64,000 nucleotides of DNA, taken from Nitrospirota bacterium (GTDB lineage Bacteria > Nitrospirota > Nitrospiria > Nitrospirales > Nitrospiraceae). The notes beneath the pieces were generated by a model, which worked only from the letters and a program-made list of their open reading frames with translations, was not told where the DNA came from and made no database searches. The stretch spans positions 4,417-68,416 of the forward strand of contig NSIK01000018.1 of NCBI GenBank assembly GCA_002737345.1, read 5' to 3'. The position numbers and the translations under genes are program-made. Of this stretch, positions 1 to 64,000 are shown in pieces (position 1 is the stretch's first letter; the number at the start of each line of letters is the position of its first letter).

Positions 1-563
1 CGCTGCAAATGCTCTTCCGTCCCGTAGCCCTTGTGGGCAAGAAAATTATACAGGGGATAGGTCCGATGGTACGCGGCCATCATGCGATCGCGCGTCACTT
101 TGGCCACGATCGAGGCGGCCGCAATCGAGATGGACAGGGTGTCGCCCTTAATGATCGAGCGTGAGGGGATGGCGAGACTCGACAGAGTGACGGCATCGAT
201 CAAGAGGCAATCAGCGGGAGGATTCAGCGAGGCCAGCGCCCGGCGCATGGCCAGGCGAGTCGCTTCGAGAATATTGAGGCGGTCGATCTCCTGCTCGGTG
301 GCGACCCCCACACCGATCCCGCGAGCCCGCTCGACAATGACCTCATAGAGCCGCGCGCGCTCAGATTCGGAGACTTGTTTCGAGTCGTTGACGCCGGCCA
401 AGCGGCAACGCGAAGGCAGGACCACCGCCGCCGCGACGACAGGGCCTGCCAGGGGGCCCCGTCCGGCTTCATCCAGACCGGCGATGCGGCGATAGCCGCG
501 CCGCCGGGCTTCCAATTCAAATTCGTCGGTCGGTCCCACGGTGTGGCCCCGCGATGCGTCCAT
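1..563 (-). CDS. rnhB: Ribonuclease HII, 3' end cut by window edge
   Basis: RNase HII removes RNA from RNA/DNA hybrids and starts excision of misincorporated ribonucleotides in the cytoplasm. I translated this frame by hand; 187 residues are visible. GLDEAGRG lies at residues 29-36 and carries the first catalytic Asp-Glu pair (D31, E32). NDSK and LLIDA follow, and KVTRDR supplies the last acidic residue, so all four catalytic carboxylates appear present. The ATG at 563 gives a 28-residue N-terminal lead before the core. It lies 37 bp after rplS on the same strand and closes the ffh-rpsP-rimM-trmD-rplS operon, a common order. The missing part is only the last C-terminal residues. Confidence 0.93.
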   Translation of the reverse strand, partial: MDASRGHTVGPTDEFELEARRRGYRRIAGLDEAGRGPLAGPVVAAAVVLPSRCRLAGVNDSKQVSESERARLYEVIVERARGIGVGVATEQEIDRLNILEATRLAMRRALASLNPPADCLLIDAVTLSSLAIPSRSIIKGDTLSISIAAASIVAKVTRDRMMAAYHRTYPLYNFLAHKGYGTEEHLQ

Positions 564-599
564 TGAACGGGCACCCGTCGACGGAACCAGGAAAAACGA

Positions 600-1022
600 C
601 TAGGCCTTCGGAGCCGCAGCAGCTTCTGCTGGCGCATCGATCTTTCGCGCAACCCCGGCCTTCGCCTTCGGGCTCGCAACGAACTCCCGATCTTCGACCT
701 TAGCAAACTTGCCCTTCTTCCCGCGAAGATAATAGAGCTTGGCCCGACGCACTTTACCCTGGCGCATGACCTCGACGCGTGTGACGATCGGCGAATGGAT
801 CGGAAAAATTCGTTCCACGCCGACGCCGTACGAAACCTTGCGCACCGTGAAGGTCTCGGTGTTCAGCAACCCTTTACGGGCGATCACCGCACCTTCGAAC
901 ACCTGAATGCGCTCTTTTTCTCCTTCGACTACTTTCACATGCACGCGAACGGTGTCGCCGATTTCAAAAACAGGCGCCGTCGGCTTGATGAAAGACTGTT
1001 GTATCCGTTCTAAGCGATTCAT
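600..1022 (-). CDS. rplS: 50S ribosomal protein L19
   Basis: L19 sits at the 30S-50S interface. The protein starts MNRLERIQQ, has the family core [19 protein letters not shown] and ends the conserved part with [12 protein letters not shown] chose the ATG at 1022 over an upstream in-frame ATG at 1046 because it matches the family N-terminus and its ATG overlaps the trmD TGA as ATGA, which implies translational coupling. The 140-residue length exceeds the usual 115-120 because of an Ala/Lys-rich C-terminal tail of about 22 residues. Very sure of identity. Confidence 0.97.
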
Positions 1023-1810
1023 GAGACTACCCCTTCCTCCCCACATCGAACAGGCGTGCCAGCCACGCCTTCACGAGTAAGTTTGTCTAGCAATTGTTGA
1101 TCTTCGAGACTCAAGACCCGATCCTGCAACAGATCCGGCCGTCTCTGATACGTACTTCGCAAGGCCTCTTTCCGGCGCCATAGACGAATGACCTCGTGAT
1201 GCCCTGAAAGCAACACTTCCGGCACGGCCATCCCTCGAACCTCCGCCGGCCTCGTATAATGCGGATATTCGAGCAACGAATCCGTAAATGACTCTTCCTC
1301 AATCGACTCCGGATCCCCCAACACACCAGGGACCAAACGGGCGGCGGCATCGATAAGCACCAGCGCCGGCAACTCGCCTCCGGTCAGCACATAATCCCCG
1401 ACGGAAATTTCCTCCGGCTGCAAAGCCAGCCGCACACGCTCATCGACGCCTTCGTAATGGCCACAGAGAATGACCAGCCGGCGGCTGTCCGCCGCCAGAT
1501 TCTTCGCATAGGCCTGCGTGAACGGGCGACCGTGCGGAGACGGAAACAACAACCGGATCTCTTCACCGGCCACGGCATACTCGGCCTGAATCTGTTCCAC
1601 CGCGCGCAAGATGGGCTCCGCCTTCATCACCATCCCGGCCCCGCCGCCGTAGGGCACGTCGTCCACCACTCTGTGGCGATCGAGCGTGTAGTCGCGCAGG
1701 TTCCGCACCTGCACATGCAACAGCCCCTTTTCCTGCGCCCGCTTGAGAATGCTTTGTGCAAGCACCGGCGCGACCATATCGGGGAACAGGGTCAAAATGT
1801 CACAGCGCAT
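1019..1810 (-). CDS. trmD: tRNA (guanine-N1-)-methyltransferase TrmD
   Basis: TrmD methylates G37 of tRNAs using S-adenosylmethionine and prevents +1 frameshifting. The protein opens [12 protein letters not shown]. It carries the knot-forming SAM-binding segments [12 protein letters not shown] and [15 protein letters not shown], as expected for a SPOUT-fold enzyme, and ends in the usual helical domain with [12 protein letters not shown]. The ATG at 1810 fits the family; an in-frame ATG four codons upstream (1822) is possible. It overlaps rimM by 11 bp and rplS by 4 bp (ATGA), so the three are likely translated in a coupled way. Confidence 0.97.
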
Positions 1811-2336
1811 GGCGATCCTCAACCAAATCGTCGATTCCGCGAACCAGCATCCGGCGACGCACCAGATCCACCGACGTCACAAAGCTCTTCGCGGCCGGAA
1901 TGAGAACTTCCTCCGTCCCCTTGCGGACAACGAAAACGTGATTGTCCGGTATCTCCAAAATCGTCTCCACCACGCCGACCTCGTCGCCCCGCTCGTTCTC
2001 GACCGTCATCCCGATGAGGTCGCACTCAAAGTAGACGCCCTCGGCCAGCGTCGCCGCTGGACGCCGCGGCACTTGGATCAATCCCCCGCGCAACGCCACA
2101 GCTTCTTCCGGCGTCGTCACACCGACAAAACCCATAATGTAGGTCGAACCAGCGCGTCTGACATGCGCCACCGTCTTCTCGACCACCTGTCCCGTCGGCG
2201 CCACCACCTGCACCTGCTTGAGATGGTCCAACCGGCCAGGCACATCACTCAACAATCGCACTTTGAACTCGCCGCGCACGCCAAAGTGGCGCTCGATCTT
2301 GCCAATCGTCACAAGATCTGCCGGCGCCGTGGTCAC
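1800..2336 (-). CDS. rimM: Ribosome maturation factor RimM
   Basis: RimM assists late assembly of the 30S head domain and binds S19. The 178-residue protein has the N-terminal beta-barrel (VTIGKIERHFGVRGEFKV, the family hallmark) and the C-terminal PRC-barrel (residues about 95-175, with GDEVGVVETILEIPDNHVF). It starts 3 bp after rpsP and runs into trmD. The KH-domain gene that many bacteria carry between rpsP and rimM is absent here; the two genes are practically contiguous. Confidence 0.96.
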   Translation of the reverse strand: MTTAPADLVTIGKIERHFGVRGEFKVRLLSDVPGRLDHLKQVQVVAPTGQVVEKTVAHVRRAGSTYIMGFVGVTTPEEAVALRGGLIQVPRRPAATLAEGVYFECDLIGMTVENERGDEVGVVETILEIPDNHVFVVRKGTEEVLIPAAKSFVTSVDLVRRRMLVRGIDDLVEDRHAL

Positions 2337-2339
2337 GTA

Positions 2340-2636
2340 TTACGCGCCCTTCTTCTTCGCGGCTTTCCCTGCGGCTTTTTCCGCTTCAAACGTCTTCCAG
2401 ACGCCGCAACGACGGAGCAACGTCTTGACCGTGACGGTCGGCTGCGCACCCTGACGCAACCAACTCAACACTCGTTCCTGCTTCAACTCCGGCAGACCCG
2501 CTTCCTTCAAGGGGTCGAAGATCCCCAGAATTTCCAGGAATCGCCCATCGCGCGGCTTCCGTGAATCCGCTGCGACAACGCGATACAGCGGTCGTTTATG
2601 TCGTCCCGTTCTCGTCAATCTCAAATGAACAGCCAC
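2340..2636 (-). CDS. rpsP: 30S ribosomal protein S16
   Basis: S16 is an assembly protein of the 30S body. The GTG at 2636 is chosen because it gives the family N-terminus VAVHLRLTRTGRHKRP and is preceded by AAGGAGGAG at a good distance; a start further upstream would run through this ribosome binding site. YRVVAADSRKPRDGRFLE is the conserved core. At 98 residues it is slightly longer than the usual 80-90 because of a Lys/Ala-rich tail. Second gene of the ffh-led operon. Confidence 0.95.
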   Translation of the reverse strand: MAVHLRLTRTGRHKRPLYRVVAADSRKPRDGRFLEILGIFDPLKEAGLPELKQERVLSWLRQGAQPTVTVKTLLRRCGVWKTFEAEKAAGKAAKKKGA

Positions 2637-2683
2637 TAGACTCCTCCTTCTATCCAACACACCGTGATGATGACTATCGACCC

Positions 2684-4030
2684 TTACATGGATCGCAGAA
2701 GTTGCGCCAACTGCCGGCGGCCTCCCGACCCTGCCATAACCTTGGCGATTTTCCTCGCCGAGAGAAACTGCTTAATCAACCGATTCACTTCCTCTACCTT
2801 CGTTCCGCTGCCCCGGGCAATCCGCTTCTTCCGGCTTCCGGTGATGAGCGTATGATCACGCCGCTCGCGCGCCGTCATCGAATCGATCATCGCCGTGACC
2901 CGCTTCATCTCCCGCTCAGGCACCTGCCCGTCCATCGCCCCCTTGAGCTTCTGGCCGCCCGGCAGCATCCCCAAAATCTGGTCCAGCGAACCCAAACGAC
3001 TGACCTGACTCAACTGCGCGCGAAAATCTTCCAGCGTGAACGTCGTGCTGGTCAGCCGCTTCTGCGCATCCGCCGCCTGCTCGATCGTAAAGGTCTCTTG
3101 AGCCTTCTCGATCAGCGAAAGCACGTCGCCCATGCCGAGGATGCGCGAGGCCATCCGGTCGGGATGAAACAACTCCAGCGCGTCCAACTTCTCGCCCACG
3201 CCCAAAAACTTGATCGGCTTGCCGGTCACCGCCCGGATCGACAACACCGCCCCGCCCCTGGCATCGCCTTCCACCTTGGTCAGGATAATGCCGGTCAGGC
3301 CGATCCGCTGATCGAACTGGCTGGCCATCGTGACCGCATCCTGCCCCGTCATGGCATCAGCCACCAAGAGCACTTCGTGCGGCTGCACGGCAGCCCTCAC
3401 CGATACCAACTCTCCCATCAACGCATCGTCGATGTGGAGACGCCCACCTGTGTCCAGAACGACGAGATCGTACCCCTGCTCCCGTCCACGCTCCACACCG
3501 GCCTGGCAAATGCGGACGACATCCGTAAGGGAAGCCTGGGCCGGATCAACTCGATGCACGTCGATCTCAAGATCGCGCCCCAGACTCGCCAACTGATCAC
3601 CGGCGGCCGGCCGCCGAGGATCTGCCGCAACTAGAAGCACGCGCTTCCCCTGCGCCTTAAAATACCGACCGAGCTTACCGCAGGTCGTGGTCTTTCCAGC
3701 CCCTTGAAGCCCGACCATCATCACGACGGTGGGAGGATGCGACGCTAAAGCCAACCCCGCCCGCTCGCGGCCCATCATCTCACAGAGCTCGTCCCACACG
3801 ACCTTTACCACTTGGTGGCCAGGGGTCAAACTCTGGAGGACTTCCTGTCCGACGGCCTTGACCCGAACCCGCTCGATGAAATCCTTCACGATCTTGAAGT
3901 TCACATCGGCTTCGAGCAGCGCCAGACGAACTTCCTTCAAAACTTCCGCGATGTTCTGTTCCGTCAGGACTCCAGAACCGCGCAGCTTCTTAAAAATCTT
4001 CTCAAACTTTTCACTGAGAGAATCGAGCAT
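2684..4030 (-). CDS. ffh: Signal recognition particle protein Ffh
   Basis: Ffh is the SRP54 GTPase that binds signal peptides and 4.5S RNA and hands nascent membrane proteins to FtsY. In order: the helical N domain (MLDSLSEKFEKIFKKLRG), the G domain with the P-loop GLQGAGKTT, DPRRPAAGDQL, DTGGRLHID (family usually DTAGR) and TKVEGDARGG, then the Met-rich M domain with GMLPGGQKLK and the RNA-binding SGTKVEEVNRL segment. ATG at 4030 matches the family start; a second ATG lies five codons upstream. The DTGGR in place of DTAGR is a small deviation in the G3 motif. First gene of the operon that runs to rnhB. Confidence 0.97.
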   Translation of the reverse strand: MLDSLSEKFEKIFKKLRGSGVLTEQNIAEVLKEVRLALLEADVNFKIVKDFIERVRVKAVGQEVLQSLTPGHQVVKVVWDELCEMMGRERAGLALASHPPTVVMMVGLQGAGKTTTCGKLGRYFKAQGKRVLLVAADPRRPAAGDQLASLGRDLEIDVHRVDPAQASLTDVVRICQAGVERGREQGYDLVVLDTGGRLHIDDALMGELVSVRAAVQPHEVLLVADAMTGQDAVTMASQFDQRIGLTGIILTKVEGDARGGAVLSIRAVTGKPIKFLGVGEKLDALELFHPDRMASRILGMGDVLSLIEKAQETFTIEQAADAQKRLTSTTFTLEDFRAQLSQVSRLGSLDQILGMLPGGQKLKGAMDGQVPEREMKRVTAMIDSMTARERRDHTLITGSRKKRIARGSGTKVEEVNRLIKQFLSARKIAKVMAGSGGRRQLAQLLRSM

Positions 4031-4187
4031 ACCGCCACATAGCAAAAGGCAATCGAAACCCCTAGCTCCAGATCTCCGATCACCTCGAAAATTCTAGCAA
4101 AAGAGCATCGGGGAGTCTAAAGGACTAAACGGGATGAAGTCAAGGAGAGCGGGGCCTGGGAGCGGGCAGTTTAGCTCGTACATTTTA

Positions 4188-4216
4188 TTGACATATTGGA
4201 GACCTTTCGCTATGGT
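4188..4216 (+). promoter_or_regulatory. Sigma70-type promoter upstream of the DUF4321 gene
   Basis: A perfect -35 box TTGACA (4188-4193), a 17-base spacer and a -10 box TATGGT (4211-4216, 4 of 6 consensus). It lies about 50 bases upstream of the GTG start at 4265 and is the only strong promoter-like signal in the divergent region 4031-4264. Confidence 0.6.
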
Positions 4217-4264
4217 CCTACCGTTATCTTCTGAGACTACACAAAGACTTATGAGGCGATTCCC

Positions 4265-4525
4265 GTGAAGAAATCACCCTTGATTTTGCTCGTGTTTGTG
4301 CTCATCGGTGGACTATTAGGCGGAGTCCTGGGAGAAATTCTCCGGATCATGGCCCCACAGGGCGCGATTCAGGCGATTTTCTCGAGCAATTTCAACCCTG
4401 GCATCAGTCCGCCACTGACGATCGATCTGATCCTCATCAAGTTCACATTTGGCTTGCTCCTGAAAATCAACCTCCTCAGCCTTCTCGGGATGTTCTTGGG
4501 CATCTATCTCTACAAAAACGTCTAG
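4265..4525 (+). CDS. DUF4321-family small membrane protein
   Basis: An 86-residue protein with two strongly hydrophobic segments (about residues 4-26 and 58-84) joined by a polar loop with FNPGISPPLTIDL. This layout and the Gly-rich first helix (GGLLGGVLGEIL) match the DUF4321 family, whose function is unknown. Start is the GTG at 4265, with GAGGCG upstream. It is divergent from ffh and stands alone. Identity by pattern only; function not assigned. Confidence 0.75.
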   Translation: MKKSPLILLVFVLIGGLLGGVLGEILRIMAPQGAIQAIFSSNFNPGISPPLTIDLILIKFTFGLLLKINLLSLLGMFLGIYLYKNV

Positions 4526-4537
4526 CAACCCAGTCCC

Positions 4538-4658
4538 AGGCTGCTGGGAAAACCCGCCAGCTTCGTTCTCGCATCGTTCAGAGCCTCAACGTACCCCGAG
4601 GGTACGCCTCGGATCTTCATTCGCTGCGGCCGTGTTGGACGGCTTTTTTGCGCAGCCT
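4538..4658. repeat. MITE-like intergenic repeat with imperfect terminal inverted repeats
   Basis: This 121-bp intergenic stretch begins AGGCTGCTGGGAAAACCCGCC and its far end, reverse-complemented, reads AGGCTGCGCAAAAAAGCCGTC, so the termini form an imperfect inverted repeat. In the middle lies a perfect 7-bp inverted repeat, CGTACCC-CGA-GGGTACG (4590-4606). The right end GGACGGCTTTTTTG could act as a terminator for the DUF4321 gene. A diverged relative appears at 24136-24290. From memory, similar blocks recur between genes in Nitrospira chromosomes; that part is recollection, not shown here. Confidence 0.6.
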
Positions 4659-4733
4659 AAAAGGTGCTCTTTTTTTATCACAGACAACAGACCATTGAAG
4701 CGCTGCTTGCCGAAATAATATGTTCGCCACCTG

Positions 4734-6737
4734 CTAAATATCCGACTTCAACTCTAACGCTCTCAACTTCAGCGCGCGGATCTTGTTTCGGATGGCTGCG
4801 GCCCGCTCAAAATCCAACTGCTTCGCGGCCGCCTTCATCTCCCCTTCCAGCCGCTTGATAACCTGCTCGGTCACTTCCTCCGCTCCATAGAAGGCCGGCG
4901 ACTCTGCCTCCAAGTCCAATTCCACCACTGCCGTTTCTTCCGTGGCATAGTCGAGAGACCGCACATCCTTCGTGATACTCGTGGGCACGATGCCATGCGT
5001 GGCATTGTGGGCTGCCTGAATCGTACGTCGGCGTCCGGTCTCGTCGATCGCCATTTGCATCGACGCCGTAACGGTATCCCCGTACAAAATTACATGGCCT
5101 CTCAGATTCCTTGCGGCCCGCCCGGCCGTTTGGATCAACGATCGATAGGACCGCAGATAGCCTTCCTTGTCCGCATCCAGAATCGCCACCAACGTCACTT
5201 CCGGAAGATCCAAGCCTTCACGCAAGAGATTGATCCCTACCAACACGTCGAATACCCCGCGCCGCAGATCGCGGATGATCTCAGCCCGTTCCAGCGTCTT
5301 AATGTCGGAATGCAGATATCGCACCTTGATCCCGAGATCGTGGTAATACTCGCTCAAATCCTCCGACATACGCTTGGTCAGGGTGGTGATCAATACCCGC
5401 CCGCCCTGTGCCACTTCAGCCCGCACTTCTCCCAGGAGATCATCGACCTGCCCCTTGGCCGGTCGCACCTGGATGACCGGATCCATCAGACCGGTCGGGC
5501 GAAGAATCTGCTCAACCACTTCGCCTACCGTGTGCCCCAGCTCATAGGGGCCCGGCGTCGCGGACACGTAGACCGCCTGCGCGAGACATTGCTCAAACTC
5601 AGCAAACTTGAGCGGCCGGTTATCGACCGCCGACGGCAATCGAAAACCGTACTCGACCAAGGTCCGCTTCCGCGAATAATCCCCCTCATACATCCCACCG
5701 ACCTGGGGAACCGTCGCATGGGATTCGTCCACGATCAGCAAAAAGTCTTTGGGGAAATAGTCGATAAGCGTTGGGGGCTGCTCGCCTGGCGCGCGGCCAC
5801 TGAGATGTCGCGAATAGTTCTCGATGCCATGGCAATAGCCCATCGCCCGGATCATTTCCAGGTCGAACTTGGTACGTTGGGCGATCCGCTGGGCTTCCAC
5901 GAGCTGATTCTGTTTCTTGAAATAGACGACGCGCTCGTCCAATTCCTTTTCGATCCCCGTAATCGCTCGTTCGTACCGGTCCGGCGCAATGAGATAGTGC
6001 GTGTTCGGGTAGATCGCGACTTTCGGCAACTTCCTGATCGACTTTCCCGTAAGCGGGTCGATTTCATGAATGGCATCGACCACGTCGCCGAACAGTTCGA
6101 TCCGGACGGAGACCGCGTCATTCGAGGCGGGAAAAATCTCGATCACGTCGCCGCGGGCCCGGAAAGTCCCACGGTGAAAATCCACGTCGCTACGGGCATA
6201 TTGAATCTCAACCAGCTTGGCCAGAATTTTCTCCCGCCTCATCTCCGTCCCCTCTTCGAGGAAAATCACCATCTCGTGATAGACCTCTGGCGACCCCAAG
6301 CCGTAGATGCAGGAGACCGACGAAACAATCAGCACATCGTTCCGTTGAAGCAGCGCGGACGTTGCCGCATGCCGCATCTGATCGATCGCATCGTTTACGG
6401 AGGCGTCTTTGGCGATATAGGTGTTGCTTTGCGGGATGTAGGCTTCCGGCTGGTAGTAATCGTAGTAACTGACGAAATACTCCACCGCATTGCGGGGGAA
6501 GAATTGTTTGAATTCTTGATAGAGCTGACCGGCCAGCGTCTTGTTATGGACCAGCACCAGGGTGGGCTTCTGCACCTGCGCCACCACGTTGGCCATGGTA
6601 AAGGTCTTACCGGACCCGGTGACGCCCAGCAACGTTTGATGCTTTCGGCCAGCCGTAATCCCGGCCACCAACTTGTCGATGGCCTGGCCTTGATCTCCGC
6701 AGGGCTTGAAGGGGGCTTCGAGTTGAAACAGCGACAT
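4734..6737 (-). CDS. uvrB: Excinuclease ABC subunit B
   Basis: UvrB verifies DNA damage delivered by UvrA and recruits UvrC. The 667-residue length is normal. Visible: Walker A GVTGSGKT (residues 38-45), the beta-hairpin region [12 protein letters not shown] that inserts into DNA, helicase motif DESH, SATPG, the C-terminal helicase motifs with QTAGRAARN, and a C-terminal UVR domain that would contact UvrC. ATG at 6737 gives the standard [12 protein letters not shown] start. It is transcribed alone; a UvrA homologue is encoded at 13333-16125 on the other strand, not adjacent. Confidence 0.97.
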
Positions 6738-6861
6738 GGAACGACCTTTCAGCCGTTATCTTACCATCGAACCAGCATGGCGCGCAGCGCACACAAACCG
6801 GAGAGGGGCTGGCCCTCAACACACCACCGGCCCCTTGCGGGGCCGGCAGCAGCTGAGTGTC

Positions 6862-8202
6862 TTAGTAGCGTGAACGCCTGGTCGCGCCGACCGGGACTCC
6901 CGGCCTATGAGCGGAACCACGGTTCTCACCCCCGAAGGATCGGCGGCCACCTGGCTCCGAGCTTCGGCGGGGCCGCGCGCGAGGATCTTGATAGTCGCTC
7001 GCCGGCATCGGCGCCGGCGTGGGAAGAGCGGCCAGCACGGGAAGCGCGAGCTTCGTCGTCTGGATCTTCAACTGTCTCACCATGCGAAGATACTCTCGCT
7101 CTTCGGACTGCGAAAGAATCAGGAAGGTCGATCCTTCCTTCTCTGCGCGACCGGTCCGGCCGGTCCGGTGGACATACGAATTCGGATTGGTCGGCAACTC
7201 ATAGTGAATCACCTGCACCACATCCTGAATATCAAGGCCTCTGGCTGCCACATCGGTCGCCACGAGCGAATGGATTTTGCCAGTCCGAAAGTCGCCGAGC
7301 GTCCGCTCCCGCTGTGCCTGGCTATGGTTGCCAGTCAAGGAGCCGATCAAAGCCGGTTCCCCGCCCAAATGGGCCGCCAAACGCCGCACCTTATACTTTT
7401 GATCGCAAAACACCATCGACCGCTCTCCACCCTTCAGCGCATGGAGCAAGGTATGCACGAGCTGCGTGCGCACCTGATCGCTTTGCACCACATAGTAGGC
7501 ATGCACGATCGTCGTTGGACTGTTGATGCCAGGATCGACCGCGATGCGAGCGGGATCGCGCTGCATGCTCTGTGCGAGAGTCTGAATGTCCCCCGAAAAG
7601 GTCGCGGAGAACAAGAGCGTCTGGCGCTCAGCCGGAAGGAGACGGATGATCCGCTGGATGTCGCGCAGGAATCCGCGGTCCAACATCTGATCGGCTTCAT
7701 CCATCACGAGAAACGTCACGCCGCCCAACTTCAAATGACCAGAGCCGGCCAAATCGAGCAACCGTCCAGGCGTGCCAACCACCACCAAGGGAGGCCGTTG
7801 CAACGCGCGGTATTGCCGCGCGATCGGCGTGCCGCCGTAGATAGACAAGGAGGTCACGGACGCCGGAGCATACTTGCGCAGCTCCATTTCAATTTGAAGC
7901 GCCAGCTCTCGCGTCGGCGCCAGCACGAGAAACTTCGGGCCGGCTGAATGGCTCGGTCCGCCAGACTTGGCATAGGGGCCGGGCGCGGTCGACGAGACCT
8001 CACGCCGCATTACTTGTTCAATAATCGGTAGCAAAAACGCCAGGGTTTTGCCGCTCCCTGTTTTGGCCTGCGCCATAATATCCCGGCCTTCCAGCACCAC
8101 GGGAATGGCAGCCAGCTGCACCGGTGTCGGTGTCGTCAGGCCAGCCTGCATCAGGCGCTGGGCAAGGGAGGGCTGTAGATTCATATCAGCAAACGTAGAC
8201 AT
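6862..8202 (-). CDS. DEAD-box RNA helicase, RhlE-like
   Basis: ATP-dependent RNA helicase of about 446 residues. Motifs in order: Q-motif region TPTPVQLAAIP, motif I AKTGSGKT (46-53), PTRELALQ, TPGRLLD, motif II DEAD, motif III SAT, then the second RecA domain with VATDVAARGLD and HRTGRTGR. The tail after residue 400 is Arg/Gly-rich and probably binds RNA. ATG at 8202 is chosen because AAGGAG sits 4 bases upstream; the in-frame region further upstream is not conserved-looking and crosses the hairpin at 8306-8330. It lies downstream of an RRM protein, a frequent cold-adaptation pairing. An 8-bp GC hairpin (6827-6846) follows the stop. Confidence 0.93.
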   Translation of the reverse strand: MSTFADMNLQPSLAQRLMQAGLTTPTPVQLAAIPVVLEGRDIMAQAKTGSGKTLAFLLPIIEQVMRREVSSTAPGPYAKSGGPSHSAGPKFLVLAPTRELALQIEMELRKYAPASVTSLSIYGGTPIARQYRALQRPPLVVVGTPGRLLDLAGSGHLKLGGVTFLVMDEADQMLDRGFLRDIQRIIRLLPAERQTLLFSATFSGDIQTLAQSMQRDPARIAVDPGINSPTTIVHAYYVVQSDQVRTQLVHTLLHALKGGERSMVFCDQKYKVRRLAAHLGGEPALIGSLTGNHSQAQRERTLGDFRTGKIHSLVATDVAARGLDIQDVVQVIHYELPTNPNSYVHRTGRTGRAEKEGSTFLILSQSEEREYLRMVRQLKIQTTKLALPVLAALPTPAPMPASDYQDPRARPRRSSEPGGRRSFGGENRGSAHRPGVPVGATRRSRY

Positions 8203-8305
8203 AGAACTCCTTGTACGGGGCAAACTTCCTGGGACTGCACGGTCCGACCTCGTCCGAGGACCGGGAAACGCATCTAAGTGATGGGCAATTCTAGGAAGGA
8301 AATAG

Positions 8306-8330
8306 CGGGGCTGCCGGATAGGCAGCCCCG
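8306..8330 (-). terminator. Hairpin terminator after the RRM gene
   Basis: A perfect 10-bp inverted repeat, CGGGGCTGCC (8306-8315) and GGCAGCCCCG (8321-8330), with a 5-base loop, 22 bases after the RRM stop codon in the minus direction. The tail is only moderately T-rich, so it may attenuate rather than fully stop transcription into the helicase gene. Confidence 0.6.
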
Positions 8331-8352
8331 ACGTGAGAAACACTCGCTAGGA

Positions 8353-8649
8353 TTAGTACCGGTCTCCGCCGCGGCCACCACCGCCGCCGCCAGTGCGGGG
8401 CTCTTGCGGACGCGCTTCGTTGACGGTCAACGTACGACCACCCAACTCAGTGCCGTTCAGCGCAGTGATCGCTGATTGCGCTTCTGAATCCGAGGACATT
8501 TCCACGAATCCGAACCCGCGGGACTGGCCGGTGAACTTATCCGTAATAATTCTGGATGAGGTCACTGCTCCATGAACAGCAAACAGATCGCTCAGCTGTT
8601 GTTCAGTTGTGGAATAAGGTAAACCGCCGACGTAAATCTTAGAACCCAT
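8353..8649 (-). CDS. RRM-domain RNA-binding protein
   Basis: A 98-residue single-RRM protein. RNP2 is KIYVGGL (residues 4-10) and RNP1 is RGFGFVEM (44-51); the tail is Gly/Arg-rich (GGGGGGRGG). This is the glycine-rich RNA-binding type seen in cyanobacteria and many Gram-negatives and usually linked to cold response. ATG at 8649 has AAAGGAGGAG upstream. The 240 bp upstream to the next remnant hold no gene and may be a long leader. Confidence 0.92.
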   Translation of the reverse strand: MGSKIYVGGLPYSTTEQQLSDLFAVHGAVTSSRIITDKFTGQSRGFGFVEMSSDSEAQSAITALNGTELGGRTLTVNEARPQEPRTGGGGGGRGGDRY

Positions 8650-8890
8650 TGGGCTCCTCCTTTGAAAATATGTGTTGTCTTGGACTGGAGATCAAAGTGA
8701 GGAAGGAATGGGCCGAAGACGCAAAAACCATGGCGACTCAAGGCTGGCTTCCGATCAAATTCTCACACAAAACCAAAACAACATCTGTCTAAGGCCTTGT
8801 CACTCTCTGCAGTATCACCACCAGGCCCTTCGCAATGACACACGGGCGGACTATACTCCTTCGTTTCCTCAAATGCAAGCGATGGCGCCA

Positions 8891-9103
8891 TCATGCGCGA
8901 GACGGAATCGTTCGCCAATAGGCCGCTGTGGCCGATAGCGGGCGCTGTGAAAACAGGGTGATGGCATGCAAACTATCAAAATATAAGGAGTTTTCACCTC
9001 GAATCAGGAGCCCAACTTGCCCAATGGCCAGCGACTGATCTTCCACTGTCACGACGAACTGCCCGTCAAAGAAGGTCTCGATAAAGTCCTTATCTTCCCT
9101 CGA
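8891..9103 (-). pseudogene. 5'-truncated remnant of a concanavalin-A-like (LamG/DUF1080-type) protein
   Basis: Reading the minus strand from 9103 gives 70 codons without a start: SREDKDFIETFFDGQ, FVVTVEDQSLAIGQVGLLIR, GENSLYFDSLHAITLF and so on, ending in TGA at 8891. The series of a short beta-strand DGQFVVTVED, a Gly-x-x-Gly turn (IGQVGLLIRG) and LYFDSLHA is the C-terminal strand pattern of laminin-G/glucanase jelly-roll domains. The frame is closed by TAA at 9104-9106 on its 5' side and has no ATG, GTG or TTG in a useful place, so it is most likely the 3' end of a lost gene. Family call is by motif only. Confidence 0.6.
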
Positions 9104-9110
9104 TTACGGC

Positions 9111-9362
9111 TTACTTCGATGGCCGCTTCTGCAGATCCAGAATATCCTGCTGGAACCGGTCTCGCGCCGCAGCGATCACCTTCCTCCGCTGCCAGCGATC
9201 CCAGGTCCACCAGCGAAGACGACTCTGAAACGGAACCACCGGCGGTGGAGCACTGCCGCCAGGCGCATGCTGGAAATCATAGCCCTGACGAGACTCGCGA
9301 TTCTCAAAGAATCGGCGGTAGAGGTGATCGTATAATCCTTTGCCTGAGTCGCCTGCGGCCAC
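9111..9362 (-). CDS. Small hypothetical protein
   Basis: An 83-residue frame starting with GTG at 9362, preceded by AGGGAGGG four bases upstream, which supports it being translated. The sequence is charged and aromatic (RLRWWTWDRWQRRK) with no signal peptide or membrane segment and no family I recognise. It ends 8 bases before the frame of the lectin-fold remnant on the same strand. It may be a genuine small protein or part of the same decaying locus. Confidence 0.5.
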   Translation of the reverse strand: MAAGDSGKGLYDHLYRRFFENRESRQGYDFQHAPGGSAPPPVVPFQSRLRWWTWDRWQRRKVIAAARDRFQQDILDLQKRPSK

Positions 9363-9525
9363 GGCACCCTCCCTACAATACGCTCAACGTCTTCACTCTC
9401 TGTTAGCGGAGATAACCAAATTTATCCCCGCGGTTCCCCTGCATGCCGGAACGGCTGCCCGCTCCGAGGCATGATACCTCCGCGCACTCGTGAAAGAGAA
9501 GAGCCGCCGCAAGACCTGCTGACGA

Positions 9526-9924
9526 TTAGGGGATCTCGTCGAGAAGATTGGATTGGATCGATGGCACAGGCGCCGCTTGACGTGGCGGACCTGGCAGAAC
9601 CAGCGCGGAGCCTCCCTGGTTGGCGCCCTGGATCAGTCCGATCGACAGTTGCGGCCCGAGCGTGGTCACAGCCCCGCTCCAAGCCTGGCCGGTCGTGGGA
9701 TTCCGAAAGCTATATGATTGAAAATTACTTCCGGGGTTATAGAGAAAGCCCTGCGTGCCCTGATTGTCGAGATAGAGATTGCCAGGCCCGGTTAAATTAA
9801 ACAGCGGCGCGACCCCTCCGTCGAACGAGCGGACACTGGAGATCGATTGCCCCCAGGCCTGCGAATCTAGCGACGACAGCCCCCAGGCAAGCAGAGCCAG
9901 CGCACAAAACACCCCAGACAACAT
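9526..9924 (-). CDS. Putative exported protein of unknown function
   Basis: From the ATG at 9924 the protein has 132 residues. A hydrophobic N-terminus (MLSGVFCALALLAWGLSSL) followed by DSQAWGQ looks like a Sec signal peptide. The mature part is rich in Gly, Asn, Ser and Gln (GPGNLYLDNQGTQGFLYNPG) with no Cys or charged catalytic pattern, suggesting a surface or periplasmic beta-rich protein. An ATG at 9984 would add 20 residues before the signal. It is divergent from the TolC-like gene. No homologue recognised. Confidence 0.55.
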   Translation of the reverse strand: MLSGVFCALALLAWGLSSLDSQAWGQSISSVRSFDGGVAPLFNLTGPGNLYLDNQGTQGFLYNPGSNFQSYSFRNPTTGQAWSGAVTTLGPQLSIGLIQGANQGGSALVLPGPPRQAAPVPSIQSNLLDEIP

Positions 9925-9969
9925 TGGTTGCGTGACCCGATGGATCTGGCATCTCCCCAAACTTAGTCC

Positions 9970-9998
9970 ATGACAGATTGGCATGAATTGATTATAGT
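9970..9998 (+). promoter_or_regulatory. Sigma70-type promoter for the TolC-like gene
   Basis: ATGACA (9970-9975, 5 of 6), 17-base spacer, TATAGT (9993-9998, 5 of 6). The predicted start of transcription is about 30 bases before the ATG at 10035, which has AAGGGGAG as ribosome binding site. Confidence 0.7.
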
Positions 9999-10034
9999 AC
10001 ACTGTATATTCTTTGTCGATCAAAAGGGGAGCCC

Positions 10035-11600
10035 ATGGAGCAGCATGCAGGAACAGATAGATGGTGGCGCGCATGTTGCTATGCCTTCAGCCTGAACCTT
10101 ATCCTGGCGCCTGAACTCAGTTGGAGTCTGGAGCTCGGCAAAGCTCCTCTCGCGGAGCGACGGGAAAGCATCTCTCTCGCCGACGCGGCGCTCCAAGCGC
10201 TGAAACATAATCTGGACATCAACATCAGCCGCCAGACGAAAGAGAGCCGGCAGGCCGACATCACCGTCGAACAGGCCAAGTTCGACCCGACGCTCAGCGT
10301 CAACGGTCAATACAACCGAACGGTGAACCCGCTCAACCGGCCAGTATTCGGCGGAACTTCCGGCACCTTGGGCGAGATTGCAACCTTCGATCAACGAAAC
10401 CACAGTGTCACGCTCGATGCGACGACCAATTTGCTCACCGGCGGCAACGTCGACATGAACTATAGCCCCGCGCGGACAACGGTGAATCAAAATATGGCCG
10501 GTGGCTTCCTGTTCAACCCGTCCTACACCGGCGGCCTCGCCCTGACGCTCACGCAACCCTTGCTCCGCAACGCCGGCCTCGACGTCACCAAGACCTTCAT
10601 CCGCGTCGCGCAGAACAATGCCACCGTGGAAGAACATGTCTTTCGCGATCGCGTTCTCACCGTCCTGGCTACGGTGGAACAAACCTATTGGGAAGTCGTC
10701 TTCGCCAACGAGAATCTGAAAGTGGGGGAAGCAGCCCTGAAGGCGGCACAGGAACTCCTGGCCAGCAACCGTGCCAAAGCGAAAGCCGGCGTCATGTCGA
10801 TCGTCGATGTCCTCCAAGCCGAAGCGGCCGTCGCCTCGCGGGTCGAGCAGGTCCTGATTGCGGATAAAACGATTCGAGACCAGGAGGATCAGTTGCGCCG
10901 CCTGCTCAATCCGGCGGAAGAGGACCTGCGTCAGGACTTGCGTTTGACTCCGCTCGACCAACCGGTCATGACCCTCGAGCCCATCAGCCTACAGGAAGCC
11001 ATCGACACGGCCATCGCGCAACGGCCGGAAATCGTCCAGGCGAAAAAGAATATGGAGTCGAGCGATCTTAATACCAAATTTGCCAAAAACCAGATCCTCC
11101 CGACCCTCTCCTTTCAAGGCACGATGGGCATGGCAGGACTCGGTAAAGACTACGCCGATTCCGTGGACAAAAACTTCAGCGGCGATTACTACAATTATGG
11201 CGCGGGCCTCGTCTTGAGCTATCCGCTCGGCAACCGCTCCGCCTGGAGCACCTACAACAAGCGGCAGCTGGAGGGCAAGAACGCCGAAGCCTCGCTCGTG
11301 AGTGTGCGCCAGCAGATCATTGTGGGGGTGCGCGAAGCGGTCCGCCGCGTCCAGACGGATTTCAAACGGATCGAGACCACCAGATCTGCCAGAATCATGG
11401 CAGAGAAACAGTTGCAAGCGGAGCAAGAGCGGCTAAAAGTAGGGTTAAGCACGACTCGTTTCGTCCTCGACTTCCAACGCGACCTTGCGACGGCCCAAGG
11501 GAACGAATTACGCGCCACAATCGACTACAACAAAGCGCTCTCCAACCTCGCGCGGCACAAAGCCACCACCCTCGACCGATACAACTTCCAACTGAACTGA
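10035..11600 (+). CDS. TolC-family outer membrane efflux protein
   Basis: A 521-residue outer membrane factor of the TolC/OEP type, the trimeric exit duct for type I secretion or RND efflux. A hydrophobic N-terminus (about residues 12-31) serves as signal peptide. Two OEP repeats follow, each beginning with the family pattern: ISLADAALQALKHNLDI near residue 46 and ISLQEAIDTAIAQRPEI near residue 317. Long Ala/Gln/Glu-rich helices (for example residues 205-290) form the alpha-barrel coiled coils. No membrane-fusion protein or inner-membrane pump is adjacent, so its partner is unknown. The CPBP gene starts 8 bp downstream, probably in the same transcript. Confidence 0.92.
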   Translation: MEQHAGTDRWWRACCYAFSLNLILAPELSWSLELGKAPLAERRESISLADAALQALKHNLDINISRQTKESRQADITVEQAKFDPTLSVNGQYNRTVNPLNRPVFGGTSGTLGEIATFDQRNHSVTLDATTNLLTGGNVDMNYSPARTTVNQNMAGGFLFNPSYTGGLALTLTQPLLRNAGLDVTKTFIRVAQNNATVEEHVFRDRVLTVLATVEQTYWEVVFANENLKVGEAALKAAQELLASNRAKAKAGVMSIVDVLQAEAAVASRVEQVLIADKTIRDQEDQLRRLLNPAEEDLRQDLRLTPLDQPVMTLEPISLQEAIDTAIAQRPEIVQAKKNMESSDLNTKFAKNQILPTLSFQGTMGMAGLGKDYADSVDKNFSGDYYNYGAGLVLSYPLGNRSAWSTYNKRQLEGKNAEASLVSVRQQIIVGVREAVRRVQTDFKRIETTRSARIMAEKQLQAEQERLKVGLSTTRFVLDFQRDLATAQGNELRATIDYNKALSNLARHKATTLDRYNFQLN

Positions 11601-11608
11601 CGGCCTCC

Positions 11609-12325
11609 ATGATGGAGCCAGGGCCTGGTCCTCACGCAACACCGACTCAGGCAGAAGAACGGGGCGCGGCCCTCGCGCTCCTACCCATCGCCGCGACGCT
11701 CGGTTTCTATACCCTGTCCGCCTCGCTCCAAGCGCAGACGTTCGTCCAATTTGCGCCACAGATCCTCGCCTATCTGGCCTTCGGCCATTGGGCCATGCAG
11801 AACCGCGGCATCGCGGCACGGCTCGGGCTGCAAAAATGGAAAGCCTGGAAGGGCCTCCGCTGGGGATTCCTAACAGGGCTGCTGCTCGGTTGCCTGAATA
11901 GCGTCGTGATTCTCTTGATTTCTCCCTCTCTGGGCTATGACATTCATTTCCTCACGGCCACGCCGCATGCCCAACTTCCTCTTTTCGTCATGGTCCCCTG
12001 GTTCATCTGCCTTATTGCGCTCTTTGTCGAACTGAATTTTCGGGGCTTCCTCTTAGGACGGCTGGCTGCGCTTGAGTCGAGGCTGTGGAGATCCAACCTT
12101 GCCTCTCGCCTCTCGCCCATCGCGCTGTTCACCAGCGCCCTGATATTTGCATTCGACCCCTTCATGGTACATACGTTCCAGCACCTCCATTGGATTGCCC
12201 TCTGGGACGGTCTCATCTGGGGCATCATCTGGCTAAGCACTAAAAACCTCTATACCACGATGGTCGCCCACGCCATGGAAGTACTGGTGATGTATTGCGC
12301 CATCCGTGCCACCCTAATGCCGTGA
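11609..12325 (+). CDS. CPBP (Abi)-like intramembrane protein with altered motif 1
   Basis: A 238-residue polytopic membrane protein with about six to eight hydrophobic segments. VELNFRGFLLGRL (about residues 139-151) resembles motif 1 of CPBP/Rce1-type intramembrane proteases (EExxFRG), but the first Glu is Val. FQHLH fits the FxxxH motif 2 and YTTMVAHAMEVL fits motif 3. The loss of one of the paired glutamates makes proteolytic activity uncertain. It follows the TolC-like gene by 8 bp and precedes a broken gene. Start ATG at 11609; the next codon is also ATG. Confidence 0.75.
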   Translation: MMEPGPGPHATPTQAEERGAALALLPIAATLGFYTLSASLQAQTFVQFAPQILAYLAFGHWAMQNRGIAARLGLQKWKAWKGLRWGFLTGLLLGCLNSVVILLISPSLGYDIHFLTATPHAQLPLFVMVPWFICLIALFVELNFRGFLLGRLAALESRLWRSNLASRLSPIALFTSALIFAFDPFMVHTFQHLHWIALWDGLIWGIIWLSTKNLYTTMVAHAMEVLVMYCAIRATLMP

Positions 12326-12350
12326 GCCACCTCTGAACCCTTCCTCCTCC

Positions 12351-12914
12351 CGTGCTCTGGGAAACGACACCTTCAGGGATCCCGGCGTCTATGTCGTGAT
12401 CCGCTGATCGAAGCGGGCGCTACTATTCGACCTCGGGCTCCACGAGGCATGCCGGTCGGGGCCTGGATCAAAGACGTAAAACAGTTCATCTGGCAGGGGC
12501 AGCCGGATGGGTTCCGCTGCACGGCCACACTCTACGACGAACCCCACCGCGAGGAACGGGAGCTGATATTGAGAGAAGTCAAAGAACGGTTTTGCACCAT
12601 CTCACGAGGACAAAAGATTGGCTACGTTGTCGATGCCAGATTCGACGAAGAGAATGAAGCGAACATCATTACCCTCGCTCAGGGCGCGGGCCTGCTCTAC
12701 GGTGAACTACACCTACCTGGATATCGATGCAGAAAAAGCCCACACCCGCTATCATGTGACCGCCAGACAGGTAGGTCTCATGGCTCGCAAGGTCCACGTG
12801 CGCGACTCAGTTGTCTTTCACTTCTCGCCTCCGGTATACAGGACAGAGCGAGGCCTTGGAGCGAGAGGCACGAGAAACATTTCAAGGAATCTGAAGAGAA
12901 GCCAACGTGAATGA
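12351..12914 (+). pseudogene. Multiply disrupted metallo-beta-lactamase (RNase Z-like) hydrolase gene
   Basis: Three pieces of one family can be read. From 12357 the frame gives LGNDTFRDPGVYVVIR, a TGA at 12405-12407, then SKRALLFDLGLHEA: the N-terminal strands of the family. From about 12449, in another frame, comes WIKDVKQF...PHREERELILREVKERF, GQKIGYVVDARFDEENEA and NIITLAQGAGLLYGE. After GAA at 12704-12706 four bases (CTAC) stand where three are expected, shifting to the frame TYLDIDAEKAHTRYHVTARQ, MARKVHVRDSVVFHFSP. The middle of the domain, including the HxHxDH metal site, is missing. Stop codon, internal deletion and frameshift together mark a dead gene. Confidence 0.8.
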
Positions 12915-13245
12915 TTTTGTGAAACATGCAGTCTATTTTCTATTGGGGGGCACCATCGTCAGCGTCTCCGCCTACCTCGGTTCTCAAGGCCGTTCGTTCC
13001 TCGCCGCCTTTGCCAGCACCTTCCCTGCCATCACAGGCGCGACGTTCATTCTGATCTATCTAAACGGGGGGAACGAATCTTTGGTAGGCTACGCCAAGCA
13101 CCTCTTGTGGTTTGTACCGCCCTGGATCGTCTACGTCGTCGCCATGATCCATGGCGTGCCGCGAATCGGCTTCTGGCCCGCCATGGCCCTCTCCATAACC
13201 CTCTACTTCGGCTGCGTCGGGCTGGTCAAACTGGCAATCCGATAA
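12907..13245 (+). CDS. DUF3147-like small inner membrane protein
   Basis: A 112-residue protein with four hydrophobic segments (about residues 8-24, 31-52, 62-81 and 87-108). The Gly-rich first helix (FLLGGTIVSVSAYLG) and the overall four-helix layout fit the DUF3147 group of uncharacterised membrane proteins. The start is a GTG at 12907 overlapping the end of the disrupted hydrolase frame. Function unknown. Confidence 0.65.
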   Translation: MNDFVKHAVYFLLGGTIVSVSAYLGSQGRSFLAAFASTFPAITGATFILIYLNGGNESLVGYAKHLLWFVPPWIVYVVAMIHGVPRIGFWPAMALSITLYFGCVGLVKLAIR

Positions 13246-13332
13246 CCGCGAAACCTCCGTCCCTCGATCAGTGCTTGAACCACTGCTGGGGGATTGTTAC
13301 GATGCTCAGATTCCTGGGCTGCGCAACAATCT

Positions 13333-16125
13333 ATGGCAAGCACTAGACAGCCTCCCATCCCTTCACGAGACCTGATCGTCGAAGGGGCGCGCCAAAACAA
13401 CCTCAAGAACATCTCGCTCCGCATCCCCCACAATCAGGTCACGGCCATCACCGGGGTATCGGGATCGGGGAAATCCTCGCTGGCCTTCGACACCCTGTTC
13501 GCCGAAGGCCAATGGCGCTATGTAGAATCGCTCTCCATCTATGCCCGCATGTTCCTCGATAAGGTCAACCGCCCCGACGTCGACCGAATCATCAACGTCC
13601 GCCCTGCCATTGCCATCGAACAGAAGAACCCCATCCGCACCGCCCGCTCGACCGTTGGCACTACGACCGAGATTGCCGACCTGCTGCGACTCCTCTTCGC
13701 CAAGGTGGGCCATCCCGTCTGTCCCGATTGCGCAATCGAAGCGCGCAGCTTTCATCCTAGCAGCGTCGCCGACGACCTCCTGAGCCATTGTCCCGACGCG
13801 CGGGCGATGATCCTCTTTCCGGTCAAAGCCCCCGCGCTGAAGCAGGACCAGGCCTTTCTCCAGGCACTCTTGCTGCGCGGATTCACCAGGCTGCAATGTG
13901 ACAAGGAGATTCTCGATCTTCACGAGGTTCACACCCTGCCTAAAGCCAGGCCGGACCATCTCCATGTAGTCCTCGATCGGCTGGTGATCCTGGAGGACAA
14001 CCGATCCCGCCTCGTCGAAGCGATCGAAACCGCGTTGCGCGAAGGCGAGGGCCTCTGCCGCGTGGAGGTCATCGACCAGGGCGCCAGAACCTACAGCACG
14101 GACTTCCGCTGTCAGCCATGCGGCAGAACCTTCGAACCGATTCGCCCGGTCCTCTTTTCCTTCAACCATCCACTCGGCGCCTGTCCCGAATGCAAAGGAT
14201 TCGGCAATATTCTCCGCTACGATCCCGACCTCGTCATTCCAGACCACAACAAATCGCTGGCCCAAGGCGCCATCGAACCCTGGAGCAAACCCAGCGGCGA
14301 TTGGTGGCAGAAGCAAATGTTGCTCTCCATGAAGCGGCGCGGTATCGATCTCTCGGCCCCCTACAAAGATCTCTCACAAGAGATTCAGCAGATGCTCTGG
14401 CAGGGGGCAGGCAAGATGGAGGGGGTGCAGCAGTTCTTCGACTACCTGGAGGGAAAACGCTACAAGCTGCATGTGCGCGTCATGCTCAGCCGCTACAGGA
14501 CGCCGGTCCCCTGCCCGACCTGCGCCGGGTCCCGCCTCAGGCCGGACGCGCGCTACGTGAAAATCGCGGGCCGGGACATCCATGAGCTGTCCTCACTCAC
14601 AATCGAAGAGGTGGCAACCTGGCTCGCGGCCCTCTCCCTCTCGTCCTATGAAGAACAGGTCGCCCGCGACATCCTCAGGCAATTGACGGCCAAACTCGGC
14701 TTTCTCCTCCGCGTGGGCCTCAGCTATCTGACCCTCTCCCGCCAAACCCGCACCCTCTCAGGAGGCGAAGCCCAGCGCGCCGCCTTGGCCAATCAACTCG
14801 GCGCGCGTCTAGTCGGCACCCTCTACGTCCTCGACGAACCGACCATCGGCCTCCATCCTCGCGATACCGCCACGCTCGCCGGCATCCTGCGAGAGCTGGC
14901 AGCCCAGGGCAACACTGTGGTCGTCGTCGAACATGACCGCCAGATGATGCTGGCCTCAGACTATCTGGTCGAGTTGGGCCCCCTGTCCGGAGAAAAAGGC
15001 GGCCAGGTCATCTGCGCCGCGCCGCGAGATGAATTTATTGCAGACACACAATCGATTACGGCGCGCTATCTGCGAGGCGAAGACGAAATTGCCACCCCCC
15101 GCTCTCGACGGAAGGGCAATGGAAAGCTACTGGTCATCGCCGGAGCTTGCGAGAACAACCTCAAAGATCTGTTCGTCCGTATTCCGCTCGGCATGTTGGT
15201 CTGCCTCACCGGCGTCTCTGGCTCTGGCAAGAGCACCCTGGTCGAAGATACGCTCTATCGCGCCGTCGCCCGCGCCTTTCGGATCGAATCCCTACCCATG
15301 GGCAAGTTTCGCGCGATCAAGGGGATCGAACATCTCACCGGCATCAAACTCATCGACCAGGAACCGATCGGCCGCACGCCTCGCTCCAATCCCATCACCT
15401 ATCTGAAAGCCTTCGATGAAGTTCGCTCCCTCTTCGCCTCCGAGCGAGAATCGCTCAGAAGCGGGCTGACGCCAGGCCATTTCTCCTTCAATACCGCCGG
15501 GGGCCGCTGCGACAAATGCGAAGGGAGCGGCGTCGAGAAACTCGAAATGTATTTCTTCGAGGATATCTATGCCACCTGCGAAGCCTGCGACGGGAAACGA
15601 TTCAAACCGAACATCCTCTCCATTCGCTACCAAGGAAAAACGATCCATGACGTCTTGCAGATGACCGCTGAAGACGCGCTAGGCTTTTTCAGCGGTTCTC
15701 CCAAACTAACAGAAAAACTTCACCTGCTCACGTCCATCGGACTCGGCTACCTCCGGCTCGGCCAAGCCGCGACGACCCTCTCAGGCGGCGAAGCCCAGCG
15801 GTTAAAAATCGCCGCAGAGCTCAAGAGCTCCTCCACAACGAACGGGCTTTACATCCTGGATGAGCCGACCACGGGCCTGCACGTCGAGGACATCAAAAAG
15901 CTCCTGGCGATGTTGCAGAAGCTGGTGAGCGGCGGCAATACCGTGGTGGTGGTGGAACACAATCTGGACGTGATCAAGAGCGCCGATTGGATTATCGACC
16001 TAGGACCGGAAGGAGGATCGGCAGGAGGGCAGATTGTGGCGGAGGGAAGGCCGGAGCAGATCGCGAAGGTCGCCGCCTCCCATACGGGGCGATTTCTTGC
16101 CCCCCTGCTTAGCCGTGATCAATAG
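13333..16125 (+). CDS. uvrA: UvrA-family excinuclease ABC ATPase (possibly a second, divergent copy)
   Basis: About 930 residues with two ABC cassettes: Walker A GVSGSGKSS (41-49) and a second GVSGSGKST, two LSGGEAQR signatures, and DEPTIGLHPRD and DEPTTGLHVED Walker B regions. Zinc-finger pairs CPDC/CQPC, CPEC/CPTC and CDKC/CEAC are present. The C-terminal finger reads CEGSGVEKLEMYFFEDIYATCEAC, where housekeeping UvrA usually has a pattern ending in a proline-rich PDVYVPC segment; this and LSRQTRTLSGGEAQRAALANQ suggest a paralogue type rather than canonical UvrA. ATG at 13333 is the likely start; an in-frame ATG at 13294 gives an unconserved lead. It recognises or processes DNA damage if functional; it is far from uvrB. 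Confidence 0.85.
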   Translation: MASTRQPPIPSRDLIVEGARQNNLKNISLRIPHNQVTAITGVSGSGKSSLAFDTLFAEGQWRYVESLSIYARMFLDKVNRPDVDRIINVRPAIAIEQKNPIRTARSTVGTTTEIADLLRLLFAKVGHPVCPDCAIEARSFHPSSVADDLLSHCPDARAMILFPVKAPALKQDQAFLQALLLRGFTRLQCDKEILDLHEVHTLPKARPDHLHVVLDRLVILEDNRSRLVEAIETALREGEGLCRVEVIDQGARTYSTDFRCQPCGRTFEPIRPVLFSFNHPLGACPECKGFGNILRYDPDLVIPDHNKSLAQGAIEPWSKPSGDWWQKQMLLSMKRRGIDLSAPYKDLSQEIQQMLWQGAGKMEGVQQFFDYLEGKRYKLHVRVMLSRYRTPVPCPTCAGSRLRPDARYVKIAGRDIHELSSLTIEEVATWLAALSLSSYEEQVARDILRQLTAKLGFLLRVGLSYLTLSRQTRTLSGGEAQRAALANQLGARLVGTLYVLDEPTIGLHPRDTATLAGILRELAAQGNTVVVVEHDRQMMLASDYLVELGPLSGEKGGQVICAAPRDEFIADTQSITARYLRGEDEIATPRSRRKGNGKLLVIAGACENNLKDLFVRIPLGMLVCLTGVSGSGKSTLVEDTLYRAVARAFRIESLPMGKFRAIKGIEHLTGIKLIDQEPIGRTPRSNPITYLKAFDEVRSLFASERESLRSGLTPGHFSFNTAGGRCDKCEGSGVEKLEMYFFEDIYATCEACDGKRFKPNILSIRYQGKTIHDVLQMTAEDALGFFSGSPKLTEKLHLLTSIGLGYLRLGQAATTLSGGEAQRLKIAAELKSSSTTNGLYILDEPTTGLHVEDIKKLLAMLQKLVSGGNTVVVVEHNLDVIKSADWIIDLGPEGGSAGGQIVAEGRPEQIAKVAASHTGRFLAPLLSRDQ

Positions 16126-16203
16126 ATGCGACGTCAAGGACGCAACAGACGAACTCATCGCTCACGATTCAGCCTGTTTTCTACTGGCAGGGGGAGGCTG
16201 CTG

Positions 16204-16764
16204 CTAATTCAGGGAGGGGTCGAAAGGCATGTCCGCATATAAACGATAGTCGTCGCCGAGCGCGCTCACGATGTCAGCCCAGACACGAGTGGGATCCTTG
16301 TCGAAGACAACGTTGGAGTCTGCCGGAATGGTGAACCAGGATCCGGTCTGCATTTCAGACTCCAGTTGCCCTGGGCCCCAGCCTGAATACCCAAGGTAGG
16401 CACGGAAGGCATCGCGCCCTGCACTAGCAGTCAAAATACGATCGACCAGTTGCGCATCCCCTCCGAGACAAATCCCATCGAACACATGATGAGAATTCTC
16501 AGGGAATTGATCCACGCGATACAGGATCATGACCTGATTCATCTGCACCGGCCCTCCAGAAAAAAGGACATGCTGCTGGCCTTCCAGGATCGGCACTTGC
16601 GGCAAGGCCTCCGAGACCGACATGGCAGTCGGGCGATTAACTACAACGCCCAGCGCACCATCTGCCCCATGCTCGCAGAGCAACACCACTGTCTGCCGAA
16701 AGTTCGCATCGCGCAAAGACGGCGCCGCAATGAGGAAGATGCCTTTCCCGAGTGGAGCTTTCAT
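16204..16764 (-). CDS. YqgE/AlgH family protein
   Basis: A 186-residue protein, close to the usual 185-190 of UPF0301. Hallmarks: GIFLIAAPSLRDANFRQTVV at the N-terminus, GALGVVVNRP, and the FSGGPV turn. The biochemical role is unsettled; links to alginate regulation and redox stress have been suggested for relatives. Of three close in-frame ATGs (16776, 16770, 16764) I prefer 16764 by length and because a -10 box sits 7 bases upstream, which would make the message leaderless. Convergent with the UvrA gene. Confidence 0.9.
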   Translation of the reverse strand: MKAPLGKGIFLIAAPSLRDANFRQTVVLLCEHGADGALGVVVNRPTAMSVSEALPQVPILEGQQHVLFSGGPVQMNQVMILYRVDQFPENSHHVFDGICLGGDAQLVDRILTASAGRDAFRAYLGYSGWGPGQLESEMQTGSWFTIPADSNVVFDKDPTRVWADIVSALGDDYRLYADMPFDPSLN

Positions 16765-16771
16765 AGCCATA

Positions 16772-16799
16772 ATCATACCATGCAACTTCTGCTGTGCAA
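16772..16799 (-). promoter_or_regulatory. Candidate promoter for a leaderless yqgE message
   Basis: On the minus strand TTGCAC (16799-16794), 16-base spacer, TATGAT (16777-16772, 5 of 6 consensus). Seven bases separate the -10 box from the ATG at 16764, so transcription would begin at or next to the A of the start codon. No Shine-Dalgarno sequence is visible before that ATG. Confidence 0.45.
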
Positions 16800-16945
16800 G
16801 CGAGCCCCCGATGGGTCCTCTATGCTTGCTCGTCTTCGTTACGCTAAAAACTGGCTGAGTCCCCCACTGCGCGCATCCAACGAGGGCCTTCTGAGCCTGC
16901 GCGTTGCGCGAGCACAGGGGGCTCATCCAGGCCATTCATCCTCTA

Positions 16946-17734
16946 TTAGCGGTAGAGGGATTCGCGCCGATCACGCAACAGATCGTTGTACGGCGTGAGG
17001 GCTTTGTTTCGCGCGTCGGCAGGGTCAATTTCAACGATATACAGTTCGTCCTGGTCGCGTGGCGCACGATGCAGAATCGCCCCCTTGGGAGCGACGACTT
17101 CGCTATTCCCAATAAAGGTCAGCCGATCTTTACCGCCTCGCGCTTCGCTGCCAGTCCGGTTACTCGTAATCGCGAAGACGCGATTTTCCCGGCACCGAAC
17201 CGGCATGGAATCTGGGCAATCCGGCAATACCAAGTTGGAAGGATGACAAATGATCTCCGCCCCCTTAAGCGCCAGGGTGCGAGCCGCTTCCGGATAATAC
17301 CAATCGAAACAGATCATTACGCCGATCTTGGCCGATCCGATATCCCAAACCTGAAACCCCGTGCCGCCCGGCGTAAAGAACAGCGTTTCTTCGAAAAATA
17401 GATGGGTCTTGCGATAGCAGCCAATGAATCCAGATGGGCCGACGACCACGGCGGAGTTATAGCAAACAGATCCAGCCCGCTCAGGAAGGCCGGCGACAAT
17501 CACCATCTTGCGACGCTTCGCCAGATCGATGAGCCGTTGCGTGGTCGGTCCATCCGGCACAGACTCCGACAGCGCGAGCACTTCCTGCTGCGAGGTGAAC
17601 TGATACCCCGAGGCGCACAGCTCCGGCAAGACCATCAAGTCGGCATCCGCCCGATCGAGCGCCTGTGCGATCGTATCGAGATTGTGCGACACCTCGCCGA
17701 ACTGTGGCGTAAATTGAAAATACCCGACTCGCAT
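16946..17734 (-). CDS. Carbon-nitrogen hydrolase (nitrilase superfamily)
   Basis: A 262-residue amidase-type enzyme that cleaves a C-N bond in an amide or nitrile; the substrate cannot be told. The catalytic triad is visible: Glu in LPELC, Lys in YRKTHLF and Cys in MICFDW (residues 38, 109 and 142 counted from the ATG at 17734). The core strands GYFQFTPQFG and PSNLVLP are typical. An ATG two codons upstream is also possible. It lies downstream of smbP but a hairpin separates them, so it is probably a separate unit with yqgE downstream. Confidence 0.9.
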   Translation of the reverse strand: MRVGYFQFTPQFGEVSHNLDTIAQALDRADADLMVLPELCASGYQFTSQQEVLALSESVPDGPTTQRLIDLAKRRKMVIVAGLPERAGSVCYNSAVVVGPSGFIGCYRKTHLFFEETLFFTPGGTGFQVWDIGSAKIGVMICFDWYYPEAARTLALKGAEIICHPSNLVLPDCPDSMPVRCRENRVFAITSNRTGSEARGGKDRLTFIGNSEVVAPKGAILHRAPRDQDELYIVEIDPADARNKALTPYNDLLRDRRESLYR

Positions 17735-17756
17735 GACCATCCTGTTCCTAAAGCAG

Positions 17757-17782
17757 AACGGGCAGGGTTGGCCCTGCCCGTT
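17757..17782 (-). terminator. Hairpin terminator after smbP
   Basis: A perfect 11-bp inverted repeat AACGGGCAGGG/CCCTGCCCGTT around a 4-base loop, placed 24 bases after the smbP stop in the minus direction. The following bases are only weakly T-rich (CTGCTTTAGG). Confidence 0.65.
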
Positions 17783-17806
17783 CCAGAAAAACTCTGACTG
17801 AACGGC

Positions 17807-18154
17807 TTACTTCACTTCAGACAAATGGGTGACTGCGCCCTCGGCATGTTGGGTGGCCACATCTGCGTGACCGGCCTTGCCATGGGACACGGCTTCCTTG
17901 AGATGCTTGATGCCTTCGTCCAAATGCGGACTCTTCAGGCCGGCCGCTTCGGCATGCTTGAGGGCTCCCTCGGCATGCTGCACCAAGGCATCGGCATGCC
18001 CCTGCTTGCCATGCGAGACCGCTTCCTTGGCATGCTCAACCGCTTCGCTCACGTGTTTATCCTCGGCAAGGGCGAGCCCACTGAACAGCGGGAAACCAAC
18101 AAGCACGGCAACCGCCACCACCACCAGTGCTTCACGATGGATTCTCATTTTCAT
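17807..18154 (-). CDS. smbP: SmbP-like His-rich small metal-binding protein
   Basis: A 115-residue exported protein. The signal peptide (MKMRIHREALVVVAVAVLVG, cleavage near GLALA) is followed by an internal tandem repeat in which EAVSHGKxGHADxxxQHAEG occurs twice. The mature part has about 12 histidines at regular helical spacing. This is the pattern of SmbP from Nitrosomonas europaea, a periplasmic four-helix-bundle protein that binds several divalent metal ions, notably copper. ATG at 18154 has GAGGAGG five bases upstream. It probably buffers copper or other metals for periplasmic enzymes; it has its own promoter and terminator. Confidence 0.88.
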   Translation of the reverse strand: MKMRIHREALVVVAVAVLVGFPLFSGLALAEDKHVSEAVEHAKEAVSHGKQGHADALVQHAEGALKHAEAAGLKSPHLDEGIKHLKEAVSHGKAGHADVATQHAEGAVTHLSEVK

Positions 18155-18221
18155 GGGTTCCTCCTCAAGGGTTAGGCTGTATTCGAATGACATAAACCAT
18201 GGCACAATCGTCAGCTCATAT

Positions 18222-18250
18222 ACTGTACATAGCCCATTTTTGACTGTCAA
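18222..18250 (-). promoter_or_regulatory. Sigma70-type promoter for smbP overlapping the upstream stop codon
   Basis: On the minus strand a perfect TTGACA (18250-18245), a 17-base spacer and TACAGT (18227-18222, 4 of 6). The -35 hexamer contains the TGA stop of the sulfurtransferase gene (18247-18249). The leader to the smbP ATG is about 60 bases. Confidence 0.65.
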
Positions 18251-19125
18251 TAAGACCGCACTTGCGGGTCCACGTTCAGAATGTGCTGCAATCCCTTGGC
18301 GTCTTTTTCCACCGGACAGGCAAAGTCCCGGCTCCACTCCCACCAGGATCCAGGATAGTTGCGGACCTTCCGATAGCCGGCCAGCTTGAGCACAAAATAA
18401 AGCCAGGCCGACCTGACGCCGCCGGTGCAATAACAGATGACCTCTTGATCCGGTGTGAGCCTTTTATCGGCCAGACTCTCCGTGATCACCACCAGATCTT
18501 TCAGCGTGGCGTTCGGCTGAAGAAATCCCGTCCAGGCCAGATGAATCGCAGTGGGAATATGTCCAGGCCGCGGAATGCCCGAGACCTCCTTCCCAAGATA
18601 TTCTTCAAGGCTGCGCGCATCCAGGATCACGGTGCCTGGGTGCGGCTGCTTCACCAACTGCTTCAATTCGTCTTTGCCGGCAATCACGGCCGCCACAGGA
18701 TTGACGGTGAAGGTCCCGGGCTTGGGCGTCACACAGCCATGCTCGAATGGCCGTTTTTCCTGCACCCACTTGACCCATCCTCCGTCGAGAATCCGCAGCT
18801 TCGTATGGCCGAAATATTCCAACATCCAGAACATGCGGCCTTCGTCGCCCCAATTATCGAAGGGATTAGAATAGATCACCACATCACTGTCCTGGCTGAT
18901 GCCCAACGCGCGGATCTTCTGTTCCAGCCTGGCGCGATCGGGATCGAGCAGACCCTTCGGCACGGCCTTGGGGTCGCTATACTCGTGCCAGGTCGAATGT
19001 ACCGCGCCGGGAATATGGCCGCCGAACTCATAGGCAGCCCGTCCTCGCACGTCGAGAATCACCAGGCCTGGCTGGCCCAAGTTCTGTTGAAGAGTTTCTG
19101 TATTGATCAGCAACGGGTGTGTCAT
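18247..19125 (-). CDS. Two-domain rhodanese-type sulfurtransferase
   Basis: A 292-residue tandem rhodanese related to thiosulfate and 3-mercaptopyruvate sulfurtransferases. The N-terminal domain (about 1-125) has VILDVRG but no active-site Cys. The C-terminal domain (about 145-285) has the loop CTGGVRS with catalytic Cys233. Transfers sulfane sulfur to cyanide, thiols or an acceptor protein. No signal peptide, so cytoplasmic. It follows the pentaheme cytochrome gene by 31 bp on the same strand and may share its transcript. Confidence 0.92.
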   Translation of the reverse strand: MTHPLLINTETLQQNLGQPGLVILDVRGRAAYEFGGHIPGAVHSTWHEYSDPKAVPKGLLDPDRARLEQKIRALGISQDSDVVIYSNPFDNWGDEGRMFWMLEYFGHTKLRILDGGWVKWVQEKRPFEHGCVTPKPGTFTVNPVAAVIAGKDELKQLVKQPHPGTVILDARSLEEYLGKEVSGIPRPGHIPTAIHLAWTGFLQPNATLKDLVVITESLADKRLTPDQEVICYCTGGVRSAWLYFVLKLAGYRKVRNYPGSWWEWSRDFACPVEKDAKGLQHILNVDPQVRSY

Positions 19126-19156
19126 GTCGTTCCTTTGCGGTTTAAGCTGTCCGCGA

Positions 19157-20443
19157 TCAGCCCGCAGTTCCGGCCTTACAACTGGTCCCCTCTGGCTGGC
19201 GGCTCATGGCCGCTGACTGCTCGCTCGCACTCAGCGCCGCAGCAAGGCCGCCGGACAGCGGGAACTCCCGCTCGTACACGACGAATCGGTAGGGATCGTT
19301 TCCCGTTAACCCATACTGGGTCTGCAACATCTCATGCTGCTTGTCGGTCAGGATGTGGTACTGCACCCGTGCCTTGACTTTCAAGCCGTCCGCCTGAGCT
19401 GGGAGCTGGTACGTAAACTGGTACTCCCGGCTAGCCAGGGGCAACAGACGATTATCATACAACTCGACGATAGCTGGCTGCCACATGATCCAGCGGCCCA
19501 TCGTGGACGTCTGCTGATCGAGCACCTTCCCCTGCCGGTCCTCCACCGAAAACTCCACCGTGAAAAACCGGTCAGGATCGCCGGTTGGAATCTTATGGCC
19601 GGCTCCCGCGTTGATGACGGTGAGGGTAAAACTCACTCGATCGCCAGGCTTGGGGGAGGCGATATCGGCCTTGACCTGCACCCCCACCGCCCGTTTCACC
19701 ATATCCGGATCGTGCCCGCCGCGCCAGAGATGCTGCCGACTCCGCCGGATCGGACTATTCGTCGCCACCGGGCGGTCGATTGCAGGCATATGACAACTCT
19801 GGCAAATGAAGCCACGCTCCTGCATGAAGAACTTGCCTTCATACTCCGAGTAGGTCCCGCAGGGCCCCACATTATAGAACTGGGCCGGACCGGACACCAC
19901 GTTATGGCAACGCTGGCAGACCTGCGCGGTGCGAAAGTTCGGATCGAACTTGGTCGGGTGCGGCGCAGCGGAATCTTCGAATGGGCCATAGATGACTCCA
20001 TCCCGCACATGGCAGGCCGCGCAAGTTACCGACTCCTTTTGATACTCGGGGTCGTAATGGGGATTAGGCTCTTGCACCGCCTTCTCGACCCGCCCTCGCG
20101 GAATCTCTTTCACCAATGTCGGCTGCTGGTTCTCCAGCGGAGTGTGGCAGTTCAAACAGACCCAAATGTTCTTATCCTTCTTCCAATAGGCCTGAAAGAA
20201 CGGGTCTTCATAGGCATGGGCATGGATACTCGTCTTCCACTCGTCGTAAATCTCACGGTGGCATTGGCCGCAGGATTCGGCCTTTAAGCTCGTCAGCCCC
20301 TCCGGGATCTTTTGAAATGGAATCGCATGGGCATACTCATCGCGCAACCCAAAAATCACAACCGGCTTGACTTCGGTGTAATAGAGATAGACGAGCAGAC
20401 CGACCAGGGCCGAACCGAGCAGAATTTTAAGAGGGGTTTTCAT
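19157..20443 (-). CDS. Membrane-anchored pentaheme c-type cytochrome (cytochrome c554-like)
   Basis: A 428-residue protein with an N-terminal hydrophobic anchor (residues 5-22) and five CxxCH heme sites: CGQCH 58-62, CLNCH 96-100, CAACH 141-145, CQRCH 176-180 and CQSCH 214-218. A beta-rich domain without hemes fills the C-terminal half. The heme arrangement resembles cytochrome c554/c-prime-type proteins and the two tandem paralogues at 32390-34955. It likely carries electrons on the periplasmic face. Its ATG overlaps the stop of the HDAC-like gene (ATGA), so the two are co-translated. Donor and acceptor are unknown. Confidence 0.88.
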   Translation of the reverse strand: MKTPLKILLGSALVGLLVYLYYTEVKPVVIFGLRDEYAHAIPFQKIPEGLTSLKAESCGQCHREIYDEWKTSIHAHAYEDPFFQAYWKKDKNIWVCLNCHTPLENQQPTLVKEIPRGRVEKAVQEPNPHYDPEYQKESVTCAACHVRDGVIYGPFEDSAAPHPTKFDPNFRTAQVCQRCHNVVSGPAQFYNVGPCGTYSEYEGKFFMQERGFICQSCHMPAIDRPVATNSPIRRSRQHLWRGGHDPDMVKRAVGVQVKADIASPKPGDRVSFTLTVINAGAGHKIPTGDPDRFFTVEFSVEDRQGKVLDQQTSTMGRWIMWQPAIVELYDNRLLPLASREYQFTYQLPAQADGLKVKARVQYHILTDKQHEMLQTQYGLTGNDPYRFVVYEREFPLSGGLAAALSASEQSAAMSRQPEGTSCKAGTAG

Positions 20444-21384
20444 GCGGCCAAGAGAGCCTGAATGTGACGATCCACCGACGCAGCCAAGGATGTCAGATGA
20501 TACCCGCCTTCGAGCGACGAAAGGATCCGCCCATTCGCATGGCGCTTGGCGATGCCGGCCACGATGCCAGTGAGGTCCTCGTAGCCCTCTTCGGTCAATC
20601 CCATACTCGCAAGCGGATCGTCTTGATGGGCATCGAAGCCTGCTGAGATGATCACGAACTCCGGCTTGAACGCATCGGCGGCCTGGACCAACGTTTTCTG
20701 AAAGACGGCGCGGTACGCCTCATCGCCCTCCCCCGCCTCCATCGGCACATTGATCGTGAGCCCCTCCCCCGCCCCTCTGCCCCGCTCTGTCGCGCGGCCC
20801 GTGCCGGGATAATGGGGAAACTGATGGGTGCTGAAGAACAAAACCGACGGATCCTCTTCAAAACTATGCTGCGTGCCGTTCCCGTGATGCACGTCCCAAT
20901 CAACGATCAAGACCCGACTCAGCCCATAACGCTTCTGCGCGTAACGCGCGGCAATCGCCACATTATTGAAGAGACAAAATCCCATCGCGTGCCCCGCCTC
21001 TGCATGGTGGCCCGGAGGCCGCACCGCACAAAACACATGATCGACATCTTTCGACATGATCGCATCGACCGCAGCCAAGGCCCCGCCTGCTGCCAGATAG
21101 GCGGCGGTCAAGGATCCGAGAGACAGGGAGGTATCGGCATCGAGGGAAACCCGCCCGGTCGCCGGGGCCTCCACCTTTAGCATCTCAAGATAGGACGCAG
21201 TGTGGATCTGCGTAATCCATTCGTCTTCCGCTTTTCGCGGTGGAATTCTGGTCAAACACGCCGCAGTCCCACTCGCCTCCAGCTGCTGCATGATGGCACG
21301 CAGCCGATTAGGCGATTCAGGATGCCCGGCCCCCATATCATACTCGAGATAGGCAGGATGGTAAACGAGCCCCGTCTTCGCCAT
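20440..21384 (-). CDS. Histone deacetylase-family (AcuC-like) deacetylase
   Basis: A 314-residue zinc-dependent deacetylase of the arginase/HDAC fold. Visible: RPPGHHAE with the catalytic His pair (126-127), VDWDVHHGNGTQ with the zinc ligands Asp164 and His166, SAGFDAHQDDPL with the third ligand, and EGGYHL. Bacterial members act on acetylated proteins, polyamines or acetoin-related substrates; the substrate cannot be read. The ATG at 21384 gives MAKTGLVYHPAYLEYD, the family start. The TGA overlaps the ATG of the pentaheme cytochrome downstream. Confidence 0.92.
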   Translation of the reverse strand: MAKTGLVYHPAYLEYDMGAGHPESPNRLRAIMQQLEASGTAACLTRIPPRKAEDEWITQIHTASYLEMLKVEAPATGRVSLDADTSLSLGSLTAAYLAAGGALAAVDAIMSKDVDHVFCAVRPPGHHAEAGHAMGFCLFNNVAIAARYAQKRYGLSRVLIVDWDVHHGNGTQHSFEEDPSVLFFSTHQFPHYPGTGRATERGRGAGEGLTINVPMEAGEGDEAYRAVFQKTLVQAADAFKPEFVIISAGFDAHQDDPLASMGLTEEGYEDLTGIVAGIAKRHANGRILSSLEGGYHLTSLAASVDRHIQALLAA

Positions 21385-21443
21385 ACATGCTCCAACTGAC
21401 GTATCCAGCGTCCTGCGCGAATCGTAGCATGCAGGAAAGCGCA

Positions 21444-21473
21444 TAGACAACGAGCGTTCGCCGCTGCTATCGT
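21444..21473 (+). promoter_or_regulatory. Candidate promoter for the TPR gene
   Basis: TAGACA (21444-21449, 5 of 6), 18-base spacer, TATCGT (21468-21473, 4 of 6). It lies directly before the ribosome binding site GGAGGG (21485-21490) of the gene starting at 21495. Confidence 0.45.
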
Positions 21474-21494
21474 CTCATATACTTGGAGGGAATC

Positions 21495-21812
21495 ATGGCA
21501 AATCGCCGCATCGAACCGCTCAAAAAAGTCCTAGAGATCGATCCGACCGACGAAGTCGCCTGGTTTGGCCTGGGGAAGGCCTATATGGAAGATGCGAACT
21601 TCGAAGAAGCGGCCAAGGCCCTGCGGCAATGTGTCGCAGTCAAGCCCACCTACTCAGCCGCCTACTATGCCCTGGCCCAAGCACTGCACAAGCTAGATCG
21701 AATCGACGAATGCCGAACCGCCTGCGCCACCGGCATCGACGTCTCCACAAAAAACGGCGACATGATGGTCACGAAGAGTCTGGAATCGCTCACTGGCTCG
21801 CTGCCAGCCTAA
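21495..21812 (+). CDS. Small TPR-repeat protein
   Basis: A 105-residue protein made of about two and a half tetratricopeptide repeats (DEVAWFGLGKAYMEDANFEEA and SAAYYALAQALHKLDRIDEC). TPR units mediate protein-protein contacts; the partner is unknown. ATG at 21495 has GGAGGG four bases upstream. No signal peptide. It ends 4 bp into the convergent gene on the minus strand. Confidence 0.85.
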   Translation: MANRRIEPLKKVLEIDPTDEVAWFGLGKAYMEDANFEEAAKALRQCVAVKPTYSAAYYALAQALHKLDRIDECRTACATGIDVSTKNGDMMVTKSLESLTGSLPA

Positions 21813-22147
21813 ACCGGCTCCGCTCCGTCATCGTCATCATCATTGTCGGATATCAGGCCGAGAGATTCCGGCTCGCGTTTGGAAATTTCCTCGTACACTT
21901 CATCCAGCCAGCGGCTTGCGTAGCCCAGGATCTCCCGGGCTAAGGGTTCCGGCTGGCCCGTGCGCTTAATTGTCCATTGGCAGACATATTCCAGCAGCAC
22001 CTCCCGCTCGAACCGCTCCGACGATTGCGTGGCGAGCGTCGTCATTTCACCGAGGCCGGTCGTGAGAATATCAGCCACCGTATCTCGCCCATAGGACGTG
22101 CAGGCTGTGACATATTGAATGGCCCGATTGAGTTCTTGGTCGGTCAT
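21809..22147 (-). CDS. Conserved-looking hypothetical protein with acidic tail
   Basis: A 112-residue soluble, mostly helical protein ending in a run of aspartates (DNDDDDDG). ATG at 22147 has GGAG at a good distance. No motif recognised. It converges with the TPR gene, overlapping by 4 bp at the stops, and is divergent from the M3 peptidase gene. Confidence 0.65.
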   Translation of the reverse strand: MTDQELNRAIQYVTACTSYGRDTVADILTTGLGEMTTLATQSSERFEREVLLEYVCQWTIKRTGQPEPLAREILGYASRWLDEVYEEISKREPESLGLISDNDDDDDGAEPV

Positions 22148-22288
22148 GAGATCTCCGTTACGCTTGATGCATCATACCGAGATGCCGGAGCAGATGGAAG
22201 ATTTTCCCTGAACTCGGCAAGAGAAAATTTCTCCGGCCGCGCCAACGGGAATGGTATGATTACAAGCCCGCCTCAGGTGGAGGTGATG

Positions 22289-24130
22289 ATGAAGGAGACA
22301 CGACCCATGCCAACGAAAACAGACCGGAAGACCACGACATCACGCAAGACCGCTTCCCCCAAAGGGCAGAAATCCACCTATGCCGAGCGCTGGGATCTCT
22401 CCCATTTGGCAGAGAATCCGACCAAACATTTTGAAATCCTGCTGGCAAAGATCGAGTCCCAAGTCGCGCAATTCGAAACGGCGCGCGCCCAGTTCAGTCC
22501 GACCATGGAGATAACCGTCTTCCACCCGCTCCTGACGCTCAGTGAAAATATCGCGGCTGCGTCATCCAAACTCAGCGCCTACGCCTATCTCTGGTTCTCG
22601 GAAAATACCAAAGACCTCGCAGCCCGCTCATTTAAAGACAAGGTTGAGGAACGGCTCACCTCGCTCCAAAATCGAATGGTATTCTTCGACCTCTGGTGGC
22701 AGAGCGTCGATGCGGGTAATGCGAACCGGCTCATGGCCGGAACCGGCTCGCTCCGGTATCACCTCGAGACCATTCGCCGGTTCAAGCCTCACACGCTCTC
22801 TGAACCGGAAGAGAAAATCGTCAATATCAAGAACATTACAGGCCGCAGCGCCGTCCATTCCCTCTACGACGTCGTGACCAACGCCTTCACCTTCACCCTC
22901 ACCGTCAATGGCACACGAAAGACGATGACGCGCGAGGAACTGACAGCCTATCTGCGCCATGCGCAAGGACGCCTGCGCGAAGCCGCCTATCGGGAGCTCT
23001 ACCGCGTCTATGTCGATCAGCACGATCTGCTGGGCGAGATCTACAAGACCCTGGTCAACGACTGGAAAGCGGAGAATCTTCAGCTGCGTCACTTCACCAG
23101 CCCGATTGCCACCCGCAACCTGGGCAACGACATTCCCGACGCAGCCGTAACCTCGCTCCTCAAGGTCTGTCAAAAAAATGCCGGCATCTTCCAGCGCTAC
23201 TTCCGTATCAAAGCGCGCCTCTGCAAGATCACGCCAATGAACCGCTACCACATCTATGCGCCGCATCGCACGGAGCAGAAATCCTATCGCTATCAGGATG
23301 CTATCAACATGGTGCTGGAGGCCTATCGGGGATTTGCTCCGCAACTAGCCGACCTGGCAGAGCGGGTGGTGCATGAACGCCATATCGATGCCAGGACGAG
23401 GCCGGGAAAAATCGGGGGCGCCTATTGCTACAGCGTCGTGCCCAGCATGACCCCCTACGTGCTCCTGAACTTCACCGGCGAAGCGCGCGATATCGCCACG
23501 ATGGCCCATGAAATCGGCCATGCCGTTCACGGCATGCTGGCGCAGCATCATTCCATGTTCACCTTCCACTCCACCCTCCCGCTGGCGGAAACCGCCTCAG
23601 TGTTCGGAGAACGGATTCTCTCCGATGCCCTCATGAGCCAGGAGCGGGACAAGAAGGTGCGACAGGGCCTCCTGCTCAACCAACTAGACGACATCTACGC
23701 CACGGTCCTCCGGCAGGCTTATTTCGTCCAATTCGAAAATCACGCCCATGAGATGATCGCCCAGGGTGCGACCGTGAAGGATCTGGCCAAAACCTATCTG
23801 GCAGAGGTGCGGCAACAGTTCGGGAAAGGGATCAAGGTCCCAGAAGAGTTTCAATGGGAATGGCTGACCATTCCCCACATCTTCGCCAGCCCCTTCTATT
23901 GCTACGCCTACAGCTTCGGGAACTTACTGGTCCTCGCGCTCTATCGGATGTATCAGAAAGAAGGCGCCTCGTTCGTGCCCAAATATCTGGAACTCCTGAG
24001 TACTGGCGGATCGGAATCGCCGCAGACGATTCTCGCCAAAGTCGGAGTCGACATGACCTCGGAAGACTTCTGGCAATCGGGGTTCGATACGATCGGCGAG
24101 ATGGTAGATCAGCTAGAACAAACGCTGTAG
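22289..24130 (+). CDS. M3-family oligoendopeptidase (PepF-like)
   Basis: A zinc metallopeptidase of about 613 residues that degrades short peptides in the cytoplasm. The zinc motif HEIGH is in TMAHEIGHAVHG, with the downstream Glu of LAETASVFGE as third ligand. The N-terminal helical oligoendopeptidase F region precedes it. GGAGG lies 5 bases before the ATG at 22289; another ATG at 22307 has AAGGAG 9 bases upstream and is nearly as good. The first 30 residues are Lys/Thr/Ser-rich and probably disordered. Transcribed alone. Confidence 0.93.
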   Translation: MKETRPMPTKTDRKTTTSRKTASPKGQKSTYAERWDLSHLAENPTKHFEILLAKIESQVAQFETARAQFSPTMEITVFHPLLTLSENIAAASSKLSAYAYLWFSENTKDLAARSFKDKVEERLTSLQNRMVFFDLWWQSVDAGNANRLMAGTGSLRYHLETIRRFKPHTLSEPEEKIVNIKNITGRSAVHSLYDVVTNAFTFTLTVNGTRKTMTREELTAYLRHAQGRLREAAYRELYRVYVDQHDLLGEIYKTLVNDWKAENLQLRHFTSPIATRNLGNDIPDAAVTSLLKVCQKNAGIFQRYFRIKARLCKITPMNRYHIYAPHRTEQKSYRYQDAINMVLEAYRGFAPQLADLAERVVHERHIDARTRPGKIGGAYCYSVVPSMTPYVLLNFTGEARDIATMAHEIGHAVHGMLAQHHSMFTFHSTLPLAETASVFGERILSDALMSQERDKKVRQGLLLNQLDDIYATVLRQAYFVQFENHAHEMIAQGATVKDLAKTYLAEVRQQFGKGIKVPEEFQWEWLTIPHIFASPFYCYAYSFGNLLVLALYRMYQKEGASFVPKYLELLSTGGSESPQTILAKVGVDMTSEDFWQSGFDTIGEMVDQLEQTL

Positions 24131-24135
24131 ACGAA

Positions 24136-24290
24136 TACTGAAAAAGTCCGCCAGCATTGTTCTTAGCTCATCGAAATCCTCCGCGTGGCCCTGCTGAAAA
24201 AACTTTTTGGGCATCCGTCAGAGATGCGCCCCCTCATGGCTCAGACGCACAAGCGATCAACGTTTTGCTGAGTTCAACTGGCTTTTTAAA
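24136..24290. repeat. Diverged copy of the intergenic repeat
   Basis: ACTGAAAAAGTCCGCCAGC at the left end matches CTGGGAAAACCCGCCAGC of the repeat at 4538-4658, followed by a similar GTTCT block. Two possible right ends, CTGCTGAAAAAACTTTTTGG and GTTCAACTGGCTTTTTAAAA, echo its GTTGGACGGCTTTTTTG. The order of blocks is the same but the spacing differs. It sits in the convergent gap between the M3 peptidase and flavodoxin genes and may serve as a terminator. Confidence 0.45.
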
Positions 24291-24304
24291 ACCTGGCAGG
24301 AGGG

Positions 24305-24940
24305 CTACTTAGCGGAACCGGCTTTGAATCTGGCGGCAACTTGAGCTACGCGCAAGCCTAGGGCCGTGGCCTCGGCCAGTTCCTTGTTATCGATGCCGGG
24401 GCTGTCACCCTCCGTGGTGGCAGAGGCGCCGAACGCCCCACCGCCGCTGACGACGATCATCTGATTCCCCAACATCGCAGCCAGAATCGTCAACATCGTG
24501 ACTTCTTTGCCGCTAGAAATCTGGCCGCCGGTCGCAAAGGCTGCGCCGACTTTGTTCTTCATCTTGAATTCGGGAAACACGCTGAACTTGAACTGCCAAT
24601 TATCAAAAAATGTCTTCACCTCGCCCGACATGTTCGACCAATAGACTGGCGAACCGACCACGACCGCATCGGCGGAAAACAGATCATCCGCCGTCACCTG
24701 ACCGACCCGTTTCAGCAGCACCTCGGCCCCAGGGAAGCTCTTCGCGCCCTCTGCCACCGCTTCAGCCATGCGTTCGGTATTGCCGGACAACGAATGGTAG
24801 GTCACAAGGACCTTCACCGGTTGGGCCGGCTCGTCGGCGAAGGTTTCGTCGGATCCGATGCCTGGTATCAGAAGCAGGACACAGAGGAATAGCGAACCAA
24901 TGGAGCGGAGTCGTGGGATAGAGTTGTGAGCAGGCAACAT
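24305..24940 (-). CDS. Flavodoxin-fold protein with an N-terminal signal sequence
   Basis: A protein of 211 residues counted from the ATG at 24940. A hydrophobic segment (about residues 14-26, SLFLCVLLLIPG) ends before DEPAQP and looks like a signal peptide or anchor. The rest is a flavodoxin/NAD(P)H-quinone-oxidoreductase-like domain: VLVTYHSLSGNTERMAEAVAEG is the FMN phosphate loop, VVGSPVYWSNMSGEVKTFFDN and FATGGQISSGKE follow. Such proteins normally stay in the cytoplasm, so export of a flavoprotein is unusual. No clear ribosome binding site, so the start is uncertain. Confidence 0.8.
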   Translation of the reverse strand: MLPAHNSIPRLRSIGSLFLCVLLLIPGIGSDETFADEPAQPVKVLVTYHSLSGNTERMAEAVAEGAKSFPGAEVLLKRVGQVTADDLFSADAVVVGSPVYWSNMSGEVKTFFDNWQFKFSVFPEFKMKNKVGAAFATGGQISSGKEVTMLTILAAMLGNQMIVVSGGGAFGASATTEGDSPGIDNKELAEATALGLRVAQVAARFKAGSAK

Positions 24941-24984
24941 CGACTCACAGGGAGCAGGAATCGACGCACAAGCTTGGTGCTGAT

Positions 24985-25170
24985 TCAACGACGGACAATT
25001 TCCTCTTCCATACGCTCTTCGACAGAAACGTCCGTGAGGGCTCCGCGGTAATCGCACTTATGACAGCGGACCCGCCAGGCTTCGATCCATTTTTCCTGCA
25101 CATAGGACTGCCTGCATGTCGGACAGACAAACACGCCTTTGACGTAATGGACTTTCCTCGTCTCTTTCAT
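24985..25170 (-). CDS. Small zinc-ribbon protein
   Basis: A 61-residue protein with two knuckles, CPTC (16-19) and CHKC (36-39), forming a rubredoxin-like zinc ribbon. ATG at 25170 is preceded by GGGAGGAG at ideal spacing, which makes translation very likely. The charged C-terminus (VSVEERMEEEIVRR) is helical. It lies 44 bp upstream of the exported flavodoxin gene. Function unknown. Confidence 0.8.
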   Translation of the reverse strand: MKETRKVHYVKGVFVCPTCRQSYVQEKWIEAWRVRCHKCDYRGALTDVSVEERMEEEIVRR

Positions 25171-25286
25171 CGGCTCCTCCCTTGCTTAAGTTAGCCGAGG
25201 ATCTCATAGGCAACAATATGATTGCAAGATACCAGGGCCACGGCCGCCAGCTTGACTCATCTCCGACTGGCCGATAGGATGCCGCC

Positions 25287-25748
25287 ATGCAACAACGACT
25301 CGCAGCAGTCTTCATCCTGCTCCTCCTATTCCCTTGTTCGACAGAAGGGAAAACCGACCAGGCTCCATCAGGCCTGATCCCGATTACCCTCCCCGGCGGC
25401 GCCATTATTCATGCGGAGCTGGCCGACACGCCTCAGAAACGCGGGGAAGGCTTAATGTACCGCACGCACCTGGGAGCCGACCGCGGCATGCTCTTCACGT
25501 TCCTCCAGGCACAGCCCTGGACATTCTGGATGAAGAACACCAAGATCCCGCTCGATATCATTTGGATGAACGACAAGAAGGAGATCGTCCACATCGAGCC
25601 GAACGTCCCGATCTGCACGAGGCAAGACGACAGTTGCCCGCAATATCGTCCGAACGACGAATCTCTTTATGTCCTGGAACTCGCGGGAGGCAGAGCGGCG
25701 GTCTTGAAGTTGCAGAGAGGATCGAAGCTTCAGTTCAAGGTTCCGTAA
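25287..25748 (+). CDS. Exported DUF192-family protein
   Basis: A 153-residue protein with a signal peptide (MQQRLAAVFILLLLFPC) and a DUF192 domain: ADTPQKRGEGLMYRTHLGADRGMLFTF and PWTFWMKNTKIPLDIIWMN are the family signatures, ending with YVLELAGG. DUF192 proteins are small barrel proteins of unknown function, often secreted. The Cys after FP in the signal could be a lipidation site, but the lipobox is poor. Confidence 0.88.
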   Translation: MQQRLAAVFILLLLFPCSTEGKTDQAPSGLIPITLPGGAIIHAELADTPQKRGEGLMYRTHLGADRGMLFTFLQAQPWTFWMKNTKIPLDIIWMNDKKEIVHIEPNVPICTRQDDSCPQYRPNDESLYVLELAGGRAAVLKLQRGSKLQFKVP

Positions 25749-25857
25749 CAGGCGAAGCAGGTCTATCGTCTCATCTGGTGTGTCTAGTCTATTTGGTTAA
25801 TCTTCTGCAACCCAACAAGCCAGATCGACCGAATAGACATCAGAACAAGACAGACGG

Positions 25858-28038
25858 TTATGACCGTTCCTGCCAGGCCCGTAATCTCCTCGCCGTAATC
25901 ACCCCACCCACCCGTTCGACGGCTTTCAGCACCTGATCGAGATGCTGGGTGCCTGACACTTCCACGACGAAATCCAGGACCGCCTTCTGATCTTCTCGCG
26001 TCGTAATCTCGGCGCGGCGGATGTTGGCATGGCACGCCGCAATCGCAGAGGACACATTCGCCAGCACTCCGGTCTTATCAACGGCCACAATGGATATTTT
26101 GACCGAATGGGTGCCGGGCGTGGCCACATCCCACTCGACCTCTACCAACCGTTCTTTATCGTAGTCCAGGGCGACAAGGTTCGGACAATCAACCGCATGA
26201 ATCGTCAACCCGCGCCCTCGCGTGATATAGCCGAGGATGCGATCGCCCGGCACGGGATGACAACAACGCGACAACTGCATGAGCAGGTCGCGCGATCCCT
26301 TGACCTGCACCCCGACGCCGTCGCTCTTCCCCTCTGCCACTTTCTGCGCGGCTGGGCGCTCCTGAACGGACGCCTGCGTTCCGGACGGGGGGGCTGTGAG
26401 TTTGCCGATGACCTGTGACGTCGCCACGCTGCCGAAGCCCACGGCGGCGGTCAATTCCTCCGTGCTGTCGAAGCCCGATTGCCGGGCCGCCTCCAATAGC
26501 TCCGCCGACTTGAACATTTGGGCCGGCGCCATGCCATGACGGCGGAATTCCGACTCCAGCAAACGACGGCCGATCTCGACGCTCCGTTTCTGTTCTTCAA
26601 GCTTGATCCAATGTTTGATCTTAGTCTTCGCGCGCGAGGTGCGGACGAACTTCAGCCAGTCCTTGTGCGGCGTTTGTGCGGGGGAGGTCAGGATTTCGAC
26701 TGTGTCGCCGCTGGCCAGCTCATGCTTGAGCGGCACGATCTTCCCGTCCACCTTGGCCCCGACGCAGTGGTCCCCGACCTCGGTATGAATCGCAAAGGCG
26801 AAATCGACAGGCGTCGATCCTTTCGGCAACTCCTTGACGATCCCTTTGGGCGTGAACACATAGACCCCATCGTGAAAGAGATCGAGCTTCACCGAGTCCA
26901 TGAACTGCCGGTTATCTGACAAATCCTCATGCCACTCGACGAACTGGTGGAGCCAGCCAAAAGCCTTGCTGTCGCGATCGGCGACCTGCCCTTGCTCCTT
27001 GTACTTCCAATGCGCTGCGATGCCATACTCGGCGATGCGATGCATCTCCTCCGTGCGAATCTGGAACTCGACGTGTTCCCCCTTCGGGCCCACCACCGTC
27101 GTATGGAGCGACTGATACAGATTGGACTTCGGTGTCGCGATGTAGTCTTTGAAGCGCCCCGGCACGGGCCGCCAGAGGGAATGCATCACGCCCAGCACGG
27201 CATAGCAGTTCATCTTGAGGTCCGTCACGATCCGCAACGCGGTCAAGTCATAGACCTCTTCGAACGTAATCGACTGCTTATTCATCTTCTGGTAGATGCC
27301 GTACAGGTGCTTGGGACGGCCGTACACTTGTCCGGCCAACCCATTCTCCTGCATGGCCTTCTGTACGAGCTGGCTGACTTCATCGATGTACTGCTGCCGG
27401 TCCTCATCGCGTTTCGCCACGCGGGTACGCAACGTCTCATAGATATCCGGCTTGAGATGTTTGAGGCAGAGGTCTTCCAGCTCGTTCTTCACCCACCCGA
27501 TCCCGAGGCGATTGGCCAGCGGCGCGTAGATCTCCAGCGTCTCCTGGGCGATCTCCTGCCGCTTGGCCGCGTCGAGATGTTCCAAGGTGTGCATGTTGTG
27601 GAATCGGTCGGCGAGCTTGATGAGAACAACTCGAATATCGTCCGCCATCGAGAGCAACATCTTGCGGAAATTCTCCGCCTGCTTCTCTTCATAGCTCCGG
27701 AACGTGATCTTGCCGATCTTGGTCACCCCGTCGACCAGATGCAGCACGTCCTTGCCGAACTCTTGTTCAAGTTCGTCAGCCGTGGCGACCGTATCTTCGA
27801 GGGTATCGTGGAGGAGGCCCGCAACGATGGCGGTCACATCCGTTTTAAGCGAGGTGAGGACTCCGGCGACCGCGATGGGATGCTGCAGGTAGGGTTCTCC
27901 GGACCGGCGCCGCTGCCCTTCATGGGCTTTCGCCGAGAATTCGTAGGCCTTGCGGACTAAGCCGAGATCGGCATCGGGCGCATAGCTCTTGATCCGATCC
28001 AGCAGCTGGTCAAGATCTGTGACGGTTTCATACACCAT
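25858..28038 (-). CDS. Bifunctional (p)ppGpp synthetase/hydrolase (RelA/SpoT)
   Basis: A 726-residue RSH enzyme. Domains: HD hydrolase (about 25-180) with LLHDTLEDT and its HD pair intact; synthetase (about 230-340) with GRFKDYIATPKSNLYQSLHT and VEFQIRT; TGS (about 385-445, VYVFTPKGIVKELPKGSTPVDF); and a C-terminal ACT domain (650-720). Because both catalytic centres look intact and only one RSH gene is present in the window, it is probably the main stringent-response enzyme. RecJ is encoded 7 bp upstream on the same strand, so the two are co-transcribed. Confidence 0.95.
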   Translation of the reverse strand: MVYETVTDLDQLLDRIKSYAPDADLGLVRKAYEFSAKAHEGQRRRSGEPYLQHPIAVAGVLTSLKTDVTAIVAGLLHDTLEDTVATADELEQEFGKDVLHLVDGVTKIGKITFRSYEEKQAENFRKMLLSMADDIRVVLIKLADRFHNMHTLEHLDAAKRQEIAQETLEIYAPLANRLGIGWVKNELEDLCLKHLKPDIYETLRTRVAKRDEDRQQYIDEVSQLVQKAMQENGLAGQVYGRPKHLYGIYQKMNKQSITFEEVYDLTALRIVTDLKMNCYAVLGVMHSLWRPVPGRFKDYIATPKSNLYQSLHTTVVGPKGEHVEFQIRTEEMHRIAEYGIAAHWKYKEQGQVADRDSKAFGWLHQFVEWHEDLSDNRQFMDSVKLDLFHDGVYVFTPKGIVKELPKGSTPVDFAFAIHTEVGDHCVGAKVDGKIVPLKHELASGDTVEILTSPAQTPHKDWLKFVRTSRAKTKIKHWIKLEEQKRSVEIGRRLLESEFRRHGMAPAQMFKSAELLEAARQSGFDSTEELTAAVGFGSVATSQVIGKLTAPPSGTQASVQERPAAQKVAEGKSDGVGVQVKGSRDLLMQLSRCCHPVPGDRILGYITRGRGLTIHAVDCPNLVALDYDKERLVEVEWDVATPGTHSVKISIVAVDKTGVLANVSSAIAACHANIRRAEITTREDQKAVLDFVVEVSGTQHLDQVLKAVERVGGVITARRLRAWQERS

Positions 28039-28045
28039 GGCTCAC

Positions 28046-29743
28046 TCACTCCATCACACTCGGACGCACATCGCGAATGCGGAGCTGAATCCTGTCACGG
28101 CCGTTCCAATGGTTCAGTTCAGGCGTAAAGGCCAGATCGACCGGCGTACGGGCCGGAATCCCCCGCTCCAACAATGATTTGATCCCGAACGCGATACTAT
28201 CGAACGGCACCGAGGAGCCTTGCCGCACGGTCATTTTCAGATGTTTCTGGCCGACGGTGCGGGCCTCCATCACTTCAAGGCGGGTCACGGCAAACGTGGG
28301 CTCAGGATTGCCGGCCCCGAACGGATGCAGCGAACAGATTTCCTGGATCAGCTTCAAATTCACTTCGTCCAGCCGCACTTCGGCATCGACATTCAACGTC
28401 GGCACCTTGGCTCCTTCGTCGGTCCAGCCTACGACTGCATCAGAAAATTTGGCGCGGAACTCGTCAATCCGAGATTCGCGAATCGTCACTCCGGCAGCGC
28501 TGGGATGTCCGCCGAATGCCTCCAGCATCTCCCGGCAGGATGCCAAACCTTGATAGAGATCGAACCCGCCGGTCGTCCGCGCCGAGCCCTTCGCAATCCC
28601 CTGCTCATTGATCGCCAGAGCGATCGCCGGGCGCTGAAACCGATCGACTAAGCGAGCAGCGACAATCCCAACCACTCCAAGATGCCAATGGCGGGACGCC
28701 AAAACCAATGCGGGCGGCAACTCTTTATCCTTCAATGACGCCAGCGCCTCTTCCATAATGTCCACTTCGATGCGCTGCCGTTCCCGATTCAACTGCTCCA
28801 ACCGATCTGCCAACTGCTGCGCCTCGAGCGGATTGTCGGTCGTCATCAACCGCACGCCCAGCATCGCATCGTCCAATCGCCCGGCGGCATTGATGCGGGG
28901 CGCCAGCTTGAAGGCAATTGTTTCCGCCGTGCAATCCCGCGTCACCCCCGCCACTTGCTTCAAGGCCCGCACCCCGCAGCGCGCGCCGCGCGACAACTGA
29001 ACCAGCCCCTCACGCACAAAATTTCGATTCTCATCGTGCAACGGCACCACATCGGCCACTGTCGCCAAGGCCACGAGATCGAGCAACGACTCCAACGGCA
29101 CCCCGGCCACCCCGTAACGCAGCTGATAGGCCTGCGCCACCTTGTAGGCCAGCGCCGCAGAGCAGAGTCCGCGGAAGGGATAGAGGGCCCCGACGCGATG
29201 GGGATTCAGCACCGCCACAGCCGGCGGCATCTCCTCGTCGCTCTGGTGATGGTCAGTCACCACCACATCCATGCCCAGCTTGGCCGCTAATGCGATTTCT
29301 TTATGGGAAGTCGTCCCGCAATCGGAGGTCACCAACAGCGAGATCTTTTCGTCATGCAGCCGCTGGACTGCGCTGAGATTGAGCCCGTAGCCTTCGCGCA
29401 AACGATGCGGCACATAGGCGCGCACATTAGCACCCAGCCTCCCGAAGAACGACATATAGACACTGGTCGCCATAATCCCGTCGACATCGTAGTCGCCATA
29501 AAAACAAATCGGCTCCCGAGTCGTGACCGCGCGATGCAACCGTTCGACCGCCTGCTCCATATCGGGAATCAAAAAGGGATCATGCGGCGGCTGTAACGAC
29601 ATCCAGGACGTGGCTTCATCCGGCGAGGTCACGCCGCGAGCCAAAAAGAGCGACGCCGTCGCAGGAGAAATGGACAGGGCCTGAACCAACGAATCCCGCT
29701 GAGAGAGATTGATGTCACGGAAGGCCCAGAGCTTGGATTGCAT
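28046..29743 (-). CDS. recJ: Single-stranded-DNA-specific exonuclease RecJ
   Basis: A 565-residue 5'-3' ssDNA exonuclease of the DHH phosphoesterase superfamily, acting in RecFOR recombination and mismatch repair. Motifs: YGDYDVDGIMAT (motif I, about 83-94), TSDCGTT, VVTDHHQSD (the DHH motif) and NPHR, then the DHHA1 region with ASRHWHLGVVGIVAARLVD and GGHPSAAG. A C-terminal OB domain ends in IRDV. ATG at 29743. First gene of a pair with the RSH gene. Confidence 0.95.
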   Translation of the reverse strand: MQSKLWAFRDINLSQRDSLVQALSISPATASLFLARGVTSPDEATSWMSLQPPHDPFLIPDMEQAVERLHRAVTTREPICFYGDYDVDGIMATSVYMSFFGRLGANVRAYVPHRLREGYGLNLSAVQRLHDEKISLLVTSDCGTTSHKEIALAAKLGMDVVVTDHHQSDEEMPPAVAVLNPHRVGALYPFRGLCSAALAYKVAQAYQLRYGVAGVPLESLLDLVALATVADVVPLHDENRNFVREGLVQLSRGARCGVRALKQVAGVTRDCTAETIAFKLAPRINAAGRLDDAMLGVRLMTTDNPLEAQQLADRLEQLNRERQRIEVDIMEEALASLKDKELPPALVLASRHWHLGVVGIVAARLVDRFQRPAIALAINEQGIAKGSARTTGGFDLYQGLASCREMLEAFGGHPSAAGVTIRESRIDEFRAKFSDAVVGWTDEGAKVPTLNVDAEVRLDEVNLKLIQEICSLHPFGAGNPEPTFAVTRLEVMEARTVGQKHLKMTVRQGSSVPFDSIAFGIKSLLERGIPARTPVDLAFTPELNHWNGRDRIQLRIRDVRPSVME

Positions 29744-29870
29744 GAAAGCCTTTCGAATGGTTCTGAACCGAGACAGAGGCTAACTATCTGAGAATTAAGG
29801 GGATACTAGCCACTCGTTGCTGCGTTGTCAAACCAGCGGCGGGAAAGCCTCATCAGTATTGGCTCTCAGG

Positions 29871-29909
29871 CTCTCCGGCACCCGTCTGAAAGAGCGGGTG
29901 CGCGGAGAG
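29871..29909 (-). terminator. Long hairpin at the end of the hppA transcript
   Basis: Two stem blocks, CTCTCCG (29871-29877) with CGGAGAG (29903-29909) and GCACCCG (29878-29884) with CGGGTGC (29895-29901), pair with a single bulged base at 29902 and a 10-base loop. It starts 4 bases beyond the stop of the 53-codon frame that follows hppA. The tail is not T-rich, so it may be a 3' stabilising hairpin or a factor-dependent end. The rest of the gap 29744-29913 shows nothing. Confidence 0.5.
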
Positions 29910-29913
29910 CGGT

Positions 29914-30075
29914 CTACTTGTCCTGCGGCTCGTTGGAGGGCGGCAGTACTTCCGGTGGGGTGTTCGATGGCAGCTCGGAGGAGCCTTGAGGCTTCCTCCC
30001 GAAAATGATTAGCCCGCGATGACTCGGATGGTCCGCAAGCCACTCCTTCCACCACGCTCCCTTTTCAGCATCCTC
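29914..30075 (-). other. 53-codon frame in phase with and directly after the hppA stop codon
   Basis: After the hppA TAG (30078-30076) the same frame continues EDAEKGAWWKEWLADHPSHR, GLIIFGRKPQGSSELPSNTP, PEVLPPSNEPQDK and ends at TAG 29914-29916. The composition is protein-like: an amphipathic Trp-rich start, a short GLIIFG strand and a Pro/Ser tail. It has no start codon of its own. An overlapping ATG at 30071 in the next frame would join it after a -1 shift on AAAA (or if a fifth A were present), giving MLKKGAWWKEW. It could be a small gene with a sequence error, a frameshift product or a readthrough extension. Evidence is moderate. Confidence 0.4.
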
Positions 30076-32127
30076 CTACACGAGCAACGAAACGATGAGC
30101 AACGCCACGATGTTGATCACCTTGATCATCGGGTTGATCGCCGGGCCGGCCGTATCCTTGTAGGGATCGCCGACCGTGTCGCCGGTGACGGCAGCCTTAT
30201 GCGTGTCCGTTCCCTTCATGCCCTGCTCTTCAATATACTTCTTGGCATTGTCCCAAGCGCCGCCGCCGCTCGTCATCGAGATGGCCACGAACAGACCGGT
30301 AACAATGCTGCCGACGAGCATGCCGCCCAAGGCCTGCGGCCCCAGGATCACGCCGACCAGAATGGGTGAAATGACTGGGATCAATCCCGGCACCATCATC
30401 TTCTTGATCGCCGCCTGCGTGACAATATCCACGCAGGTCCCGTATTCCGGCTTGCCTGTGCCTTCCATGATCCCCTTGATCGTCCGGAACTGCCGCCGCA
30501 CTTCTTCCACCACGAGGCCTGCTGCTTCTCCTACGGCCTTCATACAGAGGGCGCCGAAGATGAAGGGCAACATCCCACCCAGGAAGAGTCCAACCAAAAT
30601 AGACGGATTGGAGAGATCAAACGTGCTCGCCCCGCTCCCCTTCGCCACTTCACGAGCATACTCGGCAAACAGTACCACCGCCGCAAGGCCGGCCGATCCG
30701 ATCGCATAGCCCTTTGTCACAGCTTTGGTCGTGTTGCCGACCGCATCCAATGGATCGGTGATATCCCGCACCTCTTTGCCGAGGTGCGCCATCTCCGCGA
30801 TCCCGCCCGCATTGTCGGTGATCGGACCAAAGGCATCGATCGCCACCACAATCCCGGCCATCGACAACATTGAGACAGCCGCAGTGGCCACACCATACAA
30901 ACCACCCGACGCCGCGCCGCCACAGAGCCAGTAGCTCGTCAGAATCGCCCCGCCGATCACCACCACCGGCAAGGCCGTTGCCTCCATTCCCACCGCTAAC
31001 CCCGCAATGATGTTCGTCGCATGGCCCGTTTCACTGGCCTTGGCAATCGCCTTCACTGGCGCATAGCTCTTGGAGGTGTAGTAATCGGTGATAAACACGA
31101 GGGCGAGGGTCACAGCCAAGCCGATCAACGAAGCGAGATAGTAGCTCAGCCCGCTCACGCCGCCCACACCCTCCATGATCGAGGTTGTCACAGGGTAGAA
31201 GGCCACCGCGGCGATGCCACCCGCCACGAACAGGCCCTTGTAGAGCGCCGACATGATCCCGCCGCCTTTGCTCACCTTCACAAAAAGAATGCCGATGATT
31301 GTCGCGAAGATCGTCACGCCGCCCAATGCCAGAGGATAGAGAATCGGCGCACTATTCCCTTTGAACAGAGTAAACGCCAGGACCATCGCCGCGACCGTTG
31401 TCACGGCATAGGTCTCAAAGAGGTCCGCTGCCATACCGGCACAATCGCCGACATTGTCGCCCACATTGTCCGCGATGACTGCCGGGTTGCGCGGATCGTC
31501 TTCCGGAATCCCTGCTTCCACTTTTCCGACAAGGTCCGCTCCAACATCCGCCGCTTTCGTGTAAATACCGCCGCCCACCCGGGCAAAAACCGAAATCAAA
31601 CTGCCGCCGAATCCAAGGCTCAGCAAGGCATGAATCGCCTTCTCCTGCCCCGCAATCTGCGACGCCACCACATAGAACGTCGTGATGGCCAGCAGACCCA
31701 GGCCGATCAACAAGAGCCCCGTCACCGCGCCGCCACGGAAAGCCACGGTCAGCGCTGCATTCATCCCATTATGCGCGGCCTGCGCCGTCCGTACGTTCGC
31801 CCGCACCGCGATAACCATGCCCACATAGCCGGCCAGCGACGACGCGCCGGCGCCGATCAAAAATCCAATCGCAGTCAGCAAACCGAACTTGTCGGAGAAC
31901 GCCCCTGCGCCCCACAACATCGCGAATAACACAGCGGCGACGACGCCAACAGTCCGATACTGGCGGTTCAGATAGGCGCTCGCGCCTTCCTGAATGGCCT
32001 TGGCAATTTCTTGCATCTTTGGATTGCCGGCATCCAGCTTAAAGACCCACATGGCCAGATAGAGGCCGTAGGCAATGCCGGTGACCGCCGATACCAACGC
32101 AAACGTAATGATGGATGAGTCACTCAC
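30076..32127 (-). CDS. hppA: Membrane-bound proton-translocating pyrophosphatase
   Basis: A 683-residue polytopic enzyme with about 16 transmembrane helices that couples pyrophosphate hydrolysis to H+ pumping. The substrate loops [22 protein letters not shown], the segment [32 protein letters not shown] and [20 protein letters not shown] are intact. The Lys in [10 protein letters not shown] marks the K+-independent subfamily; K+-dependent forms have Ala there. The start is GTG at 32127 with GGAGGAG upstream. The leader holds a perfect 7-bp hairpin (32147-32164). In a chemolithotroph it can recover energy from pyrophosphate made during biosynthesis. Confidence 0.96.
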
Positions 32128-32264
32128 AATGGTCTCCTCCTGTTGGGGGTGTTGGGGAACACCCGTTTTCTCTGGCCGCCATTCATCACGGTGACGTGTT
32201 CGATGGGAAAGCCCGAAGTGGTACAGAATCGATCCGTGCAGCTAACTGCCTGAAAAGTTCGGCC

Positions 32265-32293
32265 ATTCTATACAGATGGAGTAAGAGGATCAA
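32265..32293 (-). promoter_or_regulatory. Candidate sigma70 promoter for hppA
   Basis: On the minus strand TTGATC (32293-32288, 4 of 6), 17-base spacer, TAGAAT (32270-32265, 5 of 6). It is followed by a leader of about 130 bases containing the hairpin at 32147-32164 just before the ribosome binding site. Apart from this the 262-bp gap 32128-32389 shows no gene. Confidence 0.5.
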
Positions 32294-32389
32294 GGGGGAA
32301 AGGGCGCAGTGGAACCGACAACAGGCATCTTCCAGAGAGAAAATGGAAAGGGGCGCACAAGTTATTTTGAGTGACCCGCTAGCCTCTCG

Positions 32390-33628
32390 CTACTTCGCCG
32401 TCGAGATATTCGCCACAAACTTCACGATCTCGATCGACTGGAAGACCGGATCTTGCGAGCCTTTGGAGGACTCCGCTTCGACTCGCTGCAGGAAGGGAGC
32501 TGGGCCAGTGATCGGCGCATAGTTGAGGGTGACTTCGACATCAAAGGTCTTGGTGTCTTTCGGCGTGGGAAAGGTAAAGGTCTCGACGCGTGTCTCGTCC
32601 GGCTTCAACACTGTATCCTCGAGAACTTTGACCGCCTCGAAGTCGAAACTGGTCTTCTGCCCCTTGGCATCCTGATAGACCCGCCCATAGACCCGCTTGT
32701 CGGCAAAGACGCTCTTTAGATTCTTTCCTTTGATATCCAGCTCCAGCGCCATACTCGCCCAGGCTGGATGGGTAGTCGGCAGGCTGTGCGGGACAAGACT
32801 CTGCACCTTCACCGTGACGATGGTCTTGTCGCCATCGATTTTCGTCTGCACGTCCAACTTAGCTGCTTCCTGGCGGAGCTTGCCGATACGCCCAGGGAAT
32901 GTATGGTTCGCGGTTTTCCGCTTCTTCTCGCCGTTGGCCGACTCCCCCACCTGCTCCGGCATGTGGCAGCTCTGGCATTCCCTGCCGGACTTCACGGCTT
33001 TGCTCTGATCCCAATTGCCCAGCAGATCATTGCTCTTGCCTAAGTTGGCAGCAGACGGCACAGACTGGTGGCAATTGAGACAGAGATCGGACTTCTGAAA
33101 GAGCCCCAGCTCCATCGACTGGTGAGCCAGGTTCTGCACAAAGTCCTTATAGGGACCGTAGAGCGTCTTGCTCCCTAATTCGTACTTGGGCTCAGGCGGC
33201 TGTTTGGTCCGATCGACCTGTTTGATCAAATGGCATTGCGCACAGCCCACCCCATCCAGCGAAGGGTCGCCGGCCTTGGCCTGATCGATAAAGAGCTGGA
33301 CCTGTTCTGGGAATTCGCGCACATGCGGCGCATGGCAGCGGAAACAGAGGGCCTTGTCTTTTCCTCCCGGAGACGCCAGGAACGCATCGAGCGAGGCGCG
33401 GAAGGCCGGGGAATGAATGGACTTCGAGAGCGGCGAGGTTTCCCATTCTTCAAACACGCGCTCATGGCAGCGCTTGCACTTGCTGGAGCTGGGAAAGGCC
33501 TTTTCAAGGGTGGGCTTAGGAACCTCTTTCGCATAGAGGACATGATCGAGCCACTGCGACAGGCACAAGGCCGCCACAATCACTGCGCCAATCCCAAGCT
33601 TCACACCCACCGAATGTCGTCCCATCAT
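32390..33628 (-). CDS. Pentaheme c-type cytochrome, tandem paralogue 1
   Basis: A 412-residue protein with an N-terminal hydrophobic segment (residues 9-24, signal peptide or anchor) and five heme sites: CKRCH 51-55, CFRCH 95-99, CAQCH 129-133, CLNCH 183-187, CQSCH 218-222. The heme-free C-terminal half (about 240-412) is beta-rich. DGVGCAQCHLIKQVDRTKQP matches EGIGCASCHLIKQVEQTKNS in the next gene upstream, so the two arose by tandem duplication. It is expected in the periplasm as an electron carrier. The upstream paralogue ends 22 bp away. Confidence 0.88.
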   Translation of the reverse strand: MMGRHSVGVKLGIGAVIVAALCLSQWLDHVLYAKEVPKPTLEKAFPSSSKCKRCHERVFEEWETSPLSKSIHSPAFRASLDAFLASPGGKDKALCFRCHAPHVREFPEQVQLFIDQAKAGDPSLDGVGCAQCHLIKQVDRTKQPPEPKYELGSKTLYGPYKDFVQNLAHQSMELGLFQKSDLCLNCHQSVPSAANLGKSNDLLGNWDQSKAVKSGRECQSCHMPEQVGESANGEKKRKTANHTFPGRIGKLRQEAAKLDVQTKIDGDKTIVTVKVQSLVPHSLPTTHPAWASMALELDIKGKNLKSVFADKRVYGRVYQDAKGQKTSFDFEAVKVLEDTVLKPDETRVETFTFPTPKDTKTFDVEVTLNYAPITGPAPFLQRVEAESSKGSQDPVFQSIEIVKFVANISTAK

Positions 33629-33650
33629 GCAGCCTTTTTACTTCAACAGC

Positions 33651-34955
33651 TCAGAGATTTTTCGCCCGATACGTTAAGAGGCGTGGCTGCGTATATTCGT
33701 CAAAAATTTTCTTGGCAAGCTCCCGCTCTTTATCCGTCGTCAAGGTGGCGAGATACTTTTCCTTGAGCGCGGGCTCCGGTATCGGGATCAACGCATAGTT
33801 TAAGACCGCTTCAATTGAGGCAGCCGTCGTGCCGGCCGGGAGCACCAGCGAGAAGGGCACTTTCCTCGTGTGGCCGCCCTTGATGAACGGGTCTGGAATC
33901 GGGCCGCGGAGAATCTTGTCATAGGGCAACCCGAACTGCTTGGTCTCTTCCTTCAACACCTTACCCTGCGCATCCTTGGCGGTCAGGATCAGATAGAACT
34001 GCTTGAGCGTCGGATCTCCGTCCGGAAAACTGTGCGGAAGGCTACCGACTTTCACCAGCGCCGTCCCCTCCACCGCCGAGACAGACTTGGTGGTCTCAAG
34101 ATCCACGCGGGGCATCCATTCGGCCTGGAGGTTTCGATTCTTGATGAGCGTGCCGGGGATCACCACGCCGCGGAACCAATGGCGGCCGATCGCGCGGGTC
34201 ATGGACCCGCGCCGCGACGTGGAGCTCCCTGTTGAGGGTTCCATATGGCAGTCCTGGCATACCGTCCCCTGCAAAATCTCCCCTGCCAGATCCTTCTGCG
34301 TCACATCCTTCACCTTATCGAAGTGACAGGAGGCGCAATAGTTCGCGCCACGAAACAAATCCGACTGCATCGCAGGATGAACGAGGTTTTCCTCTGGGTC
34401 CGCATAGGGGCCATAGAGCATCTTGCCAGGCTCGATCTTGAACGACGGCGGGGAATTTTTCGTCTGCTCGACCTGTTTGATCAGATGGCAGGAGGCGCAG
34501 CCAATACCCTCTACTTGCGGCTTGCCTGCCAACACCTGCGCCACGATCTTTTCGGCATGTTGCGGGAACACGGTCGTCGAAGGCACATGACAAGAAAGAC
34601 AGCGGCGACGCTCGTCGGAAGTCGGATTGGTCTGAAGCCAGACCCCCAACACGGTGCGGAAGACTGGCGACTCCAGCGAGGCGCCGTGCAAGAGCGCCGC
34701 ATCGACTCGGCCAGCGGTCTTAAGATCCGGCGTCTGCTCGCGCACACCTTTCCACTCTTCATAATGCCGGTCGTGGCATTGCTTACAGTCTTCCGATCTG
34801 ATGAAGATCTTTTCGATTTCCTCCACCCAATCGGACGACGCCTTAACCTCTGACTTCTGGGCGATGACAGGGCCTTGAGACAGGCCCATGACGCCCATTA
34901 TCAGCAGAAAAAGAAAACCCGCCGCAATGCGATGTACCGGCCTGCGTCGTATCAT
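33651..34955 (-). CDS. Pentaheme c-type cytochrome, tandem paralogue 2
   Basis: A 434-residue protein from the ATG at 34955, with a signal peptide or anchor (IAAGFLFLLIMGVMGLS) and five heme sites: CKQCH 57-61, CLSCH 119-123, CASCH 153-157, CASCH 207-211, CQDCH 233-237. A beta-rich C-terminal domain follows. I chose 34955 because it lies 2 bp after the PDZ gene stop, with GGCGGGA upstream, and gives the best signal peptide; an ATG six codons earlier is possible. Transcribed with the PDZ gene and paralogue 1. Confidence 0.87.
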   Translation of the reverse strand: MIRRRPVHRIAAGFLFLLIMGVMGLSQGPVIAQKSEVKASSDWVEEIEKIFIRSEDCKQCHDRHYEEWKGVREQTPDLKTAGRVDAALLHGASLESPVFRTVLGVWLQTNPTSDERRRCLSCHVPSTTVFPQHAEKIVAQVLAGKPQVEGIGCASCHLIKQVEQTKNSPPSFKIEPGKMLYGPYADPEENLVHPAMQSDLFRGANYCASCHFDKVKDVTQKDLAGEILQGTVCQDCHMEPSTGSSTSRRGSMTRAIGRHWFRGVVIPGTLIKNRNLQAEWMPRVDLETTKSVSAVEGTALVKVGSLPHSFPDGDPTLKQFYLILTAKDAQGKVLKEETKQFGLPYDKILRGPIPDPFIKGGHTRKVPFSLVLPAGTTAASIEAVLNYALIPIPEPALKEKYLATLTTDKERELAKKIFDEYTQPRLLTYRAKNL

Positions 34956-34957
34956 GA

Positions 34958-35407
34958 TCAATCCCGCCTGCATCCGACGAAATGGAAATTCACACCCCAC
35001 CCGACCGGATCGCCTGGATCGGCCGACTCATAGGTGCCAATGGTGAAGTTGCATTCTTTCATCCCGCGCTTGATCGCTTTTCCAAAGTCGAGCATGTTCC
35101 TAATCTCGGTTTTGTCGATTTCCTTGATGACGGACCGGACCTTGATGCCGGCATAGTCGGCGCGCGAGTTTCCAATCACTTCAAACACGGCGACACCCTG
35201 CGCCTGGTCCAACTTCAATTCTCTTTTAATCTCTTCGTCCACATCTCCGACGATCATGCCGAAATCTTCCCCCAGCTTCGCGGCTTCCTCTACGGTCATC
35301 GGCGCCAATTCACCCGCTGACGCAAGACCACTCACTAGTCCCAGGCTGAGTCCAAAACACAAAAAAAAGGCCCTTCCGCTCCGAAGGGCCTTTGTGCGAG
35401 CGCTCAC
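34958..35407 (-). CDS. Exported PDZ-domain protein
   Basis: The mature part is a PDZ-like domain of about 115 residues: LKLDQAQGVAVFEVIGNSRA and DYAGIKVRSVIKEIDKTEIR form the peptide-binding barrel seen in HtrA-type proteins, but no protease domain is present. ALRSGRAFFLCFGLSLGLVSGLASA would be a good signal peptide. The start is uncertain: GTG at 35407 keeps the positive n-region, TTG at 35362 avoids the terminator hairpin that lies inside this stretch. It could recruit or hold the cytochromes encoded immediately downstream. Confidence 0.7.
   Translation of the reverse strand: MSARTKALRSGRAFFLCFGLSLGLVSGLASAGELAPMTVEEAAKLGEDFGMIVGDVDEEIKRELKLDQAQGVAVFEVIGNSRADYAGIKVRSVIKEIDKTEIRNMLDFGKAIKRGMKECNFTIGTYESADPGDPVGWGVNFHFVGCRRD
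35361..35393 (-). terminator. Rho-independent terminator inside the 5' end of the PDZ gene
   Basis: On the minus strand AAAGGCCCTTC (35393-35383) pairs perfectly with GAAGGGCCTTT (35376-35366) around a 6-base loop, followed by a run of eight T (35368-35361). A textbook terminator 68 bases after the stop of the EB_dh gene at 35461. Confidence 0.85.
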
Positions 35408-35460
35408 TGAGCCGATACGAAGATCCTCCAACGTGTGCGCCTTCCCACTATCGTCAAAAA

Positions 35461-36285
35461 TTAGAGTTTCACAAGCGGATCGATCACCAACTGAAACCAC
35501 GGCGCGACAGATTTCTGCCCGTTCCGTTCTTTGTTCTCACCGTTCCACACGGCAAAGGACACGGTTTGGATCCGGCCTGGAATGAGCTTGGCTTCGTTCT
35601 CCTGCTCTTCGCTCACCAGGGGTCGGCGCATGACCACATGCCAGACTCCGTCTTTCCAGACAGCGCTGCCCTGGACCCGCCCCTGCTTTTCTTTGGTCGT
35701 TAAGGTACTGAAGCCTCCACCGATGAGGTCTTCAACCGACGAGACCCGCCGCGGAATGACTTCGAACGTCCGCACGCCTTCACGGGCCCTCTCCGAAGCC
35801 CGGGCGGTCCGGCGATCGATATCGCTCTGCCAATCGGCTTTCCAATGCCAGATATTGATGTAGTGATCAAGCTGGCCCATGCAGAAAAATGCTGGGGCAT
35901 CGCCGAGCGGCAACCCGATCGCGACGCCGTCGCGAAAAGTTCCTGGCGTCAAACGATCGTTCTTCGTGTTGTCCTGCCATTCCAGCAGAAACGCGATTTC
36001 GCTGCCGTTGTGGAGCGTCCGCACCGTTAAAGCCCGCGCCGTCGGGTCAGGCCAGACCGGTCTAGTAATGACCTGTCCGCTCAAAGGAAGAGTCATTGGC
36101 GACACGGTGACCCAGGCGGCATCCTCCGGCCCAACCGGCAGCTCCCCCTCGACGAAATGCGCACGAATGACCATCCCCTCGGAACTGACGAGGGGCACGC
36201 CGAAGCCGACGAACACGCTGGCAACGACCAGGATGAACAGGAGCAACAGTACCGGGCGGGAATCAATCTTCGTCGTACGCATCAT
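35461..36285 (-). CDS. Exported heme-b EB_dh-domain protein (NxrC-like)
   Basis: A 274-residue protein with a signal peptide or anchor (residues 11-30) and an ethylbenzene-dehydrogenase-gamma-like domain, which binds one heme b in enzymes such as NXR, EbdC, DdhC and SerC. MTLPLSGQVITRPVWPD, EIAFLLEWQDNTKND, FFCMGQ and FAVWNGENKERNGQK match the same segments of the NxrC-like protein at 42028. The Met of CMGQ and the Lys of NGQK are candidates for the two axial heme ligands. It lies 91 bp downstream of the NHL gene. It may be a second gamma subunit or a separate electron carrier. Confidence 0.82.
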   Translation of the reverse strand: MMRTTKIDSRPVLLLLFILVVASVFVGFGVPLVSSEGMVIRAHFVEGELPVGPEDAAWVTVSPMTLPLSGQVITRPVWPDPTARALTVRTLHNGSEIAFLLEWQDNTKNDRLTPGTFRDGVAIGLPLGDAPAFFCMGQLDHYINIWHWKADWQSDIDRRTARASERAREGVRTFEVIPRRVSSVEDLIGGGFSTLTTKEKQGRVQGSAVWKDGVWHVVMRRPLVSEEQENEAKLIPGRIQTVSFAVWNGENKERNGQKSVAPWFQLVIDPLVKL

Positions 36286-36376
36286 GCAAGGTCCTCGGGT
36301 GACCGCGTGAGTACATCGTGAGGGGCTCAGAATAGGACAAAGCCCCAGCGAGACTAGTCTGACTGCGTGTGGGTGA

Positions 36377-37630
36377 CTACCAGAGTTTCACGCGGCGAAT
36401 TTTGTTTTCGCCACGCTCACAGACATAGAGATAGCCCTGGGAATCCAGCGAAAGCCCAACGGGCGAGTTGACGACGGCCTCGATGCCGAGCAGTCCATCT
36501 CCATGCTTCACGGTCCCCGACGATTCTTTCGCCACAAACCGCGCCGCGCCGCAACCGCCCATATTCTTATCTTCGTACCCGCTGTCTCCGTTGCCCGCCA
36601 CCGTCGTAATCACGCCAGTCGCCACATCCACTTTGCGCACGCGATGGTTCATCGTGTCGGAGATGTAGAGATTGTCCTGCTGATCGACCACCACAGCTTC
36701 CGGCGCATGGAGCATGGCTCTGATCGCCGGCTTGTCGTCACCGTCGTAGCCGTACCGGCAGACGCCGGCCACGGTCGAGATGATGCCGGTCTGGTGGTCG
36801 ATGCTGCGGACGCGATTGCTGCCTTTGTCGACGAAAATGATATCGCCTTTCCCATTCACCGTAAGTCCGACAACATCGTAGATGCGGGCTTCCAGCGCGG
36901 GCTTGCCATCGTCGAGGTACATAGACATGTCTAAACCGTCCGAACAGACCGGCATAAGCCAGCCATGATCGTCGCTGAAATCGATGCCGATAGCATCGCC
37001 GGAGAGCACGACCAGGTTGCGCGCCACGAGCGGCTGCTCGCGGGCTTCGTCTTCGGCTGTCCAGGCCCCTGCCACCGTCGTGACCATGCCGGTCTTGGGA
37101 TCGTAGCGGCGGATCCGGTGCGCCTGAGTATCGGCAATGTACATCACGTCGTGAGGATCGAAGGCAATGGCGGCCGGCCACGTAAGATTGGTCTCCAACG
37201 CCGGGCCATCCCCATTGAAGCCATGTTGACCGGTGCCGATGATCGTCGTGATGATGCCGGTCTCGTGGTCGATTTTTCTGATGCGGTTGCTGCCGGAATC
37301 GCAGATATAGAGATCGTTGTGCGAGTCGAACGCCACGTCGAGCGGCAAATAGAGGCCCGCCTCCCCGCAGAGGCCTTCGTCGCCGCTATAGCAGGTTTCG
37401 CCGATACCGGCAAAATTATAGAGAGTGCCCTCCTTGAGGCTCACCCGTCTGATGCGATCGGAGCCAGACTCGGCAAAATAAAACCAGGTCTCGTCCTTGT
37501 CTAATGCGGCGTGATGGGGCAAGGGAATCCCCGACTTGACCGCCCGCTTCCCATCGCCGGTGCTCCGGGCCTTGCCGTTGCCTGCGAAGGTTTCGATATA
37601 GCCGACTGCGAGCTGGAGTTCGGTTTCCAT
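36377..37630 (-). CDS. NHL-repeat beta-propeller protein
   Basis: A 417-residue protein of about six NHL repeats; each carries a variant of LYICDSGSNRIRKID followed by GIITTIIGTGQHGF. There is no signal peptide, so it is either cytoplasmic or exported with a partner. NHL propellers are scaffolds or ligand-binding platforms. It stands between tatA and the EB_dh gene in a tight same-strand run, suggesting a role in assembling the respiratory proteins encoded here. No catalytic motif seen. Confidence 0.88.
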   Translation of the reverse strand: METELQLAVGYIETFAGNGKARSTGDGKRAVKSGIPLPHHAALDKDETWFYFAESGSDRIRRVSLKEGTLYNFAGIGETCYSGDEGLCGEAGLYLPLDVAFDSHNDLYICDSGSNRIRKIDHETGIITTIIGTGQHGFNGDGPALETNLTWPAAIAFDPHDVMYIADTQAHRIRRYDPKTGMVTTVAGAWTAEDEAREQPLVARNLVVLSGDAIGIDFSDDHGWLMPVCSDGLDMSMYLDDGKPALEARIYDVVGLTVNGKGDIIFVDKGSNRVRSIDHQTGIISTVAGVCRYGYDGDDKPAIRAMLHAPEAVVVDQQDNLYISDTMNHRVRKVDVATGVITTVAGNGDSGYEDKNMGGCGAARFVAKESSGTVKHGDGLLGIEAVVNSPVGLSLDSQGYLYVCERGENKIRRVKLW

Positions 37631-37656
37631 AGACCTCAGACCTTAATCCCGGCTGA

Positions 37657-37950
37657 TTAGCCGCGTGAAACTGATTGAACGGTCTCGACTGGCTGCGCCA
37701 CTGGCGTTGCGGCCTGCACGGTCGGCGCGACGATCGCTGGCTGCGGCGCCGCGGTCGTCTGCTGCTGAGCCGCTTCTTGAGCGGCCAGGGCGTCTGCTTC
37801 GATCTGGTCCGCCTCATGCACGGACTTCTTGAAACCCTTGATCGCCTTGCCGATCCCCTCGCCCAGCTGCGGCAACTTGCCTGCGCCGAAAATGATCAGC
37901 ACAATGAAGAGGATCAAAATCAACTCTGTAAAACCAAGACTCCCAAACAT
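37657..37950 (-). CDS. tatA: Twin-arginine translocase subunit TatA/TatE
   Basis: A 97-residue protein with the family layout: one N-terminal transmembrane helix ([18 protein letters not shown]), the hinge [10 protein letters not shown], an amphipathic helix ([18 protein letters not shown]) and a long Ala/Gln/Pro-rich tail. TatA forms the pore that exports folded cofactor-containing proteins. No tatB or tatC lies nearby. Its place in the NXR-associated cluster fits export of folded molybdoenzyme subunits. Confidence 0.93.
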
Positions 37951-37978
37951 GGTGTGTGCCTCCGTCTGAATGGGTAAC

Positions 37979-38785
37979 TTAGGATGTGGTCTCTTTAGCC
38001 CGCTTGGAAAACCGTTCCTTCAACCGATTTCTTGCCTGTTCAGCCTGCTCGAACATCTTGGCCTTGTCGTAGACGCTGATCAAATTATAGTAGGCCAGCG
38101 GCTCCTGGGGATTCTGCTCGACGGCATCCTCCATGACCTTGATAGCGAGGTCCGTCTTCTTGTGATTCATCGCCAGCTCCATCAGCTTAAAACTGCCCTC
38201 CAGATGCTTCGGGTCCAGTTCGAGCGTGCGGATGTAGCACTGAATGGCCATGTCGATGGTGTTATAGTCCGAGACCTGCGGGTTGTCGAGCTCGACATAG
38301 ACCCCAGCGAGATTGTACCAGGCCATGGGATCGTCCGGGGTGATCTCCACCAGGCGCTCGTAATAATCCTTGGCTTCCATGAACTTTTTTTTGTCGGCAT
38401 AGACCCGACCGAGATTGAATAGCGCCAAAACATCGTGAGGAAAGACCTCAAGCGCATGCTTGAACTCGGTTTCCGCTTCATCCGTCATGGCTTTCGTCGC
38501 GTAGATCGTGCCGAGATTCGAATAGTACATCGCGAGCGAGCGGTTCATTTCGGCGCGGAGGCCCTCCGCCATCTCAATCGATTTCTTGACCTCGACGAGC
38601 GCATCGTCCATCCGGCCCTTGCTGAAATAGAGTTCGCCCAACCGGCAGCGAGCCTGAAAATCGTCCGGCTCAATCGCCAGCAGTTTTTCAATCTCGGCAA
38701 TTTCTTCGTCAGGATTCAACGGCTGATCGCCGGGATCGACAACGGTCTGACCTGGATCGGAAACAGAAGAGGTTGGTTCGTTCAT
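37979..38785 (-). CDS. TPR-repeat protein
   Basis: A 268-residue soluble protein made of about five to six tetratricopeptide repeats (for example [21 protein letters not shown] and [17 protein letters not shown]) after an acidic N-terminal lead. No signal peptide or membrane segment. Probably a scaffold for assembly of proteins from this cluster. It is 28 bp upstream of tatA and 26 bp downstream of the membrane protein gene, so all are likely one transcript. Confidence 0.88.
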
Positions 38786-38811
38786 ACGATTCCCTATAGT
38801 AAAAAAGTTCG

Positions 38812-39933
38812 TTAGGTATGTCCGCCCGCGAATGAATCCGGCGTCCCGATCACTGGCGCGTTCACCACCGGCGCCGAATCAGCCGCATCGCGTCGAGGCC
38901 GGTCCATGGTTAAGAGCATCACGCCGAGCACCACCATGAGCGTCAAATTCGAGTACAGCAGCGCATAGCCCGCAATAAACATCAGCCCGATCCCATAGCC
39001 GGCGAGCCGCCCCATCGTCAGGAGCTTAATGACCGTGTAGGCCCAGCACAGCAGGCCTGCCATATAGAGCGCAAAGGGAAGGAAGAACGTGTAGCCCATG
39101 CCGAACTGAAAGATCCACCCAATGCCGTCCGCCGCTTTCCGAATGCTGGTGGCGAGCCCCGGGTCATACTGTTTGAGTAGATAATCCAGGAACAGCATCA
39201 GCGTAAAAGTGGACCCGGCGGTGGCCCAAAACCAGATGGCGCGGCGGCGCTGCTGCTGATTGCGCGTCCGAAACGAGACGCCCCGCCCGTAGGCCCAAAA
39301 CACCAGGATGCTGGACAGGACCATCAAAGCCTCGCCTGCGCGATGGGCCTCGTAGACCAGGGGCGGCGCCGCCACGGTCCCGCTGAAACTATAGATCGTG
39401 GATACGATCTGATAATACAGCCAGCCCCCGATCCCCAGGAGATAGGTGAGCCCCATCGCGCGATGAGACCATTCGGTATGAGCCGAGAGATACTCCGTCA
39501 TCAGACAGACCAGCGCAACCAGGGCCACGAAGTTATAGATCGCCGATCCCAAAAACGCGGGAGGGACCAACAGGAAGCCAGCCGTGAGAAGCAAGAGAAG
39601 CGTCACAGCGGGGACGACGATCCGGTTCGAGCCCACGAACCCGCGCCCAGCCATCCGATTGACGACGCCCACGGCCAGGGCGAGGAACAACAGAATCGCC
39701 ACGGCGTTGAGCAGCCACTCGCCGATCCCTGTCAAAGCCGTGAAGGTCGGAATGATCCACTCATGCGTCTGCGCCAGTTTGCTGAGATGCATCCCTAATC
39801 GCGATACGAGTCGATAGAGGATCAACTCCGAGAAGGAGACGATCAGGACGAGCTTGATCGTGTACTGGAACAACAACGATTGGTCATTGATCCGTCCCGT
39901 CATCCGCTCAATTATGGCATTCGCGGCACTCAT
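38812..39933 (-). CDS. Polytopic membrane protein of unknown function
   Basis: A 373-residue protein with roughly nine to ten hydrophobic segments across its length (first near residues 23-43, last near 333-350) and short tails. Several His sit near helix ends (HEWSHRA-like stretches, for example TEWSHR and YEAHRAGEA), which could bind heme, but no family signature is clear. I do not recognise it. Its place between a radical SAM gene and a TPR gene in the NXR-associated run suggests a membrane partner of this system. Confidence 0.8.
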   Translation of the reverse strand: MSAANAIIERMTGRINDQSLLFQYTIKLVLIVSFSELILYRLVSRLGMHLSKLAQTHEWIIPTFTALTGIGEWLLNAVAILLFLALAVGVVNRMAGRGFVGSNRIVVPAVTLLLLLTAGFLLVPPAFLGSAIYNFVALVALVCLMTEYLSAHTEWSHRAMGLTYLLGIGGWLYYQIVSTIYSFSGTVAAPPLVYEAHRAGEALMVLSSILVFWAYGRGVSFRTRNQQQRRRAIWFWATAGSTFTLMLFLDYLLKQYDPGLATSIRKAADGIGWIFQFGMGYTFFLPFALYMAGLLCWAYTVIKLLTMGRLAGYGIGLMFIAGYALLYSNLTLMVVLGVMLLTMDRPRRDAADSAPVVNAPVIGTPDSFAGGHT

Positions 39934-39979
39934 GCGGTCTATCCTTATAGGCAGCTCGAATTATACCGTCGAACCCGCA

Positions 39980-41761
39980 TCACAATGGCGTCGGCTGCGG
40001 CACGCCCACTTCTTGCGCCTTGGCCCGCGCGATGTACAGCAACCCATCCGCCATAGAGTAGTTGAACGGCAGCTCGCATACGACTTCACTGATATTTTCG
40101 TAGACCTGCTGATAAAGGGCTTCCGATTCATCGGGCGTCATGCCTTCGGACACTTCATAGAAAAATCCCAGACTCAAGTCCTCCGCCGACGGGCGCATGA
40201 TGCGCCGAATCCCGTAGCTGCCGGGGTCGCTCATGATCGGCGCTTCTTTTTCCAAATCGAAGAGGCAGGGCTGGCACGAGAATCCGTAGGAATTGTGCAG
40301 CCGCTCGTTCTCAACGATGAAGTTCATCGTCTCGCGCGCTTCTTCTTCTTTTTCGGTCGGGAATCCCACGATGATGTAACAGTGGACCGCGATCCCCAGA
40401 TCGACACAATCGTCGGCGATGCGCCGTACCCACTCCTGCTTGATCCCCTTCTTCATGAAATCCATCACCCGCTGATTGAAGGACTCCAACCCGAAGACGA
40501 TCTTCAAACAGCCGGCATCCTTCATCGAGGCCAGGAGTTCCCGCGTCAGGTGCTTCTCGAAGCGCATCTCGCAGGTCCACTTGATGTCCAGCTTCTTATC
40601 GATGATCTGCTGGCACAACCGTTTGGTCGGCGAGAGGGCGAAACATTCGTCGGTGAAGAAAAACCGGCTAGCGCCATAGCGCTGCGTGAGCCATTCCAAT
40701 TCCTCGACGGTGCGCCCCGGTTCTTTCTGCCGGAAATTCTGGTGGTCCAGCGTAAGAGCGCAGAACGCACAATCCTTGTAGTAACAGCCGCGCGAAAACT
40801 GCACGGGCAAGACCGGCTCCGGCGATAGATACAGACCCAGCGGAAAGCCATCGTAGTTAGGCGCCGGCAACTGATTGATATTCTCGGAGTAGAAGGGCTG
40901 GTTGACCGTGATCTTCCCGTTCTGGCGATAGATCAAGTTCGGGACCTTACTGAAGTCCTTTTTCCCATCCAGCTGATGGACCAGTTCAAGCAAGGCCGTT
41001 TCGCCCTCGAAGACGATGATATCGTCGGTCAGATCGAAGAGGCTCGGGCAGCGGCGCAAATTATCGACCAACCTGGTGAAGATGCTGCCGCCGATGGTCA
41101 GATGGATATTGGGCGCGGCTTCCTTAATCAAGCGACAGAGCGTCAACCCAGGAATAATCTGCGAGGTCGCCGTAATCGAGACGCCAATCAAGTCCGGCTG
41201 ATCCCCGATGATCGATTTCAGAAAGCGCTCGCGGAACAGTTTGATGTAGGGGTTCTGGGATTCATCCTTGATGATCTTCATCAAGTCTTTGGACGAATAG
41301 ATGGAGCAATTGCCGAATTGATTGTCGACGACCGTCAGCCTGGTCGGGAAGTAGAGCGTGGAGAGGACCTCCAGCCATTTATCGATAAGAAACAGACTTT
41401 CTTTATAGGACTCGAGATCGTAGAAGCCCTCCCCTCGCAGGGTCTCCTTGGCCGGCTCGATCCGGTCGATGAGATAAGGAAAGCGGTCCAGCGACTCGAC
41501 GATGCGCGCCAAGTGTTCAGCGCTTCCCGCTCCCGTATCGCCGGTATGGCTCTGCTCGAGGGCGCGCTGTTTATCGACCAATTCCTGATAGAGCTCGGCC
41601 CCGTAGGATTGGGTGACGACTCCGTCTAAAAGCTCGATACCGAGATCACGTTGGGAGACATTATTGACACCGCCTTGCATCAAGAACCCCGTCAAGGATG
41701 GGAGGCTCAGGTAGGGCTGTGATGGATGCCAGGTTGGAGGAAAAAGCAGTGAGACTTTCAT
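39980..41761 (-). CDS. B12-binding-type radical SAM protein
   Basis: A 593-residue protein. The N-terminal part (about 1-230) has the flavodoxin-like layout of a cobalamin-binding domain (LIGVSITATSQIIPGL, TIGGSIFTR), though the DxHxxG cobalamin motif is not obvious. The radical SAM core begins at Cys326, Cys331 and Cys334 (CYYKDCAFC, CX4CX2C), which bind the [4Fe-4S] cluster that cleaves SAM. FFFTDECF and VHCYIIVGFPTE are core strands. Substrate unknown; cofactor or protein modification for the neighbouring enzymes is a reasonable guess. A gap of 46 bp separates it from the membrane protein gene. Confidence 0.88.
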   Translation of the reverse strand: MKVSLLFPPTWHPSQPYLSLPSLTGFLMQGGVNNVSQRDLGIELLDGVVTQSYGAELYQELVDKQRALEQSHTGDTGAGSAEHLARIVESLDRFPYLIDRIEPAKETLRGEGFYDLESYKESLFLIDKWLEVLSTLYFPTRLTVVDNQFGNCSIYSSKDLMKIIKDESQNPYIKLFRERFLKSIIGDQPDLIGVSITATSQIIPGLTLCRLIKEAAPNIHLTIGGSIFTRLVDNLRRCPSLFDLTDDIIVFEGETALLELVHQLDGKKDFSKVPNLIYRQNGKITVNQPFYSENINQLPAPNYDGFPLGLYLSPEPVLPVQFSRGCYYKDCAFCALTLDHQNFRQKEPGRTVEELEWLTQRYGASRFFFTDECFALSPTKRLCQQIIDKKLDIKWTCEMRFEKHLTRELLASMKDAGCLKIVFGLESFNQRVMDFMKKGIKQEWVRRIADDCVDLGIAVHCYIIVGFPTEKEEEARETMNFIVENERLHNSYGFSCQPCLFDLEKEAPIMSDPGSYGIRRIMRPSAEDLSLGFFYEVSEGMTPDESEALYQQVYENISEVVCELPFNYSMADGLLYIARAKAQEVGVPQPTPL

Positions 41762-41927
41762 GCTAAATCACTACCAGTTAGGTGAAAATTACGGAGTTAT
41801 CTCAAGAAAATTCATCTATTTCTATACACTCCGCCACCAAGCAAATGCAACCATGGGCGCCGGCCCCCTGCCTATTGCGAAGAAGCCAAACGTATAATCT
41901 TGGTAGCGAATCGCCTCCGCAGAAAAA

Positions 41928-41970
41928 GAGAAAGCCCCAGCTCTGGCTGATGCCGAACTGGGGCTTTCTC
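41928..41970 (-). terminator. Rho-independent terminator after the NxrC-like gene
   Basis: A perfect 13-bp inverted repeat, GAGAAAGCCCCAG (41928-41940) and CTGGGGCTTTCTC (41958-41970), with a 17-base loop, followed in the minus direction by TTTTTCT. It lies 57 bases after the stop at 42028. The rest of the 266-bp gap before the radical SAM gene is AT-rich and probably holds that gene's promoter. Confidence 0.8.
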
Positions 41971-42027
41971 GCTACACTGTCACTCGCACCTTAAGGGTAC
42001 GGGTAGTCTCTCCAGAAACCGGTTGCC

Positions 42028-42981
42028 CTACTGCAACTTCAGGGTAAACCAGGTGGAGAGCGCCTTCATGCCGTTACGTTCGACGTTGTTGCCGTCCCAG
42101 ACCGCGAAGGCGACTGGCACGGACGCGCCGGACTTGAACTGGGTATCGTTGGCATCACCGGTCTCCAACGTGCGCTTGACCACTACGCGCCACGTCGGAC
42201 CGCTGTACCCGCCGCCCTTGACGGAGCCTGATGGCTCCCACACGCCGTTTCCGAAGACATCCTGATGCGCTTGCGTGGTCAGGGTGCTGAAGCCATTGGC
42301 GTTCAGATCCTCGACCGAGCTCACGCGCAGCGTCGGGTCAGACATGATGTTGCCGGACCAGATACCGGTATTGAAAGGCCCAAGGCTGCGACCGATCCGG
42401 TCAGGATAGGTCACGCCGCCCGCAGGCTCTTCGAAATAGTAGTCCCAGAAAATGCCCGGGTATTGATCGTCCACGTCCCAAATACCAGCGCTATCCTTGC
42501 CGAGATCCTTCTGCCACTCTGCGTTCCACCGCCAGATGTTGGTGGTGCCGCCGGACTGGCCCATGCACTGGAAGGGGGGCGCGCCAGCCGTATTGACTGG
42601 GAACATGATCGCGACCTGGTCTCGGAAATCCTGAGGACCGATGGTCGTATCGTTCTTGGTCTGATCGTTCCACTCTAAACGCAGGCCGACTTCTTTACCG
42701 TTGGTCATGGCCTTCACGAACACCGACTTCACCGAAATATTCGGGTGCATCGGTGTGGTGATCAGCTGTCCGCTCAACGGAATAATCACGCCAGGGACGC
42801 TCTCCCAAACTGGGTTCGCGCCGTCCAGGGGAATCGCTCCCTTGATGGCCTTCGCCGGAATCGTGACCGGTTGGCTGATAGCCAACGGCACCTGCCCGAT
42901 CGTCATCATCCCGCCAACGATCAACGCAGAGAGAAGAATGCCAAAAACTACATGCTTACTGTGTGTCTGCACAACTTCCAT
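42028..42981 (-). CDS. nxrC: Putative nitrite oxidoreductase gamma subunit (heme-b protein)
   Basis: A 317-residue protein with a signal peptide (residues 10-32, VVFGILLSALIVGGMMTIG) and an EB_dh gamma-type domain. NXR gamma subunits bind one heme b in the periplasm and pass electrons from the iron-sulfur subunit to c-type cytochromes. Key segments: IIPLSGQLITTPMHPN, LRLEWNDQTKND, FQCMGQ (candidate heme Met), RVSSVEDLNANGFSTLTT, FAVWDGNNVERNGMK (candidate heme Lys). ATG at 42981 has GAGGAGG nine bases upstream. It follows a TorD-type chaperone by 87 bp. Assignment to NXR rather than another type II DMSO-reductase-family enzyme rests on context and general likeness. Confidence 0.8.
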   Translation of the reverse strand: MEVVQTHSKHVVFGILLSALIVGGMMTIGQVPLAISQPVTIPAKAIKGAIPLDGANPVWESVPGVIIPLSGQLITTPMHPNISVKSVFVKAMTNGKEVGLRLEWNDQTKNDTTIGPQDFRDQVAIMFPVNTAGAPPFQCMGQSGGTTNIWRWNAEWQKDLGKDSAGIWDVDDQYPGIFWDYYFEEPAGGVTYPDRIGRSLGPFNTGIWSGNIMSDPTLRVSSVEDLNANGFSTLTTQAHQDVFGNGVWEPSGSVKGGGYSGPTWRVVVKRTLETGDANDTQFKSGASVPVAFAVWDGNNVERNGMKALSTWFTLKLQ

Positions 42982-43068
42982 AGGACTACGCCTCCTCTCG
43001 ATTGAAAAATAAAAACGGTGGCTCACGAAAACTGATAGCACCTACAAACCCTTACGCTCATTTGATGG

Positions 43069-44040
43069 CTAGGCGGTTCCGACCGGCCCTCCATCTTCCT
43101 TATCTTTCCCTTGATCTTTTTTGTCCAAGAATGATTCGGCGCCCACTTCGTTCAACAACAAGCTGAGCTCGTTACCTTGGTCTTGCGCGCCGCACTCATA
43201 GGTCTGGCCTTCCGGCGCATTAAACGTCGCCGGGCGATAATCGGTTTCCGAATAGGGCTGCGGGACGACGCCCAGGAACGCGACTTCAAAGTCCATCCAT
43301 TCCGCCATCAAGTCTGCCACATGCTTATAGAGACCTGAATCGGCTTTCTTGACCAACATCCGGCAGAACAGCGGCACCCATCGCCCAATGTGGTTTTTGA
43401 CGAACTTCTTCTGCGCATCCAAAACGATCTGCGTCTTGTCCCCTCCATCGTGGCAGCGCGAGTAGGATTCTTTGTAGGCCATAAAATGCATGAACTCGAA
43501 CTCGACGCTCAAATGGTCGAGCCGTTCATGGATGTCCTTGGACAACTCAACCCCGAACGCCCGATAGAATCCGGCGATATCGCCCATGACTTGCGATTGG
43601 GCAAACACGTGGTCGTTTCCAAACAGGGTTTCGTAGGGGGGGCAATCGAGGGTAATAACGTTGCTGAACACGCGGCGATGCTCGGACTGGAGATCGCTGA
43701 GCTGCCAATTGACACATTCAGACGCCGCGACTTTTTCGAGCTCATCGAACTGCTTGCGCAGCAATACCAACTTCCGTTTCGCGCGTTCGCCGCCGATTCC
43801 GTCGAGCACCAGGCTCAGGGCATCGATCGCGTCCCGCCCGTCCTCGACAAATTCACCGCATTGCACGTACTCAAGAAATTCGTCGTCCTCGGGATAGAGC
43901 AGGCTCCACGACGCAAGCAAATAGAGCTTGCTGCGATTGAGGGCGCGTTCGACTGCAGGTGAGTCTTTAATGGTCGGTGGAGCCGCGATAATCGCAGTTC
44001 CTACTGGAGAATCTTTCGTCATGGGCTGCTTACTCGTCAT
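43069..44040 (-). CDS. TorD/DmsD-family molybdoenzyme chaperone
   Basis: A 323-residue cytoplasmic protein. The central 200 residues are all-helical with the TorD-type features: NRSKLYLLASWSLLYPEDDEF at the N-terminal helix, CPPYETLFGNDHVFAQSQ (the family CPPYET-like motif with the Tyr/Glu), GFYRAFGV, and DHLSVEFEFMHFMAYKE. These chaperones hold the apo catalytic subunit until the molybdopterin cofactor is inserted and before Tat export. N- and C-terminal extensions are charged and likely disordered. It has the strongest promoter in the window and lies upstream of nxrC, so it probably serves NXR. Confidence 0.9.
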   Translation of the reverse strand: MTSKQPMTKDSPVGTAIIAAPPTIKDSPAVERALNRSKLYLLASWSLLYPEDDEFLEYVQCGEFVEDGRDAIDALSLVLDGIGGERAKRKLVLLRKQFDELEKVAASECVNWQLSDLQSEHRRVFSNVITLDCPPYETLFGNDHVFAQSQVMGDIAGFYRAFGVELSKDIHERLDHLSVEFEFMHFMAYKESYSRCHDGGDKTQIVLDAQKKFVKNHIGRWVPLFCRMLVKKADSGLYKHVADLMAEWMDFEVAFLGVVPQPYSETDYRPATFNAPEGQTYECGAQDQGNELSLLLNEVGAESFLDKKDQGKDKEDGGPVGTA

Positions 44041-44122
44041 GAGAATCAGCTTCTCGGTTTATCCTGCTGCCTGATGTGGAAATCTTGAATATCACGCATC
44101 AAGGATTTTGCAGATTTGCGCC

Positions 44123-44151
44123 ATAATAGGCAGCCGCCCTGGGATTGTCAA
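44123..44151 (-). promoter_or_regulatory. Strong sigma70-type promoter for torD-nxrC
   Basis: On the minus strand TTGACA (44151-44146, perfect), 17-base spacer, TATTAT (44128-44123, 5 of 6). The leader to the ATG at 44040 is about 75 bases. The adjoining stretch 44160-44230 is unusually AT-rich for this genome and could hold activator sites; no other feature is seen in the 232-bp gap. Confidence 0.8.
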
Positions 44152-44272
44152 GCACACGGATGACTCGCGTAATTTAAAATCTAAGATGATGATTTTTCAG
44201 CTTAATTTTCACACTTTCTCGCACGATTGATTCCTGATTCTCCCTCTTACTTTTGCCTGACGCTTTGATTGC

Positions 44273-44872
44273 TCACGCAAGCGGCCGTGCCAGCAACCTG
44301 AACGGCGTCACACGAATCGCCACCTGATCGTTCACGGTCCGGCAGACCTGTTCGCATAGGCCGCACCCAACACAACGTTCAGCCGTCACTTTCAATTGCT
44401 GCATATCAAAGTCCATCGATAAGGCATCCGTAGGACATTTAGAGGCACAGGCATGGCATCCCTGCCCTGCCGTGCAGACACGATGGGAGACGATGGCTAG
44501 GCCCATTCGAACCTGATCGGGCCCACTGACGGCAAGCAATGCCTCTGTCGCGCAGGCTGCAATACAAGGCACATCCGCGCAAAGATAGCACGGGATCTGA
44601 TCTGCAAAAATGACCGGAGTGCCATCCTGCTGGTGGAACGTGATCGATCCGTGAGGACAGACCGTCGCGCAATCCCCGCACTTCGTACACCGCTCTAAAA
44701 ACAGCGTCTCATCTACCGCCCCGGGAGGACGCAACCAATCCGTCCGCACCAGTGGCGCCGATCGTTCCGGGACAGCATCCTGTTGCTTGGAAAACTCCTG
44801 AGCCGCCTTAGCAACAGAGACCACCGAGTCCTTCAGGAAATCACGCCGGCCATATGTCGGATCGTTTACCAC
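44273..44872 (-). CDS. NapF/NapG-like ferredoxin with four [4Fe-4S] motifs
   Basis: A 199-residue protein with 16 cluster cysteines in four groups: C62/65/68/72, C95/98/103/107, C133/139/142/146 and C167/170/173/177, so four [4Fe-4S] clusters. The N-terminus has RRDFLK, a near-perfect twin-arginine motif, but no hydrophobic core follows it (DSVVSVAKAAQEFSKQQ), so Tat export is doubtful. NapF-type proteins help insert iron-sulfur clusters or load the catalytic subunit; NapG types pass electrons. The start is GTG at 44872 with AAGGG upstream. It follows the HELLH protein gene by 10 bp. Confidence 0.87.
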   Translation of the reverse strand: MVNDPTYGRRDFLKDSVVSVAKAAQEFSKQQDAVPERSAPLVRTDWLRPPGAVDETLFLERCTKCGDCATVCPHGSITFHQQDGTPVIFADQIPCYLCADVPCIAACATEALLAVSGPDQVRMGLAIVSHRVCTAGQGCHACASKCPTDALSMDFDMQQLKVTAERCVGCGLCEQVCRTVNDQVAIRVTPFRLLARPLA

Positions 44873-44882
44873 AAGAGTGCCC

Positions 44883-45881
44883 TTACATCACGCCGTCGGC
44901 GCGCAACTTGTAGACCTCGACGCACCGGTCGCAGGCCCCGAATTCGATATCCCAGCCCGGATGATTCTCGCGAATAAAATCAAGCACGTACGACTCAATC
45001 TTATTACCCATATCTTCGACCCATGAATAGGTCGGAAATCGGCACAAGGGGCACGGGAACCCCGGCATCAACATAACTTTGTTTTCGGTTTCCGGAACTT
45101 CACCGCCCTCGACATCCACGGCGCGATCCATCACGCGCAAGGTGTCCGAGGCCATTTCGATCAATTCAGAGTGGGTAAAGAAACTCGTCTGCCATAGACC
45201 CTCGAACACAGACTTCAACTGTGGCGCGGGGATTTTGCGATACCAGGAGCGGAACTCTTTGAACCGGTCTTCCTTCCGCAGCATCGGCTCTTTGCCGGCG
45301 GCCGTCAGACGGCTGTCGACAGTGAGACTCCATAAAATACGATAACGATGGAGAATGAGGGTTTCTTCGCCGGGATTCTGTCCGACCTTGGTATCAGGAT
45401 CATAGCCAAAAACCGGGTCCAACATATCCGAGATATGCAGCAACTCATGACGACAATAGCGCGTGAGCGCGGGATCGTAGAAGCGACGCGGAATGAGCTT
45501 GATCCCGACGCCCTTTAATCCTTTTTCTTCGAACTCCCGAGCCATCTCATGCTCGACGGAGCCCCACTTCCTAAGAATGTCGACGCCTTCCTGATCTTCC
45601 TTGAGCACGCCCTTAACCAGGACGATACCGACCCGTTCTTTCAGCAGGGGATATTCGTTGAACGCATCCCGGATGATGTCGGAGAAGCCCCAAGTCCCGA
45701 ACATATACTGGTAGAGCTTCTTAAACTCGCTCTCCCGATCGTCGAGCGTAAACTTCTCGTAGATGGGATCGGCCAGCTCGTGAAATTCCTTATAATAGGT
45801 CGGGTCGCCTTCGCGCTCCGTCTTTTCGACGAACGAGTCGATGACCTCTTGCAGCAATGCTGGCTGAAAACGCAGTTCCAT
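44883..45881 (-). CDS. Uncharacterised protein with HELLH motif and C-terminal zinc ribbon
   Basis: A 332-residue soluble protein I do not recognise. RYCRHELLHISDML (residues 141-154) contains HExxH, the zinc-binding signature of many metallopeptidases, in a helical context. The C-terminus carries CPLC (277-280) and CDRC (317-320), a likely zinc ribbon. ATG at 45881 has AAGGG five bases upstream. It sits 10 bp before the NapF-like gene and near torD-nxrC, so a role in maturing that enzyme is an inference from position. HExxH may also be structural rather than catalytic. Confidence 0.75.
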   Translation of the reverse strand: MELRFQPALLQEVIDSFVEKTEREGDPTYYKEFHELADPIYEKFTLDDRESEFKKLYQYMFGTWGFSDIIRDAFNEYPLLKERVGIVLVKGVLKEDQEGVDILRKWGSVEHEMAREFEEKGLKGVGIKLIPRRFYDPALTRYCRHELLHISDMLDPVFGYDPDTKVGQNPGEETLILHRYRILWSLTVDSRLTAAGKEPMLRKEDRFKEFRSWYRKIPAPQLKSVFEGLWQTSFFTHSELIEMASDTLRVMDRAVDVEGGEVPETENKVMLMPGFPCPLCRFPTYSWVEDMGNKIESYVLDFIRENHPGWDIEFGACDRCVEVYKLRADGVM

Positions 45882-45960
45882 AATAGCCCTTGATTGTCCA
45901 ATCCAGACTGGCATGGCCGACACACCCCGTTGAGGGATGTGAACCGGCTCTCATCGCGGC

Positions 45961-45990
45961 TTGACTTGGTGGCAGGGCTTCTCTTACGAT
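45961..45990 (+). promoter_or_regulatory. Candidate promoter for the WD40 gene
   Basis: TTGACT (45961-45966, 5 of 6), 18-base spacer, TACGAT (45985-45990, 4 of 6). It lies about 110 bases before the ATG at 46103, in the 221-bp divergent region with no other feature. Confidence 0.45.
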
Positions 45991-46102
45991 CACCTCAAGC
46001 CGACAAGCCGCGCGAAATTATACTGGCCCGAATCGCCGATTTGCAATCAAGCCAGTCGCCGCGGGCCGTGCCATCGTGCTCCGACCGTAAGGATTATGAA
46101 CC

Positions 46103-47203
46103 ATGGCTGATCAGATTGCGCCTCAACTGGCCCCCGCGCCCCCTCCACTCACGCCAGCATCGGGCCCAGGCAGCGCACCGGTCGATTTTTTTGAGTATTG
46201 GAAGCGCGACGTGCGGGAACTTACCACCTATCGGGGCCATTCGCATGGAGTCTGGTCGGTTGCCTTCTCACCGGATGGACTGACCCTCGCCAGCGGAGGC
46301 GTCGACCGGCTCGTCCGTATCTGGGACATCGAAACAGGGCGCTTGCTGCGCTCCCTCCGGGGCCACACCGCAGACATCCGATCCGTCGTTTTCACGCCGG
46401 ACGGCCAGACCTTGGCCACGGCCAGCGAGGACCGCACCATCCGGCTCTGGAACCCGCACACTGGCGAATCGAAAAAATTACTCTTCACGCGTTACGACCA
46501 CAATGTCGTCAGCCTCTCTCTCTCGCCGGACGGCCTCATGCTGGCGCGCGGCAGCCACAACAAAGACATCAAGCTTTGGGAAGTCACCACCGGCACCGAG
46601 CTCATGAGCCTCCTCGGCAAAGACCAGTACGACCACCATTGGTCAGTCTGCGTCGCCTTTTCACCGGATGGCATGCACCTCGCCAGCGGAACGGACATCG
46701 GGAAGATTAAACTCTGGGAAGTCCTGCCCAGCGGAGAAGAGAAGATTCTGCATAACGGACATTGGAAGGAGGACGAGGTTGATAGCAGCGAAACCCGCGG
46801 CTACTTCGTCGAAGACGATGGTGGATTTCAAAAACCGATGGACTATTGGATCGGCGCGATGACCTTTACCCCCGACGCCAAACTGCTCATCACCGGAAGC
46901 CGCGATAAAACGATCAAGCTGTTCGACATGCCGAACATGACGGAACAGCGAACCCTGAAAGGCCACACCGCCTGGGTACGCACACTTGCCGTCACGCCGG
47001 ACAATAAAGTGCTCCTCAGCGCCGGAGACGATGAAACCATTCGGTTTTGGGATTTATCGAACGGCCAATGCTTCAGAACGCTCAAGGCCCATACAGGCGG
47101 CATTCGCAGCATCACCCTATCACCGGACGGCATGACCTTGGCCAGCGCATCATGGGATCGCACGGTGAAATTGTGGACCGGGGGAGCAGCGCCCGCCGAG
47201 TAG
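46103..47203 (+). CDS. WD40-repeat beta-propeller protein
   Basis: A 366-residue protein forming about seven WD40 blades; examples are GHSHGVWSVAFSPDGLTLAS, DRTIRLWN, GHTAWVRTLAVTPD and DRTVKLWT. The N-terminal 30 residues are Pro/Ala-rich. Blade four to five contains an insert (about residues 210-245, EKILHNGHWKEDEVDSSETR). No signal peptide or enzymatic domain. WD40 propellers are protein-interaction platforms; the partner is unknown. It is divergent from the HELLH gene and ends at a strong terminator. Confidence 0.92.
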   Translation: MADQIAPQLAPAPPPLTPASGPGSAPVDFFEYWKRDVRELTTYRGHSHGVWSVAFSPDGLTLASGGVDRLVRIWDIETGRLLRSLRGHTADIRSVVFTPDGQTLATASEDRTIRLWNPHTGESKKLLFTRYDHNVVSLSLSPDGLMLARGSHNKDIKLWEVTTGTELMSLLGKDQYDHHWSVCVAFSPDGMHLASGTDIGKIKLWEVLPSGEEKILHNGHWKEDEVDSSETRGYFVEDDGGFQKPMDYWIGAMTFTPDAKLLITGSRDKTIKLFDMPNMTEQRTLKGHTAWVRTLAVTPDNKVLLSAGDDETIRFWDLSNGQCFRTLKAHTGGIRSITLSPDGMTLASASWDRTVKLWTGGAAPAE

Positions 47204-47239
47204 CGCCCGCCGAGCTGTAAAATTTTGCAGGAGCGTCAC

Positions 47240-47273
47240 AAGGCCGTTCAGCAGTGTTATGCTGAACGGCCTT
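47240..47273. terminator. Bidirectional terminator between convergent genes
   Basis: A perfect 14-bp inverted repeat, AAGGCCGTTCAGCA (47240-47253) and TGCTGAACGGCCTT (47260-47273), with a 6-base loop. It lies between the WD40 gene (plus) and the NtrC-type regulator (minus) and can serve both. Confidence 0.85.
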
Positions 47274-47284
47274 AACCTATTCAA

Positions 47285-48724
47285 CTAGGCATTTCCCGGG
47301 TCGTCCTTCGCCGGGAGAATGCCGTAGCGTTTGCACTTTTCCCAGAGGGCCTTACGAGAGATACCGAGAAGCTTCGCCGCTGTCGTCCGGCTCCCCTCTA
47401 CCCGTGCGAGAACCGAGACAATATATTCCCGCTCGAACTGTCCCCGCGCCCTCACCAGCGAAGTCAGCACGCGCTCCTCGCGATTCGCCCCCGTCAGGCC
47501 TTCGCTGCAGAACCCACACGACTCTTGAGGGAGCCCACCCGTATAGGGACAGGACTGAAAACCGCAGAGGTCAGCCGGTTGAATCATCTCACGGTCCCGA
47601 CCCAACGCCACCGCCCGCTCAATCATATTTTCCAATTCCCGCACATTCCCGGGAAACGAATAACGCAAGAAGAGTCGGCGCGCCAGGGCGGAAAACCCTT
47701 TCACCGTCTTCTGCATCTTGTGAGCGCACACTTTCAACACATGCTCCGCGATGACCATGATGTCCTCTTGCCGCTGGCGCAAGGGCGGAATCACGATCTG
47801 CACGACGTTCAAGCGATAAAACAGATCTTCTCGGAACCGCCCCTGCGACACTTCCTTGCGTAGATCCTTCTGCGTCGCACAGACCAGGCGCACGTTGACG
47901 TCGATCGAGTCGTTTCCCCCGACACGTTCGAACTGCCGTTCCTGGAGCACCCGCAACAGCTTCACCTGGATAGCCGGAGAAATTTCCCCGATTTCGTCGA
48001 GGAACAAAGTCCCGCGATCCGCCAGCTCGAATCGTCCACGCCGCTGCTTCATCGCCCCGGTGAAGGCCCCCTTCTCGTGGCCAAAAAGCTCCGCCTCCAG
48101 CAAGGTTTCCGGCAAGGCCGCACAACTGACCTTAATCAGGGGATGCGTAGCTCGCTGGCTGTTTTGATGGATGGCATTGACCACCAGCTCCTTGCCTGTG
48201 CCGCTCTCTCCCAGAATCAACGTCGTGGAATCCGTGCCGGCCACCAGCTTGACCTTATCGAGCACCGCGCGCATTTGACTGCTCGCACCGAGGATACCCG
48301 CGAAGCTGAACTTATCTTCCAGCGCTTGCTTAAGGTCCTGATTCTCGCGCCGCACCCCCACCGCACGCCCCACCCGCTCGATGATCAATAAGAATTCGTC
48401 CATCGCAAACGGTTTGGTGATGTAGTCGAAGGCGCCGAACTTCATCGCGCCGACCGCCGTCTCCACCGACGCGTGGGCGGTAATCACCACGACCTCCGTC
48501 TGGGGCGAGTGCTCCTTGGTCCCGATGAGCACCGTCAGGCCGTCCACGCCCGGCAGACGCAAATCGGTAACCACCAAATCAAAGCACCGCCGCCGGATGG
48601 CGTCGAGACCTTCCGTGCCGGATGCCCCCGTTTCCACCTCATGGCCGGCGGCTTCCAGCGCATCGGCCATCGAGAGTCGCATCAACGGCTCGTCATCCAG
48701 GAACAGAATGCTAAGCTTAATCAT
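47285..48724 (-). CDS. NtrC-family sigma54-dependent response regulator
   Basis: A 479-residue transcription activator. Receiver domain (1-120) with acidic pocket DDE (10-12) and phospho-acceptor Asp54 in VVTDLRLPG; AAA+ domain (about 145-385) with Walker A GESGTGKE, the sigma54-contacting GAFTGA loop and DEIGEIS; and a Fis-type helix-turn-helix at the C-terminus (SRTTAAKLLGISRKALWEKC). It activates sigma54-RNA polymerase at enhancer-controlled promoters. Its ATG overlaps the kinase stop (ATGA), so the pair is co-translated. Target genes are unknown. Confidence 0.95.
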   Translation of the reverse strand: MIKLSILFLDDEPLMRLSMADALEAAGHEVETGASGTEGLDAIRRRCFDLVVTDLRLPGVDGLTVLIGTKEHSPQTEVVVITAHASVETAVGAMKFGAFDYITKPFAMDEFLLIIERVGRAVGVRRENQDLKQALEDKFSFAGILGASSQMRAVLDKVKLVAGTDSTTLILGESGTGKELVVNAIHQNSQRATHPLIKVSCAALPETLLEAELFGHEKGAFTGAMKQRRGRFELADRGTLFLDEIGEISPAIQVKLLRVLQERQFERVGGNDSIDVNVRLVCATQKDLRKEVSQGRFREDLFYRLNVVQIVIPPLRQRQEDIMVIAEHVLKVCAHKMQKTVKGFSALARRLFLRYSFPGNVRELENMIERAVALGRDREMIQPADLCGFQSCPYTGGLPQESCGFCSEGLTGANREERVLTSLVRARGQFEREYIVSVLARVEGSRTTAAKLLGISRKALWEKCKRYGILPAKDDPGNA

Positions 48725-51700
48725 GACACGCCCTTCAGCAACGAACCTTCGCGCTCGATCGGCAGATAGAGACTAAAGGTCGTCCCCGTCCCCACTGCAC
48801 TCTTCACCGTGATCCGTCCTCCGTGGCGTTCCGCAATGCCGAGGCTGACCGACAGGCCAAGGCCGGTCCCTTCCCCTTCGCGCTTCGTCGTAAAAAAGGG
48901 ATCGAAGATGCGCGGCAGGACCTCCGGCGAAATGCCCGACCCCGTATCGCGTACTTCGACCAGATAGACTCCTTCGACGACCACGGTTTGAATCGTCAGC
49001 GTCCCGCCATCTTTCATCGCGTGCACCGCATTCAACACCAGGTTCATCAAGACTTGCTCGATCATAGACCCATCGACCATGGCAGATGACAGCCCCTGGC
49101 CCCGCACCCGCTCCAAGACGATTTGGTTGGGAGCAAAGAGGTACGTCGTCAACGCCAAGACCTGGTCGAGGAGCACATTGATGTCCGTCAAGACGAACGC
49201 CGGCTCATGCTGCTGAGAGAAATGGAGCAACTGCCGCACGATCTTTTGTACCCGCTCCACCCCGTTTTCCATGGAGGCCTGATATTCCTCTTGCCGGCTC
49301 GCCGACACGGTGCCCTTCCGTAAGTTGTAGAGGCAATTGAGGATGCCGCCAAGGGGATTATTCATTTCATGGGCCACCCCGGCGGCTAAACGTCCGACCG
49401 ATACGAGCTTCTCCGAGCTCCTGATCTGCTGCTCCAGCTTCCTGGTCTCGGTCATGTCCCGCGCAATACCCAGCACACCGAGAGTCTCCCCGCCGGCCCC
49501 ATACAGGGGGGAAATGCTGACCACCACCGCCCTCCGCTCCCCCGTGCGCGTGACGATTTCAATCTCATGGACCTGTTTGGCCTGGAGGCGCATGGTGCTC
49601 TCCTCCCATTCCCTGCGGCCCACCCCGCTGGCCAGCAGGGTGCTGTAGGGACGGCCGAGCAGATCCTCTTTCTGATAGCCCCAAGCCTGGATCTTGCTGC
49701 TCACATAGGTAAACCGGTGCTCGCCGTCGAGGGTATAGATGACATCGTTCGCGTTCTCGAGCAAATTCTCCAAATACTTTTTGTTGGCTCCGATTTCCGC
49801 CGTACGTGCTTGCACTTCCTGTTCCAACTGTTCCCGATAACTCTGTAAGTGCAGCTCAAGCTTCTTCCGGTCGGTAATGTCGCGCACCTGCACCATCGTC
49901 AACACTTGTTCGCCCGCGTCGATTCGAATCAAGTCGATCTCAACCGGGATTTCCAAACCGTTGGCATGGCGCACCCGCATCTCTTGCGTGGGGATTTTTC
50001 GCTGGCCCCCTGCTAGACTCGTAAATCCGCGGCGCAAAACAGCATGGTGCGAGACCTCCACGATGTCGAACAGGCTGCGGCCGACCGCCGCCGCCTCTGT
50101 ATGACCCAGGGTCTCCTCCTCCCGTTTATTGACCGCTGCGATCGTGCCGGCCTCATTCACCATGAACACGGAATCCGCGACCAAATCAAACAGGCCCTTG
50201 TAGCGTCTCTGCGACGTCACCAACTGCTGGGTTCGCTCCGTCACCACAGCTTCAAGATTGATCGTATATTGCTTCAGTTGTTGTTCGAGGCGGTGCCGTT
50301 CGCTCGCGTCGCGCAGAACGGCGCGAGCATGGATCAGCTCCTCCCCGTCCTCATTGAGCACGGATTTCGTCTGAATTTCCGCATCAAGCGGACGGCCCTC
50401 CTTGGTCAGAAACACCGTCGTGATCGCACGCTGGCTCTCGGCCACTGATCGATCTATATATGAGAAGGCAGCGGACTGCGCGCGCGGGAGCAGATCCGAC
50501 AGCTTCATCACCAACATCTCATCCAGCGTATAGTTCAGTTTCTCGAGTCCCGCCTTGTTCACATGGACGAATTCGCCCCTCCGGTTAACGTGGTAAATCA
50601 TCTCCGGCGCATTTTCGACCAAATCGCGATACTGCATCTCCAGCTGACGGACGTCCTCGCCCTGCCGCTCGATCTGCCCGAACGACTGCTGGAGGTTAGC
50701 GGCCATCTCACCGAACGACTTGGCAAGCTCGTGGATTTCGTCGCCGGTCCGGAAATCCAGCGGCCGGTCCAAGCCCACGATCCCGAGCTGCCTCACCTTG
50801 TCAGATAATACCTGAATCGGCCTGGACACCAGACGGGCCACGACTACCCCGACCCCACATAGTACGGCCAGGACGAGCACCCCGTAGCGTTCCCACTTCA
50901 CCACCAATCGGGCCAGCGGCGCATAGGTTTCCTCCGAGTCCTGCCGCACCACGGTCATCCACTGTTTGCCGCCGAGGCTTTCCGGAGCCACGTTGTCGCT
51001 GAACTGAACCGGTGCGAAGCCGATCAATGCATTCGCGGCCCCATGCGAATCGTCCGCCACAGTGGCCCACCCGGACTGCAACCCGCCGAGCACACTGACA
51101 AAATCCGGGCTTACCGTATGCCTGCCCAGAGCCATGACCGGACAGACCACCGGCACCCCGCCAGAATTGAACAGCATCGCATGGCCAGTCGCTCCGACGG
51201 CGCCACCAGCAGTAGCACGAAAAATCACCTCGCGACGCACCACAATGATGACGGCGCCGATCACCCCCCTCGGGGCCTGCGTCTCGTCCAGAATGGGAAC
51301 GGCAATCACAAACGCCTCGGCTCCACGGCCGGGGGCGAGCACGATCTCGCTCAGATAGCTGGTGGGGCCTCCCACTTTCATCACCGCTTGCCACTCAGGC
51401 GTCATGGCGAGAAAGTGCTGCACTTGCGGGGAGGATCTCACCACCACCGCACGCTGCTTGTCGACCGCCAGAATCCCGATATAGTCGGCCTTCCGGATGT
51501 CGTACCATCGGGCCAAATAGTCGGTGACGAGATGAACCGTGCTGCGCATGCCCCCCTGGGGCGACCGCTTCGGCAAATCTTTGATCAGGCCCTGGATGCC
51601 ACTCGCATGCTCCATCTCGTACATGCGATTGGATTCCGTGATGGCTACGTGAAGAAGCGGAAGGCTCGCGAGCTCCTGGGCCTCGTCCATGTCGCGGTTG

Positions 51701-51897
51701 ACCTGCACTCCAATACGGCGAGCGGACTCGACAGCGGCTGCTTTGAAGCGCTCGCCGCTCATTTCGCGAAGCTCGTACTTCTCCTCGACGTAGATGAGGC
51801 TCAGCAGGATTGCCAGGGGGAGAAGACCGACCAGCACGATCGCAGCGGCGATCTTGTGAGAGAACCTGTAAGTTCGGAACCGGAATATCATGGGCAT
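48721..51897 (-). CDS. Membrane-bound multi-PAS histidine kinase
   Basis: A 1058-residue sensor kinase. A first transmembrane helix (about 15-37), an extracytoplasmic Cache-like domain (about 40-330), a second helix (about 338-358), HAMP, at least three PAS domains (ENAPEMIYHVNRRGEFVHVN, DSVFMVNEAGTIAAVNKREE and NDVIYTLDGEHRFTYVSSK), a short coiled coil between PAS units, then HisKA with phospho-acceptor His843 in VAHEMNNPLGG and an HATPase domain (NLVLNAVHAMKDGG, DTGSGI, GTGLGLS). It senses a periplasmic ligand through the Cache domain and probably redox or ligands through PAS. It phosphorylates the NtrC-type regulator encoded downstream. Confidence 0.93.
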   Translation of the reverse strand: MPMIFRFRTYRFSHKIAAAIVLVGLLPLAILLSLIYVEEKYELREMSGERFKAAAVESARRIGVQVNRDMDEAQELASLPLLHVAITESNRMYEMEHASGIQGLIKDLPKRSPQGGMRSTVHLVTDYLARWYDIRKADYIGILAVDKQRAVVVRSSPQVQHFLAMTPEWQAVMKVGGPTSYLSEIVLAPGRGAEAFVIAVPILDETQAPRGVIGAVIIVVRREVIFRATAGGAVGATGHAMLFNSGGVPVVCPVMALGRHTVSPDFVSVLGGLQSGWATVADDSHGAANALIGFAPVQFSDNVAPESLGGKQWMTVVRQDSEETYAPLARLVVKWERYGVLVLAVLCGVGVVVARLVSRPIQVLSDKVRQLGIVGLDRPLDFRTGDEIHELAKSFGEMAANLQQSFGQIERQGEDVRQLEMQYRDLVENAPEMIYHVNRRGEFVHVNKAGLEKLNYTLDEMLVMKLSDLLPRAQSAAFSYIDRSVAESQRAITTVFLTKEGRPLDAEIQTKSVLNEDGEELIHARAVLRDASERHRLEQQLKQYTINLEAVVTERTQQLVTSQRRYKGLFDLVADSVFMVNEAGTIAAVNKREEETLGHTEAAAVGRSLFDIVEVSHHAVLRRGFTSLAGGQRKIPTQEMRVRHANGLEIPVEIDLIRIDAGEQVLTMVQVRDITDRKKLELHLQSYREQLEQEVQARTAEIGANKKYLENLLENANDVIYTLDGEHRFTYVSSKIQAWGYQKEDLLGRPYSTLLASGVGRREWEESTMRLQAKQVHEIEIVTRTGERRAVVVSISPLYGAGGETLGVLGIARDMTETRKLEQQIRSSEKLVSVGRLAAGVAHEMNNPLGGILNCLYNLRKGTVSASRQEEYQASMENGVERVQKIVRQLLHFSQQHEPAFVLTDINVLLDQVLALTTYLFAPNQIVLERVRGQGLSSAMVDGSMIEQVLMNLVLNAVHAMKDGGTLTIQTVVVEGVYLVEVRDTGSGISPEVLPRIFDPFFTTKREGEGTGLGLSVSLGIAERHGGRITVKSAVGTGTTFSLYLPIEREGSLLKGVS

Positions 51898-51966
51898 GCC
51901 AGCGAACAGCTGCTGCGACCGGATGGCCCGGTTGCAGCCTCGTGTCTCTCCGTCAACGGTTGCAAA

Positions 51967-52884
51967 CTAGCTCCGCTTCAAGAGCCGCCCAGAGGCCTTG
52001 GGCCATAGTAGCAGCAACGGACTCGCGACGAAAATAGATGAATAGGTCCCGAAGATCACGCCCCACAACAGCGCGAGCGAGAAGTCGTGCAAGACCTCGC
52101 CTCCGGCCAGCGTCAGAGGAATCAACACCAACACGACGGTCAAACTCGTAACGATCGTGCGGCTCAAGACCTGGTTCACCGCATTGTTGATGATCGTCTC
52201 CTCGCTGTCCCGTCTCCGCATCCGGAGATTTTCTCTGATCCGGTCGAACACGACAACCGTGTCGGTCATCGAGTAACCGGCCAAGGTCAGGAGCGCGGTC
52301 ACTACCAGTAAGGTGATCTCTTTCTCTAAAAGGTAAAAGGCGCCCAGCACTGCGAGCACATCGTGGAAGGTCGCCAAGGCCGCGGCGATGCCGAAACGAA
52401 ACTCAAATCGCCCCGCCACGTAGAGGATGATCCCGACAAAGGAAATGAGGATTGCAATGAGGGCGTCCTCTTGCAGCTTCTTCCCGATGGTGGGCCCGAT
52501 CTCCGTGCTGGAGTCGACGACGAAATGGTTCGAGGGGAACTCCTTCGTAAAGACTGCGACAACCCGTTCGGCCACTTTTTCTTCGATGGTCGTCGACGCC
52601 TTCAGGCGGATCAGGAGTTTGTTCTCCTGGCCGAATTCCTGGAGCTCGGCGTTGCCCAGACCGTTTGCTTCCAGGATTTTCCTGGCTTCGTCGATCCGGA
52701 TCACCTGCTCGAACTTCAGCTGCACCGCAGTCCCGCCCACGAAATCGATACCGAGGTTTGCCGCCCCCCGGCTAATTTGCACGACTGCCGCCAGCCCCAA
52801 CATCACCATGATGCCGGAAAACAGAAAAGCCCAGCGGCGCTTTCCCATGAAATCAATATTGGTTTTTCCAAGAATCTCTAACAT
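51967..52884 (-). CDS. secF: Protein translocase subunit SecF
   Basis: A 305-residue membrane protein with six transmembrane helices and one periplasmic domain (about 40-135). LGIDFVGGTAVQLKF is the start of the periplasmic part and GYSMTDTVVVFDRIRENLR the family hallmark in the membrane. With SecD it uses the proton gradient to pull exported proteins through SecYEG. It follows secD by 15 bp. Confidence 0.96.
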   Translation of the reverse strand: MLEILGKTNIDFMGKRRWAFLFSGIMVMLGLAAVVQISRGAANLGIDFVGGTAVQLKFEQVIRIDEARKILEANGLGNAELQEFGQENKLLIRLKASTTIEEKVAERVVAVFTKEFPSNHFVVDSSTEIGPTIGKKLQEDALIAILISFVGIILYVAGRFEFRFGIAAALATFHDVLAVLGAFYLLEKEITLLVVTALLTLAGYSMTDTVVVFDRIRENLRMRRRDSEETIINNAVNQVLSRTIVTSLTVVLVLIPLTLAGGEVLHDFSLALLWGVIFGTYSSIFVASPLLLLWPKASGRLLKRS

Positions 52885-52899
52885 GCCGGCTCCTTCGGA

Positions 52900-54543
52900 C
52901 TAGATGCTTAACTGTTCGACTTTGTGTCGTTGATTCATAAGGTCGAAGATGACCTTGGTCCCCACCAGGGCCGTAAAGAGATTGATCCCGATGCCAAGGC
53001 ACAAGGTCACGGCAAACCCTTTGATCGGCCCAGTCCCGAAGAGGAACAGCGCCACTCCCGTGATCAGCGTCGTCACGTGCGAGTCGACGATCGTCAACAG
53101 CGCCTTCGCATAGCCTCCGTCGACGGCCAGCCGGACCGCTTTCCCCCCTCGCAGCTCTTCACGAATACGTTCGAAAATCAGGACATTCGAGTCGACGCCC
53201 ATCCCGATCGTGAGCACGATGCCGGCGATCCCCGGCAGGGTCAAGGTCGCGTTCAGCGCCGAAAGCGCCCCCATCAAACAGAGGAGATTCAAAGCCAGAG
53301 CAAAGTCGGCAATGACCCCGGACGTCCGGTAATAGACCATCATGAACAGCACCACCAGCGCGCCGGCAAACAAAGTGGCTTGCACGCCCTTGTCGATCGA
53401 GTCTTTCCCCAGCGACGGTCCGACCGTGAGGTCCTGAATGATCTTGAGCGGAGCCGGCAAGGCGCCGGCCCGGAGGACGATCGCCAAGTCGCTCGCCTCT
53501 TGCATCGAAAAGGTTCCGGTAATTTGCGCGCGCCCCCCGGTAATGCGCTCCTGAATCATCGGCGCCGAGTAGATCGTGTTGTCCAGCACGACAGCCATGC
53601 GCTTCCTGACGTTATCGCCCGTGATCCGATCAAACTCCCGGCCGCCCTTGGCATCGAAGGTGATCGACACATAGGGATCGTTGAATTGGCCGATCGAGAC
53701 CCGCGCATCACTCAACACATCGCCGGTCAACATCACCCGCTTTTTCACCAGATAGGGAATCCGATATTCGCGGCCGGTGTCTTTATCAACTGCCCGTTCG
53801 AACAGGATCTGATCGCCGACCGGCAGCTTCGCCTCGGCCTGCCTCAAGACCTCTGCCTCTTTTTCTTTCGGGATGCGGGCGGGGAGATCGAGCTTCACCT
53901 GGTTGTCTTCGTCCAGCAGCTTAAATTCAAGCAACGCCGTCTCTTTGATCAGATCCTTGGCGCGCTTGGGCTCTTTGACGCCTGGCAGCTGCACGACGAT
54001 CTGCTTCAGCCCCTGCCGCTGCACCATCGGTTCCGCCACGCCAAACTGGTCGATGCGGTTCCGGATCGTTTCCAGCGCCTGGTTGATCGCGGAATCCTTG
54101 ATGCGCTTAATCTCCAGCTCCCGCAGCTCCCACACCAGCATGTTGGCCGACCCGGCAGACTCCGTCTCAAGGAACGCCGGATAGTCCTCGATCATTTTCT
54201 GGATCTGCGCCTTGAGCTCGGCATTTTGAAATTGCATCGTCACCTGGGTCGGGCCTGTTCGCGTCACAGACTCGACAGGGATTTTCTTATCCACCAACAA
54301 GTCTTGGAGGGATACGACTGATCGATCCACGGCAATCTCGACCGCGCGATCTTCGTCCACTTCCATGACGAGATGAATCCCGCCCTGGAGGTCCAATCCC
54401 AACGTAATGCCTTTGTTCGGCATCACCGCCTTCAGCCAGGCGGGCAACGCCTGGTAGAACGGCTGATAGGAGGGAATGAAGAAGATCACCGACAGCACCA
54501 CTACCAGCGTCAATACTATTAACCGCCCACCCACTTTTTTCAT
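52900..54543 (-). CDS. secD: Protein translocase subunit SecD
   Basis: A 547-residue membrane protein. First helix near residue 10-25, LDLQGGIHLVMEVDEDRAVE at the head of the large periplasmic P1 region, and a C-terminal block of five helices with LPGIAGIVLTIGMGVDSNVL and FERIREELR. The family signature and length are normal. Partner of SecF downstream and YajC upstream. Confidence 0.96.
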   Translation of the reverse strand: MKKVGGRLIVLTLVVVLSVIFFIPSYQPFYQALPAWLKAVMPNKGITLGLDLQGGIHLVMEVDEDRAVEIAVDRSVVSLQDLLVDKKIPVESVTRTGPTQVTMQFQNAELKAQIQKMIEDYPAFLETESAGSANMLVWELRELEIKRIKDSAINQALETIRNRIDQFGVAEPMVQRQGLKQIVVQLPGVKEPKRAKDLIKETALLEFKLLDEDNQVKLDLPARIPKEKEAEVLRQAEAKLPVGDQILFERAVDKDTGREYRIPYLVKKRVMLTGDVLSDARVSIGQFNDPYVSITFDAKGGREFDRITGDNVRKRMAVVLDNTIYSAPMIQERITGGRAQITGTFSMQEASDLAIVLRAGALPAPLKIIQDLTVGPSLGKDSIDKGVQATLFAGALVVLFMMVYYRTSGVIADFALALNLLCLMGALSALNATLTLPGIAGIVLTIGMGVDSNVLIFERIREELRGGKAVRLAVDGGYAKALLTIVDSHVTTLITGVALFLFGTGPIKGFAVTLCLGIGINLFTALVGTKVIFDLMNQRHKVEQLSI

Positions 54544-54573
54544 GTTGTCTGTAACCCCTTTGTCACTCGCGGT

Positions 54574-54912
54574 CTACGAGTCCTTATCTTCATCGTCGGC
54601 GCGTAATCGCGCAATATGTTCCCGCTGAATCCGGATCTTTGCCGTGTCGGCGATCTGCAGCGTCACGGTGTCTTTCCCGAGATTCGTGACTGTGCCCCAG
54701 ATGCCGGATCCCGTGATCACCTTATCGCCTTTTTTCAAGGCCTCCAGCAAGGCCTTCTGTTGTTTCTGACGTTTCTGCTGCGGCAGAATGAGCAGGAAAT
54801 AGAAAATCACAAAAATCAATACGAAGGGCACGAGGGACAAGAGCGTCCCAGAACTCGACCCAGCCCCCCCGCCCCCGATTCCTTGAGCCCATGCGACCGA
54901 TTGCATTACCAT
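54574..54912 (-). CDS. yajC: Preprotein translocase accessory protein YajC
   Basis: A 112-residue single-span membrane protein. A Gly/Ser-rich N-terminus precedes one transmembrane helix (LLSLVPFVLIFVIFYFLLILPQ). Then come the family segments PQQKRQKQQKALLEALKKGD and VITGSGIWGTV. It forms a complex with SecDF. An ATG two codons later (54906) is an alternative start. tgt lies 25 bp upstream and secD 30 bp downstream, the standard tgt-yajC-secD-secF order. Confidence 0.95.
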   Translation of the reverse strand: MVMQSVAWAQGIGGGGAGSSSGTLLSLVPFVLIFVIFYFLLILPQQKRQKQQKALLEALKKGDKVITGSGIWGTVTNLGKDTVTLQIADTAKIRIQREHIARLRADDEDKDS

Positions 54913-54937
54913 ACGAACCTATCCCCTCTTCTCACGG

Positions 54938-56086
54938 TTAATCTGCCGCGGTTCGCCGATGATCCTCGGCCTCCGCTGCGGCAGTCAGGTCACGGGACCG
55001 ATAAAACTCTTCTCGGAACGATCGCAGGCGGCCCTGCGCGATCGCCGAACGAATCTGCTTCATGAGATCGGCAAAATACCACAAATTGTGGATCGTGTTC
55101 AGTCTCGACGACAGCATCTCTTTTGCCTGGTAGAGATGATGGAGATACGCCCGCGAATAGCGCGCACAGACCGGACAGCCACAGGACGGGTCGATCGGCT
55201 GCTCATCCTGCACGTACTTCGCTTGCTTGATCACCACCCGCCCGAAACTCGTAAAGAGCGAGCCGGTCCGGCCATGGCGAGAGGGGACGACGCAATCGAA
55301 GAGATCGATCCCTCTGGCCACTCCTTCGATCAAATCCTCCGGCATCCCCACACCCATCAAATACCGCGGCTTCGAGACCGGAAGCTCCGGCACAGTCACA
55401 TCCAGCATGGCATACATCTCAGGCTTCGACTCTCCCACTGAGAGCCCCCCGACCGCATAGCCCTCGAAACCGAGCCCCACGAGGTCGCGCGCCGACGTCA
55501 CGCGAAGATCCCGGTCCAAGCCGCCCTGCACGATCCCGAAGAGCGCTTGATCCCTGCGACGGCGGCTGTCCTGACACCGTTTGGCCCAAAGGGTGGTCCG
55601 GCGCACCGCATCGCGCACGACTTCCTTGTCCGCCGGCAAGGCGACGCAATGATCGAAGGCCATCATGATATCGGCCCCCAGCGCTTCCTGGATCTCAATG
55701 GCGGTCTCCGGCGTAATGAAATGCGCCGACCCGTCGAGATGAGACTGAAAGCTCACGCCATCGTCCGCCACCTTACATAGTTTCGCGAGACTGAAAATCT
55801 GAAATCCACCGCTGTCCGTCAAAATCGCGCCGGACCATCCGGTGAACCGGTGCAGCCCGCCCAGCTCAGCCACGACCTTATGCCCAGGCCGCAGATAGAG
55901 ATGGTAGGCGTTGTTCAGCATGAGACCGAAGCCCAGCTTGTCCAGGTCGGTCGGATCGATCCCCTTCACCGGCCCCAACGTGCCCACCGGCATAAAGGCT
56001 GGCGTGTCGATGACGCCATGGGCAGTGCTAAGTCTCCCCAGGCGCGCACTCGTCTCACGATCTGCCTGCTGCACGGAAAAGTCCAC
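54938..56086 (-). CDS. tgt: tRNA-guanine transglycosylase
   Basis: A 382-residue enzyme that exchanges G34 of tRNAs with GUN anticodons for the queuosine precursor preQ1. Catalytic Asp in LTDSGGFQIFS, the nucleophile region LFDCVVPSRHGR, FGIVQGG, and the zinc site CGCPVC with a downstream His (LHHLYQAKE) are visible. The start is GTG at 56086 with GAGGGG upstream. The C-terminal tail is slightly extended. First gene of the tgt-yajC-secDF run. Confidence 0.96.
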   Translation of the reverse strand: MDFSVQQADRETSARLGRLSTAHGVIDTPAFMPVGTLGPVKGIDPTDLDKLGFGLMLNNAYHLYLRPGHKVVAELGGLHRFTGWSGAILTDSGGFQIFSLAKLCKVADDGVSFQSHLDGSAHFITPETAIEIQEALGADIMMAFDHCVALPADKEVVRDAVRRTTLWAKRCQDSRRRRDQALFGIVQGGLDRDLRVTSARDLVGLGFEGYAVGGLSVGESKPEMYAMLDVTVPELPVSKPRYLMGVGMPEDLIEGVARGIDLFDCVVPSRHGRTGSLFTSFGRVVIKQAKYVQDEQPIDPSCGCPVCARYSRAYLHHLYQAKEMLSSRLNTIHNLWYFADLMKQIRSAIAQGRLRSFREEFYRSRDLTAAAEAEDHRRTAAD

Positions 56087-56101
56087 AGCCCCTCTTGCTT
56101 C

Positions 56102-57856
56102 CTACATCTGATCTGGCGCGGAAATTCCGAGCACAGCGAGTCCGTTCTTCAAGACCTGCTGGATCCCTCGCATCAACGCCAATCGCGCCGCAGTCCGTTC
56201 CGGAGACAACACCTCTTTCGGCAGCCCCGCCCCCGGACCCAATCCCTCGGGCGTGACCGCCAAGAGCTCGCGATCGGCTGCGGGAGGCAAAATCCGATGC
56301 TTGTTATAGAACGTATGGAGCAGCCCCGCCAATTGCTGCAAATAATAGGTCATCCGGTGCGGCTGATAATCCATCGCGCTACCCTGCAAGACGGAGGGAT
56401 AGGCAGAGAGCTTGCGAATCAGGGCCAACTCATCCGGGTCCGTCAATACGGTGAGGTCCGCCTCGCTCGGCAAGGGGCAGGCGATGCCCCTGGAGGCCGC
56501 AACGCGCCAGAGGCTGGAGATTCTGGCATGGGCATATTGCACATAGTAGACGGGATTATCGGAAGACCGCTGTTTAGCCAGCTCCAAATCGAAGTCGAGA
56601 TGCGAATTGGAATCGCGCATAAGGAAAAAAAACTTGGCCGCATCGGCCCCGACTTCATCGATGACTTCCCGCATCGTGATGAATTCGCCGGCCCGCTTCG
56701 ACATTTCCACTTTCTTCCCACCGCGCAACAGATTCACCATCTGGACCAGCACGACCTGGAGACGATCTTTCGGATGGCCATAGGCCTGCACCACCGCTTG
56801 CATACGGGGAATGTAGCCATGGTGATCCGCGCCCCAGACGTCGATCAGTAAGTCGTAGCCGCGCCGTAATTTGTCTTGATGGTAGGCGATGTCGGAAGCC
56901 AGATAGGTATATTCGCCGTCCTGCTTCCGGACGACGCGATCTTTCTCGTCACCGAAGGCCGAAGACCGGAACCACCAGGCTCCTTCCTCTTCAAAGAGAA
57001 ACTGCTGCGCTTTCAATTCCTCCAAGACCCGCTGGACCGCCCCTGAATCGACGAGGGAGGCCTCGCTGAACCAGGATTCGAACTCGATCCCAAAAGATTT
57101 CAGATCCTCGCGAATCAAACCCAGCAGTTCCTGATAGGCAAACATTCGGCAACGGGCCTCAACGTCTGTCGCCTCATGCCCAGCCAGCTCAGCTCCGAGC
57201 TGTTGCTTCACTCGCTCAGCCACGGCAGTGATGTAGGCCCCGTGATAACCCTCTGCCGGAAATTCGACCGGCCGATTCGAGAGTGCCTCGTACCGTGCGT
57301 AAACGGAAGCTCCCAGCAATTGCATCTGCCGGCCGGCGTCGTTGATATAATATTCGCTCACGACGTCATAGCCGACCGCCTTTAGCATATTTGCGACCGC
57401 CTGCCCGACCGCGGCGCCGCGCCCATGGCCTACATGCAACGGACCCGTCGGATTCGCGCTCACATATTCCACCAACACGCGACGTCGCGCGCCCACTTCG
57501 GCCCGCCCGTAGGCTAACCCTTTCAGCTCGATTTCCCTGAGCACTTCTTGCCAGATGGCCGGCTTGAGCGTGAGGTTGAGGAACCCAGGCCTGGCAATTT
57601 CAACTCGGTCGAACAGTTGCTCGTCCTGAGAAAGATTGTCGATGATGATTTGGGCAATGTCATGGGGCGCTCGTTGCTCTGAGGCAGCAAGCGACATGGC
57701 AACCGTTGAGGCAAGGTCTCCCCATTCAGGCCGCTTGGGAGCATCCAAACTCAACTCAGGCCAGGCTTCCGTCTTCAGTTGGCCTTTTTTCTTAGCGCCA
57801 TTGAGCGCCCCAAGAAGCGCACTGGCGACCTTTTCTTGGACAACTCCGCTAGACAA
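56102..57856 (-). CDS. argS: Arginyl-tRNA synthetase
   Basis: A 584-residue class I aminoacyl-tRNA synthetase. N-terminal additional domain (1-105), the HIGH-type motif HVGHGRG within SANPTGPLHVGHGRGA, the insertion with YINDAGRQM, a KMSKS-like VEMSKRAG, and the C-terminal DALR anticodon-binding domain (about 460-584) ending at Met. The start is TTG at 57856, with AGGAG seven bases upstream; no better start is in frame. It is followed by tgt 15 bp downstream. Confidence 0.95.
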   Translation of the reverse strand: MSSGVVQEKVASALLGALNGAKKKGQLKTEAWPELSLDAPKRPEWGDLASTVAMSLAASEQRAPHDIAQIIIDNLSQDEQLFDRVEIARPGFLNLTLKPAIWQEVLREIELKGLAYGRAEVGARRRVLVEYVSANPTGPLHVGHGRGAAVGQAVANMLKAVGYDVVSEYYINDAGRQMQLLGASVYARYEALSNRPVEFPAEGYHGAYITAVAERVKQQLGAELAGHEATDVEARCRMFAYQELLGLIREDLKSFGIEFESWFSEASLVDSGAVQRVLEELKAQQFLFEEEGAWWFRSSAFGDEKDRVVRKQDGEYTYLASDIAYHQDKLRRGYDLLIDVWGADHHGYIPRMQAVVQAYGHPKDRLQVVLVQMVNLLRGGKKVEMSKRAGEFITMREVIDEVGADAAKFFFLMRDSNSHLDFDLELAKQRSSDNPVYYVQYAHARISSLWRVAASRGIACPLPSEADLTVLTDPDELALIRKLSAYPSVLQGSAMDYQPHRMTYYLQQLAGLLHTFYNKHRILPPAADRELLAVTPEGLGPGAGLPKEVLSPERTAARLALMRGIQQVLKNGLAVLGISAPDQM

Positions 57857-57949
57857 ATAAAGCTCCTAAGTCCTTACCAATGAAAGGAAAAATGGACTCT
57901 TACTCTAGCATACCGAATAGGCAGTGACAAGGCAGCCCGCTGGGCTTCT

Positions 57950-58948
57950 CTATCGAAATGCGGCCTCTCTAAGGTGAGCGAGACAGACTGCCTCAAGATG
58001 GGCCTGCGAGACCTTAAGACAGGGCTTTCCTTCGCACCGACTAACATCGCTCCACGACTGGCAAAGACAGGGCGCACCCTGTAGCACTGTGACCTTGGGT
58101 CCGCTCGGCGCCCAACGAGCCGGATTGGTCGGTCCGAACAAAGCCACGGTCCGCACCCCCATCAGGCCTGCCAGATGGGTGACGCCGGAGTCCTGCCCGA
58201 CAAAAAGGCTCGCCTGGGCCAGCACCCCGGCCAGAGTAAGAAGATCCAGGCCCTTCAGAACGATCGGGGAGCTTACGCAAGACTGCATCAGCCGCTCGAC
58301 CGGCTCACGGTCTGCCGGTCCTTCGAGAATTACCGGGATTGCCCCGAAAGTCTGGATAGCGTCCACGCCAAAGGCTAAGACCGCCGACGCCACACATTTA
58401 TGGGCGCTTCCACTTCCGGGATGAATCACGGCGAGCAGCGATCCGACGGGGACGCCTGCATCGTTAAGACAGGTTTGTCCGAGATGGAGAAGCGGCTCCG
58501 GCATCGTCAATATGCCCGTCTCCCCGCCATCAGCCGGCGCCTCCTGAATCGCTTCAAGAAACCGGTCCCGTTGATGGATTGCGTGAATCGTGGACGAGAA
58601 GGGAGACAGCACGACCGCCTCTCGAGCGCCGACCATCCTGAGCTTCTCGCTCAAGGTCCCACCGTGATCCTCCATCCAGCCAATGGCAAGATCGCAGTCC
58701 TTCAGCCATGCCTGCAGCTGGCCCTCGACCGAGTCCACCCCGGCGAATAAGCTCGCACACGCTCGTCCCTGTACAGAAATCCAATCATCAATGATGCCAC
58801 AAGCGAGAAGCAGCCTCGCGACCTGATCCTGCGCACAGAGCATCAGTCGATGGGAATGAAAGCGGGTACGTAAGCGAATCATGGAGGAAACAGCCAACAG
58901 CACATCGCCAAGACCGCCTGGATGGATGATGACGATGGTCCGTGTCAC
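57950..58948 (-). CDS. GT9-family glycosyltransferase (heptosyltransferase-like)
   Basis: A 332-residue protein of the ADP-heptose:LPS heptosyltransferase family, which adds heptose to the lipopolysaccharide inner core. It has the N-terminal IIHPGGLGDVLLAVSSMIRL, the central VIHPGSGSAHKC and the C-terminal SLFVGQDSGVTHLAGLMGVRTVALFGPTNPARW, all typical of the GT-B fold. The C-terminal Cys-rich end (APCLCQSWSDVSRCEGKPC) is common in this family. The sugar is not determined. It is 7 bp downstream of mobA. Confidence 0.92.
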   Translation of the reverse strand: MTRTIVIIHPGGLGDVLLAVSSMIRLRTRFHSHRLMLCAQDQVARLLLACGIIDDWISVQGRACASLFAGVDSVEGQLQAWLKDCDLAIGWMEDHGGTLSEKLRMVGAREAVVLSPFSSTIHAIHQRDRFLEAIQEAPADGGETGILTMPEPLLHLGQTCLNDAGVPVGSLLAVIHPGSGSAHKCVASAVLAFGVDAIQTFGAIPVILEGPADREPVERLMQSCVSSPIVLKGLDLLTLAGVLAQASLFVGQDSGVTHLAGLMGVRTVALFGPTNPARWAPSGPKVTVLQGAPCLCQSWSDVSRCEGKPCLKVSQAHLEAVCLAHLREAAFR

Positions 58949-58955
58949 GGCGGCG

Positions 58956-59576
58956 CTATAAAGGCTTGGCGGGAGGCAACTGCGCCAACAGTGCCCGTGC
59001 CAACTCCAGATCTGCTGGAGTATTCACGTTCTGGAAGGAACGTCCTGAGGGGTCGATGATACGCAAATCATCCTCCGTCACATAGCGCACATGGAGCGAC
59101 CTGTCCGCGACCATCTCCTGGATCTTGAGCTGCCTCGCCTGAATCATCCGTTCAACGACGGGCAAACATCGCTTGCTATACAAGGCATGCATCGGATGTA
59201 TGCGGGAAGCGAGCTTCGCCATGACGATGTCGGCATTGGCTCGTCGGCTCGTGAACTGGGCAAGAACGGCCGGATCAAGAAACGGCATATCGCACGCCAC
59301 AACAAATATATAAGGCGTAGCGGCCTGCATTAGCCCAGTATAGAGCCCGCCGAGGCTGCCACAATCAGGGACTAGGTCGCGCACCACCTGAGCTTCGACG
59401 TCGAGCGGAGGGCTGTCCTGCGCAATGACCACCAGGACGTCCTGGAAGGTTGACCGCAGCACGGCCAGCCCTCGCTCAAGGAGCGTCTGTTCCCCCACAC
59501 GGAGATGCCGCTTATCCTCACCCATTCGCCGGCTTTTGCCCCCGGCGAGCAGAACGCCGGTTACCTCGATCTCCAT
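58956..59576 (-). CDS. mobA: Molybdenum cofactor guanylyltransferase MobA
   Basis: A 206-residue enzyme that joins GMP to molybdopterin to form the guanine dinucleotide cofactor used by DMSO-reductase-family enzymes such as NXR. GVLLAGGKSRRMGEDK is the nucleotide-binding loop and VVACDMPFLDP holds the Mg2+-binding Asp. ATG at 59576 gives MEIEVTGVLLAGG; the upstream in-frame region overlaps the terminator at 59609-59634. Linked to the GT9 gene by 7 bp. It would supply cofactor for the molybdoenzymes implied elsewhere in the window. Confidence 0.94.
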   Translation of the reverse strand: MEIEVTGVLLAGGKSRRMGEDKRHLRVGEQTLLERGLAVLRSTFQDVLVVIAQDSPPLDVEAQVVRDLVPDCGSLGGLYTGLMQAATPYIFVVACDMPFLDPAVLAQFTSRRANADIVMAKLASRIHPMHALYSKRCLPVVERMIQARQLKIQEMVADRSLHVRYVTEDDLRIIDPSGRSFQNVNTPADLELARALLAQLPPAKPL

Positions 59577-59608
59577 CGTGCCCTCAATGTAGCCCCACAA
59601 AAAAGAAA

Positions 59609-59634
59609 GAGGGGGTGGGTTACCCCACCCCCTC
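59609..59634 (-). terminator. Rho-independent terminator after the diheme EB_dh gene
   Basis: A perfect 11-bp inverted repeat, GAGGGGGTGGG (59609-59619) and CCCACCCCCTC (59624-59634), 4-base loop, followed in the minus direction by TTTCTTTTTTG. It lies 33 bases after the stop at 59668. Confidence 0.85.
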
Positions 59635-59667
59635 ATATTTCGTCAGACTCGCTCGTTCACGTGAACC

Positions 59668-61443
59668 TTAGAGGGTCTTTCCCTTCCGCTTATTCGAGCG
59701 TCTGGTGAGAACCCACCCTTCCAATAAGACCACCCCGAAGGCGATCACAACCGGATAGATATAGGCTTCGCGAGGCGTCGGCGGCTCCAGGAACGTGTAG
59801 TAGAAGGCCGACACGGCCATCTTCCGTCCTGCGTCACCGTTGTGGCCATCCCAGGCGAAGAACACGGTAGGAATGTACTGTCCCATTTCGAAGAAGGTAT
59901 CTTCGTCGTAATCCTGATCCTTCTTGTTGCCCAACGGACGTTGAATGATCACCGTCCAGCGGCCATCCTTCCACTCCGAGTGCAGGATCTTGATGTTCTC
60001 TTCGTACGTATCGCGTTCTGCGAAGTCCTTGTCCCAGCCCGTACCTTCAAAGGCCCGGAGGGAACCATCAGCTTCCCACTTCACAATGTCGACCGGGTAC
60101 TGCTCGTTGCTGCCGAACAAATACCGCGGCTTAATAGGAGATGGAAGCTCTTTCCACTTCACAGCAGTTTCCATGGCGATCGCATCGTTGTACACTACGT
60201 AGTTATTTTGATGCGTAGCGATTGAGCCCTCTTCGCCCGTCTTCGGGTCCTGCTCCTTCACATCAATGTTGACCTCGGTCGGAGCCCACGGCAACTTCCC
60301 TGTCGCAACGCTCTTGGTCCGGTCGTCCCACTGGAACATGAACACGACATGCTTGTCGTTGTAGAGCGACTTCACCCAGATATCGTCGATCCGATTCACG
60401 AAATTTCTGGGCTTGTGGGTGATCTGCCCGCCCATCGCGACATACCGGCGCGCCCGATTTTTCCACAGTTCATGCTCGGGATCAGCAGGAATCTCTCCTT
60501 CGACTACCCCTGAAGACACCACGAAGTTGATCTTCGGCTTGTCCGCCAACGGGTCGATATCGAGCGGCTTACCGTCAGCCTTGCGCTCACACAGCGAGTT
60601 GACGAAGTTGGCAATATGCCACCGTTCTTCAACCGTGCTGTTGTCCGCGAACGAAGGCATCGGGGTGCCGTTGACTCCGGTCGAAAACGTCCGGAAAATG
60701 TTCTTAACGTTATAGGGATCTTGGCGGCTGCCTCTGAAGTTCCAGCACTTGTGCCAATTGGCTGGCTGAATTGAGAAGCCCCAGTCGTCTTTCAGATTGA
60801 AGGCATTCCCGTCACCACGGCCCTCGGTGCCGTGACACTCAACGCACTTCTTCTCTTTAACGAGCTCGGCGCCTTTGGTGATGCTCTCCTCTGTCGCAGG
60901 AATTGGTTTCAAGTCGTCCAATTGCAACACGGTCTGCGCTTCGGACTGCTTGTCGGTAAACTTCCGGTCCTTCACTAGCTGGGTAGTGACGAAAGACAGT
61001 ACTTGGAGGCGTTGTTCTTCCGTCAAAATCCCTTCCCATGATGGCATGGCAGAGCCTGGGAGACCGTGCGTCAACGTCTCAAACAAGTCATTCTGGCCAG
61101 GGGTAGGCTTCTTGGCATCGAACAACGGCAACTCACCGCTGGCCGTGCGCCGAATCTTGAACGTCCCCTGGTTGAAATTGCGGGGACGAGGCCAGAGACG
61201 ATCGGCACTTGGGCCATCGCCCGCGCCATCGACTCCGTGACACCAGACGCACTTGGTGAAGTAGACCCGCTTCCCTGCTTCAATCATTTCGGCAGCAGGC
61301 TCAGGTGCCAGTTCGCCTTTTTTGAAGCCCTCAGGAAGGGCCTCGTCGGCAAACGCGAAGCCCCCGGTGCTTCCGGCGATCAGGACGACTCCAAAGGCAG
61401 CTGTGAGGAGCCTTCCTGCCTTCAGACTAGACGAATTATTCAT
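59668..61443 (-). CDS. Diheme cytochrome c fused to a heme-b EB_dh domain, membrane anchored
   Basis: A 591-residue protein. Signal peptide (residues 9-31), two cytochrome c domains with CVWCH (65-69) and CVECH (200-204), then an EB_dh gamma-like domain (about 300-560) with VFMFQWDDRTKS, FFAWDGHNGDAGRK and SAFYYTFL, and one C-terminal transmembrane helix (AYIYPVVIAFGVVLLEGWVL) with a basic tail. This fuses a heme-b module like NxrC with c-type hemes in a single anchored protein. ATG at 61443 has GAGGG upstream. It lies 50 bp downstream of the monoheme gene and is likely a redox subunit of a respiratory complex. Confidence 0.88.
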   Translation of the reverse strand: MNNSSSLKAGRLLTAAFGVVLIAGSTGGFAFADEALPEGFKKGELAPEPAAEMIEAGKRVYFTKCVWCHGVDGAGDGPSADRLWPRPRNFNQGTFKIRRTASGELPLFDAKKPTPGQNDLFETLTHGLPGSAMPSWEGILTEEQRLQVLSFVTTQLVKDRKFTDKQSEAQTVLQLDDLKPIPATEESITKGAELVKEKKCVECHGTEGRGDGNAFNLKDDWGFSIQPANWHKCWNFRGSRQDPYNVKNIFRTFSTGVNGTPMPSFADNSTVEERWHIANFVNSLCERKADGKPLDIDPLADKPKINFVVSSGVVEGEIPADPEHELWKNRARRYVAMGGQITHKPRNFVNRIDDIWVKSLYNDKHVVFMFQWDDRTKSVATGKLPWAPTEVNIDVKEQDPKTGEEGSIATHQNNYVVYNDAIAMETAVKWKELPSPIKPRYLFGSNEQYPVDIVKWEADGSLRAFEGTGWDKDFAERDTYEENIKILHSEWKDGRWTVIIQRPLGNKKDQDYDEDTFFEMGQYIPTVFFAWDGHNGDAGRKMAVSAFYYTFLEPPTPREAYIYPVVIAFGVVLLEGWVLTRRSNKRKGKTL

Positions 61444-61493
61444 GGTTTCCCTCATGTCGTAAATCCGAGTTGGCTGTCAATCCCCGTGAACGA

Positions 61494-62531
61494 TTAGTCC
61501 CAGGTCCGGGGATAATATCCCGTGTGCCAATATTCGAACAAAATCACTTTCCAGATTTCATCTACCGTGAGGTGCTGTTCCCACGGCGGCATCACGGAGG
61601 CCCAGGGGAATCCTTCGTTCGGCAACCCGATTCCACCCTTCGCGACGCGCCAGAAAATGAACGTTTCTTGTAGCTGTGCGATCGTACCTGGATCCGTAAA
61701 GTTCGCCGGGATTGGATTAAACGCGAAAGCATGCAGACCACGTCCGTTCAGATTATCGCCGTGGCAGAAATGACAATTCTGAAAGAAGATCTCTCCGCCC
61801 TCACGCACATACTTGAGGTACCCTTTCGCATCCTTATCCCAGGGGTTGGCATTCGGCTTCATCAACCGGCCCATACCCTGCTCTACAATATTTGCGTTGC
61901 TGTACTCTTGATCGAACTTGCCTTCGAGATTCACGCGATACGGATTCTGTGACGTTTGCAGCGTGTAGGTCTTCCCATGCACCTTGGTGCTGGCTGGTGG
62001 CGCAGGGTGTACCGTCCGCAACTCGATCGGCTCCTCTGATTTTGGGACCATTGCGTTGTAGGAAAAGCCGCCGATCAGAACTGGCAACAGGACCAGATAG
62101 GCATACCGCAGTAGTTTATTCGCCCCACTCTGGGCATCCAAAATGTTCATAATCGGCTGCTTGAACTTCTTCCAATCTTCTTCGTTCGCAGAGACCCACA
62201 TAAAGACGGCGATAAGTGAGACCGTCCCGTACATCGCGCGAACACTGAAAGGAATCGGGGGATAGACGCGGAACTTCAGGTACAAGAGGATGAAACACCA
62301 AAAGGCAATCCCCTGCCAGAAGCGAGGGAACGCCATCCCCATGGTACCCAGCATGTAACTTAACCCTGTAAACCCCGCCACAAACAGCGTGAGTTCAAAG
62401 AGCACTTGCATGGGCATGTAGCCTTCGACCAAGCGCACGGTATTTGACGGAACGATATCCAGAATCATTCCCGTAAGCAGGAGTATTCCAATTACTCCTA
62501 TGAGTGCCGCGACTGACATTAATGCTTTCAT
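61494..62531 (-). CDS. Membrane protein with C-terminal monoheme cytochrome c domain
   Basis: A 345-residue protein with about five hydrophobic segments in the first 165 residues and a periplasmic cytochrome c domain near the C-terminus: CHFCH (253-257), GRGLHAFAFNPIPANF and ASVMPPWEQHLTVDEIW. The Met of VMPPW is the likely sixth heme ligand. ATG at 62531 has AAAGGGAG seven bases upstream; an in-frame ATG at 62555 is less likely. It lies between two other cytochrome genes in the same direction and probably forms one complex with them. Confidence 0.88.
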   Translation of the reverse strand: MKALMSVAALIGVIGILLLTGMILDIVPSNTVRLVEGYMPMQVLFELTLFVAGFTGLSYMLGTMGMAFPRFWQGIAFWCFILLYLKFRVYPPIPFSVRAMYGTVSLIAVFMWVSANEEDWKKFKQPIMNILDAQSGANKLLRYAYLVLLPVLIGGFSYNAMVPKSEEPIELRTVHPAPPASTKVHGKTYTLQTSQNPYRVNLEGKFDQEYSNANIVEQGMGRLMKPNANPWDKDAKGYLKYVREGGEIFFQNCHFCHGDNLNGRGLHAFAFNPIPANFTDPGTIAQLQETFIFWRVAKGGIGLPNEGFPWASVMPPWEQHLTVDEIWKVILFEYWHTGYYPRTWD

Positions 62532-62574
62532 CGGCGAACTCCCTTTGCTCAACAAAAGAGGTAGACAGATAAGA

Positions 62575-63888
62575 TTATGAAATCTTCGGCGGCGGCGAGC
62601 CCGCCTTCACCTGCGACAGATAATCGACGATCTTTTTCAACGCCCCGGCGCTGAGCTTCTGCCCAAACACCTTCGGCATCGTATTGTCCGGGAATGGCTT
62701 CACCACATAGGCACTCGGTGACACGATTGACTCCATGATGTAGTCCGGAACGGTCTTCGCGTCGCCCTTATAATCCGCACTCTTGATGCGAAGCGGGGCA
62801 TTCGTCCCCTCTTCGAGCTTGGGGCCGATGGTGCCGACCGCGCCCGGGATACCGGGGATCGTGTGGCAGGCTACGCACTGGGCCTTCGCGAAAATCTGAT
62901 CGACCGGCTCCGTACCGTCCGCCAGCAAAGCACTGGGCGGCCCGGCGGCCTTATCATCCTGCTGCTTCGGACGATCCGCCTCTGGGACAAACTTCTCATA
63001 CGACTTAATGATCTCTTCGTATGTCGGAGCATCGCGCCCTTCACGGATATAGAACCAGGTGTCCACAGCGGCCAACTCTGGAAGGCTCAACGAGATTGGA
63101 GGCTTGTGGATGGCCGGCATCGGGCTCTCTTTATCGTTCGTGCCCTTGACACCGTAGCCCGCGACAACGTAACAGCTCGGGCACGAGTGGGACTCAGCAA
63201 TATACTCCTGGGCGTTTTCGGCAGTCCCAGCCCCAGGGAAGGACTCTTTCTGCGCGTATTCTCTGGCCAGCGGCTTGCCCTTGTTGTACTTCGGATCTTC
63301 TATCCGTTCCTTACCGGCACGCTCAGGAAGGCCGTCCAGGTTTGGCGCGCGCTCGCCCAACATCCCCTTGTGGAAGGCGTGACAGAGCGGACACTGCCCT
63401 TTCCCGATTGCGCCCTGCACCTTGTTCTGCCCGATGCCGCCAAAAATGATTTTTTCGCCTTCGTCCGCCAGCTGCTGCGCCGTCATCGACTCGAACTGAA
63501 TCTTCTCTTCCTTGGGAGGAAAGCCGCCCTCTACCTGTGGTAGCCAATTCCCATATCCTGAAAGGCCAGCAGCGACCAGGAACATGAAACCACCGATCTT
63601 GAGGAGTGCGGCCTGGTTAGGGAAATAGATCCCCATCATGAAACACATCGCCGTAATGAGCACCAAAGAAACCGGCAACATCCGGTTCGCGCCGTAAAAG
63701 CTCGTCTCGTAATGCGCGATTGCCAGCAACAACATAAACGCGGCAAGCATCCCGATGGAGAGCTTGAACATCGCACGCTTCTTTGCTACGGAATCGCTGA
63801 TAGTCACCAGTGAGTATACGAGGAGGCTCGCCAGGAGCACGAGGAGCGGCCACCCTATTGAGATCGCTTCTTTTATCAGATCGCCCAC
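62575..63888 (-). CDS. Membrane-anchored diheme cytochrome c
   Basis: A 437-residue protein with four hydrophobic segments (about residues 12-30, 41-58, 69-88, 97-112) followed by a periplasmic region with two heme sites, CPLCH (166-170) and CVACH (338-342). Between them is CPSCY (236-240), a CxxC without the heme-ligating His. SPMPAIHKP and NTMPKVFGQ carry candidate Met ligands. GTG at 63888 is chosen because AGGAGG lies 8 bases upstream; the in-frame ATG at 63951 would overlap this site. First complete gene of the cluster that continues past the window. Confidence 0.86.
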   Translation of the reverse strand: MGDLIKEAISIGWPLLVLLASLLVYSLVTISDSVAKKRAMFKLSIGMLAAFMLLLAIAHYETSFYGANRMLPVSLVLITAMCFMMGIYFPNQAALLKIGGFMFLVAAGLSGYGNWLPQVEGGFPPKEEKIQFESMTAQQLADEGEKIIFGGIGQNKVQGAIGKGQCPLCHAFHKGMLGERAPNLDGLPERAGKERIEDPKYNKGKPLAREYAQKESFPGAGTAENAQEYIAESHSCPSCYVVAGYGVKGTNDKESPMPAIHKPPISLSLPELAAVDTWFYIREGRDAPTYEEIIKSYEKFVPEADRPKQQDDKAAGPPSALLADGTEPVDQIFAKAQCVACHTIPGIPGAVGTIGPKLEEGTNAPLRIKSADYKGDAKTVPDYIMESIVSPSAYVVKPFPDNTMPKVFGQKLSAGALKKIVDYLSQVKAGSPPPKIS

Positions 63889-63969
63889 AGTTTTATCCTC
63901 CTGAGGTTTGGATAGGAGGGAGGCACGTGCACCGTGCCCCTCTCCCTCCAACCAAAATCCTAATGATGA

Positions 63970-64000
63970 TTAGTGGCCCCCAGCTGGCTGAGGGGCGCCG
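63970..64000 (-). CDS. C-terminal end of a gene that continues past the window
   Basis: The minus strand reads GAPQPAGGH then TAA at 63972-63970, 81 bp upstream of the cytochrome gene at 63888. Only nine codons are visible, so no function can be given. By position it belongs to the same respiratory cluster. Confidence 0.5.
   Translation of the reverse strand, partial: GAPQPAGGH

What the first reader, a model, noticed from the sequence alone, without database searches (positions are those of the whole stretch)
32390..45881. NXR accessory cluster without catalytic subunits
A one-strand run brings together NxrC, a TorD chaperone, a four-cluster NapF-like ferredoxin, TatA, a radical SAM protein, NHL and TPR scaffolds, a second EB_dh heme-b protein, a PDZ protein and two pentaheme cytochromes. 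Seen: the genes and their tight spacing. Known: TorD, TatA and NapF-type proteins serve export and maturation of molybdoenzymes. Inferred: the whole run matures periplasmic nitrite oxidoreductase or a related enzyme and wires it to the respiratory chain. NxrA and NxrB are not in the window, so either they lie elsewhere or the cluster serves another enzyme.
Basis: partly seen in the sequence, partly recalled or inferred. Interest (0 to 1): 0.7.

Follow-up and report, generated by a model that had tools for sequence, protein, structure and literature searches.

The report
Helper gene cluster for nitrite oxidation
This gene cluster holds the third subunit and likely helper genes of the enzyme that turns nitrite into nitrate; the enzyme's two main genes sit elsewhere in the same genome, and several of the helpers, including an unstudied protein that looks like a metal-dependent protease, lie right beside those main genes in distantly related bacteria.

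Summary
A one-strand run of 13 genes (32390-45881) is present: NxrC, TorD, a four-cluster ferredoxin (closer to NapG than NapF), TatA, B12/radical SAM, NHL, TPR, a second heme-b (EB_dh) protein, a PDZ-like protein and two pentaheme cytochromes. nxrA and nxrB are in the same genome on another contig, one copy each. Gene order is the same in 41 of 41 Nitrospirales as far as fetched (36 show all 13 genes). The HExxH gene is in 137 of 143 Nitrospirales drawn and absent, with NxrA, from one family of that order. In anammox and NC10 bacteria it lies within 304 bp of nxrA in 31 of 34 loci carrying it; in Scalindua-type loci the radical SAM and NapG-like genes follow nxrA. The Nitrospirales cluster is in print (PMC12342949). 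In the paper searches named below I found no paper describing the HExxH or radical SAM proteins as NXR partners; these are the new leads, and their chemistry is inferred.

The parts
44883..45881 (-). HExxH/CxxC..CxxC protein, 332 aa, no known family; putative metal-dependent NXR maturation factor
   Evidence: in 137 of 143 Nitrospirales drawn; within 304 bp of nxrA in 31 of the 34 loci (of 59 fetched) that carry it
44273..44872 (-). NapG/NapF-like four-[4Fe-4S] ferredoxin with Tat-like RR motif
   Evidence: near nxrA in 6 Scalindua-type loci
43069..44040 (-). TorD-type chaperone (type II DMSO reductase chaperone family)
   Evidence: PF02613 above cut-off, TIGR03482 75 bits, below cut-off; beside nxrB in other phyla
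42028..43041 (-). NxrC, heme-b gamma subunit
   Evidence: Kuenenia NXR chain 7b04_C E 5.6e-34; PF09459
39980..41761 (-). B12-binding radical SAM enzyme (CX4CX2C)
   Evidence: PF04055 + PF02310; best NCBIfam TIGR03975, below cut-off; ortholog in 41 of 41 Nitrospirales and in 13 of 20 genomes of other phyla (12 of 12 anammox-type, 1 of 1 Nitrospina, 0 of 7 others)
38812..39933 (-). integral membrane protein, unknown family
   Evidence: no Pfam/NCBIfam hit; 41 of 41 Nitrospirales plus G034; 6 hydrophobic segments in a simple scan
37979..38785 (-). TPR protein
37657..37950 (-). TatA
   Evidence: PF02416
36377..37630 (-). NHL-repeat beta-propeller protein
   Evidence: PF01436
35461..36285 (-). second NxrC-like heme-b (EB_dh) protein; by gene order probably the published nxrC_1
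   Evidence: PF09459, TIGR03477 145.6 bits, below cut-off; the equation with nxrC_1 (NITMOv2_3617) is inferred
34958..35500 (-). PDZ-like exported protein (start uncertain)
   Evidence: weak PDZ, DegP-type HMM below cut-off
33651..35000 (-). pentaheme cytochrome c (start uncertain)
   Evidence: 5 CxxCH, PF13435/PF14522
32390..33628 (-). pentaheme cytochrome c
   Evidence: 5 CxxCH, PF13435
46103..47203 (+). WD40 protein, divergent, kept beside the cluster
   Evidence: PF00400; reverse-strand WD40 next to the HExxH gene in 41 of 41 genomes
47285..48724 (-). sigma-54 response regulator, next to the cluster in many but not all relatives
   Evidence: PF00158; seen in 26 of 41 genomes (several stretches end before it, but at least 8 genomes with about 6 kb covered lack it); homologs near NXR or radical SAM genes in anammox
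48721..51897 (-). PAS/HAMP sensor histidine kinase
   Evidence: Pfam; seen in 25 of 41 genomes
44123..44151 (-). promoter-like site TTGACA-17-TATTAT before torD-nxrC
   Evidence: at least 10 of 12 matches with spacing 17 in 29 of 40 loci
41928..41970 (-). terminator-like hairpin after nxrC
   Evidence: best hairpin-plus-T of -18 kcal/mol or stronger in 30 of 38 loci, no shuffled control

Best explanation
This is the NXR gamma-subunit, maturation and electron-transfer locus of a small-genome Nitrospirales bacterium. Shown: gene content, order, co-occurrence with NXR, and linkage of five of its genes to nxrA/nxrB in other phyla. Inferred mechanism: NxrA (Tat signal) and NxrB fold in the cytoplasm. 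TorD holds NxrA while Mo-bis-MGD is inserted. The HExxH/CxxC protein, which has no hydrophobic export segment and whose gene abuts torD and nxrA in anammox bacteria, acts on NxrA at the same stage, as a dedicated metal-dependent processing or quality-control protein. The radical SAM/B12 enzyme makes a modification, probably a methylation, on an NXR-related substrate. TatA boosts Tat export. Outside the membrane NxrAB joins NxrC (Sec-exported heme b), and the second NxrC-like protein and the two pentaheme cytochromes carry electrons onward. torD-nxrC may be a separately promoted and terminated unit inside the run, which would help explain why nxrC is expressed at the level of nxrAB. In Nitrospirales the catalytic genes lie apart from the rest, whereas nxrA, nxrB, torD, the HExxH gene and nxrC stand together in anammox and NC10 bacteria.
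For: Own-genome nxrA/nxrB on C23 (NxrA best hit Kuenenia NXR-A 7b04_B). NxrC to 7b04_C. Same order in 41 of 41 Nitrospirales as far as fetched. HExxH gene in 137 of 143 Nitrospirales; both it and NxrA absent from 3 of 3 genomes of family f30 and from the 14 other same-class genomes given to the NxrA search. HExxH and membrane proteins absent from 9 of 9 Nitrospirota genomes whose only NxrA-like proteins are 38-42% identical. Operons NxrC-NxrB-TorD-HExxH-NxrA in anammox and HExxH-NxrA-NxrB-TorD-NxrC in NC10. Radical SAM (8 loci) and NapG-like (6 loci) genes after nxrA in Scalindua-type loci. NxrB-TorD-NxrC-HExxH in G034. Expression reports in PMC6606698 and PMC6423088 (passages).
Against: 7 of 41 Nitrospirales with the cluster gave no NxrA hit at 1e-50, and 5 of these 7 gave no NxrB hit either. 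nxrA fragments sit at contig ends in other genomes, so assembly loss is likely, but true absence is not excluded, least of all for G110, a one-contig genome with NxrB and no NxrA hit. G181 has NxrA and lacks both the HExxH and the membrane-protein hit; G266 and G362 have NxrA and the membrane protein but no HExxH hit. The radical SAM ortholog is missing from 4 of 4 NC10 genomes, the Acidobacteriota MAG, L159 and L160, so not every such NXR needs it. The HExxH gene was not found in 9 of 19 genomes of other phyla, among them L136 and L126 (NxrC-bearing Planctomycetota drafts) and L159/L160 (NXR-like operons). The two-component pair is not beside the cluster in all relatives. In Kuenenia the transcript drop was not reflected in protein amounts. 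No biochemical evidence for any accessory protein.
Confidence: 0.82

Rival explanations
1. The cluster serves another type II molybdoenzyme (ethylbenzene-dehydrogenase-like or nitrate-reductase-like), not NXR.
For: TorD, heme-b gamma subunits and NapG-like ferredoxins also serve other enzymes of the DMSO reductase family (established knowledge); no catalytic subunit is among the window's ORFs.
Against: The own-genome search for PF00384 found three proteins. The 1149-aa frame on C23 matches NXR-A; the other two lie among nuo-like genes and look like NuoG (read by eye, label recalled, not tested by HMM). The HExxH and membrane proteins are absent from 9 of 9 genomes with only distant NxrA-like enzymes. 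In NC10 locus L145 the HExxH gene stands at the operon with the closer NxrA (1604 bits) and not at the more distant one (917 bits). The genome is 91.6% complete, so a further molybdoenzyme could be missing.
Confidence: 0.05
2. Only TorD, NxrC, the HExxH protein, the NapG-like protein and perhaps the radical SAM enzyme serve NXR; the NHL, TPR, PDZ, membrane, second EB_dh and pentaheme genes form a separate respiratory or envelope module that shares the neighbourhood.
For: Only the first group was found linked to nxrA/nxrB in other phyla. The promoter-like and terminator-like sites divide the run.
Against: The genes keep one order in Nitrospirales: 36 of 41 show all 13, the other 5 as far as fetched. 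The published comparison lists the cluster, pentahemes included, as diagnostic for nitrite oxidation (PMC12342949). The membrane protein also follows the HExxH gene in G034.
Confidence: 0.3
3. The HExxH protein is a non-catalytic zinc-binding scaffold rather than a protease.
For: No significant fold match; no evidence of a cleaved substrate; kustd1701 (assigned by gene order) was not detected in proteomics.
Against: H145, E146, H149 and D152 are invariant columns of the 35-sequence alignment. The weak Pfam hits and several top structural rows are HExxH metalloproteins, though below significance.
Confidence: 0.4

Closest known systems
Conserved Nitrospirales cluster NITMOv2_3614-3631 (N. moscoviensis; PMC12342949, section read)
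   Same: NxrC, TorD, proteins of unknown function, two pentaheme cytochromes and a two-component system; reported as diagnostic against NXR-less relatives
   Different: This is a copy in a 1.67-Mb draft genome of 91.6% estimated completeness; the published text calls several members 'unknown function', whereas here two are tied to nxrA in other phyla. The equation with that cluster rests on gene content, as its sequences were not compared
Kuenenia nxr gene cluster kustd1699-kustd1713 (PMC8387239, PMC6423088; passages)
   Same: By gene order NxrC, TorD-like and HExxH genes (1704, 1702, 1701) in one transcriptional response
   Different: Contains nxrA, nxrB and NXR-T; TatA, NHL, TPR and pentahemes were not looked for there in Kuenenia itself; the radical SAM ortholog lies apart from the nxr operon in the three Brocadia-type genomes read
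TorD/NapG/TatA accessory sets of DMSO-reductase-family enzymes (Nap, Tor, Ebd)
   Same: Chaperone, ferredoxin and Tat component
   Different: These sets, as I recall them, hold no HExxH/CxxC protein or B12 radical SAM (not tested)

Membership tests
Nitrospirales NXR accessory cluster | nxrC and torD adjacent, apart from nxrAB | tested here: met
Nitrospirales NXR accessory cluster | genome encodes periplasmic NXR (NxrA with Tat signal, NxrB) | tested here: met
Nitrospirales NXR accessory cluster | two pentaheme cytochromes and a two-component system in the cluster | tested here: met
Nitrospirales NXR accessory cluster | expressed with nxrAB | not testable with these tools
   only published data for other strains (PMC6606698, PMC6423088)
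NxrC / type II DMSO reductase gamma subunit | similarity to a solved NXR-C and a heme-b domain | tested here: met
   7b04_C E 5.6e-34; PF09459 above cut-off; but TIGR03477 142 bits, below its cut-off of 170
   TIGR00402 67 bits against cut-off 102; NapG 110.7 against 269, also not met
SprT-like or other HExxH peptidase family (44883-45881) | reaches a family cut-off or a clear fold match | tested here: inconclusive
RiPP-maturation radical SAM C-methyltransferase (39980-41761) | reaches the TIGR03975 cut-off | tested here: not met
   160 bits against 281.85; it may work like a B12 radical SAM methyltransferase, but none of the NCBIfam subfamily cut-offs listed is met (best 25 of 29 shown)

The most novel reading that the evidence does not exclude
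Periplasmic NXR has its own, so far undescribed maturation pathway: a dedicated HExxH/zinc-ribbon protein acting on NxrA together with TorD (found in Nitrospirota, Planctomycetota, NC10, an Acidobacteriota MAG and a Nitrospina genome), and, in the Nitrospira, anammox and Nitrospina lineages, a B12 radical SAM enzyme that places a methyl-type modification on NXR or a partner, as other such enzymes do on methyl-coenzyme M reductase.
Probability: 0.3. Interest if true: 0.78.

Novelty: new member of a known kind. Interest (0 to 1): 0.48.

Why it matters
NXR makes virtually all nitrate in nature (PMC8387239, abstract), yet in the papers I opened the only named assembly factor is a TorD-like chaperone. 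A short list of genes that travel with nxrA across phyla turns 'how is NXR built, and what does heterologous NXR need?' into a testable question, and gives candidate markers to separate this clade of periplasmic NXR from look-alike enzymes in metagenomes.
Full report
What is there. All 13 ORFs of 32390-45881 are on the - strand. In transcription order they are: HExxH/CxxC protein, NapG-like ferredoxin, TorD, NxrC, B12 radical SAM, membrane protein, TPR, TatA, NHL, second EB_dh protein, PDZ-like protein, pentaheme cytochrome, pentaheme cytochrome. Intergenic gaps are 10-91 bp or small overlaps, except 232 bp before torD and 266 bp after nxrC. The first holds TTGACA-17-TATTAT; a site with at least 10 of 12 matches and the same spacing recurs in 29 of 40 loci, and the 11 others are all genus g2. 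The second holds a hairpin-plus-T stretch, -18 kcal/mol or stronger in 30 of 38 loci. By themselves such sites do not exceed chance in a consensus scan. So the run may not be one transcript: torD-nxrC looks like a nested unit, which fits the published expression of nxrC_2 at the level of nxrAB in N. moscoviensis (PMC6606698, passages). Upstream, a divergent WD40 gene is kept in 41 of 41 genomes; a sigma-54 regulator and histidine kinase (47285-51897) are seen in 26 and 25 of 41, partly because stretches end early, but at least 8 genomes with about 6 kb covered lack them there.

Where are nxrA and nxrB? In the same genome (G000; 1.67 Mb, 38 contigs, 91.55% estimated completeness) on contig C23, while the window is contig C31. 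nxrA (1148 aa, with an N-terminal SRRQFLK Tat motif) and nxrB (431 aa) are adjacent. NxrA's best PDB match is Kuenenia NXR-A (7b04_B, 1579.5 bits); NxrC's is Kuenenia NXR-C. Distances in other genomes, worked out from the coordinates: about 25 kb in the four genus-g3 genomes with both on one contig (G055, G094, G141, G145), about 39 kb to nxrB in G060, and more than 430 kb in G081, G110 (nxrB), G137, G147, G149 and G155. Separate nxrAB and nxrC loci are a stated feature of Nitrospira (PMC6606698, passage).

Does the cluster track NXR? In an even draw of 158 Nitrospirota genomes the HExxH and membrane proteins are each in 42: 41 of 41 Nitrospirales plus G034. The radical SAM ortholog (72% identity or more) is in the same 41; paralogs of 35% or less also occur. 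NxrA (83% identity or more, fragments 82% or more) had a hit at 1e-50 in 34 of the 41; of the 7 without, 2 had nxrB and 5 had neither. The 9 other genomes with 38-42% NxrA-like proteins have neither helper. In a draw of 395 genomes the HExxH gene is in 138: 137 of 143 Nitrospirales plus G034. The six misses are three genomes of family f30, which also lack NxrA and the membrane protein, and three with NxrA (G181, G266, G362), of which two have the membrane protein. The 14 same-class, non-Nitrospirales genomes that I gave to the NxrA search lack it, and lack the HExxH gene. Gene order is shared: 36 of 41 genomes show all 13 genes (G065 and G125 across a contig break; the HExxH gene is in two pieces in G108), and in G110, G081, G143, G141 and G135 the fetched stretch ends earlier; G135 has an insertion between the NapG-like gene and torD.

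Linkage outside Nitrospirales. A scan with a Kuenenia NxrC stretch returned 59 named loci. With profiles built from the Nitrospirales proteins (single sequences for NxrA and NxrB), 34 of 59 carry the HExxH gene at 140 bits or more; 32 of these 34 also hold nxrA on the locus, 31 within 304 bp of it; 29 of 34 have torD within 200 bp or overlapping. Anammox order: NxrC-NxrB-TorD-HExxH-NxrA. NC10 order: HExxH-NxrA-NxrB-TorD-NxrC. An Acidobacteriota MAG (L149): NxrA-NxrB-TorD-NxrC-HExxH. Of the 25 loci without it, 13 by my reading end before the place where it would lie; L153, L154 and L158 carry distant NxrA-like genes (280-421 bits), L155, L156, L159 and L160 another NXR-like group (1306-1324 bits), and the rest are short or have NxrC alone. 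A whole-genome check of 19 of these genomes found it in 10, including the Nitrospina genome of L156 on another contig. In eight Scalindua-type loci (six named Scalindua, one Brocadiaceae S225, one Desulfobacteraceae) the radical SAM ortholog, and in six the NapG-like gene, follow nxrA. In 20 genomes of other phyla the radical SAM ortholog (45-51% identity, nearly full length) is in 13: 12 of 12 anammox-type and the Nitrospina genome; it is missing from 4 of 4 NC10, the Acidobacteriota MAG, L159 and L160. In three Brocadia-type genomes read it is followed by a histidine kinase and a sigma-54 regulator similar to those beside the window's cluster; orthology of these regulators was not tested by a tree. 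In G034, an incomplete Nitrospirota genome outside Nitrospirales, NxrB-TorD-NxrC-HExxH run together and another contig, overlapping by 47 bases, continues with a ferredoxin and the membrane protein; no NxrA was found there.

The HExxH protein. The 35-sequence alignment has invariant columns H145, E146, H149, D152, Y180, W184, R191 and H237 among others, and two CxxC pairs at 90% or more. A hydropathy scan shows no export or membrane segment. No family in Pfam or NCBIfam. The AlphaFold2 model has pLDDT 89.7, but no solved structure matches significantly; many of the top rows are HExxH metalloproteins, which is weak support for a zincin-like core. By gene order it corresponds to kustd1701, called 'unknown protein', whose transcript fell 5.5-fold with the rest of the nxr cluster and whose protein was not detected (PMC6423088, passages; the paper says the transcript changes were not reflected in protein amounts). 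That fits a substoichiometric assembly factor rather than a subunit.

The radical SAM protein. All 46 sequences examined have CX4CX2C instead of the common CX3CX2C (the usual motif is recalled). The best family models include B12 radical SAM C- and P-methyltransferases, all below cut-off. A methyl-type modification is therefore the likeliest chemistry; the substrate is inferred from linkage only.

Novelty. The Nitrospirales cluster is in print as diagnostic of nitrite oxidation, with NxrC, TorD, 'several proteins of unknown function', pentahemes and a two-component system (PMC12342949, section read). NxrC with TorD and a NapG-like ferredoxin is also in print (PMC8115096, passage). What I did not find in print, by the searches named in Tried and rejected, is the HExxH protein and the radical SAM enzyme as NXR-linked proteins across phyla.

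Noticed in passing
window 59668-63951: A cytochrome c / EB_dh fusion protein (595 aa) next to two further cytochrome c genes; it resembles the published alternative NxrC with two c hemes, and its N-terminal part matches a solved cytochrome, 6h5l_B.
   Followed up: partly
G000 (whole genome): The genome is 1.67 Mb at 91.6% estimated completeness, small for this group; a same-genus genome G161 is 1.8 Mb at 99% while others of the genus reach 4.4 Mb, so genome reduction within the genus is possible.
   Followed up: no
L004:15005-15833: Two small ORFs (126 and 123 aa) just after nxrB with no Pfam match.
   Followed up: no
L145, L148, L150, L159, L160 between nxrA and nxrB: An ORF of 91-149 aa lies between nxrA and nxrB in NC10 loci and in L159/L160; family not searched; it could be a further NXR-specific factor.
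   Followed up: no
L132:12161-12715 and other Scalindua-type loci: An ORF of 184 aa (L132) with a signal-like N-terminus between nxrB and torD carries only the CxxC..CxxC region of the HExxH family.
   Followed up: no
L159, L160: MAGs labelled Proteobacteria and Sulfuricaulis carry nxrA-nxrB-torD-gamma operons (about 1320 bits to NxrA) without the HExxH or radical SAM gene; possible proteobacterial nitrite oxidisers or periplasmic nitrate reductases.
   Followed up: partly
G034 C41/C53 (L053, L052): A Nitrospirota genome outside Nitrospirales seems to carry an NXR operon (NxrB 71% identical), with an Mrp-like ATPase and a histidine kinase beside it (labels by eye); possibly a further nitrite-oxidising lineage, or contamination.
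   Followed up: partly
G110 C1:3456928-3458184: A one-contig, 3.6-Mb Nitrospirales genome has nxrB but gave no NxrA hit at 1e-50; assembly loss or a real oddity.
   Followed up: no
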